Shown here one piece after another: positions 1-64,000 of a stretch of 64,000 bases of DNA; within the stretch, counting starts at the first letter, position 1; every line of letters starts with the position of its first letter. The DNA comes from Taibaiella chishuiensis. Its GTDB lineage: Bacteria > Bacteroidota > Bacteroidia > Chitinophagales > Chitinophagaceae. The stretch lies in assembly GCF_003014535.1 (NCBI RefSeq), contig NZ_PYGD01000005.1:248001-312000 (forward strand), written 5' to 3'. The notes beneath the pieces are model-generated. The model saw only the letters and a list, made by a program, of their open reading frames with translations. It was not told the DNA's origin and did not search any database. The position numbers and the translations under genes were made by a program.

Positions 1-2
1 TT

Positions 3-35
3 TACTTAGAAGGAACCTGGACACTCGGCGCGTAG
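3..35 (+). CDS. possible 3' end of a gene entering from the left
   Basis: One frame reads YLEGTWTLGA and then a TAG stop. A strong hairpin terminator follows 23 bases later, which fits the end of a plus-strand gene whose body lies outside the window. Only ten residues are visible, so no function can be assigned, and the other frames could also end here by chance. Confidence 0.25.
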   Translation, partial: YLEGTWTLGA

Positions 36-58
36 GCACCGGGATGTAACCTACCTGT

Positions 59-90
59 AAAAGACTGCCCGGACCGGGCAGTCTTTTTTT
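59..90 (+). terminator. intrinsic terminator
   Basis: An inverted repeat (GACTGCCC / GGGCAGTC with a GGACC loop) is followed by a run of seven T. The A-run on the left means it could also act on the minus strand. It probably closes the gene that enters from the left. Confidence 0.75.
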
Positions 91-171
91 GCACCAAATT
101 CCGCCAGCTATCGCCAGCAGCTGTTATGCCCTGTACAATTTGTTTCCGTACTTTTATAAAAAATACCGGAG

Positions 172-495
172 ATGAATACACTCGCCATTATGATGCTGGC
201 CCAAAAGGACGGCAAGCTTTCCGGCGCCGAACTCGAAGCCCGGCTCACAGCGCTGCGTTCGATGAACTGGCAGCTACTGCAATGTATCGCCTATGTCCGA
301 TACAACCAGGACTGTTCGCTAACGGAAGCCAAAGGTATCGTGCTTGGTTCGGCAGCCTGGTCCGATGAACAGGCACGTTTTATACAACACCAGGAATCGA
401 TACAGCAGGAGTTTTTAGAATTCGCAAAGGAAGAGGGAAAAACCATAACCATGGTAATTACTCCCGAAGGCACGCGGTATGAAATCACGAAATAA
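172..495 (+). CDS. small hypothetical protein (107 aa)
   Basis: A soluble protein with no signal peptide or membrane segment. It looks mostly helical, with a Lys/Glu-rich second half (residues 60-90) and a short, probably beta C-terminus. I do not recognise the family. The start ATG follows a GGAGATGA stretch that can serve as the ribosome binding site. It is separated from the next gene by about 90 bases and reads in the same direction, but the neighbour is a secreted peptidase, so co-function is not evident. An overlapping frame at 126-368 is a weaker candidate because it lacks a recognisable ribosome binding site. Confidence 0.6.
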   Translation: MNTLAIMMLAQKDGKLSGAELEARLTALRSMNWQLLQCIAYVRYNQDCSLTEAKGIVLGSAAWSDEQARFIQHQESIQQEFLEFAKEEGKTITMVITPEGTRYEITK

Positions 496-588
496 ATACC
501 GTATCTGCCCTGGCACAGGCTGCACCAACTTGCAGCAAAGCAAAAGCAGGCAGAACAAGGCATCCGGCGCTTAACCACGAACCAAAAT

Positions 589-2139
589 ATGAAAAGAATA
601 TTGATCCTGCTCCTCCTGGCCCACCAGGGATGGGCACAATCCCCTACCCGTCCCGTTGCGCATAAGCCACCACAGGACAGCACCGCCATGTACAACCGCA
701 TCCTGCGCCCCGACGCGATGCAACAGGACCTGCAATTGTTTCTCGATATCCGGAAAAAAGCCAACTCGGGGCTCTATCGTTACCATAGCCGGCAACAGGT
801 CGACAGCATTTACCACTGGGCCTTTAAACAGGTAAAACGCCCGATGCCTGTACTGGAGTTCTTTAAGATCATTTTACAGCTCAGCGACTTTGAAGGCAGC
901 TGCCATAACTATACCGAGCCGGATGCCGGGCTGGTCGCGTATTACAACCGGCAACGCGCCTTTTTCCCTTTTGCCCTGAAGTATATCGGCGGGCATATTA
1001 TTTTTAACAGCAAGACAGACCAGGTACCGGTAGGATCGCGGGTCATGCAGATCAACGGTGTTACGGACCAGAAGCTGATGCAATCTTTCTATAAGTACAT
1101 AACCACCGACGGCTTTAACCAAACGGCCAAGCTATCGGGCAGCGTGGACCGGAGTTACAGCCTGCGTTACCTGCTGGAATACGGGCTGAGCGACAGTTTT
1201 ACGATAAAGTTCCTGCCCCCGGGCGCCAGCGGCGAACAAAGCATAACGGTGCCTGCTGTAAGCCTGGAAGAACGTAAGGCCAACCTGGTTAACCGGCACA
1301 GCGCACCGGTGGATAGTATTATCGACTATAATGTACAGCCCAAGTACAGCTTCAACATGATCAATGCCGCTACCGGCCTGCTGAACCTGCGTATATTTAC
1401 CATGGCTGATGACGCCGGCGATCCCAATTTCGCGCCCTATGTGGCTTTCCTCGATAGCGTATTCCAGCTGCTCAGCGACAAACAGGTACCCAACCTGGTG
1501 CTCGATATCCGGGGCAACCCGGGTGGCAGCGATCCAACCTTCGAGCAACCGATGATGTACCTTACCGATTCGAATTTCAAGGAGAATACGCTGGCCTATA
1601 CTATTTTCGAAAACGAGATCCCCTATGAAAAATATTTCTGGGGCGTATCGACGGCAGAAAGAATGGACTCGGCCGCCAAGGCCGCCGGCAAAGTTATGTT
1701 ACGCGACTACTTCCCGGCACTGCATAACGGCAGGAACCTGCAAAATGCAAAGCACAACCCGGTATACCACCCGAAACAACCGGCCTATAAAGGACACCTG
1801 TACCTGTTGATCGACGAGGACGTGGGATCTGCGGCATCGCACCTGGCATCGCTGGTAAAGGCTTATGCTCGCAACGTGACCATCGTGGGTGTGGAAACCG
1901 TAGGCGGGTATTACGGGCACAACGGGCATATGGCCATGATCTACGAATTGCCGCATTCCAAAATAAAAACCAAGTTCTCGATCGTATACGTCGACCAGGA
2001 TGCGCCGCATAAGCCCGACCAGCCCGAAGGACGGGGCATTATACCGGATCATACGGTATGGCCTTCGTTCCCTGATTTTATGCACAATAAAGACACGCAA
2101 ATGGATTATGTACTCCGCATGATTGCTACCAGGTCCTAG
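589..2139 (+). CDS. secreted S41-family peptidase
   Basis: A 516-residue exported serine peptidase of the C-terminal-processing (S41/tail-specific protease) type. Residues 1-16 form a signal peptide ending WA-Q. The middle contains NLVLDIRGNPGGSD, the conserved S41 strand and glycine loop. Around residue 409 the DEDVGSAASH block carries the expected nucleophile, Ser414. A GVETVGGYYG loop follows, and the C-terminal GIIPDHTV matches the 'G.xPD..V' ending seen in S41 enzymes. No clear PDZ domain was seen, as in the Bacteroidota subgroup that lacks one. The likely role is proteolysis in the periplasm or at the surface; the substrate is unknown. It is monocistronic and ends just before a hairpin shared with a convergent gene. 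Confidence 0.85.
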   Translation: MKRILILLLLAHQGWAQSPTRPVAHKPPQDSTAMYNRILRPDAMQQDLQLFLDIRKKANSGLYRYHSRQQVDSIYHWAFKQVKRPMPVLEFFKIILQLSDFEGSCHNYTEPDAGLVAYYNRQRAFFPFALKYIGGHIIFNSKTDQVPVGSRVMQINGVTDQKLMQSFYKYITTDGFNQTAKLSGSVDRSYSLRYLLEYGLSDSFTIKFLPPGASGEQSITVPAVSLEERKANLVNRHSAPVDSIIDYNVQPKYSFNMINAATGLLNLRIFTMADDAGDPNFAPYVAFLDSVFQLLSDKQVPNLVLDIRGNPGGSDPTFEQPMMYLTDSNFKENTLAYTIFENEIPYEKYFWGVSTAERMDSAAKAAGKVMLRDYFPALHNGRNLQNAKHNPVYHPKQPAYKGHLYLLIDEDVGSAASHLASLVKAYARNVTIVGVETVGGYYGHNGHMAMIYELPHSKIKTKFSIVYVDQDAPHKPDQPEGRGIIPDHTVWPSFPDFMHNKDTQMDYVLRMIATRS

Positions 2140-2184
2140 ACCTGCACCGCACAGCAACGCCAATAGCGTTGAGTTCAACATAAA

Positions 2185-2215
2185 AGCCGCCATGCAGACG
2201 ATCTGTATGGCGGCT
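2185..2215. terminator. bidirectional hairpin terminator
   Basis: A 9-bp perfect stem (AGCCGCCAT / ATGGCGGCT) lies between two convergent genes, with A-rich sequence on the left and TCCTGTTTA on the right. It probably serves both the S41 peptidase gene and the minus-strand secreted-protein gene. Confidence 0.6.
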
Positions 2216-2237
2216 CCTGTTTATACATTACACGCAA

Positions 2238-2651
2238 CTAGAAAATAAGCAACACGGCATTGTATGGGGCCATATTGGGTTCGTTCCAGTACATATCGAA
2301 AGGTATATTGTTGTTGCACATATTAAGCGTACCCACCGCCTGGTGCGATGACGGCCCACCGGCATTTGGCGAACCTATAGCCAGATCATAAGGATTGCAT
2401 ATACCAAAGCCGGAAACAACCCGGCCGGTGGTCCAGGCGCCGGTTACACCCGGCAGCAAGGTAGGATCGGCAAATGGGTGTGGCCCGGGCGTAAAGGTAA
2501 TAGGCGGTGTGGTAAACACACTACCATCGGGATTAAAGCCCCAGAAGGAAAGTGTTATAGGCACCGAAAGCAGGTTTTGCACCGTCAGGGAATTGGCTTG
2601 CGCCATTGCAGCGCTTACCACCAGGCACAGGGAAAGGAATAGTTTTTTCAT
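2238..2651 (-). CDS. small secreted protein, relative of the pair at 19 kb
   Basis: A 137-residue protein. The start at 2651 gives MKKLFLSLCLVVSAAMAQA, a good signal peptide; a longer frame upstream would bury it. The mature part opens with NSLTVQNLLSVPITLSF and is rich in Gly, Pro, Asn and Thr, with three Cys in the second half (FGICNP, LNMCNN). It resembles the two proteins at 18964-19377 and 19401-19826 in length, in the 'SxTxxN' opening after the signal peptide, and in a Pro-rich middle. The likely location is periplasmic or extracellular with a small beta fold. Function unknown. Confidence 0.75.
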   Translation of the reverse strand: MKKLFLSLCLVVSAAMAQANSLTVQNLLSVPITLSFWGFNPDGSVFTTPPITFTPGPHPFADPTLLPGVTGAWTTGRVVSGFGICNPYDLAIGSPNAGGPSSHQAVGTLNMCNNNIPFDMYWNEPNMAPYNAVLLIF

Positions 2652-2832
2652 ATGTATCGGTTTTTTAAATGAAGAACAAAACTCAGGAACACCAGGGGAA
2701 TTAAATGCCCCGCAACTTCGGGACCGCGAATGACCGGTTCGCCAGTCAATTGGTCGGCCTGCCCCGGTTGACAGGTGGCGCGCAGCAGCAGGTCTTCTAC
2801 TTTTGCCGGGCACTCTTCAAAAGATAAAGACA

Positions 2833-4110
2833 ATGAACAAAAGCAAAAACATGCTCAGCATCGCTATCGCAGCACTCGTATTACAAAGCAGTCCGGGTTA
2901 CGCCCAACAGGCTGCGGCAACAGTATCCTCCGCAACTGCAGCTATCCGTCCCTTCCAGGTGCACTTCCCCGAAGAAGCGCTTACCGACCTCCGCAACCGC
3001 ATACAGGCAACAAACTGGCCCGATGCAGAAGTAGTAAGCGACGCGTCGCAAGGCGTACCGCAGGCGACTATGAAAAAGCTGGCCGACTATTGGGCCCATA
3101 CCTACGACTGGCGCAAAGCAGAAGCACGGCTCAATGCATTGCCCCAGTTTATCACCACGATCGATGGCGTGGATATTCATTTTATCCACGTCCGCTCCAA
3201 ACACAAAAACGCGCTGCCGGTAATCATTACCCATGGCTGGCCGGGATCCGTGATCGAACAGTTAAAGATGATAGACCCGCTCACGAATCCCACGGCTTAT
3301 GGCGGTAAGGCGGAAGATGCCTTCGATGTGATTATACCTTCCATACCGGGTTATGGATTTTCGGGCAAACCAACAGAGACCGGCTGGGATCCGGCACGCA
3401 TCGCCAAAGCCTGGATCACGTTGATGCAACGGCTCGGTTACCGGAAATTTGTAGCCCAGGGCGGCGATTGGGGCGATGCCATTTCCGAACAGATGGCCCT
3501 GCTTGCTCCACCCGAACTGCTGGGCATTCATACCAATATGGCGGCTACCGTACCACCCGCTATTGCCAAAGCCCTGAAAGATGGGGCAGCCAGGCCATCA
3601 GGCCTCCTGCCCGACGAGCAACGTGCTTATGACCAGCTGGACTTTTTCTTTAAACATGGTCTTGGTTATGCCACCGAAATGGGTACCCGTCCCCAGACCT
3701 TATACGGCATCAACGATTCGCCCATAGGCCTGGCCGCCTGGATACTGGACCATGATGCGCAAAGCCTGGCCCTGATCAGGCGCGTGTTTGACGGGCAGGA
3801 AGAAGGACTGAGCAAGGACGATGTCCTCGATAATATTACGCTATACTGGCTTACAAAAACGGCTGTTTCATCGGCCCGCCTTTTCTGGGAAAGTAAACTG
3901 GCCTTCTTTGATGCGAAAAATGTACGCATCCCGGTTGCGGTAAGCGCCTTTCCCGATGAGATCTATACCGCACCGCACAGCTGGGCCGAACAGGCATTCC
4001 CGAAACTGATCCATTATAACAAATTGACGAAAGGCGGCCACTTTGCGGCCTGGGAACAGCCGGAATTGCTGGTCCGGGAGCTACGCTCCGCCTTCCGCCC
4101 GCTCCGTTAA
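2833..4110 (+). CDS. exported epoxide hydrolase-like alpha/beta hydrolase
   Basis: A 425-residue protein. The ATG at 2833 follows AAAGATAAAG and precedes a signal peptide ending GYA-Q; an upstream TTG at 2803 is less likely. Residues about 40-150 match the epoxide hydrolase N-terminal domain (RPFQVHFPEEALTDLRNRI, YDWR). HGWPGS at 134-139 is the oxyanion-hole motif. GGDWG carries the nucleophile Asp212, and the base is His403 in KGGHFAAWEQPELL. The family opens epoxides to diols, or in some members cleaves haloacids, through an aspartyl ester intermediate. The substrate is not predictable here. The signal peptide suggests periplasmic action, which is unusual for the family but common in Chitinophagaceae paralogues. 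Confidence 0.85.
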   Translation: MNKSKNMLSIAIAALVLQSSPGYAQQAAATVSSATAAIRPFQVHFPEEALTDLRNRIQATNWPDAEVVSDASQGVPQATMKKLADYWAHTYDWRKAEARLNALPQFITTIDGVDIHFIHVRSKHKNALPVIITHGWPGSVIEQLKMIDPLTNPTAYGGKAEDAFDVIIPSIPGYGFSGKPTETGWDPARIAKAWITLMQRLGYRKFVAQGGDWGDAISEQMALLAPPELLGIHTNMAATVPPAIAKALKDGAARPSGLLPDEQRAYDQLDFFFKHGLGYATEMGTRPQTLYGINDSPIGLAAWILDHDAQSLALIRRVFDGQEEGLSKDDVLDNITLYWLTKTAVSSARLFWESKLAFFDAKNVRIPVAVSAFPDEIYTAPHSWAEQAFPKLIHYNKLTKGGHFAAWEQPELLVRELRSAFRPLR

Positions 4111-4155
4111 ACGCCATGCTTTAATACACGCTTTATTGCTGATTCCAGCAAAAAG

Positions 4156-4224
4156 AAAAACCCCTGGCCAGGGTCCAGGGGTGCTTTCATGGATTATACA
4201 ACCCGCTGCTGAAGCGGGTTGTAT
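4156..4224. terminator. two hairpins between convergent genes
   Basis: One hairpin (CCCCTGG / CCAGGGG, 4161-4181) has an A-rich run on its left, which is a T-tract when read on the minus strand; it fits the end of the long minus-strand gene run. The second (ATACAACCCGCT / AGCGGGTTGTAT, 4196-4224) touches the stop codon of the last minus-strand gene. Together they separate that run from the epoxide hydrolase gene. Confidence 0.6.
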
Positions 4225-4817
4225 CAGCTCTTGGCCACCTTCGCATCCAGGTAGGTTATAACGACCTCCCGGAACTCAGCCCGGGTCATATACCGTTTAA
4301 GAAACTCCTCCAGGGGGCCTTCACTTTCGATCTCGGAAAAGAATTGTTCATGATCGGTACTGTAGACCGTAGGATTACCGGGTTGCGGATCGGTAAGGCA
4401 TACGAAATAATGATCGGGATAACCGTAAGAAGAAAAAATACAGATAAAATCAAGTTCGGTTCCTGCAACAACTTCCCGTACCTCATCTTCTTCCACCAGG
4501 CCGTCCAACTCGCCATGGTCTTTAGAACCGGCCCGGAAAGGCGTAAACAGCCAATCGCGATGAAAGTCCTGCCCATAAGGCAACTCATGATCGGAATAAT
4601 AGTGCGCGACCAGGTTATCGTAGAAGGCCGTCCTGTCATCGTGGTACAAGGCCCGGTTGCCGGTATAGTATTGGTCGATGCCATATACATCCCAGTCCTG
4701 GTCAAAGAGCCCGTGTCCAAACCGGACAGCGCGCCACTGTTCTTCGAAGCCGGCGCCGGCCGCGGGTGCTACCACTGCGCCTAATGCCCGGAGTCGTTCT
4801 GCTATAGCTGCTTCCAT
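4224..4817 (-). CDS. hypothetical protein, SUKH-like immunity candidate
   Basis: A 197-residue soluble acidic protein, last gene of the long minus-strand run. I chose the ATG at 4817 because the upstream extension is weakly coding and the next gene upstream ends at 4898. The protein is rich in aromatic and acidic residues. Its second half, IFSSYGYPDHYFVCLTD...NPTVYSTDHEQFF, with a closing LEEFLKRYM helix, recalls SUKH (SMI1/KNR4) immunity proteins, where a 'VYxxDHE' strand precedes a terminal helix. The N-terminal half does not match well, so the assignment is tentative. Its context among other immunity-like genes supports the reading. Confidence 0.5.
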   Translation of the reverse strand: MEAAIAERLRALGAVVAPAAGAGFEEQWRAVRFGHGLFDQDWDVYGIDQYYTGNRALYHDDRTAFYDNLVAHYYSDHELPYGQDFHRDWLFTPFRAGSKDHGELDGLVEEDEVREVVAGTELDFICIFSSYGYPDHYFVCLTDPQPGNPTVYSTDHEQFFSEIESEGPLEEFLKRYMTRAEFREVVITYLDAKVAKS

Positions 4818-4897
4818 CGTTTGTGTTTTATGATGTTCTGTTACCGGCAGGAAACTGCCTTTTAATGATACGCCGGTATACACCGGCTTGGCCTGGT

Positions 4898-5596
4898 TTA
4901 TTCATCGCAATACAGGAGGTCGCCCGTATGCATATTGCCCACCAGCTTCCTGGCATACTCCTTACTGATGATATAGATCAGACCTTTATAATGCGATTGC
5001 CCGGAGGCCCCGCTTAAAGTACCCTTACTTTTATCGGCTACCACATGTAATGTATGCTGCGTATCATCGAAGAGCGGCACATACTTGATCAGGCGGTCTG
5101 CCGCCTGCCAGGTATAGATATCGAATGGGTTCATAAACGTTCCCTGTGTTTTCCGGGCATTGCCGTATTTTTTATCCAGCAGGGCAAACAAAGCCTCGCG
5201 GTCATCGGCATTAACCCGGTCTGCCACACCGTTAACCAGGATCACATCCCCGCTCAATGTAGCAACCAGGTTAACGGTATTAAACCCGAGATCGTCAAAC
5301 CGGGCCAGTTCATCGCGCGAGGAATAACCGCGGCTGCGGTATTCGATCCACTGCGCTTTAGGAGCGTCGCTGAGCTCATCATCATAAACCGTATCCACTT
5401 CGATGGATGTACCTTTTACTTTATACCAGCCGGCATAATGATTATCTTCCGTGTGCTCCGGCAAGAGTTCCGTTACCGTTGTCGTAAAAGGAAAATGTTC
5501 GAGGTCGAGCACTGCGCGGTCCAGTGGCTTAACGCGCCCCGTACAGGATACGCTCAACGGCAGGGCCAAAAGAAGTCCGTATACTTTTCTCATCAT
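4898..5596 (-). CDS. hypothetical lipoprotein (232 aa)
   Basis: Begins MMRKVYGLLLALPLSVSC: a lipoprotein signal peptide with the lipobox SVSC, so the mature protein is probably anchored by a lipidated Cys. The remainder is a mixed alpha/beta domain with many Asp, Tyr and Lys; segments such as LVATLSGDVILVNGVADRV and IKYVPLFDDTQHTLHVVAD look like beta hairpins. Family not recognised. The preceding gene in the run (5601-6482) is also a lipoprotein and ends only 4 bases upstream of this start, so the two are likely co-translated. Confidence 0.65.
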   Translation of the reverse strand: MMRKVYGLLLALPLSVSCTGRVKPLDRAVLDLEHFPFTTTVTELLPEHTEDNHYAGWYKVKGTSIEVDTVYDDELSDAPKAQWIEYRSRGYSSRDELARFDDLGFNTVNLVATLSGDVILVNGVADRVNADDREALFALLDKKYGNARKTQGTFMNPFDIYTWQAADRLIKYVPLFDDTQHTLHVVADKSKGTLSGASGQSHYKGLIYIISKEYARKLVGNMHTGDLLYCDE

Positions 5597-5600
5597 TCGC

Positions 5601-6482
5601 TTAATTACTTGTAAGTTCCAGTTCGTGCAGCGACCCTCTCATGGTTTTGAGGTCCTCCAGTTTCTCTTTAAAACTTCTGATCCTGACTTCGATCTGTGCC
5701 AGGTCGGTTTTGGGCAGGGTTACCGTTTTGCCATTGATGGTGAGCGCCTGCACCTCCAGGTTCAGCTCCAGGTCATAATTGGCCAGGTTAGGGTTGGCTA
5801 CAGGATGGGCGGGCATTCTTCGCAGCAGGGGGTTATCCTCGCGGGTGCTGCTCAGCGGGATCTGTTCGCGGCGGTATGCCCCGGGTTCCAATATACTTTC
5901 GCTGCTTCCGAACGTAGCGCTCCGGGTATTGATGGCCATATTCGTCGATTTCTTGCGGACCTCGCAGGCAACGGTCTGAGCCCCCCTTAAAGGTGCATTG
6001 CCTGTATATTGAAAATCTACTTCCAGCTGAGGCACCATTTCTCCGAAACACTCTGCCTGGACCAGCGTAACCGAGCTGATCCTAAAAACACTGAGTTGCC
6101 GTTTTATATTTTCAAAGTCCGTCTTTACCTGGTTGAGGCTATCGATCTCCTGCGCAGCCAGCGCCATTTCTTTCTTATTTCTCCGCTTCAGGATATCCTC
6201 TGCCAGGGTAACCACGGCCGTATAGGTCAGGCCATCCACCAGGTCGAGGGTAATGCGGTCGAACGACTTGCCTTTATACGACTCGGGATCTTCCCACTTG
6301 CGGCGCATAGCTTCGAGGCTTAACACACGTAAAGCCTTATCCAGGTTGGCTTTCTCCGTTTCGTTCAACATTTTTTCTACCTGCTCCCTGGAGCGGCTGA
6401 AGGCCACTTCATTTTCTCCGCTTAACTTTTGCCGGCAGGAAACCAGTAAAGGCAATATCAGAAACAACAAAAACTTTTTCAT
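5601..6482 (-). CDS. hypothetical lipoprotein with helical middle and beta C-terminus
   Basis: A 293-residue protein starting MKKFLLFLILPLLVSC, a clear lipoprotein signal (lipobox LVSC). Residues about 25-75 (SREQVEKMLNETEKANLDKALRVL) and 95-130 are long amphipathic helices. The part from about 150 onward is beta-rich (VQAECFGEMVPQLEVDF, LNLEVQALTINGKTVTL), and the C-terminus is again a charged helix. It recalls the group of bacterial lipoproteins annotated as DUF6694, but I cannot confirm that. It is the upstream partner of the lipoprotein at 4898-5596. Confidence 0.65.
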   Translation of the reverse strand: MKKFLLFLILPLLVSCRQKLSGENEVAFSRSREQVEKMLNETEKANLDKALRVLSLEAMRRKWEDPESYKGKSFDRITLDLVDGLTYTAVVTLAEDILKRRNKKEMALAAQEIDSLNQVKTDFENIKRQLSVFRISSVTLVQAECFGEMVPQLEVDFQYTGNAPLRGAQTVACEVRKKSTNMAINTRSATFGSSESILEPGAYRREQIPLSSTREDNPLLRRMPAHPVANPNLANYDLELNLEVQALTINGKTVTLPKTDLAQIEVRIRSFKEKLEDLKTMRGSLHELELTSN

Positions 6483-6611
6483 AATTATCTGTATCTGTAA
6501 TGGATTAAAAAATTAGTGTAAAAAACAATCTTCACAGCTTCAATGATATGCCTGCTCCAAGACCTGCAATACGTTGCTACATGCGTCTAAGGGACACGAC
6601 ACTTAAGTCGC

Positions 6612-8114
6612 TTATTCGGAGCTTATGCCCGGATCTTTAAGCCAGTCCTGCACTTTGTAGGAGGCTTCTTTTTTCAGGAGCCTGCCTTTAGCATCATACA
6701 CCCGGAACCAAATAGCGCCATCCAGTTCCGAAGCAACCTTGCGCTGCTTTATTTTCCCTTTGCTGTCATAAACCGTGATCACCTCGTCCATCAAACTGTA
6801 ACGGTCGGTGATCTCCACGCGAAAAATCACTTTACCGGCTTTAAAGTGCCTGATCGTCGCAGTACTCTTTCCCATGTTCCAGCGCTCCTCCCATACCAGC
6901 TGGCTATTGCGGTATACTTCCTTAATCACCAGGTCGCCCTGCTTGTATTCCCGCTCCCCATCGGTCACTGTATTACTAGCTGTAGCCGGCAAAGGCGGAG
7001 CAGCTACGGTCATCACAGCGGGCGGATCTGCAGACTCTGTTTCCCGGTCCAGGCCCGGGTAATGATAAGACCTGCCCGAATCATCGTTACAAGCGGAAAA
7101 GAAAAGACTGCCGGTTGCCTGAACGGGCCGGGCCTGTTTCGTTTTTGTTTCCGGCGACAGCTTCACATATCTGCGCAACCTGCGATCGTCGTCATAGGCA
7201 TTGCGGCCATCATATTCATCCTGCTCCGCCGCATCTTTACGGATATACTGGTTGGTTACACTGTCGAAGCGGTAATCATTGCCATCTTGCAGGAACAGCT
7301 TGTAGTGCTTGTTCGCCAGTAAACCCAGCTTTACGTTTTCTTTATCCCGGTAATACTGCGTCTTCATTTCCAGAAGCTCGTTCCATTCCTGGCGCCGGCT
7401 TTCGTCCGCAAGCGATTGCTTCGGATATCCTTTCCCGTCGCCATATTCGGACAGGAAAAGGTTTTGCTTATCGCCATTTTGCCGCAATACCGCTACAAAG
7501 TCCTGCTCTTCACGCCTGGGTTTATGGAAGACCCAGATAAAGTCGTTGTAACCCGAATGCTTGTACTGCCACGTATTTACAGGAACAGGATAACCAGGCT
7601 CTTCTTCTGCTATGGTGCAGGATAACGTAAAGTCGCGTAGCTTATGGGACAAGGAGTATACAAAAGGTGCATCAAAACAATTGGCATCGTCATTAAACAC
7701 TTGTTGTGCCGGCGCATGCTCCCACTGCACAACCGCCTTGCCACCGCGCTCAAAGCCACGGAAATTGATCCGCGTACTATCGCCTATACCGGGGTTATAC
7801 GTCGCATATACCTCGAAGAGATCCGGCTTGTCCGGGTAAAAAAACAACTTTCCGTTCCTGGATACATAATGCCCGAACACGGCTGTAGCGTAGCCATAGA
7901 GCAAAAACGTACCATCATCGAAAAGACAAACGCCATCATTATTGCCATACCAGCCGCTTACCTGTTTATAACGTTCCGCAGCCGACGTATCGGGCCGTGC
8001 ATACGCGTTGGCCATCGATGGCGATACGAGTACCAGCAATAGGGCCATGACACAGCATTGCAACAGGTTCCTGTTTGTTTGTGCCCCGGGGCGGGCCTGC
8101 TTTTTTTCAGACAT
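6612..8114 (-). CDS. large hypothetical secreted/anchored protein of the immunity-like run
   Basis: A 500-residue protein. The start at 8114 overlaps the end of the preceding gene by 8 bases, a typical translational coupling. After a charged N-terminus, residues about 17-37 (LLQCCVMALLLVLVSPSMANA) form a signal peptide or membrane anchor. The N-terminal half has short beta segments with many Asp, Tyr and Phe (GVCLFDDGTFLLYGYA). The C-terminal 110 residues contain repeated strand-turn units (EYKQGDLVIKEVYRNSQLVWEE, ITVYDSKGKIK, FRVYDAKGRLLKKE) that resemble MORN/YD-like repeats. No known family was recognised. Confidence 0.65.
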   Translation of the reverse strand: MSEKKQARPGAQTNRNLLQCCVMALLLVLVSPSMANAYARPDTSAAERYKQVSGWYGNNDGVCLFDDGTFLLYGYATAVFGHYVSRNGKLFFYPDKPDLFEVYATYNPGIGDSTRINFRGFERGGKAVVQWEHAPAQQVFNDDANCFDAPFVYSLSHKLRDFTLSCTIAEEEPGYPVPVNTWQYKHSGYNDFIWVFHKPRREEQDFVAVLRQNGDKQNLFLSEYGDGKGYPKQSLADESRRQEWNELLEMKTQYYRDKENVKLGLLANKHYKLFLQDGNDYRFDSVTNQYIRKDAAEQDEYDGRNAYDDDRRLRRYVKLSPETKTKQARPVQATGSLFFSACNDDSGRSYHYPGLDRETESADPPAVMTVAAPPLPATASNTVTDGEREYKQGDLVIKEVYRNSQLVWEERWNMGKSTATIRHFKAGKVIFRVEITDRYSLMDEVITVYDSKGKIKQRKVASELDGAIWFRVYDAKGRLLKKEASYKVQDWLKDPGISSE

Positions 8115-8805
8115 CGTCCTCCTCCTCTTCTTCTTCCATATCATCATACGAACAATAATCCCAATCCACGGGAAGCTTATCCATCAGTGCATCGAAGCGT
8201 TCCTGGTCTGCAGTACAGGCAAAAATCGCGGTACAGGCGCCTTCATCGTCAAAGGATAAACTGATCACTTCGCGAAAATCGCGGGTATACACTTTCTGCT
8301 TATCCCAACTGATCGCGGGCACGGCCGTCCAGTTTTGCGCGACCACCGTTGCAACTGCCTGGTCCAGCGGACCAAAGGCATTGGCATTGTACGGCAACGC
8401 CCCCATGGTTCCGTTATACACGGCCATCAGTAACCAAAAGTCGCTCAGGGCGGCTGATTCCAGCACCCAGTCCGGCGTTTCTTCAGATCCGTAATTACCC
8501 CATACCGGCGGGTCTGCGAGCTGCAGGTCGGTTTGCTTGATAGCCCATTGTACCACACCCTGGTTTTCTTCGTAAAACACCAGGTAACCCGCCGCCGACA
8601 AGACAATCTCCCCGGGCTGCAGCAAACAGTTATGCGTGTTGTTCAGGTTTTCATGGGCGCCGAGATCGCGGTAGTAGTCCAGCAGTAAAGCTGGCAAAGG
8701 CCTACCGATACGGGCCTCCAGGGCTGCAAGCTCCTGTTCGGGAAGCGCATAGCGCTGTCCCCCGGGCAAATCGTAGAGTTGTCTTATTGCTTTCGTGTAA
8801 TCCAT
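8107..8805 (-). CDS. SUKH-superfamily (SMI1/KNR4) immunity-type protein
   Basis: A 232-residue cytosolic protein. The N-terminal block LPEQELAALEARIGRPLPALLLDYYRDLG (about residues 20-50) is the characteristic SMI1/KNR4 opening, in which a helix with 'E..LG..LP..L..YY...G' leads into a beta region (LLQPGEIVLSAAGYLVFYEENQGVVQWAI, then PPVWGNYGSEETPDWVLESAALSDFWLLM). The tail ends in an acidic run (MEEEEEEDDV). SUKH proteins are known as immunity factors for polymorphic and contact-dependent toxins and are often found in arrays. The gene starts one base after the preceding gene's stop and overlaps the next by 8 bases. Confidence 0.8.
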   Translation of the reverse strand: MDYTKAIRQLYDLPGGQRYALPEQELAALEARIGRPLPALLLDYYRDLGAHENLNNTHNCLLQPGEIVLSAAGYLVFYEENQGVVQWAIKQTDLQLADPPVWGNYGSEETPDWVLESAALSDFWLLMAVYNGTMGALPYNANAFGPLDQAVATVVAQNWTAVPAISWDKQKVYTRDFREVISLSFDDEGACTAIFACTADQERFDALMDKLPVDWDYCSYDDMEEEEEEDDV

Positions 8806-8806
8806 G

Positions 8807-9493
8807 TTATGCTTGTTTAGGTAAGGTCGCCATTTTGATTACTTCATTGATCTTCCTCAGGTCGTCGTCGGCAATCGATTCGTTGCGTTCGGAATGGTTA
8901 CGGCTGGTTACCCAACCGGTATGCTCCTGGTAGCGGAGTACATTGGAGACCCGGTCACGGAAGATCAGGTGCCTGCAAAGCATATGGGTAAGGGTTTGCA
9001 GCTGTTCTTCCCGCGGTTGCAAGGCCGTTTGCCGCAGGTATTTCTTTATTTCCGCGCCAATCTCTTCCTGTTCTGTTTCGTTACCGATCACGAGGGGCAG
9101 CAATAACAAAAACAAAAGAGCGGGAACAGCCGGTTCGTTGGCGACGATCGTTTTAAACTCGCGCCAGCTTAATAAAGACAAATGAAAATGCCCGCCTGAA
9201 TTACCCAGGTAAACATCATTAAAAAAGTATACGGTTTCGTAGGGGTGGAATTCGGCGTAAAAAGTTACGGCTTCATTAACCGGGTGAGCAAAGGTGTATC
9301 CGAGCCAGGGCGATGCTTCGTTACCGGCATCGTCCGTAGCACCCGTAAGCTCGGTAAGCCATGCGCCCGCCGGCATGTCGAAGTTTTCGATCACATAATC
9401 TACCAGCATAATCTCCTGCACGTCGTCCGCCCCGAAGGGGAACTGCAACAGCAGGAACAGACAAAAATCCCGGTTCGATAAGCTTAAATCCAT
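8807..9493 (-). CDS. hypothetical protein of the immunity-like run (228 aa)
   Basis: A soluble alpha/beta protein. The N-terminal third pairs acidic helices with strands. The middle, FFNDVYLGNSGGHFHLSLLSWREFKTI, has a strand-rich pattern with conserved-looking Gly, His and Trp. The segment VPALLFLLLLPLVIG is very hydrophobic, but its place inside a helical region suggests a buried helix as well as a possible membrane segment. The C-terminal 90 residues are charged helices (EEIGAEIKKYLRQTALQPREEQL; NESIADDDLRKINEVIKMA). An Imm-family membership is plausible but not provable here. It ends 1 base before the SUKH gene. Confidence 0.65.
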   Translation of the reverse strand: MDLSLSNRDFCLFLLLQFPFGADDVQEIMLVDYVIENFDMPAGAWLTELTGATDDAGNEASPWLGYTFAHPVNEAVTFYAEFHPYETVYFFNDVYLGNSGGHFHLSLLSWREFKTIVANEPAVPALLFLLLLPLVIGNETEQEEIGAEIKKYLRQTALQPREEQLQTLTHMLCRHLIFRDRVSNVLRYQEHTGWVTSRNHSERNESIADDDLRKINEVIKMATLPKQA

Positions 9494-9586
9494 AGTATAA
9501 AATTGTTCTGTATATCATCTTCATCTTCCATTGTACCATACCTATGTTGTCGTGCAGCTGTATATCCTGTTCGCGCTGTGCCTTTC

Positions 9587-10102
9587 TCAGGCGCTCACGG
9601 GTACTGCGAAGAGGCGTTCTATCGATGTTCCGAACGACTGTACCTTAAAAAGCCGTTCCCGGTACGTGGCTACCAGGCTGCTGTCGGCAGAGCGGGCAAT
9701 AACGTCCCAGGCACAATACCGTACGTCAAGGTCCTCCTCTTCGTTCTCCATTGCAGCCACGCACTGGTCCAGCACATCGCTGAACCCATTAAAATTCGAG
9801 GCCAGGCTGATATAAGCGTATTGTCTCACCAGTTCATCCGTTTCCAGCGCGATGGCCCTGAGCACGGTATCTTTTACGGTAACCTGCATCTCTGCTGAAA
9901 ACGGCTCCAGTTCTATCAATTTGTAAATATTGATCTTCACCAGGTCGTCGGTATCCTGCTGCTGTATCAGGGTTAAGAGAAAAGACCATTTGTCTGTATC
10001 CTCAAGATCGCCAAACGCCTTAGCGATAAGCTGCGCCCGGGTTTCTCCGTTTGGCCCGGTAGTGAATGTTTCGATCAGTTGCTGCAGGTGGGTCATATTC
10101 AT
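9587..10102 (-). CDS. HEAT-like repeat immunity-type protein
   Basis: A 171-residue acidic, all-helical protein without a signal peptide. Helix pairs are spaced like short HEAT repeats, for example DDLVKINIYKLIELEPF, VKDTVLRAIALETDELVRQYAYISLAS, and DLDVRYCAWDVIARSADSSLV. Such compact HEAT proteins are common in bacterial polyimmunity loci, where they are thought to neutralise toxins by binding. It lies 3 bases downstream of the DKNYY gene. The gap of about 90 bases before the next gene shows no clear terminator. Confidence 0.65.
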   Translation of the reverse strand: MNMTHLQQLIETFTTGPNGETRAQLIAKAFGDLEDTDKWSFLLTLIQQQDTDDLVKINIYKLIELEPFSAEMQVTVKDTVLRAIALETDELVRQYAYISLASNFNGFSDVLDQCVAAMENEEEDLDVRYCAWDVIARSADSSLVATYRERLFKVQSFGTSIERLFAVPVSA

Positions 10103-10105
10103 TAT

Positions 10106-10846
10106 TTACTTGTCGCCAATATTATCTTTAATCAATGCGGTATAATCTTCTTCGGTTATGCTACGGTCAAACTGGAAATAGCTGCTCCTGTCGCGCGCTA
10201 TGGTTATGTTATGCGGTACGGTTTCGAAACTTGCATAATCTGCTGCAGTCAGCAGGTTATCCTGGCAGATAACGTGGTTGGCATCCCTCCCGTAGTTTTC
10301 ATTCCAGGCCTGGAAACTGCCCGGGTCTGCCTTTTTAACTTTCTTTCCCTGCCAGATCACATACCTGACGTCCTTCGCAAAGGAAGCGTTGATCCGTTCA
10401 AACGTAGTGCTGTCCACACCTTTTACGGCAACCGGTTTGTACTGGTAATAGGTCATCATCCAGAGACCGTTCTTATCTTTTGCGTAGGAGGTCTCATCAT
10501 GCGCCCGGCCATCTCCGCCTGTCCGTTCACCGGTATCCAATACTTCGAAAGTGGCATAGTCTACTTTTTTATCGATACCCTCCCGGTTGTAGATATGGTT
10601 TTTATCCCGGGCAAAATAACGGTTCAACACTTCAAAGCTTGCTGCGTCGGCGCCCCGGAAAGCCTCGCCCATACGGTAACACCTGTCTTTATCTTTAGCA
10701 AAGCCATACCGGTACATAAAGGTCCCGGGGTCGGCATGTTTAACCGGGTAAGTATTATAGTAAATGCCGGCGCCGGCAATGTTATAGTAACGGTTACCAG
10801 GTCCCGCCTCTTTCAGCGATGTGATGCATTCGGGTTTAAGCCACAT
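10106..10846 (-). CDS. DKNYY-repeat protein
   Basis: A 246-residue protein made of tandem units with the motif [FY]A[KR]DKN..Y followed about 15 residues later by AD..SFEVLN. I see five to six degenerate copies: FAKDKDRCYRM, FARDKNHIYNR, YAKDKNGLWMM, FAKDVRYVIW, YGRDANHVIC, and a final IARDRSSYF. This matches the Pfam DKNYY family, known for repeated copies of that motif and for frequent presence in polymorphic-toxin/immunity neighbourhoods. No signal peptide is visible with the start chosen. It sits between the 144-aa gene and the HEAT-like gene in one transcription unit. Confidence 0.8.
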   Translation of the reverse strand: MWLKPECITSLKEAGPGNRYYNIAGAGIYYNTYPVKHADPGTFMYRYGFAKDKDRCYRMGEAFRGADAASFEVLNRYFARDKNHIYNREGIDKKVDYATFEVLDTGERTGGDGRAHDETSYAKDKNGLWMMTYYQYKPVAVKGVDSTTFERINASFAKDVRYVIWQGKKVKKADPGSFQAWNENYGRDANHVICQDNLLTAADYASFETVPHNITIARDRSSYFQFDRSITEEDYTALIKDNIGDK

Positions 10847-10878
10847 TGTTCTGATTATTTTAACTGCAGGTCCTGCGC

Positions 10879-11313
10879 TTAAGTGAAATGGTATTTCGCT
10901 TTATCCTGCTCTGTATAAAAACAAAAAATAAGGCCGTCGTAATGTGCTTCCCCAATATTGGCCGACAGCCAGTCCGGCAGTTCACCAGGATCTTCGAGCT
11001 GTTGCATAGCCACCGTATCGAGTGCTGCATCCGGGAACAAAACCAATATACCGGTTTCCTGTACCAGGTTAGCGCTTAGGGCCTCATCCAGGGGGAAAGA
11101 GCAAAAGATCTTTTCCCGGTTCCTGGCCACCAGGATAGGATGTGTGCCCCGCTCTTCTTTTTCAAACCAGGCGTCGGTTCCCATAATGTACCAGAATGGG
11201 CCGCCGGCGTCTACGGCATTATCTTTCAGCTCCTCCAGTTCGTTGCCGTATACGACAACCACCATGTCTCCGCCGCCAATTGTAAGACAAATATTATCCT
11301 GTCCGGGTACCAT
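10879..11313 (-). CDS. hypothetical protein (144 aa) of the immunity-like run
   Basis: A small acidic soluble protein (DAGGPFWYIMGTDAWFEKEERG; LPDWLSANIGEAHYDGLIFCFY). It has alternating short strands and helices and no signal peptide. It looks like a compact immunity-type domain but I do not recognise the family. It begins 13 bases after the preceding gene and lies 32 bases before the DKNYY gene. Confidence 0.6.
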   Translation of the reverse strand: MVPGQDNICLTIGGGDMVVVVYGNELEELKDNAVDAGGPFWYIMGTDAWFEKEERGTHPILVARNREKIFCSFPLDEALSANLVQETGILVLFPDAALDTVAMQQLEDPGELPDWLSANIGEAHYDGLIFCFYTEQDKAKYHFT

Positions 11314-11326
11314 ATGTAGTCGTTTA

Positions 11327-11839
11327 TTATTTCCGCCTGAAGACTGCTGTTTCGATTACCTTATTCACAAATTTCCTGCTGCCGGTTATACGCTCAAAAG
11401 GTATATGCCGGCTTATTTCATCCAGGAGCGACAGCAGCGCAGCCGGGTCGCTGGTATCGCGAAAACTGGCTACCAGCCTGTTTTGCCTGTCATAAAAATC
11501 GGCACGGTTCCATGCGGTTATATTCCACTCCACCCGGTCGATGACCTGCAATGGCACTACTTTTTCTTTCTTTCCTTTTTGCCGGATCATCATCTTCCCG
11601 GCATCGATGGTAATGCTCAAAACGGGATGTACGAAGCGGAGCAATACCAGCAGGGGCGCTATAACAACCAGGGCCACGATAAAGCCTGCCGCCTTCGGGC
11701 TACCCATACCGTTAACCCGGTCGGCCATGCCGTCTATACCGCCAAACGCGAAATAGCAGATAAGGAAAACGGCCGCCAGGTAAGCGATACCGATTGGCAA
11801 TGCCATTTTACTGTGTTGTTTCACCTGCAATGTTTTCAT
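11327..11839 (-). CDS. membrane protein with PH-like C-terminal domain
   Basis: A 170-residue protein with two predicted membrane helices (about residues 13-33 and 52-70) and a cytosolic C-terminal domain. VLSITIDAGKMMIRQKGKKEKVVPLQVIDRVEWNI followed by DFYDRQNRLVASF is the seven-strand pattern of bacterial PH-like (DUF304/YdbT-like) domains. Function unknown. Its place in the run suggests a membrane-associated partner of the neighbouring proteins. Confidence 0.6.
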   Translation of the reverse strand: MKTLQVKQHSKMALPIGIAYLAAVFLICYFAFGGIDGMADRVNGMGSPKAAGFIVALVVIAPLLVLLRFVHPVLSITIDAGKMMIRQKGKKEKVVPLQVIDRVEWNITAWNRADFYDRQNRLVASFRDTSDPAALLSLLDEISRHIPFERITGSRKFVNKVIETAVFRRK

Positions 11840-11878
11840 GGTTTCTGTTTTTCCGTACCTGTAATTCTTTGCTGTACC

Positions 11879-12757
11879 CTACTCCTGGTAATACGTTTTA
11901 AACTTCTGCAGGCTGCTGTCGTAGATCACGGCGAGCACTACATCCTCTCCGCGAACAATTATACCGTCCTGCGGCGCGGGTACAAAATGCTGGGTATTCA
12001 TAAAAACCGAAGCGCGTTTCCTGAACCCGTGTACCTTCATCCTGTCGGCATAATTTTCGGCAAAGGCCACATAGGGTTGCCGTGTGGCCTTATTAGTACA
12101 GAGAATAAGCAAGCGGCATACCTGCTTCTCGTTGTTATCCATCAGCACGGCGATATCCTTCATCCCATCGCCGTCGAAATCGCCTGTAGCCAGGCAAACG
12201 CCGGCCCTTTCTGCATTTTGCGTAATGCTGTACTTATTGCCATCGCTGTAGTTTTCCGCCAGCAATACACTTTTCACAGCCGGGCTCAATTCGGAGAATG
12301 GCGCCAGCGAAAAATTGTTTTTGTATTCTTCAAAACGGTATTCCTCGATCAGCGATCCCGGGTTGACCTGGTAAGCAGTACCGCCGGGATACCGGTATGG
12401 ATTCTTCAGCAGGATTATTTTGCGTGTACTACCTGACTTCCTTTCATCTGCAAATACCTTGTCGCCGAATAATAATTTCGCGCCGGGTAATACGATGCTG
12501 TTTGCGACAACCCGGTATTCGCTGTACGGCGACTCTTCTTCCTCACCTTCCGGCTCTTGCGGTTCAACAGGGGGCGCCGGGGCACTTGTTGTTTTTTCGG
12601 GAACGGGTATAGCAGCCGCAACCGGCGCTACAACCGGCTCGGGCGTTGTGTTCCGGTATTGCCACAGGAACAAGGCACCTGCTGCCAACACCAGGGCAAG
12701 CACCGTAATAACCACGATTGAGGTACTGCTGCCTTTTGCCTTTCCGCTGTTTTCCAT
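11879..12757 (-). CDS. single-pass membrane protein with FG-GAP/VCBS-like element
   Basis: A 292-residue protein with a Ser/Gly/Lys-rich cytosolic start, a membrane helix at about residues 14-34, and a Pro/Glu-rich linker (residues 38-78). The extracytoplasmic domain contains GDFDGDGMKDIAVLMD (near residue 195), the calcium-binding-like FG-GAP/VCBS signature seen in surface and lipoprotein domains. The rest is not recognised. It ends 39 bases before the PH-like gene and starts 9 bases after the TPR gene. Confidence 0.65.
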   Translation of the reverse strand: MENSGKAKGSSTSIVVITVLALVLAAGALFLWQYRNTTPEPVVAPVAAAIPVPEKTTSAPAPPVEPQEPEGEEEESPYSEYRVVANSIVLPGAKLLFGDKVFADERKSGSTRKIILLKNPYRYPGGTAYQVNPGSLIEEYRFEEYKNNFSLAPFSELSPAVKSVLLAENYSDGNKYSITQNAERAGVCLATGDFDGDGMKDIAVLMDNNEKQVCRLLILCTNKATRQPYVAFAENYADRMKVHGFRKRASVFMNTQHFVPAPQDGIIVRGEDVVLAVIYDSSLQKFKTYYQE

Positions 12758-12766
12758 AATACCTTC

Positions 12767-14071
12767 TTAGTTGTTGATATAACCTTTACGCAGTATAGCG
12801 GTCATTCCCTGTCTTATTTTTTCGCTTGGCAGATGTTCCATAATCCTTAAGAGTACCGGCGCTACTGCTTGCTGCTCTTCCGGTGTTTTGAAGTGCTGCC
12901 GGAACAGGACAAAGGTTTCAGACACGCCCAGGTATAACTCTTTATCCGCCATCAATTCTGCTTCGCTGTATTTTTTTCCTTTTTCAAAAAGCCCTTCAAA
13001 CAGGCTGATCGCTGTATCCATCAAGGGTTGGCTTATTTTACCATTATGCGCCTGGTAATCCCTGACCAGCCGTTGCAGCCAGGACAGGTATTGCAGGCGC
13101 TTCAGCAGCACCTTATTTCCCGGTTCTGTCCCGGATCGCAGCAGTGTCGTCGCATCGTCAAAAACCTGTTCGTAGTCCCTGCTGATATAATAAGTATACC
13201 AGAGTCTTTCTGCCGCCGTGCTTTTCCCTGTTATCGCTGCAAACAGCTGTTCACACAATGCCTGCGGGTAAGCGTACCTGTGGCAGAGGTTATTATTGAC
13301 CAGGAAAAGGCGGAGCAGTTTTTCTTTCAGCGAATCGGTTCCGCATACCGCCATCAATGCCTGTATACGTGTAATCGCGGCCTGCAAGGCTTCCGTACCC
13401 ATTTGCTCGTCGTCCAACAGGTAAACATAGGCACAGACCAGGTTACGCTGCTCCATGCGCCTGTCGATCACGGCCAGATCATCCTTACCCTGATCCTCTT
13501 TAAAGAACTGTTCATAATTATCCACACTCTCCTTATACCTGCCCGTGCCCAGGTAACAACGACCGTATAAGGTGAAGAATGCAATGTCTTTCGCTATCGT
13601 CGCCTGGTCCATGATCCGGATCGCATCCTCGTAGCGGCCCAGGTTTTGTGCGTGTGAGGCGGCATTCCACAACTTGATATCCGACTTCTTATCCATGTTA
13701 TAAGCCTTCACTGCGTACTCGTAGGCCCTGCTATAGTCTTCGAGATGGGCATAACAGGCCGATAAATTGGTATAGTACAAAGCCATTTTCTCCTTATCGT
13801 CAACAGGACAATACAATGCTGCCAGGCGAAATTGCTCTTTCGCTTTCCGGTATTGCTGCAGGTGGTACAGGCATAAACCTGCTTGCCCCAGCAGATAGGT
13901 ATCTTTGCTGCTGGATTCCAGCAAGGCCTCGTATATTTTAAGCGCCGGTCCGTATTGTTTATCGTAATAATACAGCTTGTCGGCAGTCTCCACATCCCGG
14001 GCCGCAGGCTGCTGCGCCCGGGCCGCCAGGGCCGTAAAAACCCAGATCAACATAAAAAATCGCTTCATCAT
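12767..14071 (-). CDS. exported TPR-repeat protein
   Basis: A 434-residue protein. Residues 1-19 (MMKRFFMLIWVFTALAARA) form a signal peptide. It contains several tetratricopeptide-like helix pairs, for example YGPALKIYEALLESSSKDTYLLGQAGLCLYHLQQYRKAKEQFRLAALYC, then AHLEDYSRAYEYAVKAYNM and NLGRYEDAIRIMDQA. TPR arrays usually act as protein-binding scaffolds; the binding partner here is unknown. Two adjacent ATG codons are possible starts. The gene lies 12 bases downstream of the first lipoprotein of the run. Confidence 0.75.
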   Translation of the reverse strand: MMKRFFMLIWVFTALAARAQQPAARDVETADKLYYYDKQYGPALKIYEALLESSSKDTYLLGQAGLCLYHLQQYRKAKEQFRLAALYCPVDDKEKMALYYTNLSACYAHLEDYSRAYEYAVKAYNMDKKSDIKLWNAASHAQNLGRYEDAIRIMDQATIAKDIAFFTLYGRCYLGTGRYKESVDNYEQFFKEDQGKDDLAVIDRRMEQRNLVCAYVYLLDDEQMGTEALQAAITRIQALMAVCGTDSLKEKLLRLFLVNNNLCHRYAYPQALCEQLFAAITGKSTAAERLWYTYYISRDYEQVFDDATTLLRSGTEPGNKVLLKRLQYLSWLQRLVRDYQAHNGKISQPLMDTAISLFEGLFEKGKKYSEAELMADKELYLGVSETFVLFRQHFKTPEEQQAVAPVLLRIMEHLPSEKIRQGMTAILRKGYINN

Positions 14072-14083
14072 ATCCCCCTTCCG

Positions 14084-14596
14084 TTACTGCTTACTACTTG
14101 CCTCGTTTATTTTTATGCCGGCTTTATCGAGAAACTGGAGCTGCACTTCCAGGCATTTATCCTCCAGCGCACCCAGTTCTGCTTTCCGGGTCGCCAGTTG
14201 GAGCCGGGTAGCTTTCCTGTCGCTGCTATCCTGCTGCGTTACATATTGAACCAGGAGGGGCGTATAGGCCGTCTCGATCTGCGACATATAATTGATCACC
14301 GCTGCATGAAAAGCATTGGCGGCCTCGCTATGCGTCACCGTTTCAGCCTCTTCCCGGATCTCTTTACAATAGGCGCCCAGGCGTTTGGCTTCCTTCAGGG
14401 CCATTTCGAAAGATTGGTGATCGCTCGTATCCTTGTCGAACCCACCGTCCATCAATTTCCCGTGCTCATCATCCAGCTTTTCCTTACAGCTGTAAAACAG
14501 GCTGGTCACTTTTTCGTTATACCCGTAATCCAGCCTGCCGCTGCAGGACACCAGCGCAATCATTATCGCAAGCAGTAACAGTCCGTATTTTTTCAT
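14084..14596 (-). CDS. helical lipoprotein, first gene of the immunity-like run
   Basis: A 170-residue protein. The ATG at 14596 yields MKKYGLLLLAIMIALVSC, a textbook lipoprotein signal (lipobox LVSC); a 19-residue longer frame begins inside a very A/T-rich stretch and would spoil it. The mature part is helical and charged (LFYSCKEKLDDEHGKLM, MALKEAKRLGAYCKEIREEAE) with a Lys/Gln-rich end. It resembles small helical surface lipoproteins of the LIC11966 type, but that is only a resemblance. A -7 promoter match on the minus strand lies about 185 bases upstream, next to the TetR gene. Confidence 0.65.
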   Translation of the reverse strand: MKKYGLLLLAIMIALVSCSGRLDYGYNEKVTSLFYSCKEKLDDEHGKLMDGGFDKDTSDHQSFEMALKEAKRLGAYCKEIREEAETVTHSEAANAFHAAVINYMSQIETAYTPLLVQYVTQQDSSDRKATRLQLATRKAELGALEDKCLEVQLQFLDKAGIKINEASSKQ

Positions 14597-14780
14597 AAAA
14601 ACCCACTTGTTAAAAAAAATGATTATCTTATACCGTTTTTTTCCTCTGGCCACTACAGGGTATTCCCTGTATTTAGGGGCAGCCGGATTTAGCTCAAAAT
14701 ATCCTCAAAAACCCGCCCACCCTGCATTCCGCCGGATTTAGCCTTCCTGCCGGCGCGACTGAATTAAAAAAATCTTGATG

Positions 14781-14788
14781 CAAAAATA
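14781..14788 (-). promoter_or_regulatory. candidate -7 element for the minus-strand run
   Basis: Read on the minus strand this is TATTTTTG, matching the Bacteroidota -7 consensus TAnnTTTG. No good -33 TTTG lies at the usual spacing, so it is only a candidate. It would give a leader of about 180 bases before the ATG at 14596. Confidence 0.35.
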
Positions 14789-14793
14789 AAATA

Positions 14794-14811
14794 ACTCACC
14801 AAATGGTGACT
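14794..14811. promoter_or_regulatory. candidate TetR operator palindrome
   Basis: ACTCACC-AAAT-GGTGACT is an almost perfect inverted repeat. It lies between the -7 element reading toward the immunity-like run and the -7 element reading toward the TetR gene. That is where a TetR-type repressor controlling both directions would bind. The regulatory role is inferred from position and symmetry only. Confidence 0.5.
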
Positions 14812-14822
14812 ATAAAATTATT

Positions 14823-14830
14823 TAACTTTG
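14823..14830 (+). promoter_or_regulatory. candidate -7 element for the TetR gene
   Basis: TAACTTTG matches TAnnTTTG exactly and lies about 30 bases before the ATG at 14860. The palindrome at 14794-14811 would overlap the region where sigma contacts upstream DNA. Confidence 0.45.
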
Positions 14831-14859
14831 AATAATAGGTTCACTCTTTATCATTTTTT

Positions 14860-15540
14860 ATGGAAAGAAAAGTAGTAGAAGGCCCGGTGCGAAGCAGGGA
14901 GAAAAGCAAGCAAAAGCTATTGAACGCAGTAGGAAAAATACTTAAAACAAAAGGATTTACAGCACTGAAAGTCAACGATATTGCTACCACTGCAGGTCTT
15001 GATAAAAAATTGATATATAATTATTTTGGCGGTGTCGATCAGCTGATCGACGAATATATCCGCAGCCAGGATTTCTGGAGTAATATTACCCTGGAAAATG
15101 CCGCTGACATGCCCGACGACGGGGGCAGGGAATTTATGAGGCTTATGTTATTAAGCCAGTTTGATTATGTAGCGAAAAACAAGGAATTACAGAAAATATT
15201 ATTGTGGGGACTTTACGAAAGCCGTAAGTCGCTGAAACGGGTAGCCGACGACCGGGAAATAGCGGGAGAAGTATTGCTTAAGCATATCTCCGATCCTTTT
15301 TTCGGCGAAAAAGCCCTGCATTTCCGCGCCTTAATGGCAATCATTGTTTCCGGCATTTATTACCTCGATATGTTTACGGCCGTAAACGGGAAGACCTTTT
15401 GCGGCATCGACCTTACGCAGGCCGCCGGCAGGACCGAGATCAAGAAGGCCCTCGAATCGCTGGTCACGATGATATACGAAACCCAGCAACCGGTAAAAAA
15501 GAAAAGAACGGCTCCCAAAAAAACAGTTGCCCGGCCATAA
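14860..15540 (+). CDS. TetR/AcrR-family transcriptional regulator
   Basis: A 226-residue protein. Residues about 12-62 form the DNA-binding domain: SREKSKQKLLNAVGKILKTKG, then FTALKVNDIATTAGLDKKLIYNYFGGVDQLIDEYI, with the usual TetR helix-turn-helix and 'YxYF' turn. The C-terminal part is helical and ligand-binding-like, and the tail is Lys/Ala/Pro-rich. TetR proteins normally repress themselves or a neighbouring divergent unit until a ligand binds. Here the divergent unit is the 13-gene immunity-like run, and the spacer holds a palindrome. The ligand is unknown. The gene ends before a strong terminator. Confidence 0.85.
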   Translation: MERKVVEGPVRSREKSKQKLLNAVGKILKTKGFTALKVNDIATTAGLDKKLIYNYFGGVDQLIDEYIRSQDFWSNITLENAADMPDDGGREFMRLMLLSQFDYVAKNKELQKILLWGLYESRKSLKRVADDREIAGEVLLKHISDPFFGEKALHFRALMAIIVSGIYYLDMFTAVNGKTFCGIDLTQAAGRTEIKKALESLVTMIYETQQPVKKKRTAPKKTVARP

Positions 15541-15574
15541 GGCCCCATCGATATTGATCAACAGCTTTTTCCCG

Positions 15575-15606
15575 ATGCCCCCTGCAGTAACTACTGCAGG
15601 GGGCAT
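15575..15606 (+). terminator. strong hairpin after the TetR gene
   Basis: A perfect 15-bp inverted repeat (ATGCCCCCTGCAGTA / TACTGCAGGGGGCAT) with a 2-base centre, which in practice forms a small loop. The downstream sequence ATTCATT is only weakly T-rich. Confidence 0.6.
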
Positions 15607-15724
15607 ATTCATTCTAACACACACGGACACCCTGTATACCCGGGAGATAGGCCTGCCTATAGCCTGACGCCGGTTTGCGGATGCAAAACCATGATAACAG
15701 CCCCCTAGCGGTTGATATTTTTTA

Positions 15725-15732
15725 TACATTTG
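15725..15732 (+). promoter_or_regulatory. candidate -7 element for guaB
   Basis: TACATTTG matches TAnnTTTG and lies about 78 bases upstream of the ATG at 15810. No -33 element at the ideal spacing was found. Confidence 0.4.
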
Positions 15733-15809
15733 CACCACGAAACAGGGCTACCGGAACGGGCAATCCAGCGCTCCTGACTACCAATTTACATAATTCAATT
15801 TCGGCATAT

Positions 15810-17306
15810 ATGGCACAGATTATCAATGAAGTCTCCAGGACTTTCAATGAGTACCTGCTCATACCAGGGTTAACGACAAAGGCTCATACCCCAGACAATA
15901 TCAACCTCGAGACTCCCTTGGTAAAGTTCAAAAAAGGAGAACGGGCCAGGATCTCGTTAAACATCCCCCTCGTTTCGGCTATTATGCAATCCGTTTCCGA
16001 CAGCGGACTGGCCATAGCCTTGGCCAAACAGGGAGGCTTATCCTTTATCTTCAGTTCTCAATCCATAGAGAGCCAGGTCAATATGGTTGAAATCGTAAAA
16101 GGGTATAAAGCAGGCTTCGTAGAAAGCAGGGCCAATATCACGCCCGAACATACGCTGAAGGACATCCTGGCGCTGAAGGAAAAAACCGGCTTTTCTACGG
16201 TAGGGGTAACAGACGATGGTACAGCCTCCGGAAGGCTGCTGGGCATGGTAACCAGCAGGGATTACCGTGTCGGCAAAGACAACGAGCATAAAAAGGTTAA
16301 AGATTTTATGACCGCTTTCGAAAGCCTGATTGTAGCGCAGGACGGCATTTCCTTAAGTGCGGCAAACGACATCATCTGGGAAAACAAACTTAACGCGCTT
16401 CCGGTAATCGACCCCGATCAGCATTTAAAATATTTTGTATTTCGTAAGGATTACGAGAACAGCATCCAGAACCCGCATGAAATCACCGATGCGGAAAAAC
16501 AGCTCCTGGTTGGTGCAGGCGTAAATACCAGGGATTATAAAGAACGCATACCCGCTCTCGTTAACGCAGGCGCAGATGTGCTTTGTATCGACTCCTCCGA
16601 CGGCTTCTCGGAATGGCAAAAGGAAACGATCCGGTTTGTAAGGGAAAATTATGGCAACGAGGTCCTGATCGGCGCCGGCAATGTTGTCGACAAAGAGGGC
16701 TTTCTTTACCTGGCCGAAGCAGGCGCCGATTTCATTAAAGTAGGTATAGGCGGCGGTTCCATTTGCATTACAAGAGAACAGAAAGGCATAGGCCGCGGAC
16801 AGGCCACCGCCTTAATAGAAGTTGCTGCTGCCAGGGACAAATACTTCGAAGAAACCGGCAATTATATCCCCATTTGTTCGGACGGAGGCATTGTACAGGA
16901 TTACCATATGACACTGGCGTTGGCCATGGGCGCCAACTTTTTAATGATGGGCAGGTACTTTGCCCGGTTCGACGAAAGTCCCACACGAAAATTACTGGTA
17001 GGCGGAAATTATGTAAAAGAATATTGGGGCGAAGGTTCCAACAGGGCGAGAAACTGGGAAAGATATGATATGGGGGGCAGTGGCAATCTGAAATTTGAAG
17101 AGGGCGTAGACAGTTATGTACCCTATGCCGGTTCGCTGAAGGAAAACCTGGATATAACCCTGGGTAAGATTAAATCGACGATGTGCAGTTGTGGCGTATT
17201 ATCGCTGGAAGAGATGCAAAGCAATGTAAAAATAACGATGGTATCTTCCACGAGTATCATAGAAGGCGGCGCACACGACGTAATTTTAAAAGAGATGAAC
17301 AGCTAA
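15810..17306 (+). CDS. guaB: IMP dehydrogenase
   Basis: A 498-residue enzyme that oxidises IMP to XMP with NAD, the committed step of GMP synthesis. The ATG at 15810 begins [20 protein letters not shown]; upstream codons in the same frame are weak and non-homologous in character. After an N-terminal barrel part ([26 protein letters not shown]), residues about 95-215 hold two CBS-type elements (TVGVTDDG...[33 protein letters not shown]). [23 protein letters not shown] contains the catalytic Cys319. CSDGGI and [18 protein letters not shown] follow, then the flap and [13 protein letters not shown]. The loop sequence GGGSICITR, instead of GPGSICTTR, marks the alternative clade of bacterial IMPDH, not a defective enzyme. 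The gene stands alone. Confidence 0.93.
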
Positions 17307-17493
17307 CCGCTAAGCATATTACAAAACGGGATGAACGCAGGCAGTATATCTACTGCCTGCGTTTGTTTTGAACAGCACATCAGGCTGACTATACTAAAGA
17401 ATTGCATTCGGCAAGGAAGCGCCAGGCTGAGCAAGATCCGGGTTTCCCGGCTTTTATTTTAAACTGAACTTGCAGTTTAAAATAGAAGACAAC

Positions 17494-18024
17494 ATGGAAA
17501 TTAAACATTGTGTCCTGCAGGATACAAACGAAATCATGTCGCTTTACGAAGCAGCGAGAAACTTACAAATTCAGCGAAAAATGGTAGTCTGGCCCTTTTT
17601 TGAAGACACCTTCATCCAAAAAGAAATAGCGGAAAAACGGCAGTGGAAGATCATCGTTGATCGTGCGATTGCCTGTAACTGGGCTGTTACTTTCGAAGAC
17701 CGGGAAATATGGGGTGAAAAAGATATTAACGATGCCATCTATATTCATCGCATATGTACGAAGCCCGAATTAAGAGGAAACAGGTATATCGATGCCATTG
17801 TCAACTGGGCCAAACAATACGCCCTGAAAATGGGCAAACGATTCGTTCGTCTTGACACCTTAGGGAACAACACCAGGCTGATTGAACATTACACATCGGC
17901 AGGGTTCGATTTTAAGGGCATGGTACAACTGACCGATACAGGGAATTTGCCGGCTCATTATCAAAACGAACGGAATTGCTGCCTGTTTGAAATGGATGTG
18001 CCCACTGCCGGTATATACCTGTAA
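17494..18024 (+). CDS. GNAT-family N-acetyltransferase
   Basis: A 176-residue protein. I used the ATG at 17494, preceded by AGAAGACAAC, instead of a TTG at 17470. Typical GNAT layout: an N-terminal strand and helix (EIKHCVLQDTNEIMSLYEAA), a central strand with IYIHRICTKPELRGNRYIDAIVNWAKQYA, where 'RGNRYI' stands for the acetyl-CoA pyrophosphate loop (usual R.xG..L), and the late RFVRLDTLGNNTRLIEHYTSAGF. It transfers an acetyl group from acetyl-CoA to an amine; the acceptor is not predictable. Confidence 0.85.
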   Translation: MEIKHCVLQDTNEIMSLYEAARNLQIQRKMVVWPFFEDTFIQKEIAEKRQWKIIVDRAIACNWAVTFEDREIWGEKDINDAIYIHRICTKPELRGNRYIDAIVNWAKQYALKMGKRFVRLDTLGNNTRLIEHYTSAGFDFKGMVQLTDTGNLPAHYQNERNCCLFEMDVPTAGIYL

Positions 18025-18387
18025 TCCTGTGCTACATCTTTCTTTTCAGTGTCTTGTTATTCCTATGCGAAACACCTCCCCTTGTCCTCTGCACAGCAAA
18101 CAACACCGGTTAATCATAAGTCTAAGCCGTGCAGGGCCCGCTTCCTGTGCAGCGAGGGGATTTTATTTCCGATAGTAAACAGGCGTATAGTCTGTAAGTG
18201 GAAGCGCGCCGGGCTGTACCCGGTGTTGTAACTATTAAACCTATACGGACTTCGCACACTTATGTGTTCCCATCAACCTCTTATGAACCGGTGCCCAGCA
18301 CCTGTGAACTATAGGTTTCACTGAACCAGGCAACAGCTTAACTTCATTATGAACAACATTATCGTTTATTAATTAAAACCAAAATCA
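18025..18387. other. 363-base intergenic region
   Basis: No credible gene. Its second half carries copy A of a repeated leader (18232-18350), described separately. The first half contains a G/C-rich stretch (GCAGGGCCCGC) of unknown meaning that recurs at about 19920. Confidence 0.6.
18232..18350 (+). repeat. leader repeat, copy A (upstream of the lanthipeptide gene)
   Basis: About 120 bases that align with 18784-18901. Both copies begin CTATTAAACCTAT, continue GACTTCGCACACTTATG, share ATGAACCGG in the middle, and end near AACTTCAT. The first 33 bases are almost identical. The copy ends 38 bases before the ATG of the lanthipeptide precursor. It may be a shared promoter or untranslated regulatory RNA; the sequence alone does not decide. 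Confidence 0.7.
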
Positions 18388-18582
18388 ATGAAAAAGAAAA
18401 CATTAAACCTAAAAAAACTGAGCCTGGCAAAAGTAACCATCACGGAGCTGAACATGAACCAGGCAAGTAGGGCAAAAGGCGGAGGAACAATGGAAATTAC
18501 CGCATGTGGAACTTGTGTTACGAATGTCGGCACTGTTTGCCTTTGTGAATCGAGGTTGTGTACATCTAAACTTGGATGCTAG
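18388..18582 (+). CDS. class I lanthipeptide precursor (orphan)
   Basis: A 64-residue peptide. The leader (residues 1-33) has the Bacteroidota class I pattern: a Lys-rich start, LNLKKLSLAKVTITELN at 6-22, and a Gly triplet at 31-33 as the likely cleavage zone. The core (34-64) holds six Cys (40, 43, 51, 53, 58, 64) and several Thr/Ser (34, 38, 42, 45, 49, 55, 59, 60), the material for lanthionine rings. No LanB dehydratase, LanC cyclase or peptidase-transporter lies in the window, so the modifying enzymes must be encoded elsewhere or the peptide is not matured. A strong terminator follows. Confidence 0.85.
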   Translation: MKKKTLNLKKLSLAKVTITELNMNQASRAKGGGTMEITACGTCVTNVGTVCLCESRLCTSKLGC

Positions 18583-18615
18583 GTCTATTAACTTCCAACA
18601 ATCCAGGTTAACTAA

Positions 18616-18664
18616 AAACAAACGCTTAATGAATAGCGCTACTGCTATCATTAAGCGTTTGTTT
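18616..18664 (+). terminator. terminator after the lanthipeptide gene
   Basis: A 17-bp perfect stem (AAACAAACGCTTAATGA / TCATTAAGCGTTTGTTT) with a further short inner pairing (ATAGC / GCTAT). It is A-rich before and T-rich after, so it could work on either strand. Confidence 0.7.
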
Positions 18665-18783
18665 ATAATGGACAATAAAGATAACGTACAAATGCCAATG
18701 CTTGAACGGTCGCATTGTTTGAACATTCAAGCTTTTTTTACCAGGCTATTGACATGAGCGTTCGCGTAAGCTGGTCTTTTTAC

Positions 18784-18901
18784 CTATTAAACCTATGTAG
18801 ACTTCGCACACTTATGCCTTCAAATTAATCTCTGATGAACCGGGCCGCAACGGCAGCGAACTGGCAGTTTCCGGAGCCAGATAACAACATAACTTCATCA
18901 T
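18784..18901 (+). repeat. leader repeat, copy B (upstream of the secreted-protein pair)
   Basis: The second copy of the leader at 18232-18350, with the same order of conserved blocks. It ends 62 bases before the ATG at 18964. Having the same leader before the lanthipeptide gene and before the small secreted proteins suggests that both units respond to the same signal. Confidence 0.7.
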
Positions 18902-18963
18902 TGATATCATTTTTTGCCCGTGAATTCACAGACATTGCTAACCTCAAAAAAATCTAACTAAAG

Positions 18964-19377
18964 ATGAAAAAGATCCTGTTCCTTTTACTGCTCAGCTCCT
19001 TGTTTAAGTTCAACCAACTTCATGCCGGCAGCATAACCATTGTAAATAACTCATTAACTGCCGTCTTCGAGGGATATCTTATGGCCGACAATAATGTAGC
19101 CAACCCTTCTATATCCACAACCTACGGAAAGTATATCACGGTTCCGCCGTCCACAAACCTCAGTTTTGCGAGCCCTGCCGCTCTGCCCAGTCCTGTCGGT
19201 ATGGGGCTGCCCGCATTACCTACAGGCGCTTTTATCGGCATCAAAGCCTCGATCAATCCCAACCCGTTCAACGTAGGAAAAGCCGGCGTTTATCTGGGTT
19301 ATCCACCCTACGTAGTCAACGGATATATTGTAACCTGGACCCAGATAGGCGATGATGCATTAATTAATATTTATTAA
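18964..19377 (+). CDS. small secreted protein A
   Basis: A 137-residue protein with a signal peptide (MKKILFLLLLSSLFKFNQLHA) and a mature part starting GSITIVNNSLTAVFEG. Strand-rich, with Pro/Ser/Thr-rich turns and the blocks TGAFIGIKASINPNPF and GKAGVYLGYPP. It is clearly a paralogue of the next gene (19401-19826): GSLRIVNQ, TGVFIGLKGGLTG and VAGTYLGYPL align. There are no Cys in the mature part. Function unknown; a small beta-sandwich is likely. The next gene begins 23 bases downstream. Confidence 0.75.
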   Translation: MKKILFLLLLSSLFKFNQLHAGSITIVNNSLTAVFEGYLMADNNVANPSISTTYGKYITVPPSTNLSFASPAALPSPVGMGLPALPTGAFIGIKASINPNPFNVGKAGVYLGYPPYVVNGYIVTWTQIGDDALINIY

Positions 19378-19400
19378 CCCCTGTTACTTTTAATTTAAAA

Positions 19401-19826
19401 ATGAAAAAAGCACTGATCACTTTCGCAATACTTGCCGGCGCAGCATTACCGGTAGTGCACGCAGGTTCTCTCAGAATTGTAAACCAGCGTCCGGTTCCCT
19501 ATGTTGGCGAGATCGTCGCTACGAATAACCCCTCGGCTCCGTCTATTGCAACTGCCATATATGCCCAGGTTACTGTGCCGGCAAATACCACGGTCTTCTA
19601 TCCGGACCCGACGAATATGGTAAGTCCTTATGGCCCCGGTGCACCGCCATCGGCAACCGGTGTTTTTATTGGCCTTAAAGGCGGCCTTACGGGAATTCCC
19701 CTGGACGGAACTGTAGGTGTGGCGGGTACTTACCTGGGATATCCCCTGTTTAGAAATAATTTACCCGCATTTCTGATCACATGGTCTCAACCAACCCCGA
19801 CGGACGCGGTAGTTACCATACTTTAG
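19401..19826 (+). CDS. small secreted protein B
   Basis: A 141-residue paralogue of the preceding protein, with signal peptide MKKALITFAILAGAALPVVHA. Shared blocks with protein A are the GS-x-x-IVN opening, the AxVTVP / TVPxxT strand, the Gly-rich TGVFIGLKGG, and the ending IxWxQ...D..V.I. The pair is probably an operon ended by the hairpin at 19874-19908. Confidence 0.75.
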   Translation: MKKALITFAILAGAALPVVHAGSLRIVNQRPVPYVGEIVATNNPSAPSIATAIYAQVTVPANTTVFYPDPTNMVSPYGPGAPPSATGVFIGLKGGLTGIPLDGTVGVAGTYLGYPLFRNNLPAFLITWSQPTPTDAVVTIL

Positions 19827-19873
19827 GTTTTAAGGTATGCTCATCTCATTGTTAACTTACCACACGCAATATT

Positions 19874-19908
19874 AAAAAGTGCCGGCAATTAAACTGCCGG
19901 CACTTTTT
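19874..19908 (+). terminator. terminator after the secreted-protein pair
   Basis: A 14-bp perfect stem (AAAAAGTGCCGGCA / TGCCGGCACTTTTT) ending in a T-run. Confidence 0.85.
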
Positions 19909-20338
19909 ATCTTTTGGCCCCGCAGGGCCCGCCTTCCCTCGCCGACATAACCTATGAAAACAATACGCTATAACCCTTACCGGGTAAGTATTCCAGCAGA
20001 CCATCCCTTTATCCTCAGCACTGACGTGCCGGCCTACCTAGTATTAGGTATTTTACAGTCCGTGTGCTTGAGAAAGAAAAAAATAGTACGAAATTGCGAC
20101 AGGTAAGACAGGCTTTGCTGTAAGCGGAGAACAGGCTTTATGCAACCGGCATCCGGACTAGCCTGCTCTTATCAGGTAAGATACAGAACCTGTCCGGACC
20201 AGATTACCACGACCACCCTTGTCTCCCCTACTGTGACGCAACTAAGTTTACGATAATTTAATCTCCATTGTGTCCGGGCCCCTCCATCACCCTTTAATTA
20301 CACCCTATCTTTAAAGTAAATAATTCTGAAAATCTGGC
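19909..20338. other. intergenic region before the four-gene cassette
   Basis: About 430 bases without a convincing gene. A TATCTTTA stretch near 20309 is one base away from the -7 consensus and could drive the cassette. Nothing else was recognised. Confidence 0.5.
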
Positions 20339-21262
20339 ATGTTAAAACTGATCAGCATTTCGATATTTGTGTATCTTTTTTACAAGATTTATAAGTCTTT
20401 AAAAGGAACGATAAAAAAGAGGCCCCGCATTAGCGCTGCGCCAGAAACGTTTCATCCGATTGCGTCTTCGGAGGAGACTTTTCATCACGACGAGTTTAAA
20501 GAATTCCCAGAGCCCATACCGGAAATAGGCGGCGGGTGGCTTTCTATGGGCAAGGACAAGCGGCTGCTCAATGAATATGCCGAACGATTGGATCAACATG
20601 GTTCAACCATCCGGGATAGAGCATCAAGGGCCATCGTCAGGTTCAGAAACGACAATGAACAATTAAACAGTCAGCAGCTCCAGTTATTCCGGAGGATTTA
20701 CCAGTCGAAAAGATTATTAAAAAGATTCCCGGAATTAAAACGGCAACGGATCACCGCCGGCGACCTCCCGGTAACACTAAGAATCATGCTGCCGTCAAAC
20801 CCTTCGTTTCTGAACATAAAACAGCTCAACAAGAGTTATGATCATACCCCGGTAAAGGCCGGTCAGGCAGTCGGTAAAATATTGACTACACATCATGGCC
20901 TCAACAATAACCAAAAAATCATAGGGGTTGCCATCGCCATGGTTGCCGTTGCCGTAAAATCCAAATCAAATATCTCGAAGCTGAAAAGAGAGTTGGAGTC
21001 CGTACGGGGCCAGGTTTCCAGCTACGCCATATCTATGAAAACCACCATTATGCAATTGGGCAAATCCCATATGGAAATCGTAGCATTATCCGGCCAGCTT
21101 AAAACAACGGAAGCGGAACTTATCCAACTGGTTAAGCAAGCCGCCGCCATTCCCCCGAATAAAAAAAGCTTAAGCTCCTTATCTCCCGATGAAGCCGGCA
21201 AGCTCCGAACTCTTTATTTCCTGATGCTGCAGGCAGAACAATACGGGAAAACACACATATAG
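20339..21262 (+). CDS. unrecognised membrane-anchored coiled-coil protein (cassette gene 1)
   Basis: A 307-residue protein with an N-terminal membrane segment (about residues 3-18, LKLISISIFVYLFYKIYK). An acidic-to-basic linker follows, then a helical body (RLLNEYAERLDQHGSTIRDRASRAI; LQLFRRIYQSKRLLKRFPELK). A second hydrophobic helix lies at about 199-213 (IIGVAIAMVAVAVK). After it comes a long heptad-like helix (about 215-275: NISKLKRELESVRGQVSSYAISMKTTI...). I do not recognise the family. It appears to be the first gene of a unit with 21286-24095, followed after 23 bases by the next gene. Confidence 0.65.
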   Translation: MLKLISISIFVYLFYKIYKSLKGTIKKRPRISAAPETFHPIASSEETFHHDEFKEFPEPIPEIGGGWLSMGKDKRLLNEYAERLDQHGSTIRDRASRAIVRFRNDNEQLNSQQLQLFRRIYQSKRLLKRFPELKRQRITAGDLPVTLRIMLPSNPSFLNIKQLNKSYDHTPVKAGQAVGKILTTHHGLNNNQKIIGVAIAMVAVAVKSKSNISKLKRELESVRGQVSSYAISMKTTIMQLGKSHMEIVALSGQLKTTEAELIQLVKQAAAIPPNKKSLSSLSPDEAGKLRTLYFLMLQAEQYGKTHI

Positions 21263-21285
21263 TCTAATGTTCAACAAGCAAAACC

Positions 21286-21693
21286 ATGAAAACATCCGGT
21301 ACCCAGGTACACCTCGTCCACGCCATGGACAGGGCCAAAACGACAACATTTACGCTCTCCTCTACAGAGATATATGGTTTATTGAGCGAATCGCTCCAGC
21401 TCATGAAGCTCTTAAGTACAGAAAAACGTGATCTCGAGGCGATCAGAAACCACCATGAGGAAAGAAATATTTACCTCCGGAATCTGCACGAAGAAGTGAT
21501 GTATCATATAGAAAGAACATATACGGAACGATCGCAAATGATCGCCGAGATTTCCAGCATTTCCAAAACGCTCATCGAATCCGGGAATATAGACGCAGGG
21601 ACCGTTTTAATGAACAGGCTGATCGATTTCGTATCCAAAAACAGCCCGTTAAAATCATCCCTCGATTTCAAAAACGAAAGACTGTTACTGTAA
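21286..21693 (+). CDS. unrecognised helical protein (cassette gene 2)
   Basis: A 135-residue soluble protein. From about residue 25 to 110 it is a continuous charged helix-rich stretch (LLSTEKRDLEAIRNHHEERNIYLRNLHEEV; ERTYTERSQMIAEISSISKTL), probably coiled coil. The first gene of the cassette also has a long coiled-coil stretch, so direct interaction is conceivable. No known family. Confidence 0.6.
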   Translation: MKTSGTQVHLVHAMDRAKTTTFTLSSTEIYGLLSESLQLMKLLSTEKRDLEAIRNHHEERNIYLRNLHEEVMYHIERTYTERSQMIAEISSISKTLIESGNIDAGTVLMNRLIDFVSKNSPLKSSLDFKNERLLL

Positions 21694-21827
21694 GAAGATA
21701 CTGCTTGCTCAACCCGGCCAGCGCCATAATTTTTTTATGCAAAGCAGGCAAGATTATAATTTACCCGGTAAAAATCTATTCCTGATTGCTCAACCCGTGT
21801 TATTCATCCTTTGCACAAGCAGCATCT

Positions 21828-23516
21828 ATGAAAGACAAACAACAACCTTCAGGCCATAGTCAAAGACTTGGCAGCAAAATATTTCCCGGAACGGATCAGA
21901 CATCGGGTTATGATCAACTGGCCAGTTATCATGAACACGAACACCTGGTTGTCAATTCAGGCACGCTTTATGGCATCATGCTCAATTGTTATGAGGGCCT
22001 GGCCATGATGTCGGCGGCACAGGATCACTTTGGCAAAATCCATTCGTTTCTATTATCCCAAAGCCAGTTAGCCCATGAATGTTATGCCACCTGGGTTTCT
22101 ATCGAAAGATCGCTAAACAATAATGAACAGCTTACGCTGCCTCAAATAATAGCGGAGTACCCGGAGTATGAAAAGTATTACAGGATAGCAGAGCAACTGG
22201 TATCCGGTTTGACGGGTTCTTTTTTCCGGAGAGCAGTCATGGCTTCGGCCATGTATGTTTCCTTCCATGCCTGCAAACCCTGCGACCTGGTTATGGAAAA
22301 TTTCAGTAACCCGGATTTTGAATTCGGAGACAACCTGGAATTCCCCAACGACCGGTTTTTACATATTGCCAGCGTGTTTTCTCCAGACACCATCAGGGAA
22401 AGTGTAGCAACATTTATAACGTCGAAAACCGGTGACCCGTGTTACCAGTTCCTTTGCGACGAAGCGAACGGGCTTCCGGCTGAGGCCGATAGCGCAATGG
22501 TTATGAAAACCCAGGAAGCGTTGATGTACTTTATGTTCGACCTCTTTGCCCGTCATTTCGAACAACGCAGATCCAGGAGTTATGCGCTGGATTATGGCCC
22601 AACATTTCAGAAGGCCATCAGCCAGCAATTGATCGGCTATGTTGCACTAACCGAAAATATTTCCACAGACGATATCGGCCAGTTCAATGAAATGAGCAGC
22701 TATCTTTCCGATCCTTTAAAGGTCCATCGCAGCATAGGACATACCTACGAATCCGAATCGATCCAGCTTAGTCCGGAACCCCACTTTTGCACGATTATCC
22801 AGCCATCTGAATTGGGTGTACTCGCTTCGCAAATATATGAGGGAGACGATTTCAAAAGGCTCAATATTATGTTTCGTAGCGCAGATTCCATGAAAAGACA
22901 ATACCACTTCCTGGAAGCGCGGCACAGGGAATGGTTCGAGGAAGCAAATCAACAAAGGATATTTATCCGGAAATTATATACCTACCAGGATAGCACCGTT
23001 ATCATCCTGGTTCCATTTGAAGACCCCAACGACCTCACTTCATTTCTGAAGGAAGTGCCGGACGATATCCAAACCCTTGCCTGTGTTTCGCATAGCATTG
23101 TCCCCATGCTTGATGATCAGTGGCGCGCATTTTTGAGCACAGGCATAGACTACGTTTATTATCTGAATGACAGGTCGCTTGTAGAAGTACTGGATAGCGA
23201 TGCATTAAAAGAGGGAGAAACAGCGATGTTTACCGATGTTCTTATTGAATATAACGATGTCAAAGCCGTTGCCCTGGTGTTTTGTTACGATAATAAAGCA
23301 ACAGGGGTTAAGGAAATTCATGTCGTACCCTGTTCTCCCGGTTATGCGGATTTTATCCTGGGTTATATTCCCCTGTACTACCCGGGTTATGCATATGATT
23401 CGGTTTTTTTCGACCTGGATATTTATATTAGTGTTCAATCTGTAATGCGTTCGATTTACATGGAGGAAAAGAGTTGGTATTTCAGGTCATTTTACATTTC
23501 AGACATCTTTAAATAA
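21828..23516 (+). CDS. unrecognised large protein (cassette gene 3)
   Basis: A 562-residue protein; the ATG at 21828 was preferred over a TTG at 21786. Soluble, no signal peptide. The N-terminal half is helical, with many His, Tyr and Met (DQLASYHEHEHLVVNSG; SMVMKTQEALMYFMFDLFARHF). The C-terminal half looks alpha/beta, with strand-like segments TVIILVPFEDPNDL, TLACVSHSIVPM and VKAVALVFCYDNKATG. No catalytic signature that I know could be found. The next gene starts 9 bases after its stop, so the two are probably co-translated. Confidence 0.65.
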   Translation: MKDKQQPSGHSQRLGSKIFPGTDQTSGYDQLASYHEHEHLVVNSGTLYGIMLNCYEGLAMMSAAQDHFGKIHSFLLSQSQLAHECYATWVSIERSLNNNEQLTLPQIIAEYPEYEKYYRIAEQLVSGLTGSFFRRAVMASAMYVSFHACKPCDLVMENFSNPDFEFGDNLEFPNDRFLHIASVFSPDTIRESVATFITSKTGDPCYQFLCDEANGLPAEADSAMVMKTQEALMYFMFDLFARHFEQRRSRSYALDYGPTFQKAISQQLIGYVALTENISTDDIGQFNEMSSYLSDPLKVHRSIGHTYESESIQLSPEPHFCTIIQPSELGVLASQIYEGDDFKRLNIMFRSADSMKRQYHFLEARHREWFEEANQQRIFIRKLYTYQDSTVIILVPFEDPNDLTSFLKEVPDDIQTLACVSHSIVPMLDDQWRAFLSTGIDYVYYLNDRSLVEVLDSDALKEGETAMFTDVLIEYNDVKAVALVFCYDNKATGVKEIHVVPCSPGYADFILGYIPLYYPGYAYDSVFFDLDIYISVQSVMRSIYMEEKSWYFRSFYISDIFK

Positions 23517-23525
23517 ATCTAAAAC

Positions 23526-24095
23526 ATGGAGCAACCGGACCACATTCAAGTAAATGAAAAATACCTGGAAGACTATTGGCGCACAATGATCAAAGGAGAC
23601 GAAACGGTAGACTTCTACCGCGCTCAGCTGAGGTTTATAGATGCTTTTAAAAATGAGCTTTCCATTACGGGCGCAGATGGATTGTACCTCAAGAAAGATA
23701 TTTGGAATGTATCCCTGAACCCCGATGCACTGCAGAATTTTGTTACGATTCCAACCATAGTCGGCATCCTGGACTATATCGGGTGCACACAATTGGCGGC
23801 AACGGTGATCCCTATCGTGTTCCAGGGATTATTCAAGGTTCAGAATTTCAAGATCTCACTCAAGGACGAAAAAATTTTTCTCAGCCTTCCTCTGATGGAC
23901 GACAATGTTTACAAGTCGGCAGAGCAGCTGTATAAAAGCCTTCCAAAAGCAACGAGAAAAAAGATCAGCGAGTTTGATTTTTTTGACACTATCGAAAATT
24001 TCGTAAAAGCCGGGCTTGCACAAGAAAAGGATGGCAAGTACCTGATCCTGGAAAAGAATCAGACCAAGGTGCAATTTTCATTTATGCCCAGGTAG
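23526..24095 (+). CDS. unrecognised protein (cassette gene 4)
   Basis: A 189-residue soluble protein. The N-terminal third is charged and helical (QVNEKYLEDYWRTMIKGDE). A hydrophobic centre (TIVGILDYIGCTQLAATVIPIVFQGLF) is followed by a mixed part (KISLKDEKIFLSLPLMDDNV) and a basic C-terminus. Family unknown. It closes the four-gene unit; about 180 bases follow before the SDR gene. Confidence 0.6.
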   Translation: MEQPDHIQVNEKYLEDYWRTMIKGDETVDFYRAQLRFIDAFKNELSITGADGLYLKKDIWNVSLNPDALQNFVTIPTIVGILDYIGCTQLAATVIPIVFQGLFKVQNFKISLKDEKIFLSLPLMDDNVYKSAEQLYKSLPKATRKKISEFDFFDTIENFVKAGLAQEKDGKYLILEKNQTKVQFSFMPR

Positions 24096-24252
24096 GGAAC
24101 GGTCTTATTGCCGTGTATAGCAGCAGCTAAGCCTTAAACCCGGTGCATGATAGAAACGGCATACCCGCGCGTCGGTCGCGGTCTGCCCTTTACTGTCCCG
24201 AATGCCCCTTTATTTGTCCGGATCATACAATATCGGAAGCGTTGTTCCGCAG

Positions 24253-24260
24253 TACATTTG
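24253..24260 (+). promoter_or_regulatory. candidate -7 element for the SDR gene
   Basis: TACATTTG matches TAnnTTTG and lies 19 bases before the ATG at 24280. The leader would be very short. No -33 element at the ideal distance was seen. Confidence 0.4.
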
Positions 24261-24279
24261 AGTAACTAATAACTATACT

Positions 24280-25101
24280 ATGTTACTACAAGGTAAAAAC
24301 GCGATTGTGTACGGGGCTGGCGGATCGCTTGGCGGCGCTGTGGCGAGCGCGCTTGCCGCTGCCGGCGCCCATGTATTCCTTACCGGTCATCATCTTACCA
24401 GTGTACAAAAGACAGCCGCTGGCATCGAATCTGCCGGAGGAAAGGTTTCCGTCCACCAGGTCGATGCCCGGAACGCACGGTCGGTAAACGATCATATTCA
24501 ATCTGTACTGGACACTGCGGGCTCGGTCGATATCTCGTTCAATGCCATAGGCTGGCAGGACACACAGGATATTCCCTTAACAGAAATGAGCCTCGAAGAC
24601 TTCCTGCGCCCGGTAAGCATTGCCCTGGAAACACAGTTCCTGACCGCGACCGCTGCTGCGCGGGTAATGAAAACACAGCAATCCGGTGTCATCCTTACGT
24701 TGACCGCAACACCGGGCGGTATAGGTTATGCCAATGTAGGCGGGTTTGGCCCGGCCTGCAACGCCGTAGAAGGGTTTTCCCGCAACCTGGCCGCGGAGTC
24801 AGGTCCCTACGGCATCCGCATCGTTAATATCCGTTCGGCAGGTTCGCCGGATTCAAGGATCTTCAAAGAAGCCATAGCCGCAGGTGGCGAGGCGGTAGAG
24901 CAGTTTATCCAGAAAATGAAAAACGATACCATGCTTAAAGCCTTACCGCTTATGGAAGATATCGCCAACACAGCGGTATTTCTTGCATCAGCTATGGCCG
25001 GTAAAATAACCGGCGTTACCATCGATGTTACCGCCGGTACGACAAGCGCACTGAACTATAAAGTGACGAATGTCGCATTCTTGAAAAAAGAAACACCATA
25101 A
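24280..25101 (+). CDS. SDR-fold protein with an altered active site
   Basis: A 273-residue Rossmann-fold protein. YGAGGSLGGAVASALAAAGA at residues 11-30 is the nucleotide-binding loop, and VDARNARSVNDHI and ISFNAIGWQD correspond to the usual adenine-contact and NNAG regions. At the site of the catalytic Y-x-x-x-K, however, the sequence is FGPACNAVEG: Phe156 replaces Tyr and Cys160 replaces Lys, while the usual Ser strand reads LTLTATPGG. It therefore belongs to the atypical SDRs and may bind the cofactor without classical dehydrogenase chemistry. An enoyl-reductase-like role (MAGKITGVTIDVTAGT at the end) is possible. Confidence 0.8.
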   Translation: MLLQGKNAIVYGAGGSLGGAVASALAAAGAHVFLTGHHLTSVQKTAAGIESAGGKVSVHQVDARNARSVNDHIQSVLDTAGSVDISFNAIGWQDTQDIPLTEMSLEDFLRPVSIALETQFLTATAAARVMKTQQSGVILTLTATPGGIGYANVGGFGPACNAVEGFSRNLAAESGPYGIRIVNIRSAGSPDSRIFKEAIAAGGEAVEQFIQKMKNDTMLKALPLMEDIANTAVFLASAMAGKITGVTIDVTAGTTSALNYKVTNVAFLKKETP

Positions 25102-25164
25102 TTCAGTATCCCGGCAAGCAGTCGTATAAGCCTGTTGAAGGTTTGGGATTTTGCAGCAGAAGAC

Positions 25165-25194
25165 AATAAAGCCATCCTCCGGGATGGCTTTATT
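25165..25194 (+). terminator. terminator after the SDR gene
   Basis: A 13-bp stem, AATAAAGCCATCC / GGATGGCTTTATT, with a small loop and a T-rich end. Confidence 0.75.
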
Positions 25195-25662
25195 CGTTTC
25201 CGGTCAGCTATCCTGGTGCGTTGATACCACAACCGGCACACCGGCCTTTAATTTTATTTTAGCAAACCGGCAAACAGCGATCAGAAAATAAGGTAATGCC
25301 ATCCGGCGACCGCTGGCTTATGCCCTGGCTACTCCTTTACCATCAGTTATTTGTAGCAGTCCCGATAGCAAAGCCTAAGCAACACTTACATCTTACACAT
25401 TTTACAATACCAGCACACAATGCCCGTAGACCTTACCTGCAGGGCTTTTCCGCTTTACAGTAATTAACAATACCACATAGTATATGCAAGCCTATAAGGT
25501 GCCTATGGTAATGACAACGCGGCAGACGGTAAGCGGCTTTAGCATTTTTTTTGAACAGGACACACACCAGTATAAGCAACACGATACCTATTTAAACCGC
25601 CTGCCTGATACCAGCGGGTTCATACCCTTTATCTATTTTATTCACTGATTAATTTTAATTGC
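25195..25662. other. intergenic region before the secreted protease
   Basis: About 470 bases with no convincing reading frame on either strand. It probably holds the protease promoter, but no clear consensus element was found. Confidence 0.5.
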
Positions 25663-27546
25663 ATGGCTGTTATTTGGTTTAAACGAAAAGGTAATGAGAC
25701 AAAAAAATGGATGTTGGCGCTGACTATGATCGCGACATCTTTTTCCTCCACATGGGGACAGATCAGCAGTGGCGGCTTCCCGCTAAGCAGGCAATCCGAC
25801 ATGCCCCTTAATTATGTACCGGCTACCCAGGCCAGGCTCCCGGATATCGAAAGCAGTCTTAAGAAATGGAATACAGACAAGGGGCCAAAACCTGCTCCTG
25901 TAGCGGTCATGACGCCCGTAGATCTGAAGTTTCCCGATGCGGGCGCTTTGTATACGACCGGCGATGGTACACGCATATGGCGGGCGCAGCTCGACATGGC
26001 CGGCGCTAAGGCCATCGGGCTTTACTTTTCGAGGTTTCGTTTACCCGAAGGTGTAAAGCTGTACCTGAGCAATGCCAGCGGCACACAGGTAATGGGCGCG
26101 TTTACGGCTGCCAATAACGATCCCGGTTCCTATAAATTCGCTACCGAGCCGGTAGCGGGCGCCACCGTTTACCTGGAGCTGAATATAGCACCCAAAGTAA
26201 ACCTCGCTAATATCGACCTGGATATAGATAAAGCAGCCGCCTATTTTGCCGGCATCGAACAGCTGCGCAAATTCTCGGATTACCAGACCCTGAGCGCTTA
26301 TGACGATATGTTTACCGGTGAGTCTTCGGTGTGCATGATCAATGCGGTTTGCCCGGCGGGCAACGGTTACGAAGCACAACGTAATGCAGCATTAAACATT
26401 TTATTTCCCATTAAAGTTGGCAATGATGAATTTGTAGGCACCTGTAGCGCCACCATGGTAAATACCGCTGCCAATACACCCGCCAACTGTAAACAATACA
26501 CCCTGCTTGCATCGCACTGTATGGATGGCACCAATACGATAGCCGATTCCTCGTTCAGCCAGGTCATCCTCAGGTTTAATTACCAGCATACTGGTTGTAC
26601 GCCTGCAGCTAACGTAATTCCCAATACGGATCAAACCAGTATGGTTGGCGCCAAATTCGTAGCACGCTCCATACTGCCACTTAAATACGACAGCAATAGT
26701 CCCAACGACAGCACCGCAGACGTAGGCAAACTGAAAGGCGACTTTTTACTGTTGGAACTCCGCTCTGCAATCCCCGCGGCCTGGAATATTAATCTTGCAG
26801 GCTGGAACAATGCAGCCAATATACCCTTGACCAACAGCGGCAATAAAAAATTCATCGAATTCCATCACCCCGGCGGCGATGTCAAAAAGGTTTCATTCTC
26901 CCATAACCTGCAAAGCAGCAGCGGCATAGCAGACCCGCCTTCGCACTGGGGCACCACGATGGATTCGGGACTTATCGCACAGGGCAGTTCCGGTAGTGCG
27001 CTTTTTGATGCAGATGGCCGGCAGATCGGTATTGCCAGCTTTGCGCCCATAGGCATTTCGGGTGCCTGCGCCGTAAACAGTAAAGGAGCAAGTGTGGCCG
27101 ATAGAACGAGCGCAACTCTATACTATAGTAAAATGTCCTACATCTGGGATTATAGCGTGGATGGGCCAGCAGCGATCCGTAAACTGAAACCCTGGCTGGA
27201 TCCGGCAAACAGCAATGCCGTAACCGTAGATGCCGTAAAATCCAATTGCAGCCCACTGGGTGGTGGTACCGGTATTACCATAGACAAAGGCAACCTCGAT
27301 CAGTCAGTTGACGTATACCCTAACCCCAGCCAGGGCCTGACGCATGTCCAGGTCAATCTCAAAGAAGCGGCCAACCTTAACCTGGAGTTATACGACATCA
27401 GCGGAAGGAAGCTACGGGATTATAACATGGGTGCTGTGCGGAAAGCTAACTTCAGCCTGGATTTAAGCGGTTATCCCGACGGCATGTACCTGCTTAAAGT
27501 GACTGATGGTTATCATAGCACCAGCAAAAAAATCATGATCCGATAG
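25663..27546 (+). CDS. T9SS-exported trypsin-like serine protease
   Basis: A 627-residue protein with an N-terminal signal region (KWMLALTMIATSFSSTWGQ). Residues about 85-190 form a beta-rich prodomain-like part. The peptidase domain contains LLASHCMDG (His285), KGDFLLLEL (Asp360) and AQGSSGSALFD (Ser443), the triad of a lysyl-endopeptidase-like trypsin fold, with several Cys. The last 80 residues, DVYPNPSQGLTHVQV...LYDISGRKL...YPDGMYLLKV...KKIMIR, are a type A T9SS sorting domain, which is removed after secretion and linked to surface anchoring or release. Likely role: extracellular protein digestion. An alternative ATG within the first 30 residues is possible. Confidence 0.88.
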   Translation: MAVIWFKRKGNETKKWMLALTMIATSFSSTWGQISSGGFPLSRQSDMPLNYVPATQARLPDIESSLKKWNTDKGPKPAPVAVMTPVDLKFPDAGALYTTGDGTRIWRAQLDMAGAKAIGLYFSRFRLPEGVKLYLSNASGTQVMGAFTAANNDPGSYKFATEPVAGATVYLELNIAPKVNLANIDLDIDKAAAYFAGIEQLRKFSDYQTLSAYDDMFTGESSVCMINAVCPAGNGYEAQRNAALNILFPIKVGNDEFVGTCSATMVNTAANTPANCKQYTLLASHCMDGTNTIADSSFSQVILRFNYQHTGCTPAANVIPNTDQTSMVGAKFVARSILPLKYDSNSPNDSTADVGKLKGDFLLLELRSAIPAAWNINLAGWNNAANIPLTNSGNKKFIEFHHPGGDVKKVSFSHNLQSSSGIADPPSHWGTTMDSGLIAQGSSGSALFDADGRQIGIASFAPIGISGACAVNSKGASVADRTSATLYYSKMSYIWDYSVDGPAAIRKLKPWLDPANSNAVTVDAVKSNCSPLGGGTGITIDKGNLDQSVDVYPNPSQGLTHVQVNLKEAANLNLELYDISGRKLRDYNMGAVRKANFSLDLSGYPDGMYLLKVTDGYHSTSKKIMIR

Positions 27547-27588
27547 CTGTGCACTTTGCCCATCTTCTTTGTGTGATGATATGTTTAG

Positions 27589-27623
27589 CCGGTCTGTGTT
27601 GCGGTATTCGTAACACAGACCGG
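27589..27623. terminator. hairpin between convergent genes
   Basis: A 12-bp perfect stem (CCGGTCTGTGTT / AACACAGACCGG) lies between the protease gene and the minus-strand HxlR gene. There is no real T-run on either side, so its efficiency is uncertain. Confidence 0.5.
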
Positions 27624-27718
27624 ATATATGTTTAGGAGAAAAGCTACGAAGGTTCGCGAACTCAGCATTTTTCAACGGATTGGTTTATTGATCCCATTTT
27701 TAAGGCCTGTGTTCCGGT

Positions 27719-28093
27719 TTAAACGGTAGTTGCACCAGGTATATGACCCGCATCTGCCATGAGCTCCATATCTTTCACCCCCCATTCCTGGATCGTTTTA
27801 ATAACCGGCAACAGGCCCCTGCCATACTCAGTAAGCGCGTACTCCACTCTTGGTGGCACCTCGGCAAAAACAGTCCGCCCGATAATCTTATCTTCTTCGA
27901 GTTCCTTAAGCTGGTTGATCAGCATCTGCTTGCTGATATGAGGTATCGCTTTCTGCAGCTTACTGAAACGGTTACAACCGGTATGAATAGCATATACCAC
28001 TAAAACCTTCCATTTCCCGCCGATCTTGTTGAGAAAATGCGTAACCCCGCAATTGTAGGGGTTAAAGTTCTTGTTTTTTCGCTTCGCTGCCAT
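27719..28093 (-). CDS. HxlR-family winged-helix regulator
   Basis: A 124-residue DNA-binding protein. The HxlR signature begins at NPYNCGVTHFLNKIGGKWKVLVVYAI, in which the Cys is often redox- or aldehyde-sensitive. RFSKLQKAIPHISKQMLINQLKELEEDKII is the recognition helix and wing, and ALTEYGRGLLPVI completes the fold. HxlR proteins commonly control adjacent oxidoreductases. The nearest one here is the SDR gene 2.6 kb away, so the target is unclear. Confidence 0.88.
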   Translation of the reverse strand: MAAKRKNKNFNPYNCGVTHFLNKIGGKWKVLVVYAIHTGCNRFSKLQKAIPHISKQMLINQLKELEEDKIIGRTVFAEVPPRVEYALTEYGRGLLPVIKTIQEWGVKDMELMADAGHIPGATTV

Positions 28094-28116
28094 AGGCTAA
28101 AATAATGTAACAGGTA

Positions 28117-28124
28117 CAAAAATA
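28117..28124 (-). promoter_or_regulatory. candidate -7 element for the HxlR gene
   Basis: Read on the minus strand it is TATTTTTG, an exact match to TAnnTTTG, 24 bases before the start codon. A TTTCG about 22 bases further upstream could be a poor -33 element. Confidence 0.4.
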
Positions 28125-28184
28125 GGATCCACGATTTATTATAGACCGAAAGTATCCATTTTGTAAAGCAAACGGACAGCGTTT

Positions 28185-28790
28185 TTAGCGCTGCCGCTGT
28201 CCTGCCGCCGGTGCAACCCAATCCTTACGTTTCCGGATCTTACGCAGGGCTTGTTCGCGGGCTTTATCGTCGTCGCCATCGATGGTAATGCCAAAGTCGC
28301 GGACATGGTCGCCCTGTACCTGGTAAAAGCCGCTCCAGTTGGTACCGGACATAACGGTATTACTCACGAGATTATCTGCCGCTATGTAAAGCGGGTTCTT
28401 GATCTGCTCGAAACCTTTTATCTTTTTTAAGCGCCCCGTTACGGTATCTACCAGGTATAGGTAACTGCCCTGGTTGCTTCTTACATCGGAGTAATGCTGC
28501 AGCAGTATATCTTTAATACCATCGTTATTAAAGTCTTCGAAGTCTACGGAGGGATTACTGCTGAATACCGAATCGCGAAAGAGTGCCCGTTCCTGTCCTT
28601 TTTCCTGTTGACAGAACGAAAAGACCATATTGGCCCGTGTTTCATCGGTTTCCTGGTTATTAAACACCTGCAGCCTGACCAGGTACCCTTTACCGGGATA
28701 AACCGCATCGCAGGGAACGGTAGCGATCTCCTGCGCAGTAGCCCTGAGCGCCAGGCCAAGCAGGACCAGCAGGACAGTAAATGGTTGCAT
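28185..28790 (-). CDS. secreted XAC2610-like protein
   Basis: A 201-residue protein with a signal peptide (about residues 1-19, ending RATA-Q). It contains DFEDFNNDGIKDILLQHY, a calcium-binding-like acidic loop, followed by SYLYLVDTVTGRLKKIKGFEQIKNPLYIAADN, the pattern of the XAC2610-related family of periplasmic/surface proteins. The C-terminus is basic. Function unknown. It reads toward the HxlR gene with 91 bases between. Confidence 0.65.
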   Translation of the reverse strand: MQPFTVLLVLLGLALRATAQEIATVPCDAVYPGKGYLVRLQVFNNQETDETRANMVFSFCQQEKGQERALFRDSVFSSNPSVDFEDFNNDGIKDILLQHYSDVRSNQGSYLYLVDTVTGRLKKIKGFEQIKNPLYIAADNLVSNTVMSGTNWSGFYQVQGDHVRDFGITIDGDDDKAREQALRKIRKRKDWVAPAAGQRQR

Positions 28791-28841
28791 AGCTCTATTT
28801 TTTGGGCATCAAGATACGGAATACCCTGTTGATACCGCGGT

Positions 28842-29597
28842 CTAAAAATTAAGCCAGCTCTTGAACAGGGCCGCCCGCTCGCGGCTCACCAATACTTCCA
28901 GGCCCGGATTTTTGCGGATATCCACTTTAAGCTTGCCATTAAAATAATTGTGCACCTGCTCTATGGCATCGATATGAATAATAAACTGGCGGTTGGCCCT
29001 GAAAAAATGCTTGGGATTCAGTTGTTGCTCCAACTCTTCCATGGTTTGTGGTACACATTCCTCAAGACCGTTGTCCAGCTTCACTTTCGTAGTCTTGTGC
29101 TCGGTATAGATACAGAGAATATCATTAACCAATAAAGATTTGTAACTATCGCGGAAAGGCAGCAGGAAGCGGCTCCGGTATTCTTTGGGTTGCAGCAATT
29201 GCCGGAGTTCCTCGAGCGAAGCGCCACCCAACGGTTGCATAGCCGATTCGAGTTTATCCAGCGCAGCCTTAAGTTCCTCCTGCTCTACCGGCTTAAGCAG
29301 GTAATCGACGCTGTTTACCTTAAATGCCCGTACCGCATACTCATCGTAAGCTGTGGTAAAGATCACCGGGCAAGTGATGGGCGTACGGTCGAAGATCTCG
29401 AAGCTTAAGCCATCCGACAGGCGGATGTCCATCATCACCACATCGGGTTGCGCATGGGTAGCAAACCACGTTACCGCGTCGGCAATACTGTCGATCACAG
29501 CCACGATCACCACCTGGGGCCTGGTGGCGTGTATTAACCGGATCAGGCGGTCGGCATTGGGTTTTTCATCTTCGATAACTACGATATTCCGGATCAT
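28842..29597 (-). CDS. LytTR-family response regulator
   Basis: A 251-residue protein. The ATG at 29597 overlaps the end of the kinase gene by four bases (ATGA), which fixes the start. Receiver domain: IVVIEDEKPNAD, the phosphoacceptor Asp57 in VVMMDIRLSDG, TTAYDEYAVRAF, and the final Lys in LLKPV. Residues about 145-250 form the LytTR DNA-binding domain (LLVNDILCIYTEHKTTKVKLDNG...FFRANRQFIIHIDAIEQV). It is the partner of the kinase at 29594-30688 and may control the divergent RND efflux operon. Confidence 0.92.
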   Translation of the reverse strand: MIRNIVVIEDEKPNADRLIRLIHATRPQVVIVAVIDSIADAVTWFATHAQPDVVMMDIRLSDGLSFEIFDRTPITCPVIFTTAYDEYAVRAFKVNSVDYLLKPVEQEELKAALDKLESAMQPLGGASLEELRQLLQPKEYRSRFLLPFRDSYKSLLVNDILCIYTEHKTTKVKLDNGLEECVPQTMEELEQQLNPKHFFRANRQFIIHIDAIEQVHNYFNGKLKVDIRKNPGLEVLVSRERAALFKSWLNF

Positions 29598-30688
29598 ACT
29601 TTTAACAGGGGTAAGGTTACGGTAAAACAATGGCCATCGTCATTGATCTTCAGTTGTCTTTCGGAAAGCAGCCTGTAGCGCCGGTCGATATTTTTGAGCC
29701 CGATCCCCGAAGAGTCGATGTTTTTGCCGATCCGCATCAGGGTATTCTTCACCACCAGTTCATGTTGATCGGTATTGAATATCCAGATCACCAGCGGATC
29801 CTTTTTAGTGGTTCGGTTATGCTTCAGGGCATTCTCGACCAGCAGTTGCAGGGTCATGGGCGGCAGCAGCAGGAATTTAGCGTCTTTACTGACACTGATA
29901 TTAAACTCCACCCCATCCCCGATCCGGTGCTTTATGAGGAACATATAGGCATCGAGAAACTTCAGCTCATCTTCCAGGGGAATCACGTCCTTCCTGGAGT
30001 TGACCAGCATATAACGGTATATTTTGGTAAAGTTCTCCGCATAATCATACCCCAGTTGCTGGTCTTCGAGGATCAGTTCGGAAAGCACGCTCAGGTTATT
30101 GAAAACAAAGTGGGGATCGATCTGCAGTTTGAGCGATTGCAGTTCCGCTTCCATAGCGGCCTGGTTGTATTCTGCAGCCTTGATCGCGGCATTCTTCCAG
30201 TTCAGGATCAGGTAGTCGCCGGTATTAATGCCCATGATCATAAAGGCGATAGCGGCGCTTACTACGATCCAGTGGATCATGCCTTTGGTTTCTTCGATAG
30301 AAAGTATGGAGTTTACCGAAGCGGCGCGGTCGCTGTCGGCGCAATGCACGTATACAAATGTAAGCAGCAGGTTGATGAGCAATACCATCAGCATATTCAG
30401 GGTGGTCTCCACGATAAGCCTTTTCAATGGCTTTTCGGTCCATATGATGCATTTATTCAGCTTCCGGCTGGTCAGTATACTGGTCTCGGAGATCACCGCG
30501 CTGGTAAATACGGAGAATGCAACATCCTCCAGGATCTCCCAGGCCGGCCGTGTAAAAAATGTTCCCCAGTACGGCGCATAAGGATCGATGATATACGATA
30601 CGATATACGTGAGGATAAAGGCAAACAGGATAAAGAGTACCCGCTTCCCGGTATTGTTCAGAAAAAGGTCTTTCTTCGTCTTCTCCAT
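29594..30688 (-). CDS. LytS/YehU-type sensor histidine kinase
   Basis: A 364-residue membrane protein. I chose the ATG at 30688 (MEKTKKDLF); an earlier one would add weakly coding sequence. There are four hydrophobic segments in the first 160 residues. The His_kinase motif ALQSLKLQIDPHFVFNNLS places the phosphorylated His at 193. The ATP-binding part has LLVENALKHN, GIGLKNIDRRYRLL and a short C-terminus. It senses an unknown signal in the membrane and phosphorylates the LytTR regulator, with which it is translationally coupled. The RND efflux operon starts 330 bases away in the opposite direction. Confidence 0.9.
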   Translation of the reverse strand: MEKTKKDLFLNNTGKRVLFILFAFILTYIVSYIIDPYAPYWGTFFTRPAWEILEDVAFSVFTSAVISETSILTSRKLNKCIIWTEKPLKRLIVETTLNMLMVLLINLLLTFVYVHCADSDRAASVNSILSIEETKGMIHWIVVSAAIAFMIMGINTGDYLILNWKNAAIKAAEYNQAAMEAELQSLKLQIDPHFVFNNLSVLSELILEDQQLGYDYAENFTKIYRYMLVNSRKDVIPLEDELKFLDAYMFLIKHRIGDGVEFNISVSKDAKFLLLPPMTLQLLVENALKHNRTTKKDPLVIWIFNTDQHELVVKNTLMRIGKNIDSSGIGLKNIDRRYRLLSERQLKINDDGHCFTVTLPLLKV

Positions 30689-31017
30689 AGGCCTTAATGA
30701 TCCCCCATAACCTGAACCCGCATTAAAAAGTAAGTACAATATATTCATTGTCGGGCAAAATTGGTATTAAAAAAATTGAATTCCTTCTTTTTATCACTTA
30801 AGCGGCATTTTTAATACCCGAACCTACAAATTGCCTTACCGAAATGAAACCATGACACCCAGGATGGCAAAACACGGCATCGGGGCGCTTAAATGACCGG
30901 TAGTCCTTCGGGATACCGCATTAGCGCTTCAGGCAGGAAAAAGTACGCTTCGGTAACATAATACAGAGTCACCCCGTTTTTGTTTCGGTGCTTTGCTGGC
31001 GAAAATAATTTCCAGTC

Positions 31018-32157
31018 ATGACGACAAGCATCTTTGCCACAAGACCAATACTCGCTACCACCGCTATTTTTCTATCTGTATTGGGCGCATCCTGCAGCGG
31101 ATCTGCCGGCGAACAGGCGCCTGCTACAGCCGATAAAGTAGATTTTATTGAGATCGCCCCCGCTGAAACGCCTATCGAAAAGCGGTATCCCGGCGCTATC
31201 GAAGGCAGTGTCAACGTCGATATCAAAGCACAGGTTACCGGCTATCTCGACCAGATCTATGTAAAGGAGGGCGACTATGTAAAAAAAGGCCAGTCGCTGT
31301 TCCGGCTAAAAGGCGACGTCTACAACGAACAGGTAAGCAATTCGAAAGCAGCCTACGATGCGGCCCTTGCCGCCCAGCAGAATGCCCGTATCGAAGTAGA
31401 AAAGATACGGCCGCTGGTAGAAGGTAAGGTGTACAGCGAGTTGCAGCTGCAGACCGCAGAGGCCAGCCTGGCGGCCGCCAAAGCACAAGTGGCGCAGGCC
31501 CGCGCTGCATTGGGCTCCTCGCAGGTAAATGCGGCCTTTACCCTGATTACCGCGCCGGTAAACGGTTATATAGGCCGGATACCCAACCGAACGGGCAACC
31601 TGGTAACACCTGCCGATGCCACGCCGTTAACCACGCTTTCCGATATCGAGAAGGTCTATGTCTACTTTTCGCTCAGCGAAGCCGACTTTATCGCGTTCCT
31701 GAAAGACCGTAAAGCCGATGAAGGCATGAATACCGTATCGCTCGTAATGGCAGACGGCAGCGTATATGACCGTCCCGGCACGATAGAGCTGGCCAGCGGC
31801 AATATAGACCGGGGTACCGGCAGTATGGCGCTTAAAGCCATCTTCCCTAATCCCGATAAAATATTGCGCTCGGGCGGTTCCGGCAAGATCGTACTGACCC
31901 GGCAAATGAGCAATGCGCTTGCCGTACCCATGGGCAGTGTAAAAGATATACAGGACCGCTATTTCGTATTCGTGCTGAGCGCCGGCAATAAGGTGGCTAT
32001 GAGGCCGGTCGAGGTATCGGGCAAATCGGGCAACCAGTACTATGTCATCAAGTCGGGCTTACAGGCCGGCGATAAGGTGGCCCTTAACCGTATCGACGCC
32101 CTTAACGACGGTACGCCCGTAGTGCCCGCCGTACGCCAGGTTACCGAACGTAAATAA
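31018..32157 (+). CDS. RND efflux periplasmic adaptor (MFP) lipoprotein
   Basis: A 379-residue membrane-fusion protein that bridges the inner-membrane pump and the outer-membrane channel. The signal carries a lipobox (VLGASC, Cys26). The lipoyl/barrel-sandwich half VDIKAQVTGYLDQIYVKEGDYVKKGQSLFRL is followed by a helical hairpin (KAAYDAALAAQQNARIEVEKIRPLV...LQTAEASLAAAKAQVAQARAAL). The return lipoyl half contains TLITAPVNGYIGRI, and the C-terminal beta barrel PGTIELASGNIDRGTGSMALKAIFPNPDKILRSGGSGKIVL. First gene of a three-gene efflux operon; the pump gene follows after 36 bases. Confidence 0.92.
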   Translation: MTTSIFATRPILATTAIFLSVLGASCSGSAGEQAPATADKVDFIEIAPAETPIEKRYPGAIEGSVNVDIKAQVTGYLDQIYVKEGDYVKKGQSLFRLKGDVYNEQVSNSKAAYDAALAAQQNARIEVEKIRPLVEGKVYSELQLQTAEASLAAAKAQVAQARAALGSSQVNAAFTLITAPVNGYIGRIPNRTGNLVTPADATPLTTLSDIEKVYVYFSLSEADFIAFLKDRKADEGMNTVSLVMADGSVYDRPGTIELASGNIDRGTGSMALKAIFPNPDKILRSGGSGKIVLTRQMSNALAVPMGSVKDIQDRYFVFVLSAGNKVAMRPVEVSGKSGNQYYVIKSGLQAGDKVALNRIDALNDGTPVVPAVRQVTERK

Positions 32158-32193
32158 AAACAGGCAGCGTCTGCCAACCCAACAACATAACCT

Positions 32194-35100
32194 ATGCTTA
32201 AAAAAATAATAGACAGACCGGTGCTCGCCACCGTAATTTCTGTCGTGCTCGTCATACTCGGTATTATAGGCCTGCTGCGGCTGCCTATTACCCGTTTCCC
32301 CGACATCTCGCCGCCCACGGTAATGGTAAGCGGCAGCTACCCCGGCGGTAACAGCGAGGCCGTTTTGCGCTCGGTAGTAACCCCGCTCGAAGAGCAGATC
32401 AACGGCGTGGAGAACATGCAATACATTAAATCCTCTGCCAGCAATGACGGTTCCTTCTCTATTTCCATCATCTTCAAACAGGGCGTTAATGCCGACCAGG
32501 CTGCAGTAAACGTACAGAACCGCGTGCAACAGGCTACGCCTATCCTGCCCCAGGAAGTAGTACGGATGGGATTGACCACCTCCAAGCAGCAGAACAGTAT
32601 GATCATGATCTTCGACATATTTACCGAAGACAATGCGAAATACGATGAGCTGTTCCTGCAGAACTATGTGAACATTAACCTGATCCCGCAGATCAAACGC
32701 GTGCCGGGCGTGGGCCAGGCACAGATGTTCGGCACCAAGGACTATTCGATGCGTATCTGGCTGAACCCGCAAAAGATGGCCAGTTACAGCCTGATACCCG
32801 AAGATGTAACCGGCGCCATAGCACGCCAGAGCCTGGAATCGGCGCCCGGTAAACTAGGTGAAGAGTCAAGTGCAGCGCTGGAATACGTGATCCGCTATCG
32901 TGGCAAAAAAAGCAAACCCGAAGAATATGAGAACATCATTATCCGGCAAAGCGGCAACGACCTGGTGCGCCTGAAAGATGTAGCCCGTATAGAATTCGGT
33001 TCCATCAGCTATAGCGGCAACACCACGTCCAACGGTAAGAATGCCGTAACCATAGCTATCCTGCAAACCACGGGCTCCAATGCCAATGACATCGAAGTAG
33101 GCGTTAAGAATGAACTGGCGCGTGCAGCCAAGTCCTTCCCGCCCGGCATACGCTACCAGAGCCTGATGAGTACCAAGGACCGGCTGGATGAAGCCACGGG
33201 ACAGGTAAAATCGACACTGATCGAGGCCTTCCTGCTGGTATTCGTCGTAGTGTTCCTGTTCCTGCAGGATTTCCGCTCGACCCTCATTCCCGCAATTGCG
33301 GTACCGGTCGCCATTGTGGGTACTTTCTTCGTGCTGCTGGCACTCGGGTTTACAATCAATATCCTGACCCTGTTTGCCCTGGTACTTGCCATCGGCATCG
33401 TGGTCGATGATGCCATCGTGGTTGTAGAGGCCGTGCACAGTAAGATGGAGGGCAGTAACCTCTCGGCGCGCGAAGCCACGCATAGTGCTATGGGCGAAAT
33501 AACAGGCGCCGTTATCTCCATTACGCTGGTAATGTCGGCCGTGTTTATCCCGATCGGTTTTATGACGGGGTCCTCCGGCCTGTTCTACAAACAGTTTGCC
33601 TACACCCTGGCTACGGCTATCGTGATTTCGGCCATCAATGCACTGACGCTGACGCCGGCCCTCTGCGCCCTGTTGCTGAAAAATACGCATGCTCATCCCG
33701 GCACAAAGCAACCCGGGTTTAAACAACGGTTCTTTACGGCCTTTAATGCCGGCTTCAGTAATATGACCGGCAAGTATGTTACCAGCGTAAGGTTCCTCGG
33801 CCGGAAAAAGTGGCTGGCAGCGGGTTTCATTGTGACCACCTTTGTACTGGCCGCCTGGTTGATGAACAGCACGCCCAAAAGTTTTGTACCCATGGAGGAC
33901 GATAACTTTATCGCCTACAGCCTGACCATGCCGCCGGGTACGGGTTTGACCAAAACCACCGAAGTCGCTAAAAAGATGGACAGCCTGATCATGGGCACCG
34001 AAGCCGTAGACCGCAACTCGAGCATTACCGGCTTCAGCCTGCTGAGCAATGCGGCCGGTCCCTCTTATGCGATGGGCTTTATTAAACTTAAGGAACCCAA
34101 GCAACGCGGCGCTATTAAAGATATCAATGTGATCCATGGCATGATCGCCGAAAAGCTGGCCACGATCAAAGAAGGGTCGGTAATCGCGTTCCGTTTCCCA
34201 CCGGTGGAGGGTTATGGCGTGATCAATGGCGCGGAGATCGTACTGCAGGACCGGACCGGCAAGGACCCGGCATCGCTCAAAGCCATGGCCGATAAAGTGA
34301 TCGGGCAGATCATGCAGCAAGAAGGCGTACAATCTGCCTATACCACCTTCAGGGCCGACTACCCGCAGCTGGAGCTGGAAGTGGACGAAGAACGGGCCAG
34401 CCAGTTGGGTGTAGATGTAAGCAGTTTGCTCAGCACCATCCAGACTTACTTTGCCGGCGACCAGTCGCTTAACTTCAACCGCTTCGGCAAGTTTTACCGG
34501 GTAAGCATTAAAGCCGACGGCATCTTCCGTACCGACGAAGCAGCTTTCGACGAAATCTTTGTCCGCAACAGCAGCGGCGGTATGGTGCCTGCCAAGGCCA
34601 TCGTAAAACTGCATAAAGTTTACGGCCCGGAAACGATCAACAGGTACAACCTCTACAACGCCCTTACCATTAACGTAGAGGCGAAACCCGGCTACAGTAA
34701 CGGCGCGATCATGGAGATACTCGAAAAGCAAGTATTGAACAAATTGCCCGGCGATTACAGCTACGAATGGACCGGGCTGAGCCTCGAAGAAAAAGCATCG
34801 GGCAGCCAGGCCGCCTTTATCCTGCTGCTGAGCCTGCTGTTTGTATACTTCCTGCTGGCGGCGCAATACGAGAGCTACCTGATACCGCTTGCCGTACTGC
34901 TATCCATTCCTACCGGCGTTATCGGCGCCTTCCTGGGTATCAAAGCCATCGGTCTCGATAATAATATTTATGTGCAGGTAGGTTTGATCATGCTGATCGG
35001 CCTGCTGGCCAAGAACGCGATATTGATCGTAGAGTTTGCCATACAACGCCGCAAAGCGGGCATGAGCATAACGGAAGCCGCGCTGGAAGGCTCCAAAGCG

Positions 35101-35340
35101 AGGCTGCGGCCCATTATCATGACCTCGCTGGCCTTTATCGTGGGCATGGCGCCGCTGATGATGGCAACCGGCGGTTCGGCTGCAGGCAACAAATCGATCA
35201 GTACCGGCGCCGCATTCGGTATGCTGAGCGGGGTATTGCTGGGCGTGTTCGCCATTCCCCTGCTCTACATGCTATTCCAGTACCTGCAGGATAAGGTATC
35301 CGGTAAAAAAACAGGAAACGACCAAACAACAGTATCATGA
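32194..35340 (+). CDS. RND efflux permease (HAE1/AcrB type)
   Basis: A 1048-residue inner-membrane proton-drug antiporter. It starts with a short cytosolic part and TM1 (VLATVISVVLVILGIIGLLRL), then LPITRFPDISPP. The periplasmic porter loops contain QNRVQQATPILPQEV. TM4 carries the proton-relay pair Asp405-Asp406 in AIGIVVDDAIVVVEAV. The C-terminal half repeats the plan (AAQYESYLIPLAVLLSIPTG; IGLLAKNAILIVEFA). Length and motifs are standard. The stop overlaps the next start by 4 bases. Substrate range unknown; hydrophobic drugs, detergents or solvents are typical. Confidence 0.95.
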   Translation: MLKKIIDRPVLATVISVVLVILGIIGLLRLPITRFPDISPPTVMVSGSYPGGNSEAVLRSVVTPLEEQINGVENMQYIKSSASNDGSFSISIIFKQGVNADQAAVNVQNRVQQATPILPQEVVRMGLTTSKQQNSMIMIFDIFTEDNAKYDELFLQNYVNINLIPQIKRVPGVGQAQMFGTKDYSMRIWLNPQKMASYSLIPEDVTGAIARQSLESAPGKLGEESSAALEYVIRYRGKKSKPEEYENIIIRQSGNDLVRLKDVARIEFGSISYSGNTTSNGKNAVTIAILQTTGSNANDIEVGVKNELARAAKSFPPGIRYQSLMSTKDRLDEATGQVKSTLIEAFLLVFVVVFLFLQDFRSTLIPAIAVPVAIVGTFFVLLALGFTINILTLFALVLAIGIVVDDAIVVVEAVHSKMEGSNLSAREATHSAMGEITGAVISITLVMSAVFIPIGFMTGSSGLFYKQFAYTLATAIVISAINALTLTPALCALLLKNTHAHPGTKQPGFKQRFFTAFNAGFSNMTGKYVTSVRFLGRKKWLAAGFIVTTFVLAAWLMNSTPKSFVPMEDDNFIAYSLTMPPGTGLTKTTEVAKKMDSLIMGTEAVDRNSSITGFSLLSNAAGPSYAMGFIKLKEPKQRGAIKDINVIHGMIAEKLATIKEGSVIAFRFPPVEGYGVINGAEIVLQDRTGKDPASLKAMADKVIGQIMQQEGVQSAYTTFRADYPQLELEVDEERASQLGVDVSSLLSTIQTYFAGDQSLNFNRFGKFYRVSIKADGIFRTDEAAFDEIFVRNSSGGMVPAKAIVKLHKVYGPETINRYNLYNALTINVEAKPGYSNGAIMEILEKQVLNKLPGDYSYEWTGLSLEEKASGSQAAFILLLSLLFVYFLLAAQYESYLIPLAVLLSIPTGVIGAFLGIKAIGLDNNIYVQVGLIMLIGLLAKNAILIVEFAIQRRKAGMSITEAALEGSKARLRPIIMTSLAFIVGMAPLMMATGGSAAGNKSISTGAAFGMLSGVLLGVFAIPLLYMLFQYLQDKVSGKKTGNDQTTVS

Positions 35341-36749
35341 ACAAAAGACACCTGAATATACTTACCCTGGCCCTGCCGGTCCTGCTGCTGCAGGCCTGCA
35401 GCGTAGGCCGCAAATACAGCCGTGGCGACCTGGCCATGCCGGCACAATACCGGCAGCAAGTACCCCTGACCGCCGATACCGTAATCCTGCCCTGGCATAG
35501 CTTTTTTAAAGACCCCTTGCTGGCAGACCTGGTACAAAAGGCATTGGAAAAGAACAGCGATATTGCAGTAGCCATGCTGAGCCTGCAACAAACCGAGCTA
35601 AGCTATAAACAAGCAAAGCTGCAGTTGCTGCCCTCCGTAGACCTTACAGCGGGCAGTAACCGCAACTGGTTATCGCAAAACTCGCTGAACGGCTCGCTGG
35701 GCCAGCAGTTTGCCGGCACCAATTATATGGACGACTTTAATGCGGCCATCAACCTGTCCTGGGAAGCCGACATCTGGGGCAAGGTAAAAATGCAGAAAGA
35801 AGAGGCCCGCGCCAATTACTTTATGCAAAAGGAAAACCTGGATGCCCTGCGTACCCGCATTATAGCCGAAGTAGCACAGGCTTATTACAACCTGGTAGCG
35901 CTGGACGAACAGATGAAGGTGGCGGAACAAAACATTGCCCTGAGCGAAAACACGCTGCAGATGATCCGCCTGCAATACCGCTCGGCCCAAACCAGTTCGC
36001 TTGCCGTAGGACAGGCCGAGGCCCAGAAGAAGACAGCAGAATTGCTGATCCCCCTGGCCAAACAGAATATAGCCATCCAGGAGAATGCCCTGAGCATTTT
36101 ATGTGGGGTATATCCCGACAGTATCCGCAGGGCTGCCAGCCTCGACGAAGTTATACCCGAAAGCAGGCTTGCTGCCGGCGTACCGGCAGTATTACTGAGC
36201 AGGCGGCCCGATGTAAAGGCGGCAGAATATGCGGTAATGGCAGCCAATGCACGCAGCGGCCTGGCCAAGGCCAATATGTACCCGGCCTTTACCCTTACGG
36301 CCTCGGCCGGCGCCAACTCTTTCAAGTTCAGCAACTGGTTGGACCTGCCCGGGTCGATAGCTAAAAACCTGGGTGTGGGCCTTACCCAGCCCATCTTCCG
36401 TAAGCGCGCGCTAAAAACCGCTTACGATATCGCCCTGCTGGAACAGCAGAAGTCGGCGCAACAGTTCCGGCAAACGGTATTGGTTGCGGTGAGCGAGGTA
36501 TCCGATGCCCTGGCTACCCTGGCGCATAGCGACGAACGCCTGCTGCTGACCGGAGAGAAAGGCCGCTCGCTGAGCCAGGCCACCCGCGATGCTACGGCAT
36601 TATACAAAAGCGCCATGGCCAGTTATCTCGAAGTAATTACGGCACAAAACAATGCCTTGCAGAACGATCTCGACGCGATAGCCATTAAACGCGAAAAGAT
36701 GCAGGCTATAACCCGGCTCTATCGCGCCCTTGGCGGCGGCACACAATAA
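35337..36749 (+). CDS. outer-membrane efflux lipoprotein (NodT/OprM type)
   Basis: A 470-residue TolC-family channel. Lipobox LLQAC gives Cys21 as the lipid anchor. The family pattern of two similar halves is visible: LVQKALEKNSDIAVAMLSLQQTELSYKQAKLQLLPSVDLTAG, INLSWEADIWGKVKMQKEEARANYF, and in the second half LAAGVPAVLLSRRPDVKAAEYAVMAANARSGLAKANMYPAFTLTASAG. It completes the tripartite pump with the two upstream genes. ATGA overlap with the permease gene. Confidence 0.93.
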   Translation: MNKRHLNILTLALPVLLLQACSVGRKYSRGDLAMPAQYRQQVPLTADTVILPWHSFFKDPLLADLVQKALEKNSDIAVAMLSLQQTELSYKQAKLQLLPSVDLTAGSNRNWLSQNSLNGSLGQQFAGTNYMDDFNAAINLSWEADIWGKVKMQKEEARANYFMQKENLDALRTRIIAEVAQAYYNLVALDEQMKVAEQNIALSENTLQMIRLQYRSAQTSSLAVGQAEAQKKTAELLIPLAKQNIAIQENALSILCGVYPDSIRRAASLDEVIPESRLAAGVPAVLLSRRPDVKAAEYAVMAANARSGLAKANMYPAFTLTASAGANSFKFSNWLDLPGSIAKNLGVGLTQPIFRKRALKTAYDIALLEQQKSAQQFRQTVLVAVSEVSDALATLAHSDERLLLTGEKGRSLSQATRDATALYKSAMASYLEVITAQNNALQNDLDAIAIKREKMQAITRLYRALGGGTQ

Positions 36750-36777
36750 GACCGGCGATTCCCCGACACAAGACATG

Positions 36778-36806
36778 AAAGCCACCGTTAATCAACGGTG
36801 GCTTTT
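36778..36806 (+). terminator. terminator of the efflux operon
   Basis: A 12-bp stem, AAAGCCACCGTT / AACGGTGGCTTT, ending in TTTT. Confidence 0.85.
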
Positions 36807-37018
36807 GCATATCAAAATAAATGCAAAATATTTCAATTGTATTATTTAACGATACAGAAAGTATTTATTTATGAATAAAAATGCAATTTTTATGACCTTA
36901 AAATGTGGGTTATACATAAACGCCGGAAGCGATACCCATCCTGTCACACGGCCATGATCGCAGGCCATGACTATGCAACCCGGGATGCCGGTATCCTTCC
37001 TCAAAAAACAAAAAAGTA

Positions 37019-39256
37019 ATGAAGCACCACGTACGCCAGATTCTTAAAAGCTATATGGCCAAGTCTGTTTGTATCGGGCTGGGGCTATCAGCCCTTCCCC
37101 ACGCCGGCTATGGGCAATATTGCACGCCTTCCAGCACACTTTGCGGCTATGGTGATGCCATCACCAATGTTACCTTTGCCGGTGTCAATAATACCACTAC
37201 CTGCAGTACCAACGGCTACGGCAACTATACGGCCAGCGTAGCAGCCGCAACCGCGAGCGCCGGTACTACCTACCCGATCTCGGTCAAGATCGAAAACGGG
37301 GGTACCGAGCATGCCTCAGTCTGGGTTGATTTTAACCAGAACCAGGCTTTTGAAGCCAATGAATTTTTCTACCTGGGCTCCAGCACCAACGGCAATGCCA
37401 TTACAGGGAATATACCGGTACCTGCAACTGCAGTCTCCGGCGCCACGCGGATACGCATCAGAGGAAGTTATGGCCCCACGGCTCCTACCGCATCAGCAGC
37501 CTGTAACTTCACCAGCTCATCTTTTGGTGAAACGGAGGACTATACCGTAAACATCAGTAACGGCGTGCCCCCGCCCACCTGCTTCGCTCCCGCAATGCCG
37601 ACAGCCACGGCCATCACGACCACTACCGCATCGCTCAACTGGACCCAGGCCGGCACACCGTCCCAGTGGCAGATCAAATACGGTGCTACCGGGTTTCCTT
37701 TAGCCACGGGCGGTACAAACATTCTTACGCCCACTAAACCCTATACCCTAAACCCGCCGCTTACGCCCGGCACGACTTACGATTACTATGTACGGGCCAT
37801 ATGCGGCGCCGGCGATACCAGTGCCTGGTCGCCGGTTGCCACGTTTACCACGACCTGTATACCGCCCACGATCAGTTCAAAAACAGACAGCTTCCGTTGC
37901 GGACCAGGTACCGTTGTTTTAAAAGCAACACCTTCGGCAGGAAGTATAAAATGGTATACCGCACTTACCGGCGGCACCGCCGTATTTACCGGCAACACCT
38001 ACACCACACCCTCGCTAACCGCCACCACAACCTATTATATCACTGCGGCCACCGGCACCTGCGAAAGCACGCCCAGGCAGGCCGTAACCGCTACCATAAG
38101 ACCGTTACCGGTTGTCAATATCGGCAACGATACCACCATATGCCCCGGCACATCTTACACCATGAATGCGGGCAATGCCGGTGCCACCTATCTATGGAAC
38201 AACAATGCCACCACGCAAAGCATTACCGTAAACCAGGCCGGCAACTACTCGGTATTGGTTACCCTCAACGGCTGCAGCAATTCGGATGCCCGGCTGATTA
38301 CCGACGGCGAAATACCGGTGCGCAACCTGCCGGCTACGATAGATCTTTGCCAGGGTCAGGTAGCCAACCTGAACGCAGGCAACGCAGGCAGTACTTATCT
38401 CTGGACACCCGGCGGGCAAACCACACAAACGGTTAACATAGGCACCGGCGGCATACATGCCGTGACCATCAAAAGCACCACAGGTTGCGTAATCCGCGAC
38501 AGTACCCTGGTGGTAATGCGACAGCTCCCCGTTGTTGATCTCGGTAACGATACAACGGTCTGTATCGGTGCTCCGGTTACGATCGACGCGGGCGCTTCGT
38601 CCCACAAGTACCTGTGGACACCCACGGGTGATACCACACAGACCATTACTGTATCGGATTCCGGCACCTACCGGCTGCGTGTAACTACGGCTTTTAGCTG
38701 TGTCGATAGTTTTGACCGGCATATCGCCTGGCTGCCGGCGGTGCATACCAGCGGTTTTAATTTTATCCCCTTGTTTTATGAAGACCTGGGTAAAGTCAGG
38801 TTCGAACCGATCGATCCCATATCCGTTACCAGCTACCTCTGGGACTTTGGCGATGGCAGCGCCACCACGACAGAAGAGCGCCCCGTACATACCTATAGCA
38901 CTACAGGCCAGTATATCGTTACTTTACTCGTATCGGGCGGCTGCGGTACAGATACGACACGCTTGCCGATCCATGTAGACCTGGCTACGGGTATTGCCGG
39001 CCCGGGTCAGGCAGAGGAATCCCTGCTTTTGTATCCCAACCCCGCGCATGACCGGCTTACGCTGGAATGCCGCAACCCCGACTTACGGCCCAGCGGGTTG
39101 GTTATCTATAACACGCTCGGCGCAGCCGTTTACAGGCGGGAAATACATCATCTCAAAGAGCAGGTAAACACCCGGGTCCTGGCGGCCGGCAGCTATGTCA
39201 TCCGTATACAGACCAACAGGGGAAGCATCACCCGGAAATTCGAAGTCGCCCGTTAA
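37019..39256 (+). CDS. multidomain T9SS-secreted adhesin-like protein (GEVED, FnIII, PKD)
   Basis: A 745-residue protein with a signal peptide (about 1-32, ending GYG-Q). In order: a GEVED-type beta domain (about 35-180, HASVWVDFNQNQAFEANEFF...GETEDYTVNIS); a fibronectin type III domain (about 188-280, ASLNWTQAGTPSQWQI...YDYYVRAIC); an Ig-like domain (about 283-363); three tandem units of about 60-75 residues with 'NDTTxC...AG...YLW...TTQ.I.V' (about 365-575); a PKD domain (YLWDFGDGSATTTEERPVHTYSTTGQY); and a type A T9SS sorting domain (LYPNPAHDRLTLE...GSYVIRI). Many Cys. No enzyme motif; cell-surface binding is the likely role. Confidence 0.88.
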   Translation: MKHHVRQILKSYMAKSVCIGLGLSALPHAGYGQYCTPSSTLCGYGDAITNVTFAGVNNTTTCSTNGYGNYTASVAAATASAGTTYPISVKIENGGTEHASVWVDFNQNQAFEANEFFYLGSSTNGNAITGNIPVPATAVSGATRIRIRGSYGPTAPTASAACNFTSSSFGETEDYTVNISNGVPPPTCFAPAMPTATAITTTTASLNWTQAGTPSQWQIKYGATGFPLATGGTNILTPTKPYTLNPPLTPGTTYDYYVRAICGAGDTSAWSPVATFTTTCIPPTISSKTDSFRCGPGTVVLKATPSAGSIKWYTALTGGTAVFTGNTYTTPSLTATTTYYITAATGTCESTPRQAVTATIRPLPVVNIGNDTTICPGTSYTMNAGNAGATYLWNNNATTQSITVNQAGNYSVLVTLNGCSNSDARLITDGEIPVRNLPATIDLCQGQVANLNAGNAGSTYLWTPGGQTTQTVNIGTGGIHAVTIKSTTGCVIRDSTLVVMRQLPVVDLGNDTTVCIGAPVTIDAGASSHKYLWTPTGDTTQTITVSDSGTYRLRVTTAFSCVDSFDRHIAWLPAVHTSGFNFIPLFYEDLGKVRFEPIDPISVTSYLWDFGDGSATTTEERPVHTYSTTGQYIVTLLVSGGCGTDTTRLPIHVDLATGIAGPGQAEESLLLYPNPAHDRLTLECRNPDLRPSGLVIYNTLGAAVYRREIHHLKEQVNTRVLAAGSYVIRIQTNRGSITRKFEVAR

Positions 39257-39292
39257 ATATTTTTAATGAAGACGCCTCCAGGCACTTCGTTT

Positions 39293-39328
39293 ATGCCCAT
39301 GTTTCCCAAAGGGAGCATGGGCATTTTG
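39293..39328 (+). terminator. terminator after the adhesin-like gene
   Basis: A stem ATGCCCATG / CATGGGCAT, with an inner TCCC / GGGA pairing, followed by TTTTGCG. Confidence 0.65.
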
Positions 39329-39446
39329 CGTTAGCACTTCGCAAGCCGGCATTTCCGGTTCCCGGTGCAAAATGTCCGGCTTAAGGTTTTGGGGCTTCCC
39401 AGCTACGGGTGCCCCCATTACTTTTGGTGTATCAAAATCAATAAAC

Positions 39447-40223
39447 ATGAACAGATCACAAAAAGTAACCCTCTTTTCCGCAGTACTCCTGCTGTTCCTG
39501 CTCCCCTTTACGCTCAAACTCAGCGCCTGTGCTAAGCCGCCTGGTATTGCAGACAGTACCGGCCAGGGTTTTGCCGTACTCGAACTCTTTACTTCCGAAG
39601 GCTGTTCGAGTTGCCCGCCGGCGGAGCAATTGCTTGAAACCCTGCAAGGCGAATCAACCGGCAAACCCGTATATATCCTGGCCTACCATGTCGATTACTG
39701 GGACCGGCTGGGCTGGAAAGATCCATTCAGCAGTGCAGCTTTCTCCCTGCGTCAATACGACTATAGCCGCTACTTTACCGGCCAGGTATACACCCCGCAA
39801 ATGGTACTTAACGGCCAGACCGAAGGCGTAGGCTCCAACGAATCGCTGATCAGGCATACTGTAGTAAAGCTGCTGGACCAGGCAGGTACGGCAACCCTGG
39901 CTATAGAAGCCACGCCTAAGGCCGGCGAAGCTACTGTCCGCTACCAGGCGGCAACAGGCAACAAGAGCCGGCTGGAGATTGCCATCGTGGAAAAGCATGC
40001 CATAAGCAAAGTAACCCGCGGCGAAAATGAAGGCCGCACCCTGAGCCATGTCCAGATCGTACGGAGCCTGCAAAGCTTTAGCATCGGCAAAAACGGCGCC
40101 GGCGCCGAAAAGATCGCGCTGCCCAAAGACTTCAATACCACCGACTGGGAAATAATAGGCCTGTTGCGCAATCCCGGTACCGGCGCTATCCTTGCGGCTA
40201 ACCGGGCAACCTTTATACTTTAA
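39447..40223 (+). CDS. DUF1223 thioredoxin-fold secreted protein
   Basis: A 258-residue protein. The start at 39447 gives a signal-like N-terminus (MNRSQKVTLFSAVLLLFLLPF). AVLELFTSEGCSSCPPAEQLLE is the DUF1223 hallmark with a CxxC active-site motif; ILAYHVDYWDRLGWKDPFS and VYTPQMVLNGQ complete the fold. The C-terminal half is beta-rich. Family members are predicted extracytoplasmic redox proteins; the substrate is unknown. It lies 18 bases upstream of the alpha/beta hydrolase gene, in the same direction. Confidence 0.85.
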   Translation: MNRSQKVTLFSAVLLLFLLPFTLKLSACAKPPGIADSTGQGFAVLELFTSEGCSSCPPAEQLLETLQGESTGKPVYILAYHVDYWDRLGWKDPFSSAAFSLRQYDYSRYFTGQVYTPQMVLNGQTEGVGSNESLIRHTVVKLLDQAGTATLAIEATPKAGEATVRYQAATGNKSRLEIAIVEKHAISKVTRGENEGRTLSHVQIVRSLQSFSIGKNGAGAEKIALPKDFNTTDWEIIGLLRNPGTGAILAANRATFIL

Positions 40224-40241
40224 CCCATAAATACACACAAG

Positions 40242-41015
40242 ATGAAATCCATAAACTGCCTGCGCGGATTCGCCAAACCGCTGATCGCCGCATCGCTCTC
40301 CCTGTTTGCCCTGACCGCGCATGCCGGGCAACCCAAGACCAAAAATATCGTACTCGTACATGGCGCTTTTGTCGACGGCTCCGGCTGGAAACCTGTATAC
40401 GATATCCTGCAGCAAAAGGGCTACCATGTAAGCATCGTGCAGAACCCGCTGAGCTCGCTCGGCGATGATGTAACGGCCACCAATAGCGTACTGGATGCGC
40501 AGGATGGCCCGGCTATACTCGTAGGCCATTCCTGGGGCGGCATGGTCATTACCGAAGCAGGCCTACACCCCAAAGTGGCGGCACTCGTGTATATAGCGGC
40601 ATTCGTTCCGGACAAAGGCGAATCGGCGGGACAATGGGTCAGCGCACGACCGGCCGCACCGGAAGCGGGGTTTACCCCACCCGATCGCTTTGGCTATCTC
40701 TATTTCGAACCGGCCAAATTTCACGGCGGCTTTGCTGCCGATCTCAGCCAGGCGCAAAGTGACTTTCTTAGTGCTGCACAGGCGCCGGTTAAAGCCACCT
40801 GCTTTACCCAAACAACGCAGCAGGTAGCCTGGAAAAGCAAACCCAGCTATGGCATTATAGCTACAGAGGACAAGGCACTGAACCCGCAAACCGAGCGCGA
40901 GATGTACCTAAGGGCCGGCGCGAAGATCACGGAGGTGCAGGCAAGTCACGCCCTGTTCCAGTCGCAACCCGAGGCAGTAGCCCGGGTGATTATAGAAGCC
41001 GCGGAAAATAACTGA
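40242..41015 (+). CDS. exported alpha/beta hydrolase
   Basis: A 257-residue protein with a signal peptide ending AHA-G. IVLVHGAFVDGSGWKPVYDIL is the first strand and oxyanion region. LVGHSWGGMV carries the nucleophile Ser97. The catalytic His236 is in QASHALFQSQPE. Similar enzymes are annotated as esterases, haloperoxidase-like or hydroxynitrile-lyase-like hydrolases. The substrate is not predictable. It is probably co-transcribed with the DUF1223 gene. Confidence 0.85.
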   Translation: MKSINCLRGFAKPLIAASLSLFALTAHAGQPKTKNIVLVHGAFVDGSGWKPVYDILQQKGYHVSIVQNPLSSLGDDVTATNSVLDAQDGPAILVGHSWGGMVITEAGLHPKVAALVYIAAFVPDKGESAGQWVSARPAAPEAGFTPPDRFGYLYFEPAKFHGGFAADLSQAQSDFLSAAQAPVKATCFTQTTQQVAWKSKPSYGIIATEDKALNPQTEREMYLRAGAKITEVQASHALFQSQPEAVARVIIEAAENN

Positions 41016-41056
41016 CCATACCTAACAACAAGTGCTCAATCTTAAAACATATAAAA

Positions 41057-41515
41057 ATGGAAAACACCCAGGAACAACTGGTAACAGACAGCCAGGTTAT
41101 TAGCATCGAAAAAGTACTTTATACCGGTAAAGTACACGTTACCGGCGGACGTGAAGGCAATGCCAGCAGCGACGACGGGCGCCTGCAAACCGCCCTTACC
41201 CCGCCCGGCGGCAAGGGTACCGGCACCAATCCCGAACAACTGTTTGCCGCCGGATGGTCGGCCTGCTTTATCGGCGCCATCAAACATAACGCGGCCACGC
41301 TGGGTCTGCGCGTACCGGATACCGCTTCGGTAGATGCCGAAGTAGACCTCGCCACCAACCAGGATGGCTTCCTGTTACAGGCCAGGTTACGGGTAGCCCT
41401 GCCCGGCCTTGAGCCGGAAGCGGCCCGTCAACTGGTTGTGGCAGCACACGATACCTGTCCCTATTCTAAAGCCACCCGTGGCAATATTAATGTACACATA
41501 CAGGTTGCGGTATAA
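41057..41515 (+). CDS. ohr: organic hydroperoxide resistance protein Ohr
   Basis: A 152-residue OsmC/Ohr peroxidase that reduces organic hydroperoxides with thiols. Both catalytic Cys are present: Cys70 in AAGWSACFIGAI and Cys134 in HDTCPYSKATRGN. The NPEQLFA motif (Glu60) and DGRLQTALTPPGG are typical of Ohr. Homologues form dimers in the cytosol. No OhrR-type regulator lies next to it. A terminator follows. Confidence 0.92.
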   Translation: MENTQEQLVTDSQVISIEKVLYTGKVHVTGGREGNASSDDGRLQTALTPPGGKGTGTNPEQLFAAGWSACFIGAIKHNAATLGLRVPDTASVDAEVDLATNQDGFLLQARLRVALPGLEPEAARQLVVAAHDTCPYSKATRGNINVHIQVAV

Positions 41516-41531
41516 AACAAGCCGGCTTTAT

Positions 41532-41566
41532 AACAGGAGTATCCCCATCGGGATACTCCTGTTTTG
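41532..41566 (+). terminator. terminator after ohr
   Basis: A 14-bp stem, AACAGGAGTATCCC / GGGATACTCCTGTT, ending in TTTTG. Confidence 0.85.
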
Positions 41567-41691
41567 TTTAAAACAAAGCGTATCATTTCCCGGATATCCC
41601 TGTCTGCTTCAGCCCCCCGTTTGTCCGGTTAGCCTAATCCCTGCTATGCCGCGCCCTCACCGCCCGGTACCTTTACATTATATAACAGTTT

Positions 41692-42639
41692 ATGAAACGA
41701 TCTCAAAAGCGGCTCTGGATCTGGGCTACGCCCATCGTACTCTTTGCGGGCCTGCAATTTTTCCAACCCGGGCAAACCAACCCGCCGGTAACACATCCCA
41801 TACAAGCACCGGCCGCGGTAACCAGCATCCTGAAACGGGCCTGTTACGATTGCCACTCCAACGAAACCAGGCTACACTGGTACAACCAGGTGGCGCCCGT
41901 ATCCTGGCTGGTATCGGAACACGTCAATACGGGACGTTCCCGCTTCAACTTTTCCACCTGGGATACCCTGAGCCCTGTGCAGCAACAGGGCCTGTTATGG
42001 GAAATGGTCAATATGGTACTGGATGGTAAAATGCCTTTACCCTCCTACACGGCCATACACCCGGCCGCCAAACTATCGCAAGAAGACATCGCCGTATTAA
42101 AGGCTTATGTAAACGGGCTGAGCCCGGCACAATACCACGATACAACAATGATCAGACAGGCCGCACAACAATATACAACCGCCGGCGCCACCGCGCCAGG
42201 ACAATCAAAACCTATCCCCGTTGCCGCCAATGGTGTGGCTTACCAGCCCGGTTTCCGCAGTTGGCAGGTGATCAGCACTACTAACCGGTTCGACAACAAC
42301 CGCAGCATAAGGGTGCTGTATGGCAATGCTATAGCGGCTGCAGCCGTAAAAGACAACAAGATCAACCCCTGGCCGCAGGGCAGTGTCCTGGTTAAAGTGG
42401 TCTGGGATATCGTACAGGAAAAGAACGGCGATATACTGCCGGGCGCTTTCAACAATGTGCAGATCATGATCAAGGACAACAAAAAGTTTGGCGCAAGCGG
42501 CGGCTGGGGCTTTGCCAAATTCAACGGACTGGAGTTAAAACCCTATGGCAAGACCGCAGCTTTTAACACGGCCTGTTACAATTGCCACAAAGCGGCCAGT
42601 GACTACGACTATGTATTTAACCTGCCGGCCACCCAATAG
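41692..42639 (+). CDS. dihaem protein: haem-binding domain plus cytochrome P460-like domain
   Basis: A 315-residue exported protein. An N-terminal hydrophobic anchor (LWIWATPIVLFAGLQFF) precedes a haem-binding domain with CYDCH at residues 51-55 and RLHWYNQVAPVSWLVSEHV. From about 185 on, the sequence fits a cytochrome P460 domain (PGFRSWQVISTTNRFDNNRSIRVLYGN...GGWGFAKFNG), ending with a second CxxCH at residues 295-299. Two haem c groups are therefore likely. P460 proteins elsewhere oxidise hydroxylamine or bind NO; a similar detoxification or redox role here is only possible. Confidence 0.82.
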   Translation: MKRSQKRLWIWATPIVLFAGLQFFQPGQTNPPVTHPIQAPAAVTSILKRACYDCHSNETRLHWYNQVAPVSWLVSEHVNTGRSRFNFSTWDTLSPVQQQGLLWEMVNMVLDGKMPLPSYTAIHPAAKLSQEDIAVLKAYVNGLSPAQYHDTTMIRQAAQQYTTAGATAPGQSKPIPVAANGVAYQPGFRSWQVISTTNRFDNNRSIRVLYGNAIAAAAVKDNKINPWPQGSVLVKVVWDIVQEKNGDILPGAFNNVQIMIKDNKKFGASGGWGFAKFNGLELKPYGKTAAFNTACYNCHKAASDYDYVFNLPATQ

Positions 42640-42704
42640 CCTGCCGGTTAATTGCCGGGCAAAATTCTGCATTAGGATCAAATCCTTTTTTATAAAAATA
42701 TATC

Positions 42705-43157
42705 ATGAGAAAAATAATCCTGGCTTTACTGGTATCCACAACCACTGCGGGCTGCGTACCGGGGCCGCAACCGCAACACCGCACCTTATTCGATGCCGGC
42801 GGCATGCAGGTGATCAGTGTATTCGCCAACCGGACCGATAAAACCTTATCGATACTTTATGGCGACAGCGCCGCCCTGATCGCAGCCCGTTCGGAGTACA
42901 GGCAAAGCGATAAGGAAGGGCAACTGACCCTGGTTACCTATCACCAGGCCGACAACAGGTTCTGGTATGGCAGCCTGGTTAACGGGGCTATTAAAAGCGT
43001 GGAACACATCGGCATTACCCCCGAAGCTGGCGCCACACCGGCTTTTGCATACCGGCTCAGCCAGGGCCAGCCAACTGCCGATGCTTCCGGCCATATGATC
43101 AACGCAGACGAACGCGTCCGGCAAATCCTGGCCCACAGGCCGGTAGTATTTCCTTAA
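42705..43157 (+). CDS. hypothetical lipoprotein (150 aa)
   Basis: Signal peptide with lipobox TAGC (Cys17). The mature part is small and mixed, with VFANRTDKTLSILYGDSAALIAARS, then YHQADNRFWYGSLVNGAIKSVEHI. The last segments are Pro/Ala-rich. No known family. Its position after the dihaem gene, 65 bases away, allows co-transcription, but no link in function is visible. The sensor kinase gene follows after 18 bases. Confidence 0.65.
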   Translation: MRKIILALLVSTTTAGCVPGPQPQHRTLFDAGGMQVISVFANRTDKTLSILYGDSAALIAARSEYRQSDKEGQLTLVTYHQADNRFWYGSLVNGAIKSVEHIGITPEAGATPAFAYRLSQGQPTADASGHMINADERVRQILAHRPVVFP

Positions 43158-43175
43158 ATCCATTAACTTGCCCCC

Positions 43176-44195
43176 ATGAAAACAAGCGACCTGAAGATCT
43201 CCCCGGTTGTCATCTGGACCAGTTCCATTATCCTGGGCGTTCTATCGTCGGTGCCGCAGCTTGCCCAGCACAGCTTCAACCTGCCCGAAGCCATTGTCAA
43301 CGCCGTACTCACTTCCTGTTTTGCCATTGTAATGTGGTATGTGAACCTCTACATGCTCTCCTGGTACGCACGTAAGACGCCCCGGCAAAGGCTTTCCTAC
43401 CGCAGGTTGTTTATCACGCTGGCGGTAGGTATCGTGGTTATGTTTGCCCTCGCCTGGGTACAGCAACTCATCCTGTCGCATATCAACTTCGGACCGGTGA
43501 TGCTGATGATCGAAGTACGGGGCTTGCTGATCAACCTGGTTTGTTATATGTTCCTGCACCTGTTGCAGCAGAACTACGAAAACCGGCATGTTACCATGCA
43601 ACTCGAACAGTTAAAAAACGACAACCTCGCCGCCCAGTACGAATTGCTGAAACAACAGGTAAACCCGCATTTCCTCTTCAACAGTCTCAATACGCTCAAA
43701 GCCATGGTAGAGAGCGGGGAAAAGGAAGCCGTAGACTTTATCCTGAAATTATCCAACTTTTACCGTTATACCCTGGAAAGCCGGAAAGCAGACCTGATCA
43801 AGGTTTCAGAAGAAATGGAAATCGTAAAGGCCTATTTGTTCCTGCAACATGCCCGCTTCGAAGGCGGTTTTACCTTTAACGATAACCTGGACGCAGCTGT
43901 TTTACAGACCTTCATCCCGCCCTTCACCCTGCAGCTGCTTATCGAAAACTGTCTCAAACACAATATCGTTTCCCAGGACAAGCCTTTACATATCCGGCTG
44001 TATACGGAGCAGGACCGGCTCGTACTGGAGAACCCCATCCAGCTCAAAAGCGGCGATCATCATTCCATGGGCGTGGGCCTGGAAAACATCAACCTGCGGT
44101 ACCGCCACCTGCTCGACAAACAAATAGACATTTCGGACCACCAAAACATCTTTACCATCAAACTGCCACTGATCTATGAATATACTCATCATTGA
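43176..44195 (+). CDS. LytS-type sensor histidine kinase
   Basis: A 339-residue protein. Four hydrophobic segments fill the first 130 residues, then KQQVNPHFLFNSLNTLKAMVES contains the phosphorylated His165. The ATP-binding motifs are LLIENCLKHN, MGVGLENINLRYRHLL and a short C-terminal end. The stop lies 20 bases inside the response regulator gene, indicating translational coupling. The signal sensed is unknown. Confidence 0.9.
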   Translation: MKTSDLKISPVVIWTSSIILGVLSSVPQLAQHSFNLPEAIVNAVLTSCFAIVMWYVNLYMLSWYARKTPRQRLSYRRLFITLAVGIVVMFALAWVQQLILSHINFGPVMLMIEVRGLLINLVCYMFLHLLQQNYENRHVTMQLEQLKNDNLAAQYELLKQQVNPHFLFNSLNTLKAMVESGEKEAVDFILKLSNFYRYTLESRKADLIKVSEEMEIVKAYLFLQHARFEGGFTFNDNLDAAVLQTFIPPFTLQLLIENCLKHNIVSQDKPLHIRLYTEQDRLVLENPIQLKSGDHHSMGVGLENINLRYRHLLDKQIDISDHQNIFTIKLPLIYEYTHH

Positions 44196-44943
44196 AGATG
44201 AACCCAGGACCGCCAAATCGCTGGAGAAAATAATTACCGAAGTGCGCACCGATGCGGCCATTACCGGCCTTTACCAGAGCGTTGAAAGTTCAGTTAAGGC
44301 GCTGGCGCAAAACCCGCCGGTAGACCTCATCTTTATGGATATACAGCTGGCAGATGGCCTGTCGTTCGAAATCTTCAAACAGGTTACCGTCAGTTGCCCG
44401 GTTATCTTTTGCACGGCCTTCGACGAATATGCCATAGAGGCTTTCCGGCAGAACGGTATCGATTATATCCTTAAACCGTTTTCGCAGCAGGATATCGCGG
44501 AAGCCTTCAGGAAGGCCGATGCGCTTAAAAGCTTCTACCAGCAAAAGGCTGCACCCGCACCCGACTTCAGCGAGCTGATCAGCCGCCTGGGCGGTCCTGC
44601 CGGCAAAACGAGCTTCCTGGTTTTCCACGACCAGAAATATATGACCGTTGCCACCGAAGAGATCGCCTTCTTTTATGTAAGCTACAATGCAACCTGTATC
44701 AAATGCTTCGATAAAAAAGAATATGTGATCAGCCAGTCGCTGGACCAGATTGCGGCACAGGTATCTGCAAAGCAGTTCTTCCGGGTCAACAGGCAATACC
44801 TGGTCAACTTTAAAGCCATTAAGGAAATAGAACATTACTTTATGCGTAAGCTCTATATAAAACTCGTGATCGATACCAAAGAAAAGTTACTGGTTAATAA
44901 AGAAAAGGCGCCGCGCTTCTTTGCCTGGATGGAAGACCGCTAG
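44176..44943 (+). CDS. LytTR-family response regulator
   Basis: A 255-residue partner of the preceding kinase. Receiver: MNILIIEDEP, phosphoacceptor Asp55 in LIFMDIQLADG, CTAFDEYAIEAF, and the final Lys in YILKPF. From about 150: LytTR DNA-binding domain (EEIAFFYVSYNATCIKCFDKKEYVI...FFRVNRQYLVNFKAIKEI). Target genes unknown. It shares organisation with the pair at 28842-30688, so the two systems are probably paralogous. Confidence 0.92.
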   Translation: MNILIIEDEPRTAKSLEKIITEVRTDAAITGLYQSVESSVKALAQNPPVDLIFMDIQLADGLSFEIFKQVTVSCPVIFCTAFDEYAIEAFRQNGIDYILKPFSQQDIAEAFRKADALKSFYQQKAAPAPDFSELISRLGGPAGKTSFLVFHDQKYMTVATEEIAFFYVSYNATCIKCFDKKEYVISQSLDQIAAQVSAKQFFRVNRQYLVNFKAIKEIEHYFMRKLYIKLVIDTKEKLLVNKEKAPRFFAWMEDR

Positions 44944-45057
44944 CCTGCAGCATGCTTTAGCGGGGTATGGAGTAAAATATATTCGGAGCGCCGGAGCAAG
45001 GGATCAGCACCCTTGCCCCGGCGCTTTCATTTTACACATGGATAAATACATATACTG

Positions 45058-45378
45058 TCGTAGCATCCCGCCACGAACAAAAACCCACCCACACTGTGTG
45101 TAGCGTCGCGCTACGAACAAACATAAAAGTGTTTATGGTTTTACATTGTTATGTGCAGTGGCGCTACGGTCCGGCGAAAGTATTCAAACAACGGTCGTAG
45201 CGGGCCCCCTACGACCAGACCATGGAAGCAGCGAAAATAGCTACCCAACTGTTCGTAGCGTTCTGATACGAACAAACATCAAAAGTATTTATGGTTTTAC
45301 ATTGTTGTGTCCAGTGTCACAACGGTCCGGCTAAAACATTCAAACAACGGTCGTAGCGTTCCGCTACGAACAAACATG
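45058..45378. repeat. cluster of REP-like hairpins and a longer tandem repeat
   Basis: Five short imperfect palindromes of the type TCGTAGCG...CGCTACGA, often followed by ACAAACA, lie at about 45058, 45099, 45194, 45252 and 45354. In addition, about 90 bases starting ACGAACAAACAT and ending CAACGGTCGTAGC occur twice (about 45113-45201 and 45269-45357), so a unit of roughly 155 bases is tandemly duplicated. This pattern is typical of REP/ERIC-like intergenic repeats. No gene. Confidence 0.75.
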
Positions 45379-45397
45379 CACCATAAAAAACAAATAC

Positions 45398-45431
45398 AAA
45401 AAAACTGGCCGTAGTTGATAACTACGGCCAG
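45398..45431 (-). terminator. terminator of the minus-strand hydrolase gene
   Basis: A 12-bp perfect stem (CTGGCCGTAGTT / AACTACGGCCAG) with a run of A on its left, which is a T-tract on the minus strand. Confidence 0.75.
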
Positions 45432-45499
45432 GCAATCATTTCGACAGCATACAACATCAGATCATGATATAACATGCCGGCATGCAGTTTTACTATATC

Positions 45500-46525
45500 C
45501 TATTGTACCATATGATCCGCTTCTACAATTGCATCAGCAAAGGCTTCCGGCGCTTCTGCAGGCAGGTTATGCCCAATACCACCGTTTAAGGTATGATGAC
45601 GATAAGGCCCGGTAAACTTACCGGCATAAGCAGCCGGATCGGGATGCGGGGCGCCGTTGGCATCGCCTTCCAGGGTGACAGAGGGCACCGTGATCACGGG
45701 AGCCGCTTCCAGCTTACGTTCCAGGTCCTGGTACTGTTTTTCGCCCTTTGCCAGCCCGATACGCCAGCGATAATTGCTGATAACGATCGCTACATGATCG
45801 GGATTATCGAGTGCAGCAGCCGCAGTAGCAAACTCCGCGTCACTAAAAGTCCACCTGGGTGAGGCGGTTTGCCAGATCAGCCGGGCAAAGTCGCGGGTAT
45901 ACGCTGCGTATCCCTGCCTGCCGCGTTCCGTAGCAAAGTAATACTGGTACCACCAGCCTTGTTCTGCCCGGGGAGACAAGGGCTTACGATTGGCCTGCTG
46001 GCTACCGACCAGGTACCCGCTTACCGATACCAGCGCCGTACTGCGCTCCGGCCATAAAGCCGCTACGATAGCGGCCGTACGGGCGCCCCAGTCAAAACCG
46101 CTGAGTAGGGCCTTTTGTATGTTCAGGGCGTCCATAAAGGCAATGACATCGACCGCAAATACTACCTGTTCCCCATTCCTGGGTGTAGCCGGCGACAGGA
46201 AACGCGTGCTGCCATAACCCCGCAGGTAAGGAACGAATACATGGTAACCTTTGGCGGCCAGTAAAGGTAATACCCGGTCATAACTATGGATATCATAAGG
46301 CCAGCCATGCAACAGGATTACGGGCTGCCCGGTTACCGGGCCTGCTTCGATATAACCGATATCCAATACGCCGGCTTTCACTTGTTTTACAGTACCGGCG
46401 ACTGTGATACCGGGTTGCGGCGGAGCCGCAAAGACCGGCAGGTTACCGGCTAACAAGGCGGCTATAGCCAGGAGGAAAATCATAAAATAGCGTCCGTATT
46501 TTTTATATAATGCCTGGTTTTTCAT
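45500..46525 (-). CDS. exported Asp-nucleophile alpha/beta hydrolase (epoxide hydrolase/dehalogenase-like)
   Basis: A 341-residue protein with an N-terminal anchor or signal segment (FMIFLLAIAALLAGNLPVFA-A). LLHGWPYDIHSYDRVLP (HGWP at 73-76) is the oxyanion motif. LSGFDWGART carries Asp145 as the nucleophile, and NGGIGHNLPAEAPEAF provides His319. An Asp nucleophile points to epoxide hydrolase or haloalkane dehalogenase chemistry instead of esterase. The gene lies 64 bases downstream of the DoxX gene, in the same direction. Confidence 0.85.
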   Translation of the reverse strand: MKNQALYKKYGRYFMIFLLAIAALLAGNLPVFAAPPQPGITVAGTVKQVKAGVLDIGYIEAGPVTGQPVILLHGWPYDIHSYDRVLPLLAAKGYHVFVPYLRGYGSTRFLSPATPRNGEQVVFAVDVIAFMDALNIQKALLSGFDWGARTAAIVAALWPERSTALVSVSGYLVGSQQANRKPLSPRAEQGWWYQYYFATERGRQGYAAYTRDFARLIWQTASPRWTFSDAEFATAAAALDNPDHVAIVISNYRWRIGLAKGEKQYQDLERKLEAAPVITVPSVTLEGDANGAPHPDPAAYAGKFTGPYRHHTLNGGIGHNLPAEAPEAFADAIVEADHMVQ

Positions 46526-46588
46526 AAGTCTGGATATTGATGTGTTGTTGGATAGAGGGAGTAAAATGCAGTGGTAGCCGACCGCTGT

Positions 46589-46990
46589 TTAGCTTAAGCC
46601 GGCAGCTTCACGATGGAAGCTGGCCGGGTAAAGTTTGCGGTACATCACATAGGTAACCGAGATAATACCGAGAGCAATGATCGCATCGACGGTAGCTGCA
46701 AAGCCCAGTACTGCCACCTTGGAGCAGAAGGCAAAAAGAATATCGAAGAAGATACCGGCGAATACCCATTCTTTAAGCCTCAGCAGGCGGTTGGGCAGTA
46801 AGAGCACGGCTACGCCCGAAAGTTTGGCCACACCCAGGATATAGATAAAATGCGGCGGGTAGCCCAGTTGCCGAGTAATACCCCATACCACCGGGTTGCC
46901 GGTGAGTTCGAAAATGCCGCTCGCGCCAAACCATAAGGAGATCAGTACAGCGCCGGTCCAGTAAATTGCTTTTGATGTTTTCAAGTTCAT
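46589..46990 (-). CDS. DoxX-like membrane protein
   Basis: A 133-residue protein with four hydrophobic segments (AIYWTGAVLISLWFGASGIF; FIYILGVAKLSGVAVLLLP; EWVFAGIFFDILFAFCSKVAVLG; DAIIALGIISVTYVMY), the DoxX pattern. Some DoxX proteins take part in redox or detoxification complexes, but no enzyme partner is certain. First gene of a small minus-strand unit with the hydrolase gene. Confidence 0.8.
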   Translation of the reverse strand: MNLKTSKAIYWTGAVLISLWFGASGIFELTGNPVVWGITRQLGYPPHFIYILGVAKLSGVAVLLLPNRLLRLKEWVFAGIFFDILFAFCSKVAVLGFAATVDAIIALGIISVTYVMYRKLYPASFHREAAGLS

Positions 46991-47364
46991 AATGTTTGTG
47001 TTTTTTGCGTTTATTAATGACCCAAAATTGCGGCAGTAAGCGCCCCCGGCCTAGCGGCAATAGGCCGGAGCAGACAGAATAGACCCGGAACCGGACAGGC
47101 GCATGCCCGACCGTTTTTTATGGCGATCGGCTGATAAGGCCTTACCACCGGTACCAGGCGGTTCCATACACGCACAAAACAATAACCTTCAATATAACAG
47201 GAAGACCTTGCAAGGGCAGTGCATACCCGGAAAGAATAATTTTGATTACCTGATACGTCCTTACCGGTATCGACAACAACTATGAAAAGAGATGAATTGA
47301 AAGGGTAAGGCGAAGCAAAAGCCGGCAGGCGCCGGCCAGGATCAGCACTAGTTCCTGTTTTCAT
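46991..47364. other. intergenic region between the DoxX gene and a terminator
   Basis: No credible gene. A short hairpin (CGGCCTA / TAGGCCG) lies near 47050. A reading frame at 47014-47364 has no ribosome binding site and looks random. Confidence 0.5.
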
Positions 47365-47398
47365 ACAAAAGCCATGCAGTAAACTGCATGGCTTTTGT
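47365..47398. terminator. terminator after lanthipeptide gene 2
   Basis: A 16-bp perfect stem (ACAAAAGCCATGCAGT / ACTGCATGGCTTTTGT). It lies just downstream of the minus-strand lanthipeptide gene, and its symmetry allows action on both strands. Confidence 0.75.
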
Positions 47399-47420
47399 TA
47401 TACCCTCCAACTGTATGGGA

Positions 47421-47660
47421 TCAGCAACAGATGCCGCCGGCTCTTGTTATCGTATAACAAGGTAATACCTCCGTAGCACATAAAGCCTGTGTCTGGCAAA
47501 CGGCACCGCAACTGGGCGTATTGGAATGACAGGCGATACAAACCGATACCTCTACCGTAGCGCCACCCAGTACCCCGCCCTGCTGGGCGTTGTTCAGTTC
47601 AGAAATAATTGTTTTGCCCAGGAATAATTTTCTACCGAGATCGATCTTTTTCTTTTTCAT
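47421..47660 (-). CDS. class I lanthipeptide precursor 2 (orphan)
   Basis: A 79-residue peptide; the start at 47660 gives MKKKKIDLGRKLFLGKTIISELN, the Bacteroidota class I leader type. Gly pairs at 28-29 and 32-33 mark the likely cleavage zone. The core (34-79) has eight Cys (41, 44, 51, 55, 61, 68, 78, 79) and many Thr/Ser, including a terminal ITRAGGICC. No modifying enzymes are near. It is unrelated in its core to the precursor at 18388, so a single enzyme set elsewhere may process both. A longer frame upstream to 47750 is not supported. Confidence 0.82.
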   Translation of the reverse strand: MKKKKIDLGRKLFLGKTIISELNNAQQGGVLGGATVEVSVCIACHSNTPSCGAVCQTQALCATEVLPCYTITRAGGICC

Positions 47661-47911
47661 GATAAAAATTATTTGGTGAAAGCCAAAGTTCCGATAGCAG
47701 GGGCGCAAAGAATGCGTCTGAATGCATAAAACAAGCACTCTATCAAACAAGACATAAGCTCCACTATTTCAGGCTGCTGGTGGCTTAGTTATTCACAGGC
47801 CATTTTTTTGCATATACAAAGCGCAATAAACAAAATGCAAAAGTTTAGCCGGCATGTGGGAAAAGGCTTTTGATTTGGGTAAATTCGTAGATCATCAAAA
47901 TTTAAGCTCTT

Positions 47912-48208
47912 ATGGAAATGAAATTTTTCGGCCCCCGGCTCAGGGCGACCCAAGAAGATCGGCTCGCAAAATTGCTTAATTTATCCCGTGATGAATACGC
48001 AGAGCTGAGCCATAGCGGTATCCGGAAGGTCAACGACCTTAATGGCGATCCCTTGTATTATTACATTAAGATCAGCCCCCTTAACCCGGAATACCTGCTG
48101 ACCAAGATTAACATGGACCGGAAGAAAATGGTTTATTTTTCTCCGGACGCATTTGATCAACAGCGACAGCCCTTACCACCGCGTACCCACGCATTGCCAC
48201 GAAGGTGA
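47912..48208 (+). CDS. small hypothetical protein (98 aa)
   Basis: A basic soluble protein. An N-terminal helical part (LRATQEDRLAKLLNLSRDEYAELSHSGIRKV) is followed by DPLYYYIKISPLNPEYLLTKINMD and a Pro/Arg-rich tail. No signal peptide, no family recognised. A hairpin follows. The start codon is preceded by an A-rich stretch but a weak ribosome binding site. Confidence 0.5.
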   Translation: MEMKFFGPRLRATQEDRLAKLLNLSRDEYAELSHSGIRKVNDLNGDPLYYYIKISPLNPEYLLTKINMDRKKMVYFSPDAFDQQRQPLPPRTHALPRR

Positions 48209-48221
48209 TGCCGGTAGTAAT

Positions 48222-48252
48222 AGAACGGCCTTCCACGCAGGAAGGCCGTTCT
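48222..48252 (+). terminator. terminator after the small gene
   Basis: A 12-bp perfect stem (AGAACGGCCTTC / GAAGGCCGTTCT) ending CTTTATA. Confidence 0.65.
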
Positions 48253-48307
48253 TTATAACGCTGGTACGCTGCAAGCATTACCCGCTTAATTAGGATCAAG
48301 CGTAAAA

Positions 48308-48698
48308 GTTGGGGTCAGATAAAGATGCCTTGTATTTCATCTTGTTTCTTCTATAAGGGAAGCTTTATACATTTGAGCCTTAAAGAATAGAATAGCCGAT
48401 GACCTACGGCGACAGTGAACAAATATGTTGCGGGGAAGAAAGAGACAAAGAAGCATATGGGCCCCGATAATGTGATTCGGTTAATCTAACTATATTTTTT
48501 TCTCGCCGCGGCGCAGCGCTCGCTGCGAGAAAAAATGAAATTCGCAGCATCACATTCGCCGGCAAGGAACTGGTATTACGGTATATTTATCTATCCTGAA
48601 TAACTAAAGCGCTCCCTATTAATTTCCCTTGAATAAAATAACATACGAACAGATCTGCAGACTTGATCTTTAATCCCCCCAGAAATTCCGTCTGATCC
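48308..48698. mobile_element. possible MITE-like element of about 390 bases
   Basis: GGGGTCAGA at the left (48311-48319) and its near-complement TCTGATCCC at the right (48691-48699) form inverted ends. The centre is a large imperfect palindrome: AATGTGAT...TTTTTTCTCGC on one side and GCGAGAAAAAA...ATCACATT on the other (about 48469-48556). No open frame. It could be the relic of a small transposable element or a structured RNA. No target-site duplication could be defined. Confidence 0.4.
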
Positions 48699-48699
48699 C

Positions 48700-49614
48700 T
48701 TAATTAAACGATTGCCGGTATTGTAAAGGCGACAGGTTGGTTTTGCGTTTAAACAATTTGTTGAACGATTGCGGATGTTCGAAACCCAACTGGTAGGCCA
48801 CTTCCGCCACCGATAGTTTACTCACCGACAGGATCTCCTTCGCTTTATCGATAAGTTGATTATGAATATGCTGCTGGGCATTCTGCCCGGTCAGGGTACG
48901 CAGCATATCGCTCAGGTAATGCGGCGATACGCAAAGTTCGTCCGCCACATACTGTACTGTGGGCAAGCCTTTCATCAGCCCGCGTTCTTCTTTAAAATAC
49001 TGGTCCAGCACGGTTTCCAGGCGTACCAGCAAATCGTGATGAGCCGCCTTGCGCGTATTGAACTGTCGCCGGTAAAAGCGGTTGCTGTAGTTCAGGATCA
49101 GCTCCGTTTGCGTTACGATCACATCCTGGCTAAAGTCGTCGATAGGCATTTGCAGTTCCTCGTCTATATTTTTAAAGATGCCGAGTATGATCGTTTTTTC
49201 GCGATCCGACAAGTGCAGCGCCTCATTGATGGCATAGGAAAAGAAGCCATAGTTGCGGATCTGCTTACCTAAGGGATAATTGCGGATAAAGTCGGGATGG
49301 ATCAGCAGGGTATACCCCCTGTATTCGGTATCGTCTTCGGTGGCCAGGACCTGGTTGGGCGAAGTAAAGGTCATACCGCCCTCTTCGAAGTCGTAATAGC
49401 TTTGCCCGTACCGGATCTTACCCCGCAACCCTGTTTTATAGGAGATCTTATAGAAGTCCATCAGGAAGGAGGATGGCAGCTGTTCTTTACCCACCGATAT
49501 CTTCGTATTGTCTACCAGGCTTACAAGCGGGTGTACCGGTGCGGGCAGGCCCAGCATACGATGCAGGTCGGTTATGGTATGAAATGCGTGTGGTGCTTGC
49601 TCTTCCTTTTTCAT
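48700..49614 (-). CDS. AraC-family transcriptional regulator
   Basis: A 304-residue protein. A cupin-like N-terminal part (RYGQSYYDFEEGGMTFTSPNQVL) is followed by a helical linker and the double helix-turn-helix at about 205-304 (VQYVADELCVSPHYLSDMLRTLTGQNAQQHI; LSVAEVAYQLGFEHPQSFNKLFKRKTNLSPLQYRQ). The SDR gene ends 18 bases upstream in the same direction, so they form one unit, and the regulator probably controls that SDR. Confidence 0.9.
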   Translation of the reverse strand: MKKEEQAPHAFHTITDLHRMLGLPAPVHPLVSLVDNTKISVGKEQLPSSFLMDFYKISYKTGLRGKIRYGQSYYDFEEGGMTFTSPNQVLATEDDTEYRGYTLLIHPDFIRNYPLGKQIRNYGFFSYAINEALHLSDREKTIILGIFKNIDEELQMPIDDFSQDVIVTQTELILNYSNRFYRRQFNTRKAAHHDLLVRLETVLDQYFKEERGLMKGLPTVQYVADELCVSPHYLSDMLRTLTGQNAQQHIHNQLIDKAKEILSVSKLSVAEVAYQLGFEHPQSFNKLFKRKTNLSPLQYRQSFN

Positions 49615-49632
49615 CTTACTAAGTTACGTAAT

Positions 49633-50430
49633 TTAATTACCCAGGAAGGCCTGGCCGATCTGCCTGCGGAAGGCTTCGTCGCCCAGTTCCAGGCGTTGGG
49701 CATACAGGTGTTGCGCATCGGCCCCCGCTACATACCGCAACTGATCCTTGCCATCCGTAGCGGCTTCATAAACCACCTCGGCAATCTGTTCGGCTGTAGA
49801 AAAGTCGTCTTCACTAAAACCGGCGAACAGTTGCTGCATCCAGGGTTCATAAACCGGATGTGTGTTCACTTCGGCCGAGCGGCTTAGGAAATCGGTTTTT
49901 ATACCGCCAGGGGAAACCGTTTTAATGCCCACCCCGATCTTGCCCAGTTCGAAGGCCATGCTTTCGCTCCAGCCTTCCAGCGCCCATTTGGTGGCATGAT
50001 AAACCGAGGAGAAGGGAAAGGTGATCAGTCCGCCAATAGAGGTTGTGGCAATAAAAAGCCCTTTACCTTTTTCACGAAAATAAGGAATGAAAGCCTGTGT
50101 TACCCGGATAACACCCAGCAGGTTGGTTTCCATCTGCCGGGTAAGCTGCTCGTCGTTGATCGCCTCCAGCGGTCCCATCAGGCCGTAACCGGCATTGTTG
50201 AATACCACGTCGACGTCGTGCCCATCCAGCGCTGCTTGTACGGCTGCTGCAATCTGGCCGGGTTGCGTAACATCCAGGGGCAGCAGGGTAATATTATCGA
50301 TCGTGTTCAGCTCCTGCTCTGCTTCGGGTTTGCGCATCGTGGCAATTACCTGCCAGCCTTTGGATGCAAACAGGCCGGCGGCGGCTTTTCCCAAACCGGT
50401 AGAGGCGCCCGTAATGAAAATTGTGTTCAT
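49633..50430 (-). CDS. short-chain dehydrogenase/reductase
   Basis: A 265-residue classical SDR. FITGASTGLGKAAAGLFASKGW is the NAD(P)-binding loop; DVVFNNAGYGLMGPLEA, a Ser in TTSIGGLITFPFSSVYHATKWALEG and the catalytic YHATK are all in place. Unlike the SDR-fold protein at 24280, its active site is complete. Substrate unknown. It is the first gene of a unit with the AraC regulator. Confidence 0.9.
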   Translation of the reverse strand: MNTIFITGASTGLGKAAAGLFASKGWQVIATMRKPEAEQELNTIDNITLLPLDVTQPGQIAAAVQAALDGHDVDVVFNNAGYGLMGPLEAINDEQLTRQMETNLLGVIRVTQAFIPYFREKGKGLFIATTSIGGLITFPFSSVYHATKWALEGWSESMAFELGKIGVGIKTVSPGGIKTDFLSRSAEVNTHPVYEPWMQQLFAGFSEDDFSTAEQIAEVVYEAATDGKDQLRYVAGADAQHLYAQRLELGDEAFRRQIGQAFLGN

Positions 50431-50741
50431 TGTTTCTTTAGATTTTATACTGCAAATTTCCGCCGGGCATACCGTTTGCTTGTTGCCAAAACGGACCTTG
50501 CTGTAGCCAAAATGGAAAGGAGGGAAAATACCCTATATTAAATCTTGGATAATTATTTCCCCATACCCCGTTACGCGTAAAAGAGTGGCTACCTTTATTT
50601 TTGGTTTTGCCGGCATGCCCGGGAAACCGGGCCAGTCCTGGTGTATGCCATCAACATAACCGGGCAGTCTACTCCAATCAGCTATTAAAATTTCAACCGC
50701 ATCCTGCCGGTTTACAGCCGGCGCCGTTGCGTGCTTCAAGT

Positions 50742-52457
50742 ATGCTTAAAAGATCATTGCCCCTACTGCTCTTCTTTTGCCTGTTTTCTTTTATCTGTCC
50801 TGCCCAGGAAGACCGTGAACTCCGCATAGAGCGGCTGGAAAACAATCCCTATCCCGATCCTACCAATGCCTTTATCAGTCTTAAGGAACAACTGAAAGGC
50901 GAACTGATGCAGAAAGACCAGTTGAAAGCCGGCATTACCCTGCAGAAAATGGGTAATATGTGTTACCGGCTTGGGCATTTCGATCAATCGTTCGAATATT
51001 ACCTGCAGGCGCAAAAAATATTCGAGGCTGAAAAGGCCTACCGGCACAGCGCTTCACTGGCCAATGAAATGGGCATTCTCTACTATTATAATAAAGATAT
51101 AAAAGGCGCCAGGCAGCAATACGAACAGGCCCTCGACCTCTTTACCCGGCTTAAAGACCAGGCAGGCATTGCCGATACTTATGGACGCATGGGCCACCTT
51201 TTCGAAAAACAGCGCCAATACGACAGCGCCGCCCTTTACCAGAAGACCGCCCTGCAAGCCTACCAACGTATCAACGATGTACAGGGCATCGCCAAGATTT
51301 ATGAGAACCTGGGCAGCATTAACGAAGACCTGGAGCAATATGACTCGGCCAGCTATTATTTCAAACAGGCCGATATACTGTACCAAAAGGCCGGCGTAGA
51401 CATCGATCGCATCGAGGTTTTAAATAATATCGGCGATATCTACCGTAAAACAGGTTTTTACAGGGAGGGCCTTACCTATACCTTCCGCGCCATCGAACTG
51501 GCACAAAAGTACAGGGAACACTACCAGCTCTGTTCGGCTTACCGCGATGTGGGTAAAAGTTATAACCTGATGCACATGAACGACAGCGCGTTTTACTACC
51601 TGGAGCTCAGCCGTAAAAACCTGCTCGAGATTTACTCGGAAGAAAGCAACAAACAGATCGCCTTTTTACAGGTGCAATACGAGATCAATAAAAAAAACCA
51701 GGAAATAAGCCGGCTGCAGGTCGAAAAACGCGTCAACATCATTATCGGCATCTCCGTATTTATCGTTATCCTGCTCCTGGTCACTTTGGGCATTACCGTA
51801 ATCAGCCGGCAAAAACTAAAGATCCGCAATGAACAGATCCAGCACGAAAACGAAAAACAAGTACTGGAAACACAGAACAAACTGGCTGAAGCGGAACTGA
51901 AAAGCCGCAGCCTGGAAGAAGAAAAACTCAAGACCGAGATCAAAAACAGGCAGCTCGAACAGGAAAAACTTTCAGCCGAGCTAAAATCGAGACACCTGGA
52001 GGAGGCTTCTCTAAAACAGGAAATCGAGATCAAGGCCAAAGAACTGAGCACCCATACCCTGCATATTATCCAGAAAAACCACCTGCTCGAAAACATGAGA
52101 GGCCGGCTCGAGTTTCTGGTAAAAGACGATAAAAGGGACCAGAAAAAACAGCTCAAAGAATTGATCCTGCAGATCAACCAGAGCTTCAATAACGATAAAT
52201 ACTGGGAAGAATTCCGGAATACCTTCGAACAGATACATGCTTCTTTTTTCAATAACCTGAAGCAGTATGCTTCCGATTTTACCGCCTCCGAAATGCGGCT
52301 GATCTCCCTGTTAAAGATGAACCTGAACTCGGGCGATATCGCCACGATCCTGGGTATCTCGCAGGATAGCCTGCGGGTAGCGCGGTACCGCCTGCGTAAA
52401 AAACTGAACCTGGAACAAGGCGAAAACTTAAGCGCCTTTTTCCAGTCGCTCGACTAG
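50742..52457 (+). CDS. TPR sensor-like regulator with membrane helix, coiled coil and C-terminal HTH
   Basis: A 571-residue protein. The ATG at 50742 gives the signal peptide MLKRSLPLLLFFCLFSFICPA-Q; earlier in-frame codons do not look coding. TPR units fill residues about 65-310 (GNMCYRLGHFDQSFEYYLQAQKIFEAE; GRMGHLFEKQRQYDSAALYQKTALQAY; and others). A membrane helix lies at about 331-353, then a long coiled coil to about 480. The last 58 residues (FTASEMRLISLLKMNLNSGDIATILGISQDSLRVARYRLRKKLNL) form a LuxR-like helix-turn-helix. The periplasmic sensor / cytosolic DNA-binding topology is known in Bacteroidota. The phytase locus lies directly downstream and may be the target. Confidence 0.85.
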   Translation: MLKRSLPLLLFFCLFSFICPAQEDRELRIERLENNPYPDPTNAFISLKEQLKGELMQKDQLKAGITLQKMGNMCYRLGHFDQSFEYYLQAQKIFEAEKAYRHSASLANEMGILYYYNKDIKGARQQYEQALDLFTRLKDQAGIADTYGRMGHLFEKQRQYDSAALYQKTALQAYQRINDVQGIAKIYENLGSINEDLEQYDSASYYFKQADILYQKAGVDIDRIEVLNNIGDIYRKTGFYREGLTYTFRAIELAQKYREHYQLCSAYRDVGKSYNLMHMNDSAFYYLELSRKNLLEIYSEESNKQIAFLQVQYEINKKNQEISRLQVEKRVNIIIGISVFIVILLLVTLGITVISRQKLKIRNEQIQHENEKQVLETQNKLAEAELKSRSLEEEKLKTEIKNRQLEQEKLSAELKSRHLEEASLKQEIEIKAKELSTHTLHIIQKNHLLENMRGRLEFLVKDDKRDQKKQLKELILQINQSFNNDKYWEEFRNTFEQIHASFFNNLKQYASDFTASEMRLISLLKMNLNSGDIATILGISQDSLRVARYRLRKKLNLEQGENLSAFFQSLD

Positions 52458-52614
52458 GTAACATACAGGCAATGTTATGGTCACAATTTCTTAATGAAGA
52501 TTTCGTTACACTCATTACAATTGATTATCAATAATTTAAAACGTTAAAATTGCTATTGTTCACGCCTGGTTCACGGTTGATGTAACGCTGCTTCCTTTTT
52601 GTTCGCCCTCAAAA

Positions 52615-52646
52615 TTTGCAAGCTGAGCGACGGCGGGCCACCTTTG
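52615..52646 (+). promoter_or_regulatory. candidate promoter of the phytase locus
   Basis: TTTG at 52615-52618 and CACCTTTG at 52639-52646, with 20 bases between, fit the Bacteroidota -33/-7 promoter (TTTG, about 20 bases, TAnnTTTG) with a single mismatch. It lies 26 bases before the TonB receptor start. Confidence 0.5.
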
Positions 52647-52671
52647 CATCGTTAATCGAAACCAGCATACG

Positions 52672-55440
52672 ATGCGCATTTTATTACTTCTTTTTATCGG
52701 CCTCCTGCCTACCGGTACCATCGCCCTGGCAGGCACTATTAAAGGCCGGGTTACTGAAAGCGAAAGCGGCGAAACAGCAGTAGGCGCCAGCATCAGCATT
52801 AAAGAAAATGCTATTTATAATACTGTTGCGGGGCTCGACGGTTCTTTCGAAATCAAAGGCATCCCGGCGGGTACTTATACCCTTCAGATCGCCTACCTGG
52901 GCACGCAACCTGCCGAACGCTCCATTACCCTTACCGAAGCCGGGCCACTGTCCCTTAACGTTACGATATCTCAACGCCAGGGCCAGCAGTTGAGCGAAGT
53001 AGTGATCGGCGATAAAAAAGACGGGGGTAGCGAAAATACCGCACGCAACCTGGAGCAGAAGGCCGACCAGGTTATGAATATCGTATCGGCCAAAGCCATC
53101 CAGATCTCTCCCGACATCACCGTGGCCAACGTGATCCAGCGCGTATCGGGTGTATCGATAGAACGCAACAGCAACGGCGATGGCCAGTTTGCGATCCTGC
53201 GCGGTATGGATAAACGCTATAACTATACGATGGTGAACGGCGTAAAAATTCCCAGTCCCGACGATAAGTACCGTTATGTACCACTCGATATCTTTCCCGC
53301 CGAGCTGCTGGACCGGCTCGAAGTCTATAAATCATTAACACCCGATATGGAAGGCGATGCCGTAGGCGGCGCCGTAAATATGGTGATGAAAGACGCCCCG
53401 GGACACCTTACCCTCAGCGCCAACCTTGCTACCGGTTACAGCGAGCTCTTTATGAACAGGGATTTCCAGGGTTATGCCTCCGGCAAAGTGAATAAAGAAA
53501 GCCCCTGGGAGGCCAATGGCAAAGCTTATAAAGCCACCATGAAGGATTTCCCGGCCACCACGCTCGACTATTCCAATAAAAAACCGATGCCCAATATCAT
53601 CGGTGGCCTGGCCATCGGCAACCGCTTCTTCCGGAATAAACTGGGGGTGATCGTTGCGGGCAGCTACCAGAATACCTACCGCGGCGCCAACAGCACCCTG
53701 TTCGACCAGGAAACGGTGGGCACCTATTCGGTAGTAAGCCTTACGAAGAAAAAAGATCGCTTTTATTCAGAACAACAGGTACGCAGCGGCGTACACGTAA
53801 AATTGGATTACAACATAAACAGCCGGCACCAGATCCGCTGGTACAATGCCTATCTCGGTTTGAACAACGTACAGGTAAGAGACGAGGCGGGTAAAGCCCT
53901 GAACTACGGCCAAAGCGGCGATACGGCTACCCTCTCGCTCAGCACCAGGTCCAGGCTTACCCAACAGCGTATCTATAACAGTACCCTGCAGGGCAAACAC
54001 CAGCTGGGCGAGCGTTTCAAGGCCGACTGGTCGGCGGTATATTCCAAAGCCACCAATGCAAGACCGGAGAACAACCTGGTAAGCCTGAATGGCTTCGAGG
54101 TATACGGCCGGCAATACACGACTTTCCCGAGCGGCATGTCGCGGCGCTGGGAGCACAATTCCGACCGGGACCTTGCCGGTTACCTCAACCTTACCTATAG
54201 CCATAACCTGGGCGGCCTGTCGCTGGAATGGAAGGCCGGCGGTCTTTATCGCGACAAAGCACGCGACAACTTCAGCATCAATTACGACTTTAAACCGGTT
54301 AATACTTTCGACCGGTACGGTACCGACTTCAACACCTATGATGAAATACAGTGGAATGCAGGCTCCTCGGCCGTGAACCCCGCTGCCACCTATACCGCTT
54401 ACGAACGGGTAGCCGCCGGTTACCTGCAGTTCAGGATCAACAGCGACCGCATGGAACTGACCGGTGGCGCCAGGGCCGAACATACCAACCAGGGCTATCA
54501 TATGACTTATCCGGTAATTACCGAACCGCATCCCGACGGCGAACAGCAGTATACCAACCTGCTGCCTTCGCTGAGTTTCAAATACAAGGCCGGCAGCAAA
54601 ACCAATGTGCGCGCCTCTTATTTCAGGAGCATCAACCGTCCCGGCTTTTCGGAGATCGTACCTTATAAAATCGTAAACGAAGATTACCAGGAGCGCGGTA
54701 ATTATTACCTGCAACATGCCGTAGCAGATAACGCAGATGTGCGGTACGAATGGTTTCCGCATGCAGGCGAATCGTTTATGGCCGGCGCCTTTTACAAACG
54801 TATCCAGAACCCGATTGAGTTTACCCTGCAACAGGACTCCACCCGCGGCCAGGATGTATACTATGGTCCACGCAACTGGGGCACTGCGCATAACTTCGGT
54901 ATAGAGCTCGACTTTATAAAATACTTCAATAAGATCGGTATTAAGGGTAATTATACCTATACCCATTCCGCCATCACTACGCCCAAGGCGCAACGGGTAA
55001 ACAATACAGACGGTTCGCCGGGCACCCATCTCGAATACCCCGACCAGACACGCCCGCTTTATGGACAGGCGGCGCATATCGCCAACCTGTCACTGTTGTA
55101 CAAGGATGTGAAGCAAGGCTGGGATGCCCAGCTGGCGGGCAATTATACCGGAAAACGCATCGTGACTGTATCGCAGTTCCTCGACCGTGACATCTGGCAA
55201 AAGGCTTTTGTACAGCTCGATTTTTCAATAGAGAAAAAATTCAAACAACATTTCAGCGTGTTTGCCAAAGTGAACAATATCCTAAACACACCGATGGAAA
55301 CATTCATCATCGGTAAAACCAACTACGATCCTGCCAAATCCAATATCAATACCGAAGGGCAGGACCTGAACAGCAATACCCTGATCCAACGTGACTATTT
55401 CCAGCGGTCCTACCTGCTGGGCGTACGATATGCTCTTTAA
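52672..55440 (+). CDS. TonB-dependent receptor
   Basis: A 922-residue outer-membrane transporter. After the signal peptide (ending ALA-G), residues 21-110 are a carboxypeptidase-regulatory-like domain (GTIKGRVTESESGETAVGASISI...LDGSFEIKGIPAGTYTLQIAYLG). The plug follows (about 135-245: ITVANVIQRVSGVSIERNSNGDGQFAILRGMDKRYN...GGAVNMVMKD). The rest is the beta barrel with alternating aromatic strands, ending DYFQRSYLLGVRYAL, where a terminal aromatic/hydrophobic strand is typical. Phytase and a beta-helix protein follow, so uptake of an inositol phosphate or its breakdown product is the likely job. Confidence 0.9.
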   Translation: MRILLLLFIGLLPTGTIALAGTIKGRVTESESGETAVGASISIKENAIYNTVAGLDGSFEIKGIPAGTYTLQIAYLGTQPAERSITLTEAGPLSLNVTISQRQGQQLSEVVIGDKKDGGSENTARNLEQKADQVMNIVSAKAIQISPDITVANVIQRVSGVSIERNSNGDGQFAILRGMDKRYNYTMVNGVKIPSPDDKYRYVPLDIFPAELLDRLEVYKSLTPDMEGDAVGGAVNMVMKDAPGHLTLSANLATGYSELFMNRDFQGYASGKVNKESPWEANGKAYKATMKDFPATTLDYSNKKPMPNIIGGLAIGNRFFRNKLGVIVAGSYQNTYRGANSTLFDQETVGTYSVVSLTKKKDRFYSEQQVRSGVHVKLDYNINSRHQIRWYNAYLGLNNVQVRDEAGKALNYGQSGDTATLSLSTRSRLTQQRIYNSTLQGKHQLGERFKADWSAVYSKATNARPENNLVSLNGFEVYGRQYTTFPSGMSRRWEHNSDRDLAGYLNLTYSHNLGGLSLEWKAGGLYRDKARDNFSINYDFKPVNTFDRYGTDFNTYDEIQWNAGSSAVNPAATYTAYERVAAGYLQFRINSDRMELTGGARAEHTNQGYHMTYPVITEPHPDGEQQYTNLLPSLSFKYKAGSKTNVRASYFRSINRPGFSEIVPYKIVNEDYQERGNYYLQHAVADNADVRYEWFPHAGESFMAGAFYKRIQNPIEFTLQQDSTRGQDVYYGPRNWGTAHNFGIELDFIKYFNKIGIKGNYTYTHSAITTPKAQRVNNTDGSPGTHLEYPDQTRPLYGQAAHIANLSLLYKDVKQGWDAQLAGNYTGKRIVTVSQFLDRDIWQKAFVQLDFSIEKKFKQHFSVFAKVNNILNTPMETFIIGKTNYDPAKSNINTEGQDLNSNTLIQRDYFQRSYLLGVRYAL

Positions 55441-55478
55441 AAAATCCAATCCTTTACTTATTCTTTAAAAACCGACAA

Positions 55479-56744
55479 ATGAAACCGTTACATTTCGTGC
55501 TGACTACTGCAACCGCAGCCACTTTACTGTTTGCAAGCTGCAGCAACAAAGACAAGACCCCAACGCCGGAGCCCGGCGTAAACCCGGTAGACACCGCACT
55601 TTCGGGCAGTGTGTCCGGAACATGGACCAAAAACGGCACCTACCACGTTACCGGCGATATCATTATCCCCGAAGGTAAAAGCCTGACCATCGAAGCCGGC
55701 GCCAAAGTAATTTTCGATGCCAATACCAAACCTGAATTCCTGGTAAAAGGCAACCTGTACGCCGTGGGAACCGATGCTGCACCTATCCAGTTTACCGTAG
55801 AAGACAACAAAAAAGCTGCCTTCGGTATGAACTGGGGTGGTATTATGGGCGGTCCTACCTGCGGCGAGATCATCCTGGACCATTGTATTATCGAGCAGGG
55901 CGGTAACGCCACCACTGAAGGTTCGGCCTCTGTAGCCGCCGGTTTCTACAAAGCCGCTGCGGGCAACCGCGTACCGGTATTATGGTATGGCAACCCTTCG
56001 GGCAAACTGGTCGTTACGCATTGCACCATACGCAATTTCGGCGAAGACGGGTTCTATATCGAGGGTGGTAACGTAATCGTAGATCATAACATGATCTATA
56101 CGACCGGCGTGGATAACGGCGATGCGATCAATATCAAATCCGGTGTACATGCGGATGTGGCGTTCAATACCATATTCAGCCCCAATACCAATGCGCTGAA
56201 GCTGTCCAATTCCGGCGACCGTGCCGTTACCGCTTATGTATATGGTTATAACAATACCATTATCAATTGCGGCTGGAGAAGGGCTACCACCAAAGGCGGT
56301 TCTATCTGGGTAGAGAAAGGCGTTATCGTGGAACTGTATAACAACCTGCTGGTGAACGACCGCTTCGGTATCAAAAGAGATAAGACCAACACCGAAAACA
56401 CGGCTTCTAAATTTGGTCATACGCTTTACTTCGGCTACAACCAGACCACAGTAACGCAGTTCCAGCCTTCCGACGAAATCATTGCCGGCGCCAACGATGT
56501 GATCTCCGCTGCCGTAGGTGCTAACGATCCTAAATTTGTAAACTTCCCGTTGAGTACCGACATGGCCAGCGCTACCTTCAACACCGCCTGGGACTTCCAT
56601 ATCCAGGCCGGATCGCCTGCCCAGAACCATGGCAAAACCGACTTCAACAGCCACTTCATGACCAATGCGATCAGCTTTGGCAACGGTGCATCGTATAAAT
56701 CACCTGCAGCTGGCAGCTATATCGGCGCCTGGGATGTAAAATAA
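55479..56744 (+). CDS. right-handed beta-helix lipoprotein
   Basis: A 421-residue protein. Lipobox LFASC (Cys21). The body has repeated short strands with Asn and Gly turns: IIIPEGKSLTIEAGAKVIFDA, IILDHCIIEQGG, LVVTHCTIRNFGEDGFYIEGGNVIVDHNMIY, ADVAFNTIFSPNTNALKLSNSG, IVELYNNLLVNDRFGIKRD. This is the parallel beta-helix pattern of many surface-attached polysaccharide-binding or lyase-like proteins. No catalytic site recognised. It lies between the TonB receptor and the phytase, so it may bind or present the substrate at the cell surface. Confidence 0.78.
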   Translation: MKPLHFVLTTATAATLLFASCSNKDKTPTPEPGVNPVDTALSGSVSGTWTKNGTYHVTGDIIIPEGKSLTIEAGAKVIFDANTKPEFLVKGNLYAVGTDAAPIQFTVEDNKKAAFGMNWGGIMGGPTCGEIILDHCIIEQGGNATTEGSASVAAGFYKAAAGNRVPVLWYGNPSGKLVVTHCTIRNFGEDGFYIEGGNVIVDHNMIYTTGVDNGDAINIKSGVHADVAFNTIFSPNTNALKLSNSGDRAVTAYVYGYNNTIINCGWRRATTKGGSIWVEKGVIVELYNNLLVNDRFGIKRDKTNTENTASKFGHTLYFGYNQTTVTQFQPSDEIIAGANDVISAAVGANDPKFVNFPLSTDMASATFNTAWDFHIQAGSPAQNHGKTDFNSHFMTNAISFGNGASYKSPAAGSYIGAWDVK

Positions 56745-56818
56745 TTTTTCGCGTACCCGCCCTGTTCCCGGCGCCTGCAAACCGGGAACAGGGTTCCTGA
56801 ACAAATTCAATTGTAATT

Positions 56819-57895
56819 ATGAAACATATTGTGACACTCTGTGTTGCGGCATCGATAGGGTTTACAGCCTGCAACAGCAGTCATGCCGAAAAAACAGGCA
56901 AGGACAAACTACAGCCTGTTGCACCGGATGCCCTGAAACCCGCGGTGGTGACCGAAGCGATAAACTATGATACCGATGATCCCTGTATCTGGATCAACAG
57001 TAAAGACACGGCACAAAGCCTGGTGATCGGCACCGACAAGGACTCGGACGGCGGCCTTTTTGTCTTCAACCTGCAAGGCAAGATCGTGAATAAAGTAACC
57101 GGCCTGAAACGGCCCAATAACGTAGACCTGGCTTATGGCCTGCAACTTGGCGGTACGGCTACCGACTTTGTAGCCACTACCGAACGGGAAACGAACAAGC
57201 TGCGCCTGTTCCGTGTACCTGATATGACTCCGATCGATAACGGTGGCATCCCTGTGTTTGACGACAGCGAAGAAAAAGCGCCGATGGGCATATCGCTGTA
57301 TACCCGTGCTGCAGACCATGTTATATTCGCCATTGTGGGCCGCAAAACAGGACCTGCAGAAGGTTATCTCTACCAATACCGTCTGGAAGACGATGGCACC
57401 AGTCATGTAAAAGGCACGCTGGTACGTAAATTCGGCCGCTACAGCGGCAAGAAGGAGATCGAATCGATAGCGGTGGATAACGAACTGGGTTATGTTTATT
57501 ATTCAGACGAAACCTATGGCGTGCATAAATACTATGCCGATCCTGCTAAAGGCAATGAAGAACTGGCCTTGTTTGCCCGTACCGGCTTTATTTCAGACCA
57601 TGAAGGAATTTCGATCTATAAAACGGGCCCTGCTACCGGTTATATCCTGGTATCCAACCAACAGAAGAATACCTTTATGGTCTATTCGCGCGAAGGCAGC
57701 ACCGACAACGCCCAGGACCATCCGCTCCTGGCGGAAGTACCGGTAAGCACTATCGAATCCGACGGATCGGATGTAACGAATGTGGCGCTGGGCGCGCGGT
57801 TTCCCAAGGGTATGTTTGTAGCCATGAGTAACGGTAAAGTATTCCATTATTACGATTGGCGCGACATACAACGGATCATTGACCGTAAACATTAA
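56819..57895 (+). CDS. beta-propeller phytase lipoprotein
   Basis: A 358-residue enzyme that hydrolyses phosphates from phytate (inositol hexakisphosphate). Lipobox FTAC (Cys18). Family hallmarks: DTDDPCIWIN at 51-60, the NNVDLAYGL stretch, GRKTGPAEGYLYQY, KEIESIAVDNELGYVYYSDE (counterpart of the calcium-binding 'E.x.VDDEYG.LY.xEE' site), and SDHEGISIYK (counterpart of 'DIEGLTIYY'). It ends the operon with the receptor and beta-helix genes. The calcium-loading residues look intact. Confidence 0.9.
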   Translation: MKHIVTLCVAASIGFTACNSSHAEKTGKDKLQPVAPDALKPAVVTEAINYDTDDPCIWINSKDTAQSLVIGTDKDSDGGLFVFNLQGKIVNKVTGLKRPNNVDLAYGLQLGGTATDFVATTERETNKLRLFRVPDMTPIDNGGIPVFDDSEEKAPMGISLYTRAADHVIFAIVGRKTGPAEGYLYQYRLEDDGTSHVKGTLVRKFGRYSGKKEIESIAVDNELGYVYYSDETYGVHKYYADPAKGNEELALFARTGFISDHEGISIYKTGPATGYILVSNQQKNTFMVYSREGSTDNAQDHPLLAEVPVSTIESDGSDVTNVALGARFPKGMFVAMSNGKVFHYYDWRDIQRIIDRKH

Positions 57896-57932
57896 TACAG
57901 TTACCAGGACCAACAACCATAACCAAATACCC

Positions 57933-57956
57933 GGGGCTTTAACAAGCCCCTTTTTC
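57933..57956 (+). terminator. terminator of the phytase operon
   Basis: A stem GGGGCTT / AAGCCCC followed by TTTTTC. Confidence 0.8.
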
Positions 57957-58011
57957 TATGCAGTTAAAAGTGCAGCAACCGTGGCTATAAAGTAACGACA
58001 AACAGGCGTCG

Positions 58012-58500
58012 TTACTGCTTTTTAGCGATAAAACTGATGCGACCATTCGTTTCGAGTATAACTTTGTCTATACCCTCGAACGACTCCTGTTTCATTTCCA
58101 GGTGCAGGCTCTCCAGTAGGTCCGACTTACTGAGGTTTACCTGTTTCATCGCCTCATCCAGTAGCTTACCGTTTTCGAATAAGACCACCGCATTGCCTTT
58201 CAGCAAGCGGTTCAGCTCGTTATTACGCTCGGAAGCCCAGGCCAGCAGGCGGTTTACAACCACCATGACCCCGGAGGCTGCTATCGCCGAAAACAAAGGC
58301 GAAGCGCCTACCACGCCCCTCGCGAGCACCGCACCCAGCATGATAACGATCACGTTATCGAGCGCCGACTTCTGCCCGAATATACGAATGCCACCGACAC
58401 GCAGCAGGAGCAATGCCGCAAAAAAAACCAGGAGCGCCCTTAACATCATGGGTAAAGGGGCCAGCTGTTCGTCGGTATCCAGCAGTTGCGTAATAGTCAT
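58012..58500 (-). CDS. DUF421 (YetF-like) membrane protein
   Basis: A 162-residue protein with two to three hydrophobic segments in the first 85 residues (LRALLVFFAALLLLRVGGIRIFGQKSALDNVIVIMLGAVLARGVV), the DUF421 hallmark, then a small cytosolic alpha/beta domain (LLKGNAVVLFENGKLLDEAMKQVNLSKSDLLESL). Members are of uncertain function, some linked to spore or stress membranes. The 4-base overlap with the pyrophosphatase gene suggests co-translation. Confidence 0.85.
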   Translation of the reverse strand: MTITQLLDTDEQLAPLPMMLRALLVFFAALLLLRVGGIRIFGQKSALDNVIVIMLGAVLARGVVGASPLFSAIAASGVMVVVNRLLAWASERNNELNRLLKGNAVVLFENGKLLDEAMKQVNLSKSDLLESLHLEMKQESFEGIDKVILETNGRISFIAKKQ

Positions 58501-58997
58501 ATAGTTTGTTTACGGATTTTCTTCATGGCCTGTTTCGCGGTGAGGTAGGCGTGGGGTTCGAATACCTTGCCTTCCGCTGCATTGTAGTTGATAAAAAAGT
58601 ATTCCAACTCCTGTAACATCTTGGGAGGAACCTGTTTCCAGTCGCCCAGGCCGCGAAATACATCCGAGACCAGGGGAACGGCGACATAACGATCGTTTTC
58701 TTCCAAAGCCTGTCCCTTTTTACCCTGCCTCGCAGTAAAGCCGCCGATCAACCGGCATTGCATGGCAACACCCGGGAAACCAGGAAACTCGGATAGTACC
58801 AGGATATCCAGCGGATCGCCATCCTCGCCCCTGGTACCGGGTATAAAGCCAAAGTCATAAGGAAAGACCATACCGGCGGGCAGGATCTTTTTAATAAGAA
58901 AAAAACCGGTATCCTGCTGGTAAGCATATTTTTCACTGCTTCCCTTAGGTGTTTCGATCACCACATCGACCGGGTATAACTTATCGTTTTGTTTCAT
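58497..58997 (-). CDS. ppa: inorganic pyrophosphatase (family I)
   Basis: A 166-residue enzyme splitting pyrophosphate into two phosphates. The ATG at 58997 starts MKQNDKLYPVDVVIETPKGS; the longer frame is not conserved in character. Family I signatures: SSEKYAYQQDTGFF, the metal-binding GEDGDPLDILVLSE, and GKKGQALEENDRYVAVP. Cytosolic, Mg-dependent. The upstream 71-aa gene ends 98 bases before. Confidence 0.9.
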   Translation of the reverse strand: MKQNDKLYPVDVVIETPKGSSEKYAYQQDTGFFLIKKILPAGMVFPYDFGFIPGTRGEDGDPLDILVLSEFPGFPGVAMQCRLIGGFTARQGKKGQALEENDRYVAVPLVSDVFRGLGDWKQVPPKMLQELEYFFINYNAAEGKVFEPHAYLTAKQAMKKIRKQTI

Positions 58998-59095
58998 AGT
59001 ATTATACTTTAAGAGAGAGATAACAGGTAGCCTGTCGCCCTGACCGGTACTCCGGCAAACACTTATGAGCATAACAAAAGACGATTGCCAAGGGG

Positions 59096-59311
59096 TCAGG
59101 CGTTACCATAGAGATAAACGCTCATCTCATCCATGGCCAGTACGCCATTAACACATAACTGCATGATTACCGAACGGATCCTGTCATGAGCAAAACCGAG
59201 CCGGGCAAGTTCTTCCTCCAGCGCAGCAATAGGCATGCTGACTTCATACTCCTGCGCAACACGCATCCCTTTGGCTTTAAGGATATCCAGTATGATTGTT
59301 TCTATTTCCAT
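59096..59311 (-). CDS. small hypothetical protein (71 aa)
   Basis: Begins MEIETIILDILKAKGMRV and continues EVSMPIAALEEELARLGFAHDRIRSVIMQLCVNGVLAM. This helical pattern resembles a small winged-helix-like or ribbon-helix fold, but no family is certain. No signal peptide. Probably co-directional with the pyrophosphatase gene. Confidence 0.5.
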   Translation of the reverse strand: MEIETIILDILKAKGMRVAQEYEVSMPIAALEEELARLGFAHDRIRSVIMQLCVNGVLAMDEMSVYLYGNA

Positions 59312-59692
59312 AATTCATTTTATTACTTGCAACAGCGCAGGTATGGTTATCGCGAATCACAATGCCGGGGACAGGCTACAGGGATATACACAAAAAGCAT
59401 GCCCCTGCCCTATGCCTACTGGTAATCAAACCACTGAAAGGAAGTTGAAATGATTGCGTGTGCTGCATTACACGAAACAGGTATTTTTTTACACAAACAG
59501 CCACCTCATTACAGCAATGGTTCGGCACCCGGCACGCCGGGTTGAGCCGGGGAGAAAAATACGGATAGTGGGTAATATTCAGGATAGCATTACACACAGG
59601 GATTGTGGTACCCAACTGAAGATCAGCAACCATAGCGTACGGCACGTATTTTGGATGGTAACCATTATTGTTCATTTTCAAAATCTATAGTT

Positions 59693-60340
59693 ATGCCAAG
59701 CAACAATCAGCACACACGTTCGCAAAGCCGCAATGCCGGCCGTTCGGGAAACAGCCGTAACCGCTCCGCCCAGTATGAATGGGACGAGCGCCAGGACAAT
59801 GACTACGAAGAAGGTTACCGGGCCGGGTATGAGCAGGGCTACGAAGACGGGGATTCGGGTTACGATTATGACGACCAGTACGACGATGATTACGATAACG
59901 ACGAGGACTATGACAACGACTATGACGAAGAGGACGAGGACGAGGACGACTATGAGGATCGCGGTGACCGCGGACGGTCCGGTGGCCGTGGATTTGCAAG
60001 TATGAGCCGGGAAGAACGGAGCCGCATTGCGCGTATGGGCGGCCAGGCCTCGCACGGCGGCAGAGGCAATTCCGGGAACAGGGACAGCGGTGATAACCGC
60101 TCCCGTCGCGGATCTTCCGGCCAGGGATCTTCCATGCGCAATACATCTTCGGGAAGCCGCAGCAACTCCTCCGGCAACAGGGGCTCGTCCGGCAGATCGT
60201 CCGCTAATAGCGGCAATGGCGGGCGTACGGCTAAAAGGGGGTTTGCAGCCATGAGTAAAGAACAGCGTACCCGGATCGCCCGTATGGGCGGCCAGGCTTC
60301 GCATGGAGGCGGTCGTTCCTCCGGCAGCGGAAACCGTTAA
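59693..60340 (+). CDS. KGG-repeat stress-associated acidic protein
   Basis: A 215-residue protein of low complexity. Residues about 30-90 are an Asp/Glu/Tyr-rich tract (roughly half of these residues acidic). From about 99 and again from about 182 come two near-identical KGG-type units: GFASMSREERSRIARMGGQASHGG and GFAAMSKEQRTRIARMGGQASHGG. Between and after are Ser/Gly/Asn/Arg-rich linkers. KGG-motif proteins (YciG/GsiB type) are linked to general stress. The start at 59693 was preferred over an upstream ATG with a weak ribosome binding site. A terminator follows. Confidence 0.82.
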   Translation: MPSNNQHTRSQSRNAGRSGNSRNRSAQYEWDERQDNDYEEGYRAGYEQGYEDGDSGYDYDDQYDDDYDNDEDYDNDYDEEDEDEDDYEDRGDRGRSGGRGFASMSREERSRIARMGGQASHGGRGNSGNRDSGDNRSRRGSSGQGSSMRNTSSGSRSNSSGNRGSSGRSSANSGNGGRTAKRGFAAMSKEQRTRIARMGGQASHGGGRSSGSGNR

Positions 60341-60359
60341 CGATAATGGCAAAAACAAC

Positions 60360-60392
60360 AGAACAGCGGAAGGCATTCCGCTGTTCTTTTTA
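60360..60392 (+). terminator. terminator after the KGG gene
   Basis: A 12-bp stem, AGAACAGCGGAA / TTCCGCTGTTCT, followed by TTTTATT. It may also serve the convergent gene. Confidence 0.85.
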
Positions 60393-60420
60393 TTCTATAC
60401 CGTAATAAAATGGGAGCTCT

Positions 60421-60921
60421 TTACCAGGCATCGCCATTGACTTTCAGATAACCCGACAGCAGGCCTAGGACCAGGTGCACCGTCTGCAGGATTATCTCCT
60501 CAGGCGTACCGCTAAACGTGCGCCTTTCGGCAAACACCGGCGTTGCGCCTTTAACTATGCCCTGTACAAACATAGTACCGACGGGCTTTTCTGGTGTTTC
60601 GCTGCCACCCGGCGTCGTCAGTCCCGTAATACCGATATGAATATCGGCAGGTATGATCCGGCTTAAGCCCCGTGTTATCGCCTCAGTTACCTCGGCCGAC
60701 TCGGGCGTATAGGTATCAATCAGTCCGGCCGGCACACCCAGCACATCTTCTTTGATACAGGCATCGTAACACACGAGCCCGCCTTTGAGGAAACTGCCGG
60801 AATCGGGCGCCAGTGCAAACTCCGACATAATACGGCCGGCCGTAGCGCTCTCCGCAAAGGCTATCGTTACCTGCTGCTCCCGGAGCAATTGCGCACAATG
60901 TAAAAGATCTATATCCGCCAT
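60421..60921 (-). CDS. pncC: CinA C-terminal domain protein (nicotinamide-nucleotide amidase)
   Basis: A 166-residue stand-alone CinA-C domain. It contains TIAFAESATAGRIMSEFALAPDSGSFLKGGLVCYD, then EVTEAITRGLSR and IGITGLTTPGGSETPEKPVGTMFVQG, the core of the amidase that converts nicotinamide mononucleotide to nicotinate mononucleotide. It lacks the N-terminal CinA domain, which is normal for this group. It lies 39 bases downstream of the MscS gene, in the same direction. Confidence 0.88.
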   Translation of the reverse strand: MADIDLLHCAQLLREQQVTIAFAESATAGRIMSEFALAPDSGSFLKGGLVCYDACIKEDVLGVPAGLIDTYTPESAEVTEAITRGLSRIIPADIHIGITGLTTPGGSETPEKPVGTMFVQGIVKGATPVFAERRTFSGTPEEIILQTVHLVLGLLSGYLKVNGDAW

Positions 60922-60960
60922 AATAATTTTATTTTATTGTCGATAAATGGTCCTGCCCGT

Positions 60961-61734
60961 TTACAAAAGCCGGGCCTGCTTCAGCCGCTCCAGCAATCGT
61001 TCCTGCAGCAGAAGTTTTACATCCTGGAAACCGTGGGCATTAACCCATACATTGATATGCACCATATAACTGTCGCCCTGTAACTCACCGATACCAATAC
61101 GCTTCTTCGGTTCTCCCAGGGTACCTTCGGCCTGGTCTATGGTCTCTTCAATAATTGCCTTAACCTTGCTGAAATCAGCGCTGTTCGGGAATTTCAGGTT
61201 GATATCCAGCCGCCGGTCCCCTACCCGGCTGATGTTAACAATAACCTCGTTCGAGAGTTTGCTGTTGGGTAGAATAACCGTACGGTTATCGAACGTGGTA
61301 ACTATGGTATAAAAGATCTGGATAGAAGTAACCGTGCCTTCAAAGCCCTGGGCAACAATATTGTCGCCTACTTCGAAAGGTTTCAGCAACAGGATCAGAA
61401 TACCGCTGGCAAAGTTCTGCAGGGTGCCCGATAAGGCGAGGCCCGCAGCTACACCCATGGCTGCGACCAGGGCGGTAAAGAGGGTGATCGGTATACCTAC
61501 AATCTGCATAACGGCGAGGATAAGCAATACCCTCAATACCGTGGAAAGCAGGCTGATGAGAAAAGGCCGCACCGAAGGATTGACATTATGTTTACTGATA
61601 CGACGGCTCATGGACCGCGAAAGCAGGCCGATCAGCCAGAAGCCGGCAACCAGCACCAGTGCGCCCACAAGCATCCGCGGACCGTAATGCATTACCCAGG
61701 CATATAATTTATCATACCATAACTCCAAATTCAT
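60961..61734 (-). CDS. MscS-family mechanosensitive channel
   Basis: A 257-residue inner-membrane channel. Start ATG at 61734. There are three hydrophobic helices; the pore-lining third, VAAMGVAAGLALSGTLQNFASGILILLLKPF, contains the Gly/Ala pattern of MscS TM3. GDNIVAQGFEGTVTSIQIFYTIVTTFDNRTVILPNSKLSNEVIVN begins the cytosolic beta domain. It opens under membrane tension to release solutes. Shared unit with the CinA-C gene. Confidence 0.92.
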   Translation of the reverse strand: MNLELWYDKLYAWVMHYGPRMLVGALVLVAGFWLIGLLSRSMSRRISKHNVNPSVRPFLISLLSTVLRVLLILAVMQIVGIPITLFTALVAAMGVAAGLALSGTLQNFASGILILLLKPFEVGDNIVAQGFEGTVTSIQIFYTIVTTFDNRTVILPNSKLSNEVIVNISRVGDRRLDINLKFPNSADFSKVKAIIEETIDQAEGTLGEPKKRIGIGELQGDSYMVHINVWVNAHGFQDVKLLLQERLLERLKQARLL

Positions 61735-61907
61735 AAGCAGCTTATTTATCCGTATAACCAGCACGCAAAAGCGACCGATAATCTAACAACTAAGCCCGCA
61801 AAGAATTGTTCTGCAACCGGCCCTCTTTTAGGTTTTTTTTAAAGCTATGCGCAAGGGTAAATATTGCAGGAAAGCGTGCCTGAAGCTGCCCCGGCTATAC
61901 GACAAAA

Positions 61908-61953
61908 TAAAAAACGGACCCGTACAGCAAGCGCAACACTGTAACGGGCCCGT
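61908..61953 (-). terminator. terminator of the DUF4142 gene
   Basis: Read on the minus strand: ACGGGCCCGT and CAG pair with CTG and ACGGGTCCGT, followed by TTTTTTAT. It lies just downstream of the minus-strand DUF4142 gene. Confidence 0.7.
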
Positions 61954-61976
61954 ACCGGATATTCACCAATCCGAAG

Positions 61977-62576
61977 TTATTTTACGATCTTACGGATACT
62001 TTCGACATGTTCCAGGTGTTGTTTCAGTGCAGGCAGCGTTTTATCGATAAAAGCTTTCAGGTCGGCATCGGTAACCTTGCCGCTGGCATCCTCGAACATT
62101 TTGATGGTTCTTTTATGTTCATCCGTCATCAGTGCGATATATGCCTTGTCAAAATCGGCTCCCATACGTTTTTCCAGGCCGTTCCGGGTGTCCTTTTGTC
62201 CATCGGTCAGGTCGGCCGGCAGTACGATGTTTTTGCGTTGCGCGATAGCTTTCAGCTCATCATTGGCTTTGGTATGATCGGTAATCATCATGGTGGCAAA
62301 GTCCCGGACCTGCGTATTAGCGCCTTTCTGTTTGGCCAATTCTGCAAAATTCACTTCCGCCATACCGCCAGAAGCAGCGTCTACAGCGAATTTCGCATCA
62401 TCCTCGCTCACCGGGGATGCCGGTGTACTGGGCGTAGCGGGCGGGTTATCCGTTCGCGCTTCGTTGATACTGTCTGCTGTTTCTTTACTGTCTTTACCGG
62501 TATCGCCGGCATTACCGCAGCTTTGTAATACCGCCAGCAGTAAACCCGAAACGATCAGAAAACGTAGCTTTTTCAT
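61977..62576 (-). CDS. DUF4142 lipoprotein
   Basis: A 199-residue protein with lipobox LQSC (Cys20). After a Pro/Thr/Ser-rich linker, residues about 60-198 form a helical ferritin-like bundle: DDAKFAVDAASGGMAEVNFAELAKQKGANTQVRDFATMMITDHTKANDELKAIAQRKNI, then LEKRMGADFDKAYIALMTDEHKRTIKMFEDA. The His and Glu residues of the usual DUF4142 metal site are present. Members are periplasmic, linked to stress; the metal and function are unproven. Confidence 0.88.
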   Translation of the reverse strand: MKKLRFLIVSGLLLAVLQSCGNAGDTGKDSKETADSINEARTDNPPATPSTPASPVSEDDAKFAVDAASGGMAEVNFAELAKQKGANTQVRDFATMMITDHTKANDELKAIAQRKNIVLPADLTDGQKDTRNGLEKRMGADFDKAYIALMTDEHKRTIKMFEDASGKVTDADLKAFIDKTLPALKQHLEHVESIRKIVK

Positions 62577-63102
62577 AGTTGTGTTGTTTATGTGTTATAT
62601 AAATACCAGGTGTTAAAAGAAAATTGAGTGCTGAAAAATCAGCCAGACAGCGCATTCAGACAGCAGTAGCACCGCCTTTGCGCAGTCGCTTTAAAAACAG
62701 CGTATTCTTGGTACCCGCTTTCTGCGGTTGTTCCGGCCTTATTACCTGCCGTTTTCTGAAAATGTACCTGAGCCTGCCCGTAAGGAGCATGTTTGCGGAA
62801 ATAGGATGCATATTGTTTACCATTTTACGGCAACACCAACAGCATCCGGGTTAAAAAGTTGACGAAAGACAGTGTGGAACTTTCTCCACAATAACACTAA
62901 ACGGAAAGGAGCTGATCGCTGAAACCCTTTACCCTAAGCGTTTACAGCGCATCCAAACACAACTAATGCTGAGGAACGGCTTTTACAATAAGCCCTGAGA
63001 AAGGCCTGCAGCTATTTTTTGCAAACTCTTTGTAAAGATAATGTGTTATGCTCGCGGCTGTCTGCCCTTGCCAGCCTGTTTATAACCTGTAAAGCAGTAT
63101 TT
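62577..63102. other. intergenic region before the LigD gene
   Basis: About 520 bases. No convincing gene on either strand; a 76-residue frame at 62624-62854 lacks a good ribosome binding site and a coding-like composition. Probably holds the divergent promoters. Confidence 0.5.
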
Positions 63103-64000
63103 ATGTCGCTCAGTCAATACAAACATAAACGCAACAGCAAGACTACGCCGGAACCGTTTGGAGGCGCTACAGGCAAAGATGCCCTGCACTTCGTTATCCA
63201 AAAACACGCCGCATCACATCTGCATTATGACTTCCGGCTGGAAATGAACGGCGTGCTAAAAAGCTGGGCAGTGCCTAAAGGACCTTCGCTGAACCCGGCG
63301 GATAAACGGCTGGCCATGATGGTAGAAGACCATCCCTATGACTACAAAGACTTTGAAGGCATTATTCCCAAAGGCAATTATGGCGCAGGTACCGTGATCG
63401 TCTGGGATGAAGGTACTTATATCCCGATCGATGAATCGAAAGGCAAAAAGGCGCAGGAACGTTCACTGATGAAACAGTTAAAAGCGGGTTCGCTCAAGGT
63501 GCGCCTCTCGGGCAGTAAATTGAAGGGTGAATTTGCCCTTGTAAAAACAGGCATGGCAGAAAATTCCTGGTTACTGATCAAGCATAAGGATCAGCATGCC
63601 GCCACTACCGACGTTACACGCAAAGCCCGGTCGGTACTGAGCAATAAAACACTGGAAGAAATAAAACCGGGCACTCCGAAAGCCAAAGCAACCAAAGCCG
63701 CAGAGCCGGAGGCCGCAAATAAAAACCCGGCGCAGGCCAGGAAGGCTGCGAAAAAAACAAAGCGGGATGCAATACCTACGCAAAAAAAAGAAGAGCCGCC
63801 GGACAGTATCACTGCTACGCTGAAAGGCTTGCCCCACAAGCCTTTCCCACGACAGTTATCACCGATGCTGGCGACACTGGTTGATGCGCCTTTTGATGAT
63901 GAAGACTGGGCATACGAAATAAAATGGGATGGGTACCGGGCGCTGGCTTTCCGGAAAGGGAAGACAGCAACAATACGGTCAAGGAATGATAAAGTGTTTG
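63103..64000 (+). CDS. ligD: LigD-type DNA ligase, 5' part (cut by the window edge)
   Basis: The first 299 codons of a nonhomologous end-joining ligase. The 3'-phosphoesterase domain is at residues 25-165: LHFVIQKHAASHLHYDFRLEMNGVLKSWAVPKGPSLNP, the HxxxxLHYDFRLE metal-binding site, then DHPYDYKDFEGIIPKGNYGAGTVIVWDEG. A Lys/Ala-rich linker leads to the ATP-dependent ligase domain, LSPMLATLVDAPFDDEDWAYEIKWDGYRA, with the adenylated Lys274. In Bacteroidota the polymerase domain usually follows the ligase, so the order is probably phosphoesterase-ligase-polymerase. A ku gene is expected near but is not in the window. Confidence 0.92.
   Translation, partial: MSLSQYKHKRNSKTTPEPFGGATGKDALHFVIQKHAASHLHYDFRLEMNGVLKSWAVPKGPSLNPADKRLAMMVEDHPYDYKDFEGIIPKGNYGAGTVIVWDEGTYIPIDESKGKKAQERSLMKQLKAGSLKVRLSGSKLKGEFALVKTGMAENSWLLIKHKDQHAATTDVTRKARSVLSNKTLEEIKPGTPKAKATKAAEPEAANKNPAQARKAAKKTKRDAIPTQKKEEPPDSITATLKGLPHKPFPRQLSPMLATLVDAPFDDEDWAYEIKWDGYRALAFRKGKTATIRSRNDKVF

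Follow-up and report, generated by a model that had tools for sequence, protein, structure and literature searches.

The NTP-dependent conflict systems described in PMC7159879 combine a signalling NTPase or GTPase with an effector domain, and SLATT and trypsin are among the effectors named there. The locus compared with them here is a cassette of four genes from Taibaiella chishuiensis (Chitinophagaceae), analysed within a stretch of 64,000 nucleotides of contig NZ_PYGD01000005.1 (positions 248,001 to 312,000; hereafter the window). Its likeness to those systems is a SLATT_2-trypsin fusion encoded near a distant relative of gene 3 in another genome, not in the window cassette itself, whereas neither a signalling NTPase/GTPase nor a known effector domain was detected in genes 1-4 with Pfam and NCBIfam models. 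The cassette is undescribed in the libraries searched, rare and modular, and is most likely a lineage-restricted accessory set.

The preliminary description reported four consecutive genes on one strand, and the ORF coordinates bear out their sizes, their common strand and the intergenic gaps of 23, 134 and 9 bases (Table 1). All four ORFs are credible as coding sequences. For genes 1-3 this is because protein relatives exist, which settles the matter for gene 2 despite its weak codon test, in which a minus frame ties at 0.031; gene 4 has the highest own-frame codon log-odds of the four (0.203), with its other five frames at or below 0.047. An alternative TTG start for gene 3 lies at 21786, 14 codons upstream, and would extend the product to 576 residues.

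Table 1. Genes of the cassette and sequence features in and beside it, in window positions.
Feature	Position	Strand	Size	Evidence and remarks
Gene 1	20339..21262	+	307 aa	ORF list and translation; relative at 38% identity
Gene 2	21286..21693	+	135 aa	ORF list and translation; relative at 39% identity
Gene 3	21828..23516	+	562 aa from ATG	ORF list and translation; distant relative at 22% identity
Gene 4	23526..24095	+	189 aa	ORF list and translation; codon signal
Terminator-like hairpin	19873..19909	+	15 pairs	Terminator scan and inverted repeat scan; between upstream secreted-protein-like genes and gene 1
Direct repeat in the gap between genes 2 and 3	21701-21716, 21782-21797	+	Two 16-base copies, 94% identical	Repeat scan; may be chance

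None of the products had been assigned to a known family, and this held throughout: Pfam, NCBIfam, PHROGs and PADLOC models all lacked a convincing fit to genes 1-4, and no curated cut-off of Pfam or NCBIfam was reached. Weak matches in Pfam (Lectin_N, MltA, GGDEF_2 and, for gene 4, SpoVG, PF04026, which scored 17.9 bits where the cut-off is 29.6), in NCBIfam (Cbp1, V-type ATP synthase subunit E, MbpA and GCDPHdlase) and in PHROGs (several at E 0.02-0.29) were judged to reflect chance or composition. The same judgement was reached for LmuB, typeIV_Cas11 and AbiLii in PADLOC-DB 2.0.0, where the best match was that of gene 1 to LmuB (E 0.0015, limited to a short stretch), gene 2 gave weak matches, and genes 3 and 4 gave none up to E 1. 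PDB sequence searches, whether with genes 3 and 4 or with profiles of genes 1, 2 and 3, returned no usable match; a match of the gene 2 profile to V-ATPase subunit G (E 0.13) was set down to helical composition, and that of gene 4 to chain 7rdr, a circular tendon repeat protein (full-sequence E 3.2e-7, with no single stretch passing), was treated as a repetitive-target artefact. Structure prediction, which had been suggested as a check, was run from single sequences for genes 3 and 4 and yielded unusable models (mean pLDDT 36.9 and 37.0). Rfam models found no match over 14000-28000, and a Bacteroidota promoter pattern had no match in the window, where 1.79 would be expected by chance.

Genes 1 and 2 keep their order in a second genome, and are the part of the cassette worth following. 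Gene 1 matched three of 294 family genomes at E 0.01 or better: its own, one taken as chance level (E 0.0036), and the Chitinophagaceae MAG C1_MAG_00011 (hereafter G269; contig JAIXOJ010000121.1, loci L014 and L041), which thus holds the one credible relative in the 293 other genomes of the family sample. This relative aligns with gene 1 residues 4-306 (E 8.6e-50) and is followed after 1 base by a relative of gene 2 (140 residues, L014:139-561), such that both members of the pair have full-length counterparts, adjacent and in the same order, in the two loci known. A profile of both gene 1 sequences detected no further credible relative in 396 genomes of the order, own included. Matches in nine of the 395 others, at E 4.5e-5 to 0.008, were not taken as relatives: three of these ORFs were inspected, of which two presumably encode endonuclease/exonuclease/phosphatase proteins, by their look, and the third is an 81-residue frame, while the remaining six (in reading frames 1177-1223 residues long for five of them and 1030 for the other) we take to be coiled-coil matches, SMC-like by length, alignment fragments of two having been inspected. 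A motif scan for gene 2, using a strict pattern that would miss divergent relatives, recovered 17 stretches from 84,980 species genomes and five from viral contigs, among which a profile search found a relative encoded only by the G269 contig. Genes 1 and 2 were also considered as mutual duplicates, which was rejected (hhalign probability 1.2%).

The surroundings of the pair differ between the two genomes. In G269, a gene for a 601-residue VirD4/TraG-like protein (PF02534, E 3.4e-23) ends 108 bases upstream of the gene 1 relative on the same strand, and three mutually similar ORFs (153, 141 and 141 residues) begin 221 bases downstream of the gene 2 relative; the member tested shows a similarity to clan AA aspartic proteases that stays under the cut-offs (TIGR03698, 41.7 bits against 57.35; gag-asp_proteas, E 0.001). 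A gene 3 relative was not found in that genome at E 0.01, and Pfam identified no VirD4-like ATPase among genes 1-4. Gene 3 has no similarity to the VirD4-like protein, and gene 4 none to the protease-like protein, so that neither was accepted as a counterpart. A possible likeness of the N-terminal part of the VirD4-like protein to TIR or DUF4062 domains was dropped, as Pfam returned nothing at E 10.

A VirD4/TraG-like gene immediately precedes genes 1 and 2 in the only other place where the pair was found. The cassette could thus be what is left of a conjugative or type IV secretion-like element, or a satellite of one, with genes 1 and 2 as accessory membrane components acting together with a coupling protein of the VirD4 kind. 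We consider such an origin unlikely, since a search of the window's genome with the VirD4-like protein of G269 gave no match at E 1e-15, inspection of both loci by eye revealed neither a relaxase nor any other transfer gene (the G269 contig stops some 1.2 kb past the VirD4-like gene), and neither gene 1 nor its relative has a match in 72,556 plasmid records. Moreover, in one pairwise alignment the VirD4-like protein carries GKSRY opposite the P-loop GAGKG of a TraG-like protein from another genome (G316); its P-loop looks degraded, and because of this departure its ATPase activity is doubtful.

The product of gene 1 is strongly basic (net charge +22, and +18 in the relative) and probably has an N-terminal membrane anchor. 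The N-terminal hydrophobicity is borderline in gene 1 (19-residue Kyte-Doolittle mean 1.26 at residue 1) and plain in the relative (2.44), and a second, weaker hydrophobic stretch is found near residues 188-213 in both (best 1.61 and 1.50). A coiled-coil-like segment is supported from about residue 209, where the best 28-residue heptad window begins (reached by 5 of 300 shuffles), and residues 172-271 are free of proline; in the relative the best such window begins at 244 and was reached by 41 of 300 shuffles. The membrane helix previously attributed to gene 1 is thus supported, though borderline by hydropathy, as is a coiled coil, whose described length is putative. Gene 2, described as almost wholly helical, is presumably helical, and its lack of proline over residues 1-120 fits that description, but the heptad test gave no signal for it (its best window was reached by 223 of 300 shuffles).

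Gene 3 has its relative elsewhere. It matched four of 394 family genomes: its own, G582, and two (G310 and G234) that were rejected for internal stops, leaving one credible relative in 393 other genomes. This protein (588 aa, L064:8750-10516) covers gene 3 residues 28-523 (E 4.8e-19); it is similar in length and, like gene 3, strongly acidic (net charge -42, against -34 for gene 3), yet only 22% identical. Searches of 58 other close genomes revealed no gene 3, and a profile of the two sequences matched only the own genome among 247 of the class. G582 further differs from the window in having no relative of gene 1 (at E 0.01) and in what lies downstream on the same strand, namely genes for a PG_binding_1 protein, after a gap of 214 bases, then for a YkuD_2 protein and, third, for the SLATT_2-trypsin fusion (SLATT_2 at E 8.8e-12 with the Pfam model and 7e-26 with that of NCBIfam; trypsin at 21.4 bits, just above the cut-off of 20.6). 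The first two of these neighbours point to cell-wall work. PADLOC searches with the relatives and their neighbours gave weak matches that were set aside, to DrmC (0.013), to HerA (0.00032, the VirD4-like protein) and to RT-Protease_XI (0.0026, the SLATT-trypsin protein).

The product of gene 3 is presumably soluble, as had been proposed for this large protein, and hydropathy is consistent with this, as none of its hydrophobic segments is strong (1.09 at best). Gene 4 is indeed small and closely coupled to gene 3; it also encodes a hydrophobic stretch at about residues 72-105 (up to 1.64, in windows starting at 72-87), absent from the preliminary description, by which it could meet the membrane as well. 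It has no credible relative in 294 family genomes, in a 16-kb G582 stretch or on the G269 contig, weak matches in seven of the 293 other family genomes (E 0.001-0.007, partial query, two with stops inside) having been rejected. Collection scans by exact peptide patterns, which miss distant relatives, identified no relative of gene 3 (in species genomes or viral contigs) or of gene 4, and profiles of genes 1, 2 and 3 found none in viral contigs. Phages and plasmids contained no match for gene 1, gene 3 or the G582 relative of gene 3, and plasmids none for gene 4.

The relatives of genes 1 and 2 and that of gene 3 occur in separate genomes, and for this reason the cassette looks like two modules, A (genes 1 and 2) and B (gene 3, perhaps with gene 4). 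The four-gene order was found in no other genome searched, close to the outcome that the preliminary description had set against its own proposal. Genes 1 and 2 on the one hand and genes 3 and 4 on the other may be two unrelated adjacent units of different function, separately acquired, a possibility that we rate as somewhat unlikely. The modules do lie apart in the relatives, with gene 3 lacking gene 1 in G582 and the pair lacking gene 3 in G269, and the 134-base gap, which contains the short direct repeat of Table 1, may separate two transcripts; against this, the four genes share one strand, close spacing and a similarly low G+C content, and the terminator scan lists no terminator-like site in that gap. 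Nor does it list one on the plus strand between gene 4 and a short-chain dehydrogenase gene at 24280.

Our best explanation, to which we assign a probability of about 0.35, is a two-module accessory cassette in which module A tethers module B at the membrane for the purpose of conflict or defence. We infer its membrane topology, complex formation, tethering and purpose as follows. The N-terminal helix of gene 1 would fix the protein in the inner membrane, its basic and partly coiled-coil portion would face the cytoplasm, gene 2 would be its small helical partner, and module B would consist of soluble, acidic gene 3, probably with its closely coupled companion gene 4. Tethering is suggested because gene 1 is basic and has an N-terminal anchor while gene 3 is acidic; module A would most likely act here as the basic anchor of an acidic client, and the same anchor pair would serve beside a VirD4-like protein in the other genome instead. 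The opposite charges may, however, be due to chance, and nothing outside this genome ties module A to module B, because neither relative has both. The most likely purpose would be intracellular conflict, i.e. defence against phages or mobile elements at the membrane. This leading guess draws on the SLATT-trypsin fusion encoded close to the relative of gene 3, together with sporadic distribution and low G+C, and thus on neighbours of single relatives; these neighbourhoods are single cases, one relative each, and not a trend, and other purposes are also compatible with the cell-wall genes next to the relative in G582 and with the VirD4-like gene beside the pair in G269. Between the defence and surface-secretion roles that had been raised, the neighbours of these rare relatives lean weakly to conflict or defence, with no convincing PADLOC model.

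A bolder reading, which we hold to be improbable, is that an undescribed conflict system uses genes 1 and 2 as a swappable docking pair at the membrane, such that the anchor is constant and the plugged-in cytosolic module varies by genome: the VirD4-like protein with its degraded P-loop and the aspartic-protease-like proteins in G269, and genes 3 and 4 here. If it is true, Bacteroidota would have a further conflict system, modular and tethered at the membrane; if false, the locus is one more rare accessory cassette with no use assigned, and ordinary accessory-gene biology is the safe reading. These data make four protein families that lack a library model testable.

The cassette had also been judged richer in A/T than its flanks, as a hint of transfer. 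Its low G+C is real (0.455, 0.436, 0.447 and 0.432 for genes 1-4, against a mean of 0.510, sd 0.031, for 33 other ORFs hand-picked within the window, left neighbours among them) but not specific to it, because most genes from 14.9 kb on have it too: the left neighbours at 14860, 15675, 17470 and 18964 are similarly low (0.43-0.47), and the one at 19401 (0.52) is not. Third-position G+C of genes 1-4 is low, yet inside the range of the 33 ORFs (1 to 6 of 33 are lower). Acquisition by transfer is possible and compatible with the sporadic distribution and low G+C, but no integrase was seen near the cassette by eye, no tRNA was found by search around it, and the repeat scan gave no flanking repeat convincing as a boundary. 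We also compared the window with the surroundings of the best matches to the gene at 25663-27546, downstream of the cassette; these were seven stretches, six from the three other species of the genus and one from the own genome. Eight of 40 window ORFs were matched at 1e-10, all at 22-58% identity and with no visible shared order, and hence no empty site was definable.

Proximity to the lanthipeptide and secreted-protein-like genes on the left, together with the low G+C common to most of them, would fit a surface or secretion module linked to these neighbours. We regard this as very unlikely, since the 15-pair terminator-like hairpin of Table 1 lies between, in a region where the scan found 11 sites against 5.0 (sd 2.4) in shuffles and where this site is distinctive solely by its long stem, and since no signal peptide was seen by eye in genes 2-4. 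The adjacent lanthipeptide locus itself is confirmed by a precursor at 18388-18582 (NF038153, E 6.8e-8).

The lanthipeptide precursor to the left of the cassette, which begins at 18388, is accompanied by a pair of direct repeats of 94 bases each with 74% identity, one lying 5' of the precursor and the other 5' of the gene at 18964. Both repeats contain GACTTCGCACACTTATG as an exact match, and when the window was searched for this sequence with up to three mismatches, two matches were found against 0.08 expected. The repeats are perhaps a common regulatory or leader region. A second class I lanthipeptide leader is encoded at a great distance from the first.

Elsewhere within the window, the Imm19-family gene hints that polymorphic-toxin immunity genes are present. 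The IMP dehydrogenase-type protein has 35-36% identity to the matches listed from the three other species of the genus, and the T. chishuiensis genome carries another copy of its gene elsewhere, at 37% identity.

Features in the window, on L064 (a 16-kb stretch with a gene 3 relative) and on L014 (a contig stretch with relatives of genes 1 and 2)
Feature	Coordinates	Strand	Match
Imm19-family immunity protein	8807-9493		PF15563, E 7.7e-16
IMP dehydrogenase-type protein	15675-17306		NF005493/PRK07107, 909 bits
Direct repeat	18226-18319		
Direct repeat	18778-18871		
Class I lanthipeptide leader no. 2	47421-47750	-	NF038153, E 1.7e-9
SLATT_2-trypsin fusion	L064:5119-6771		
VirD4/TraG-like protein	L014:1595-3400		PF02534

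In the L064 fusion, a SLATT_2 membrane domain and a trypsin-like domain share one polypeptide, and its gene lies in a run that also encodes PG_binding_1 and YkuD_2 proteins. In the VirD4/TraG-like protein, approximately 230 residues precede the PF02534 match, residues 1-185 match no Pfam model, and the P-loop looks degraded.
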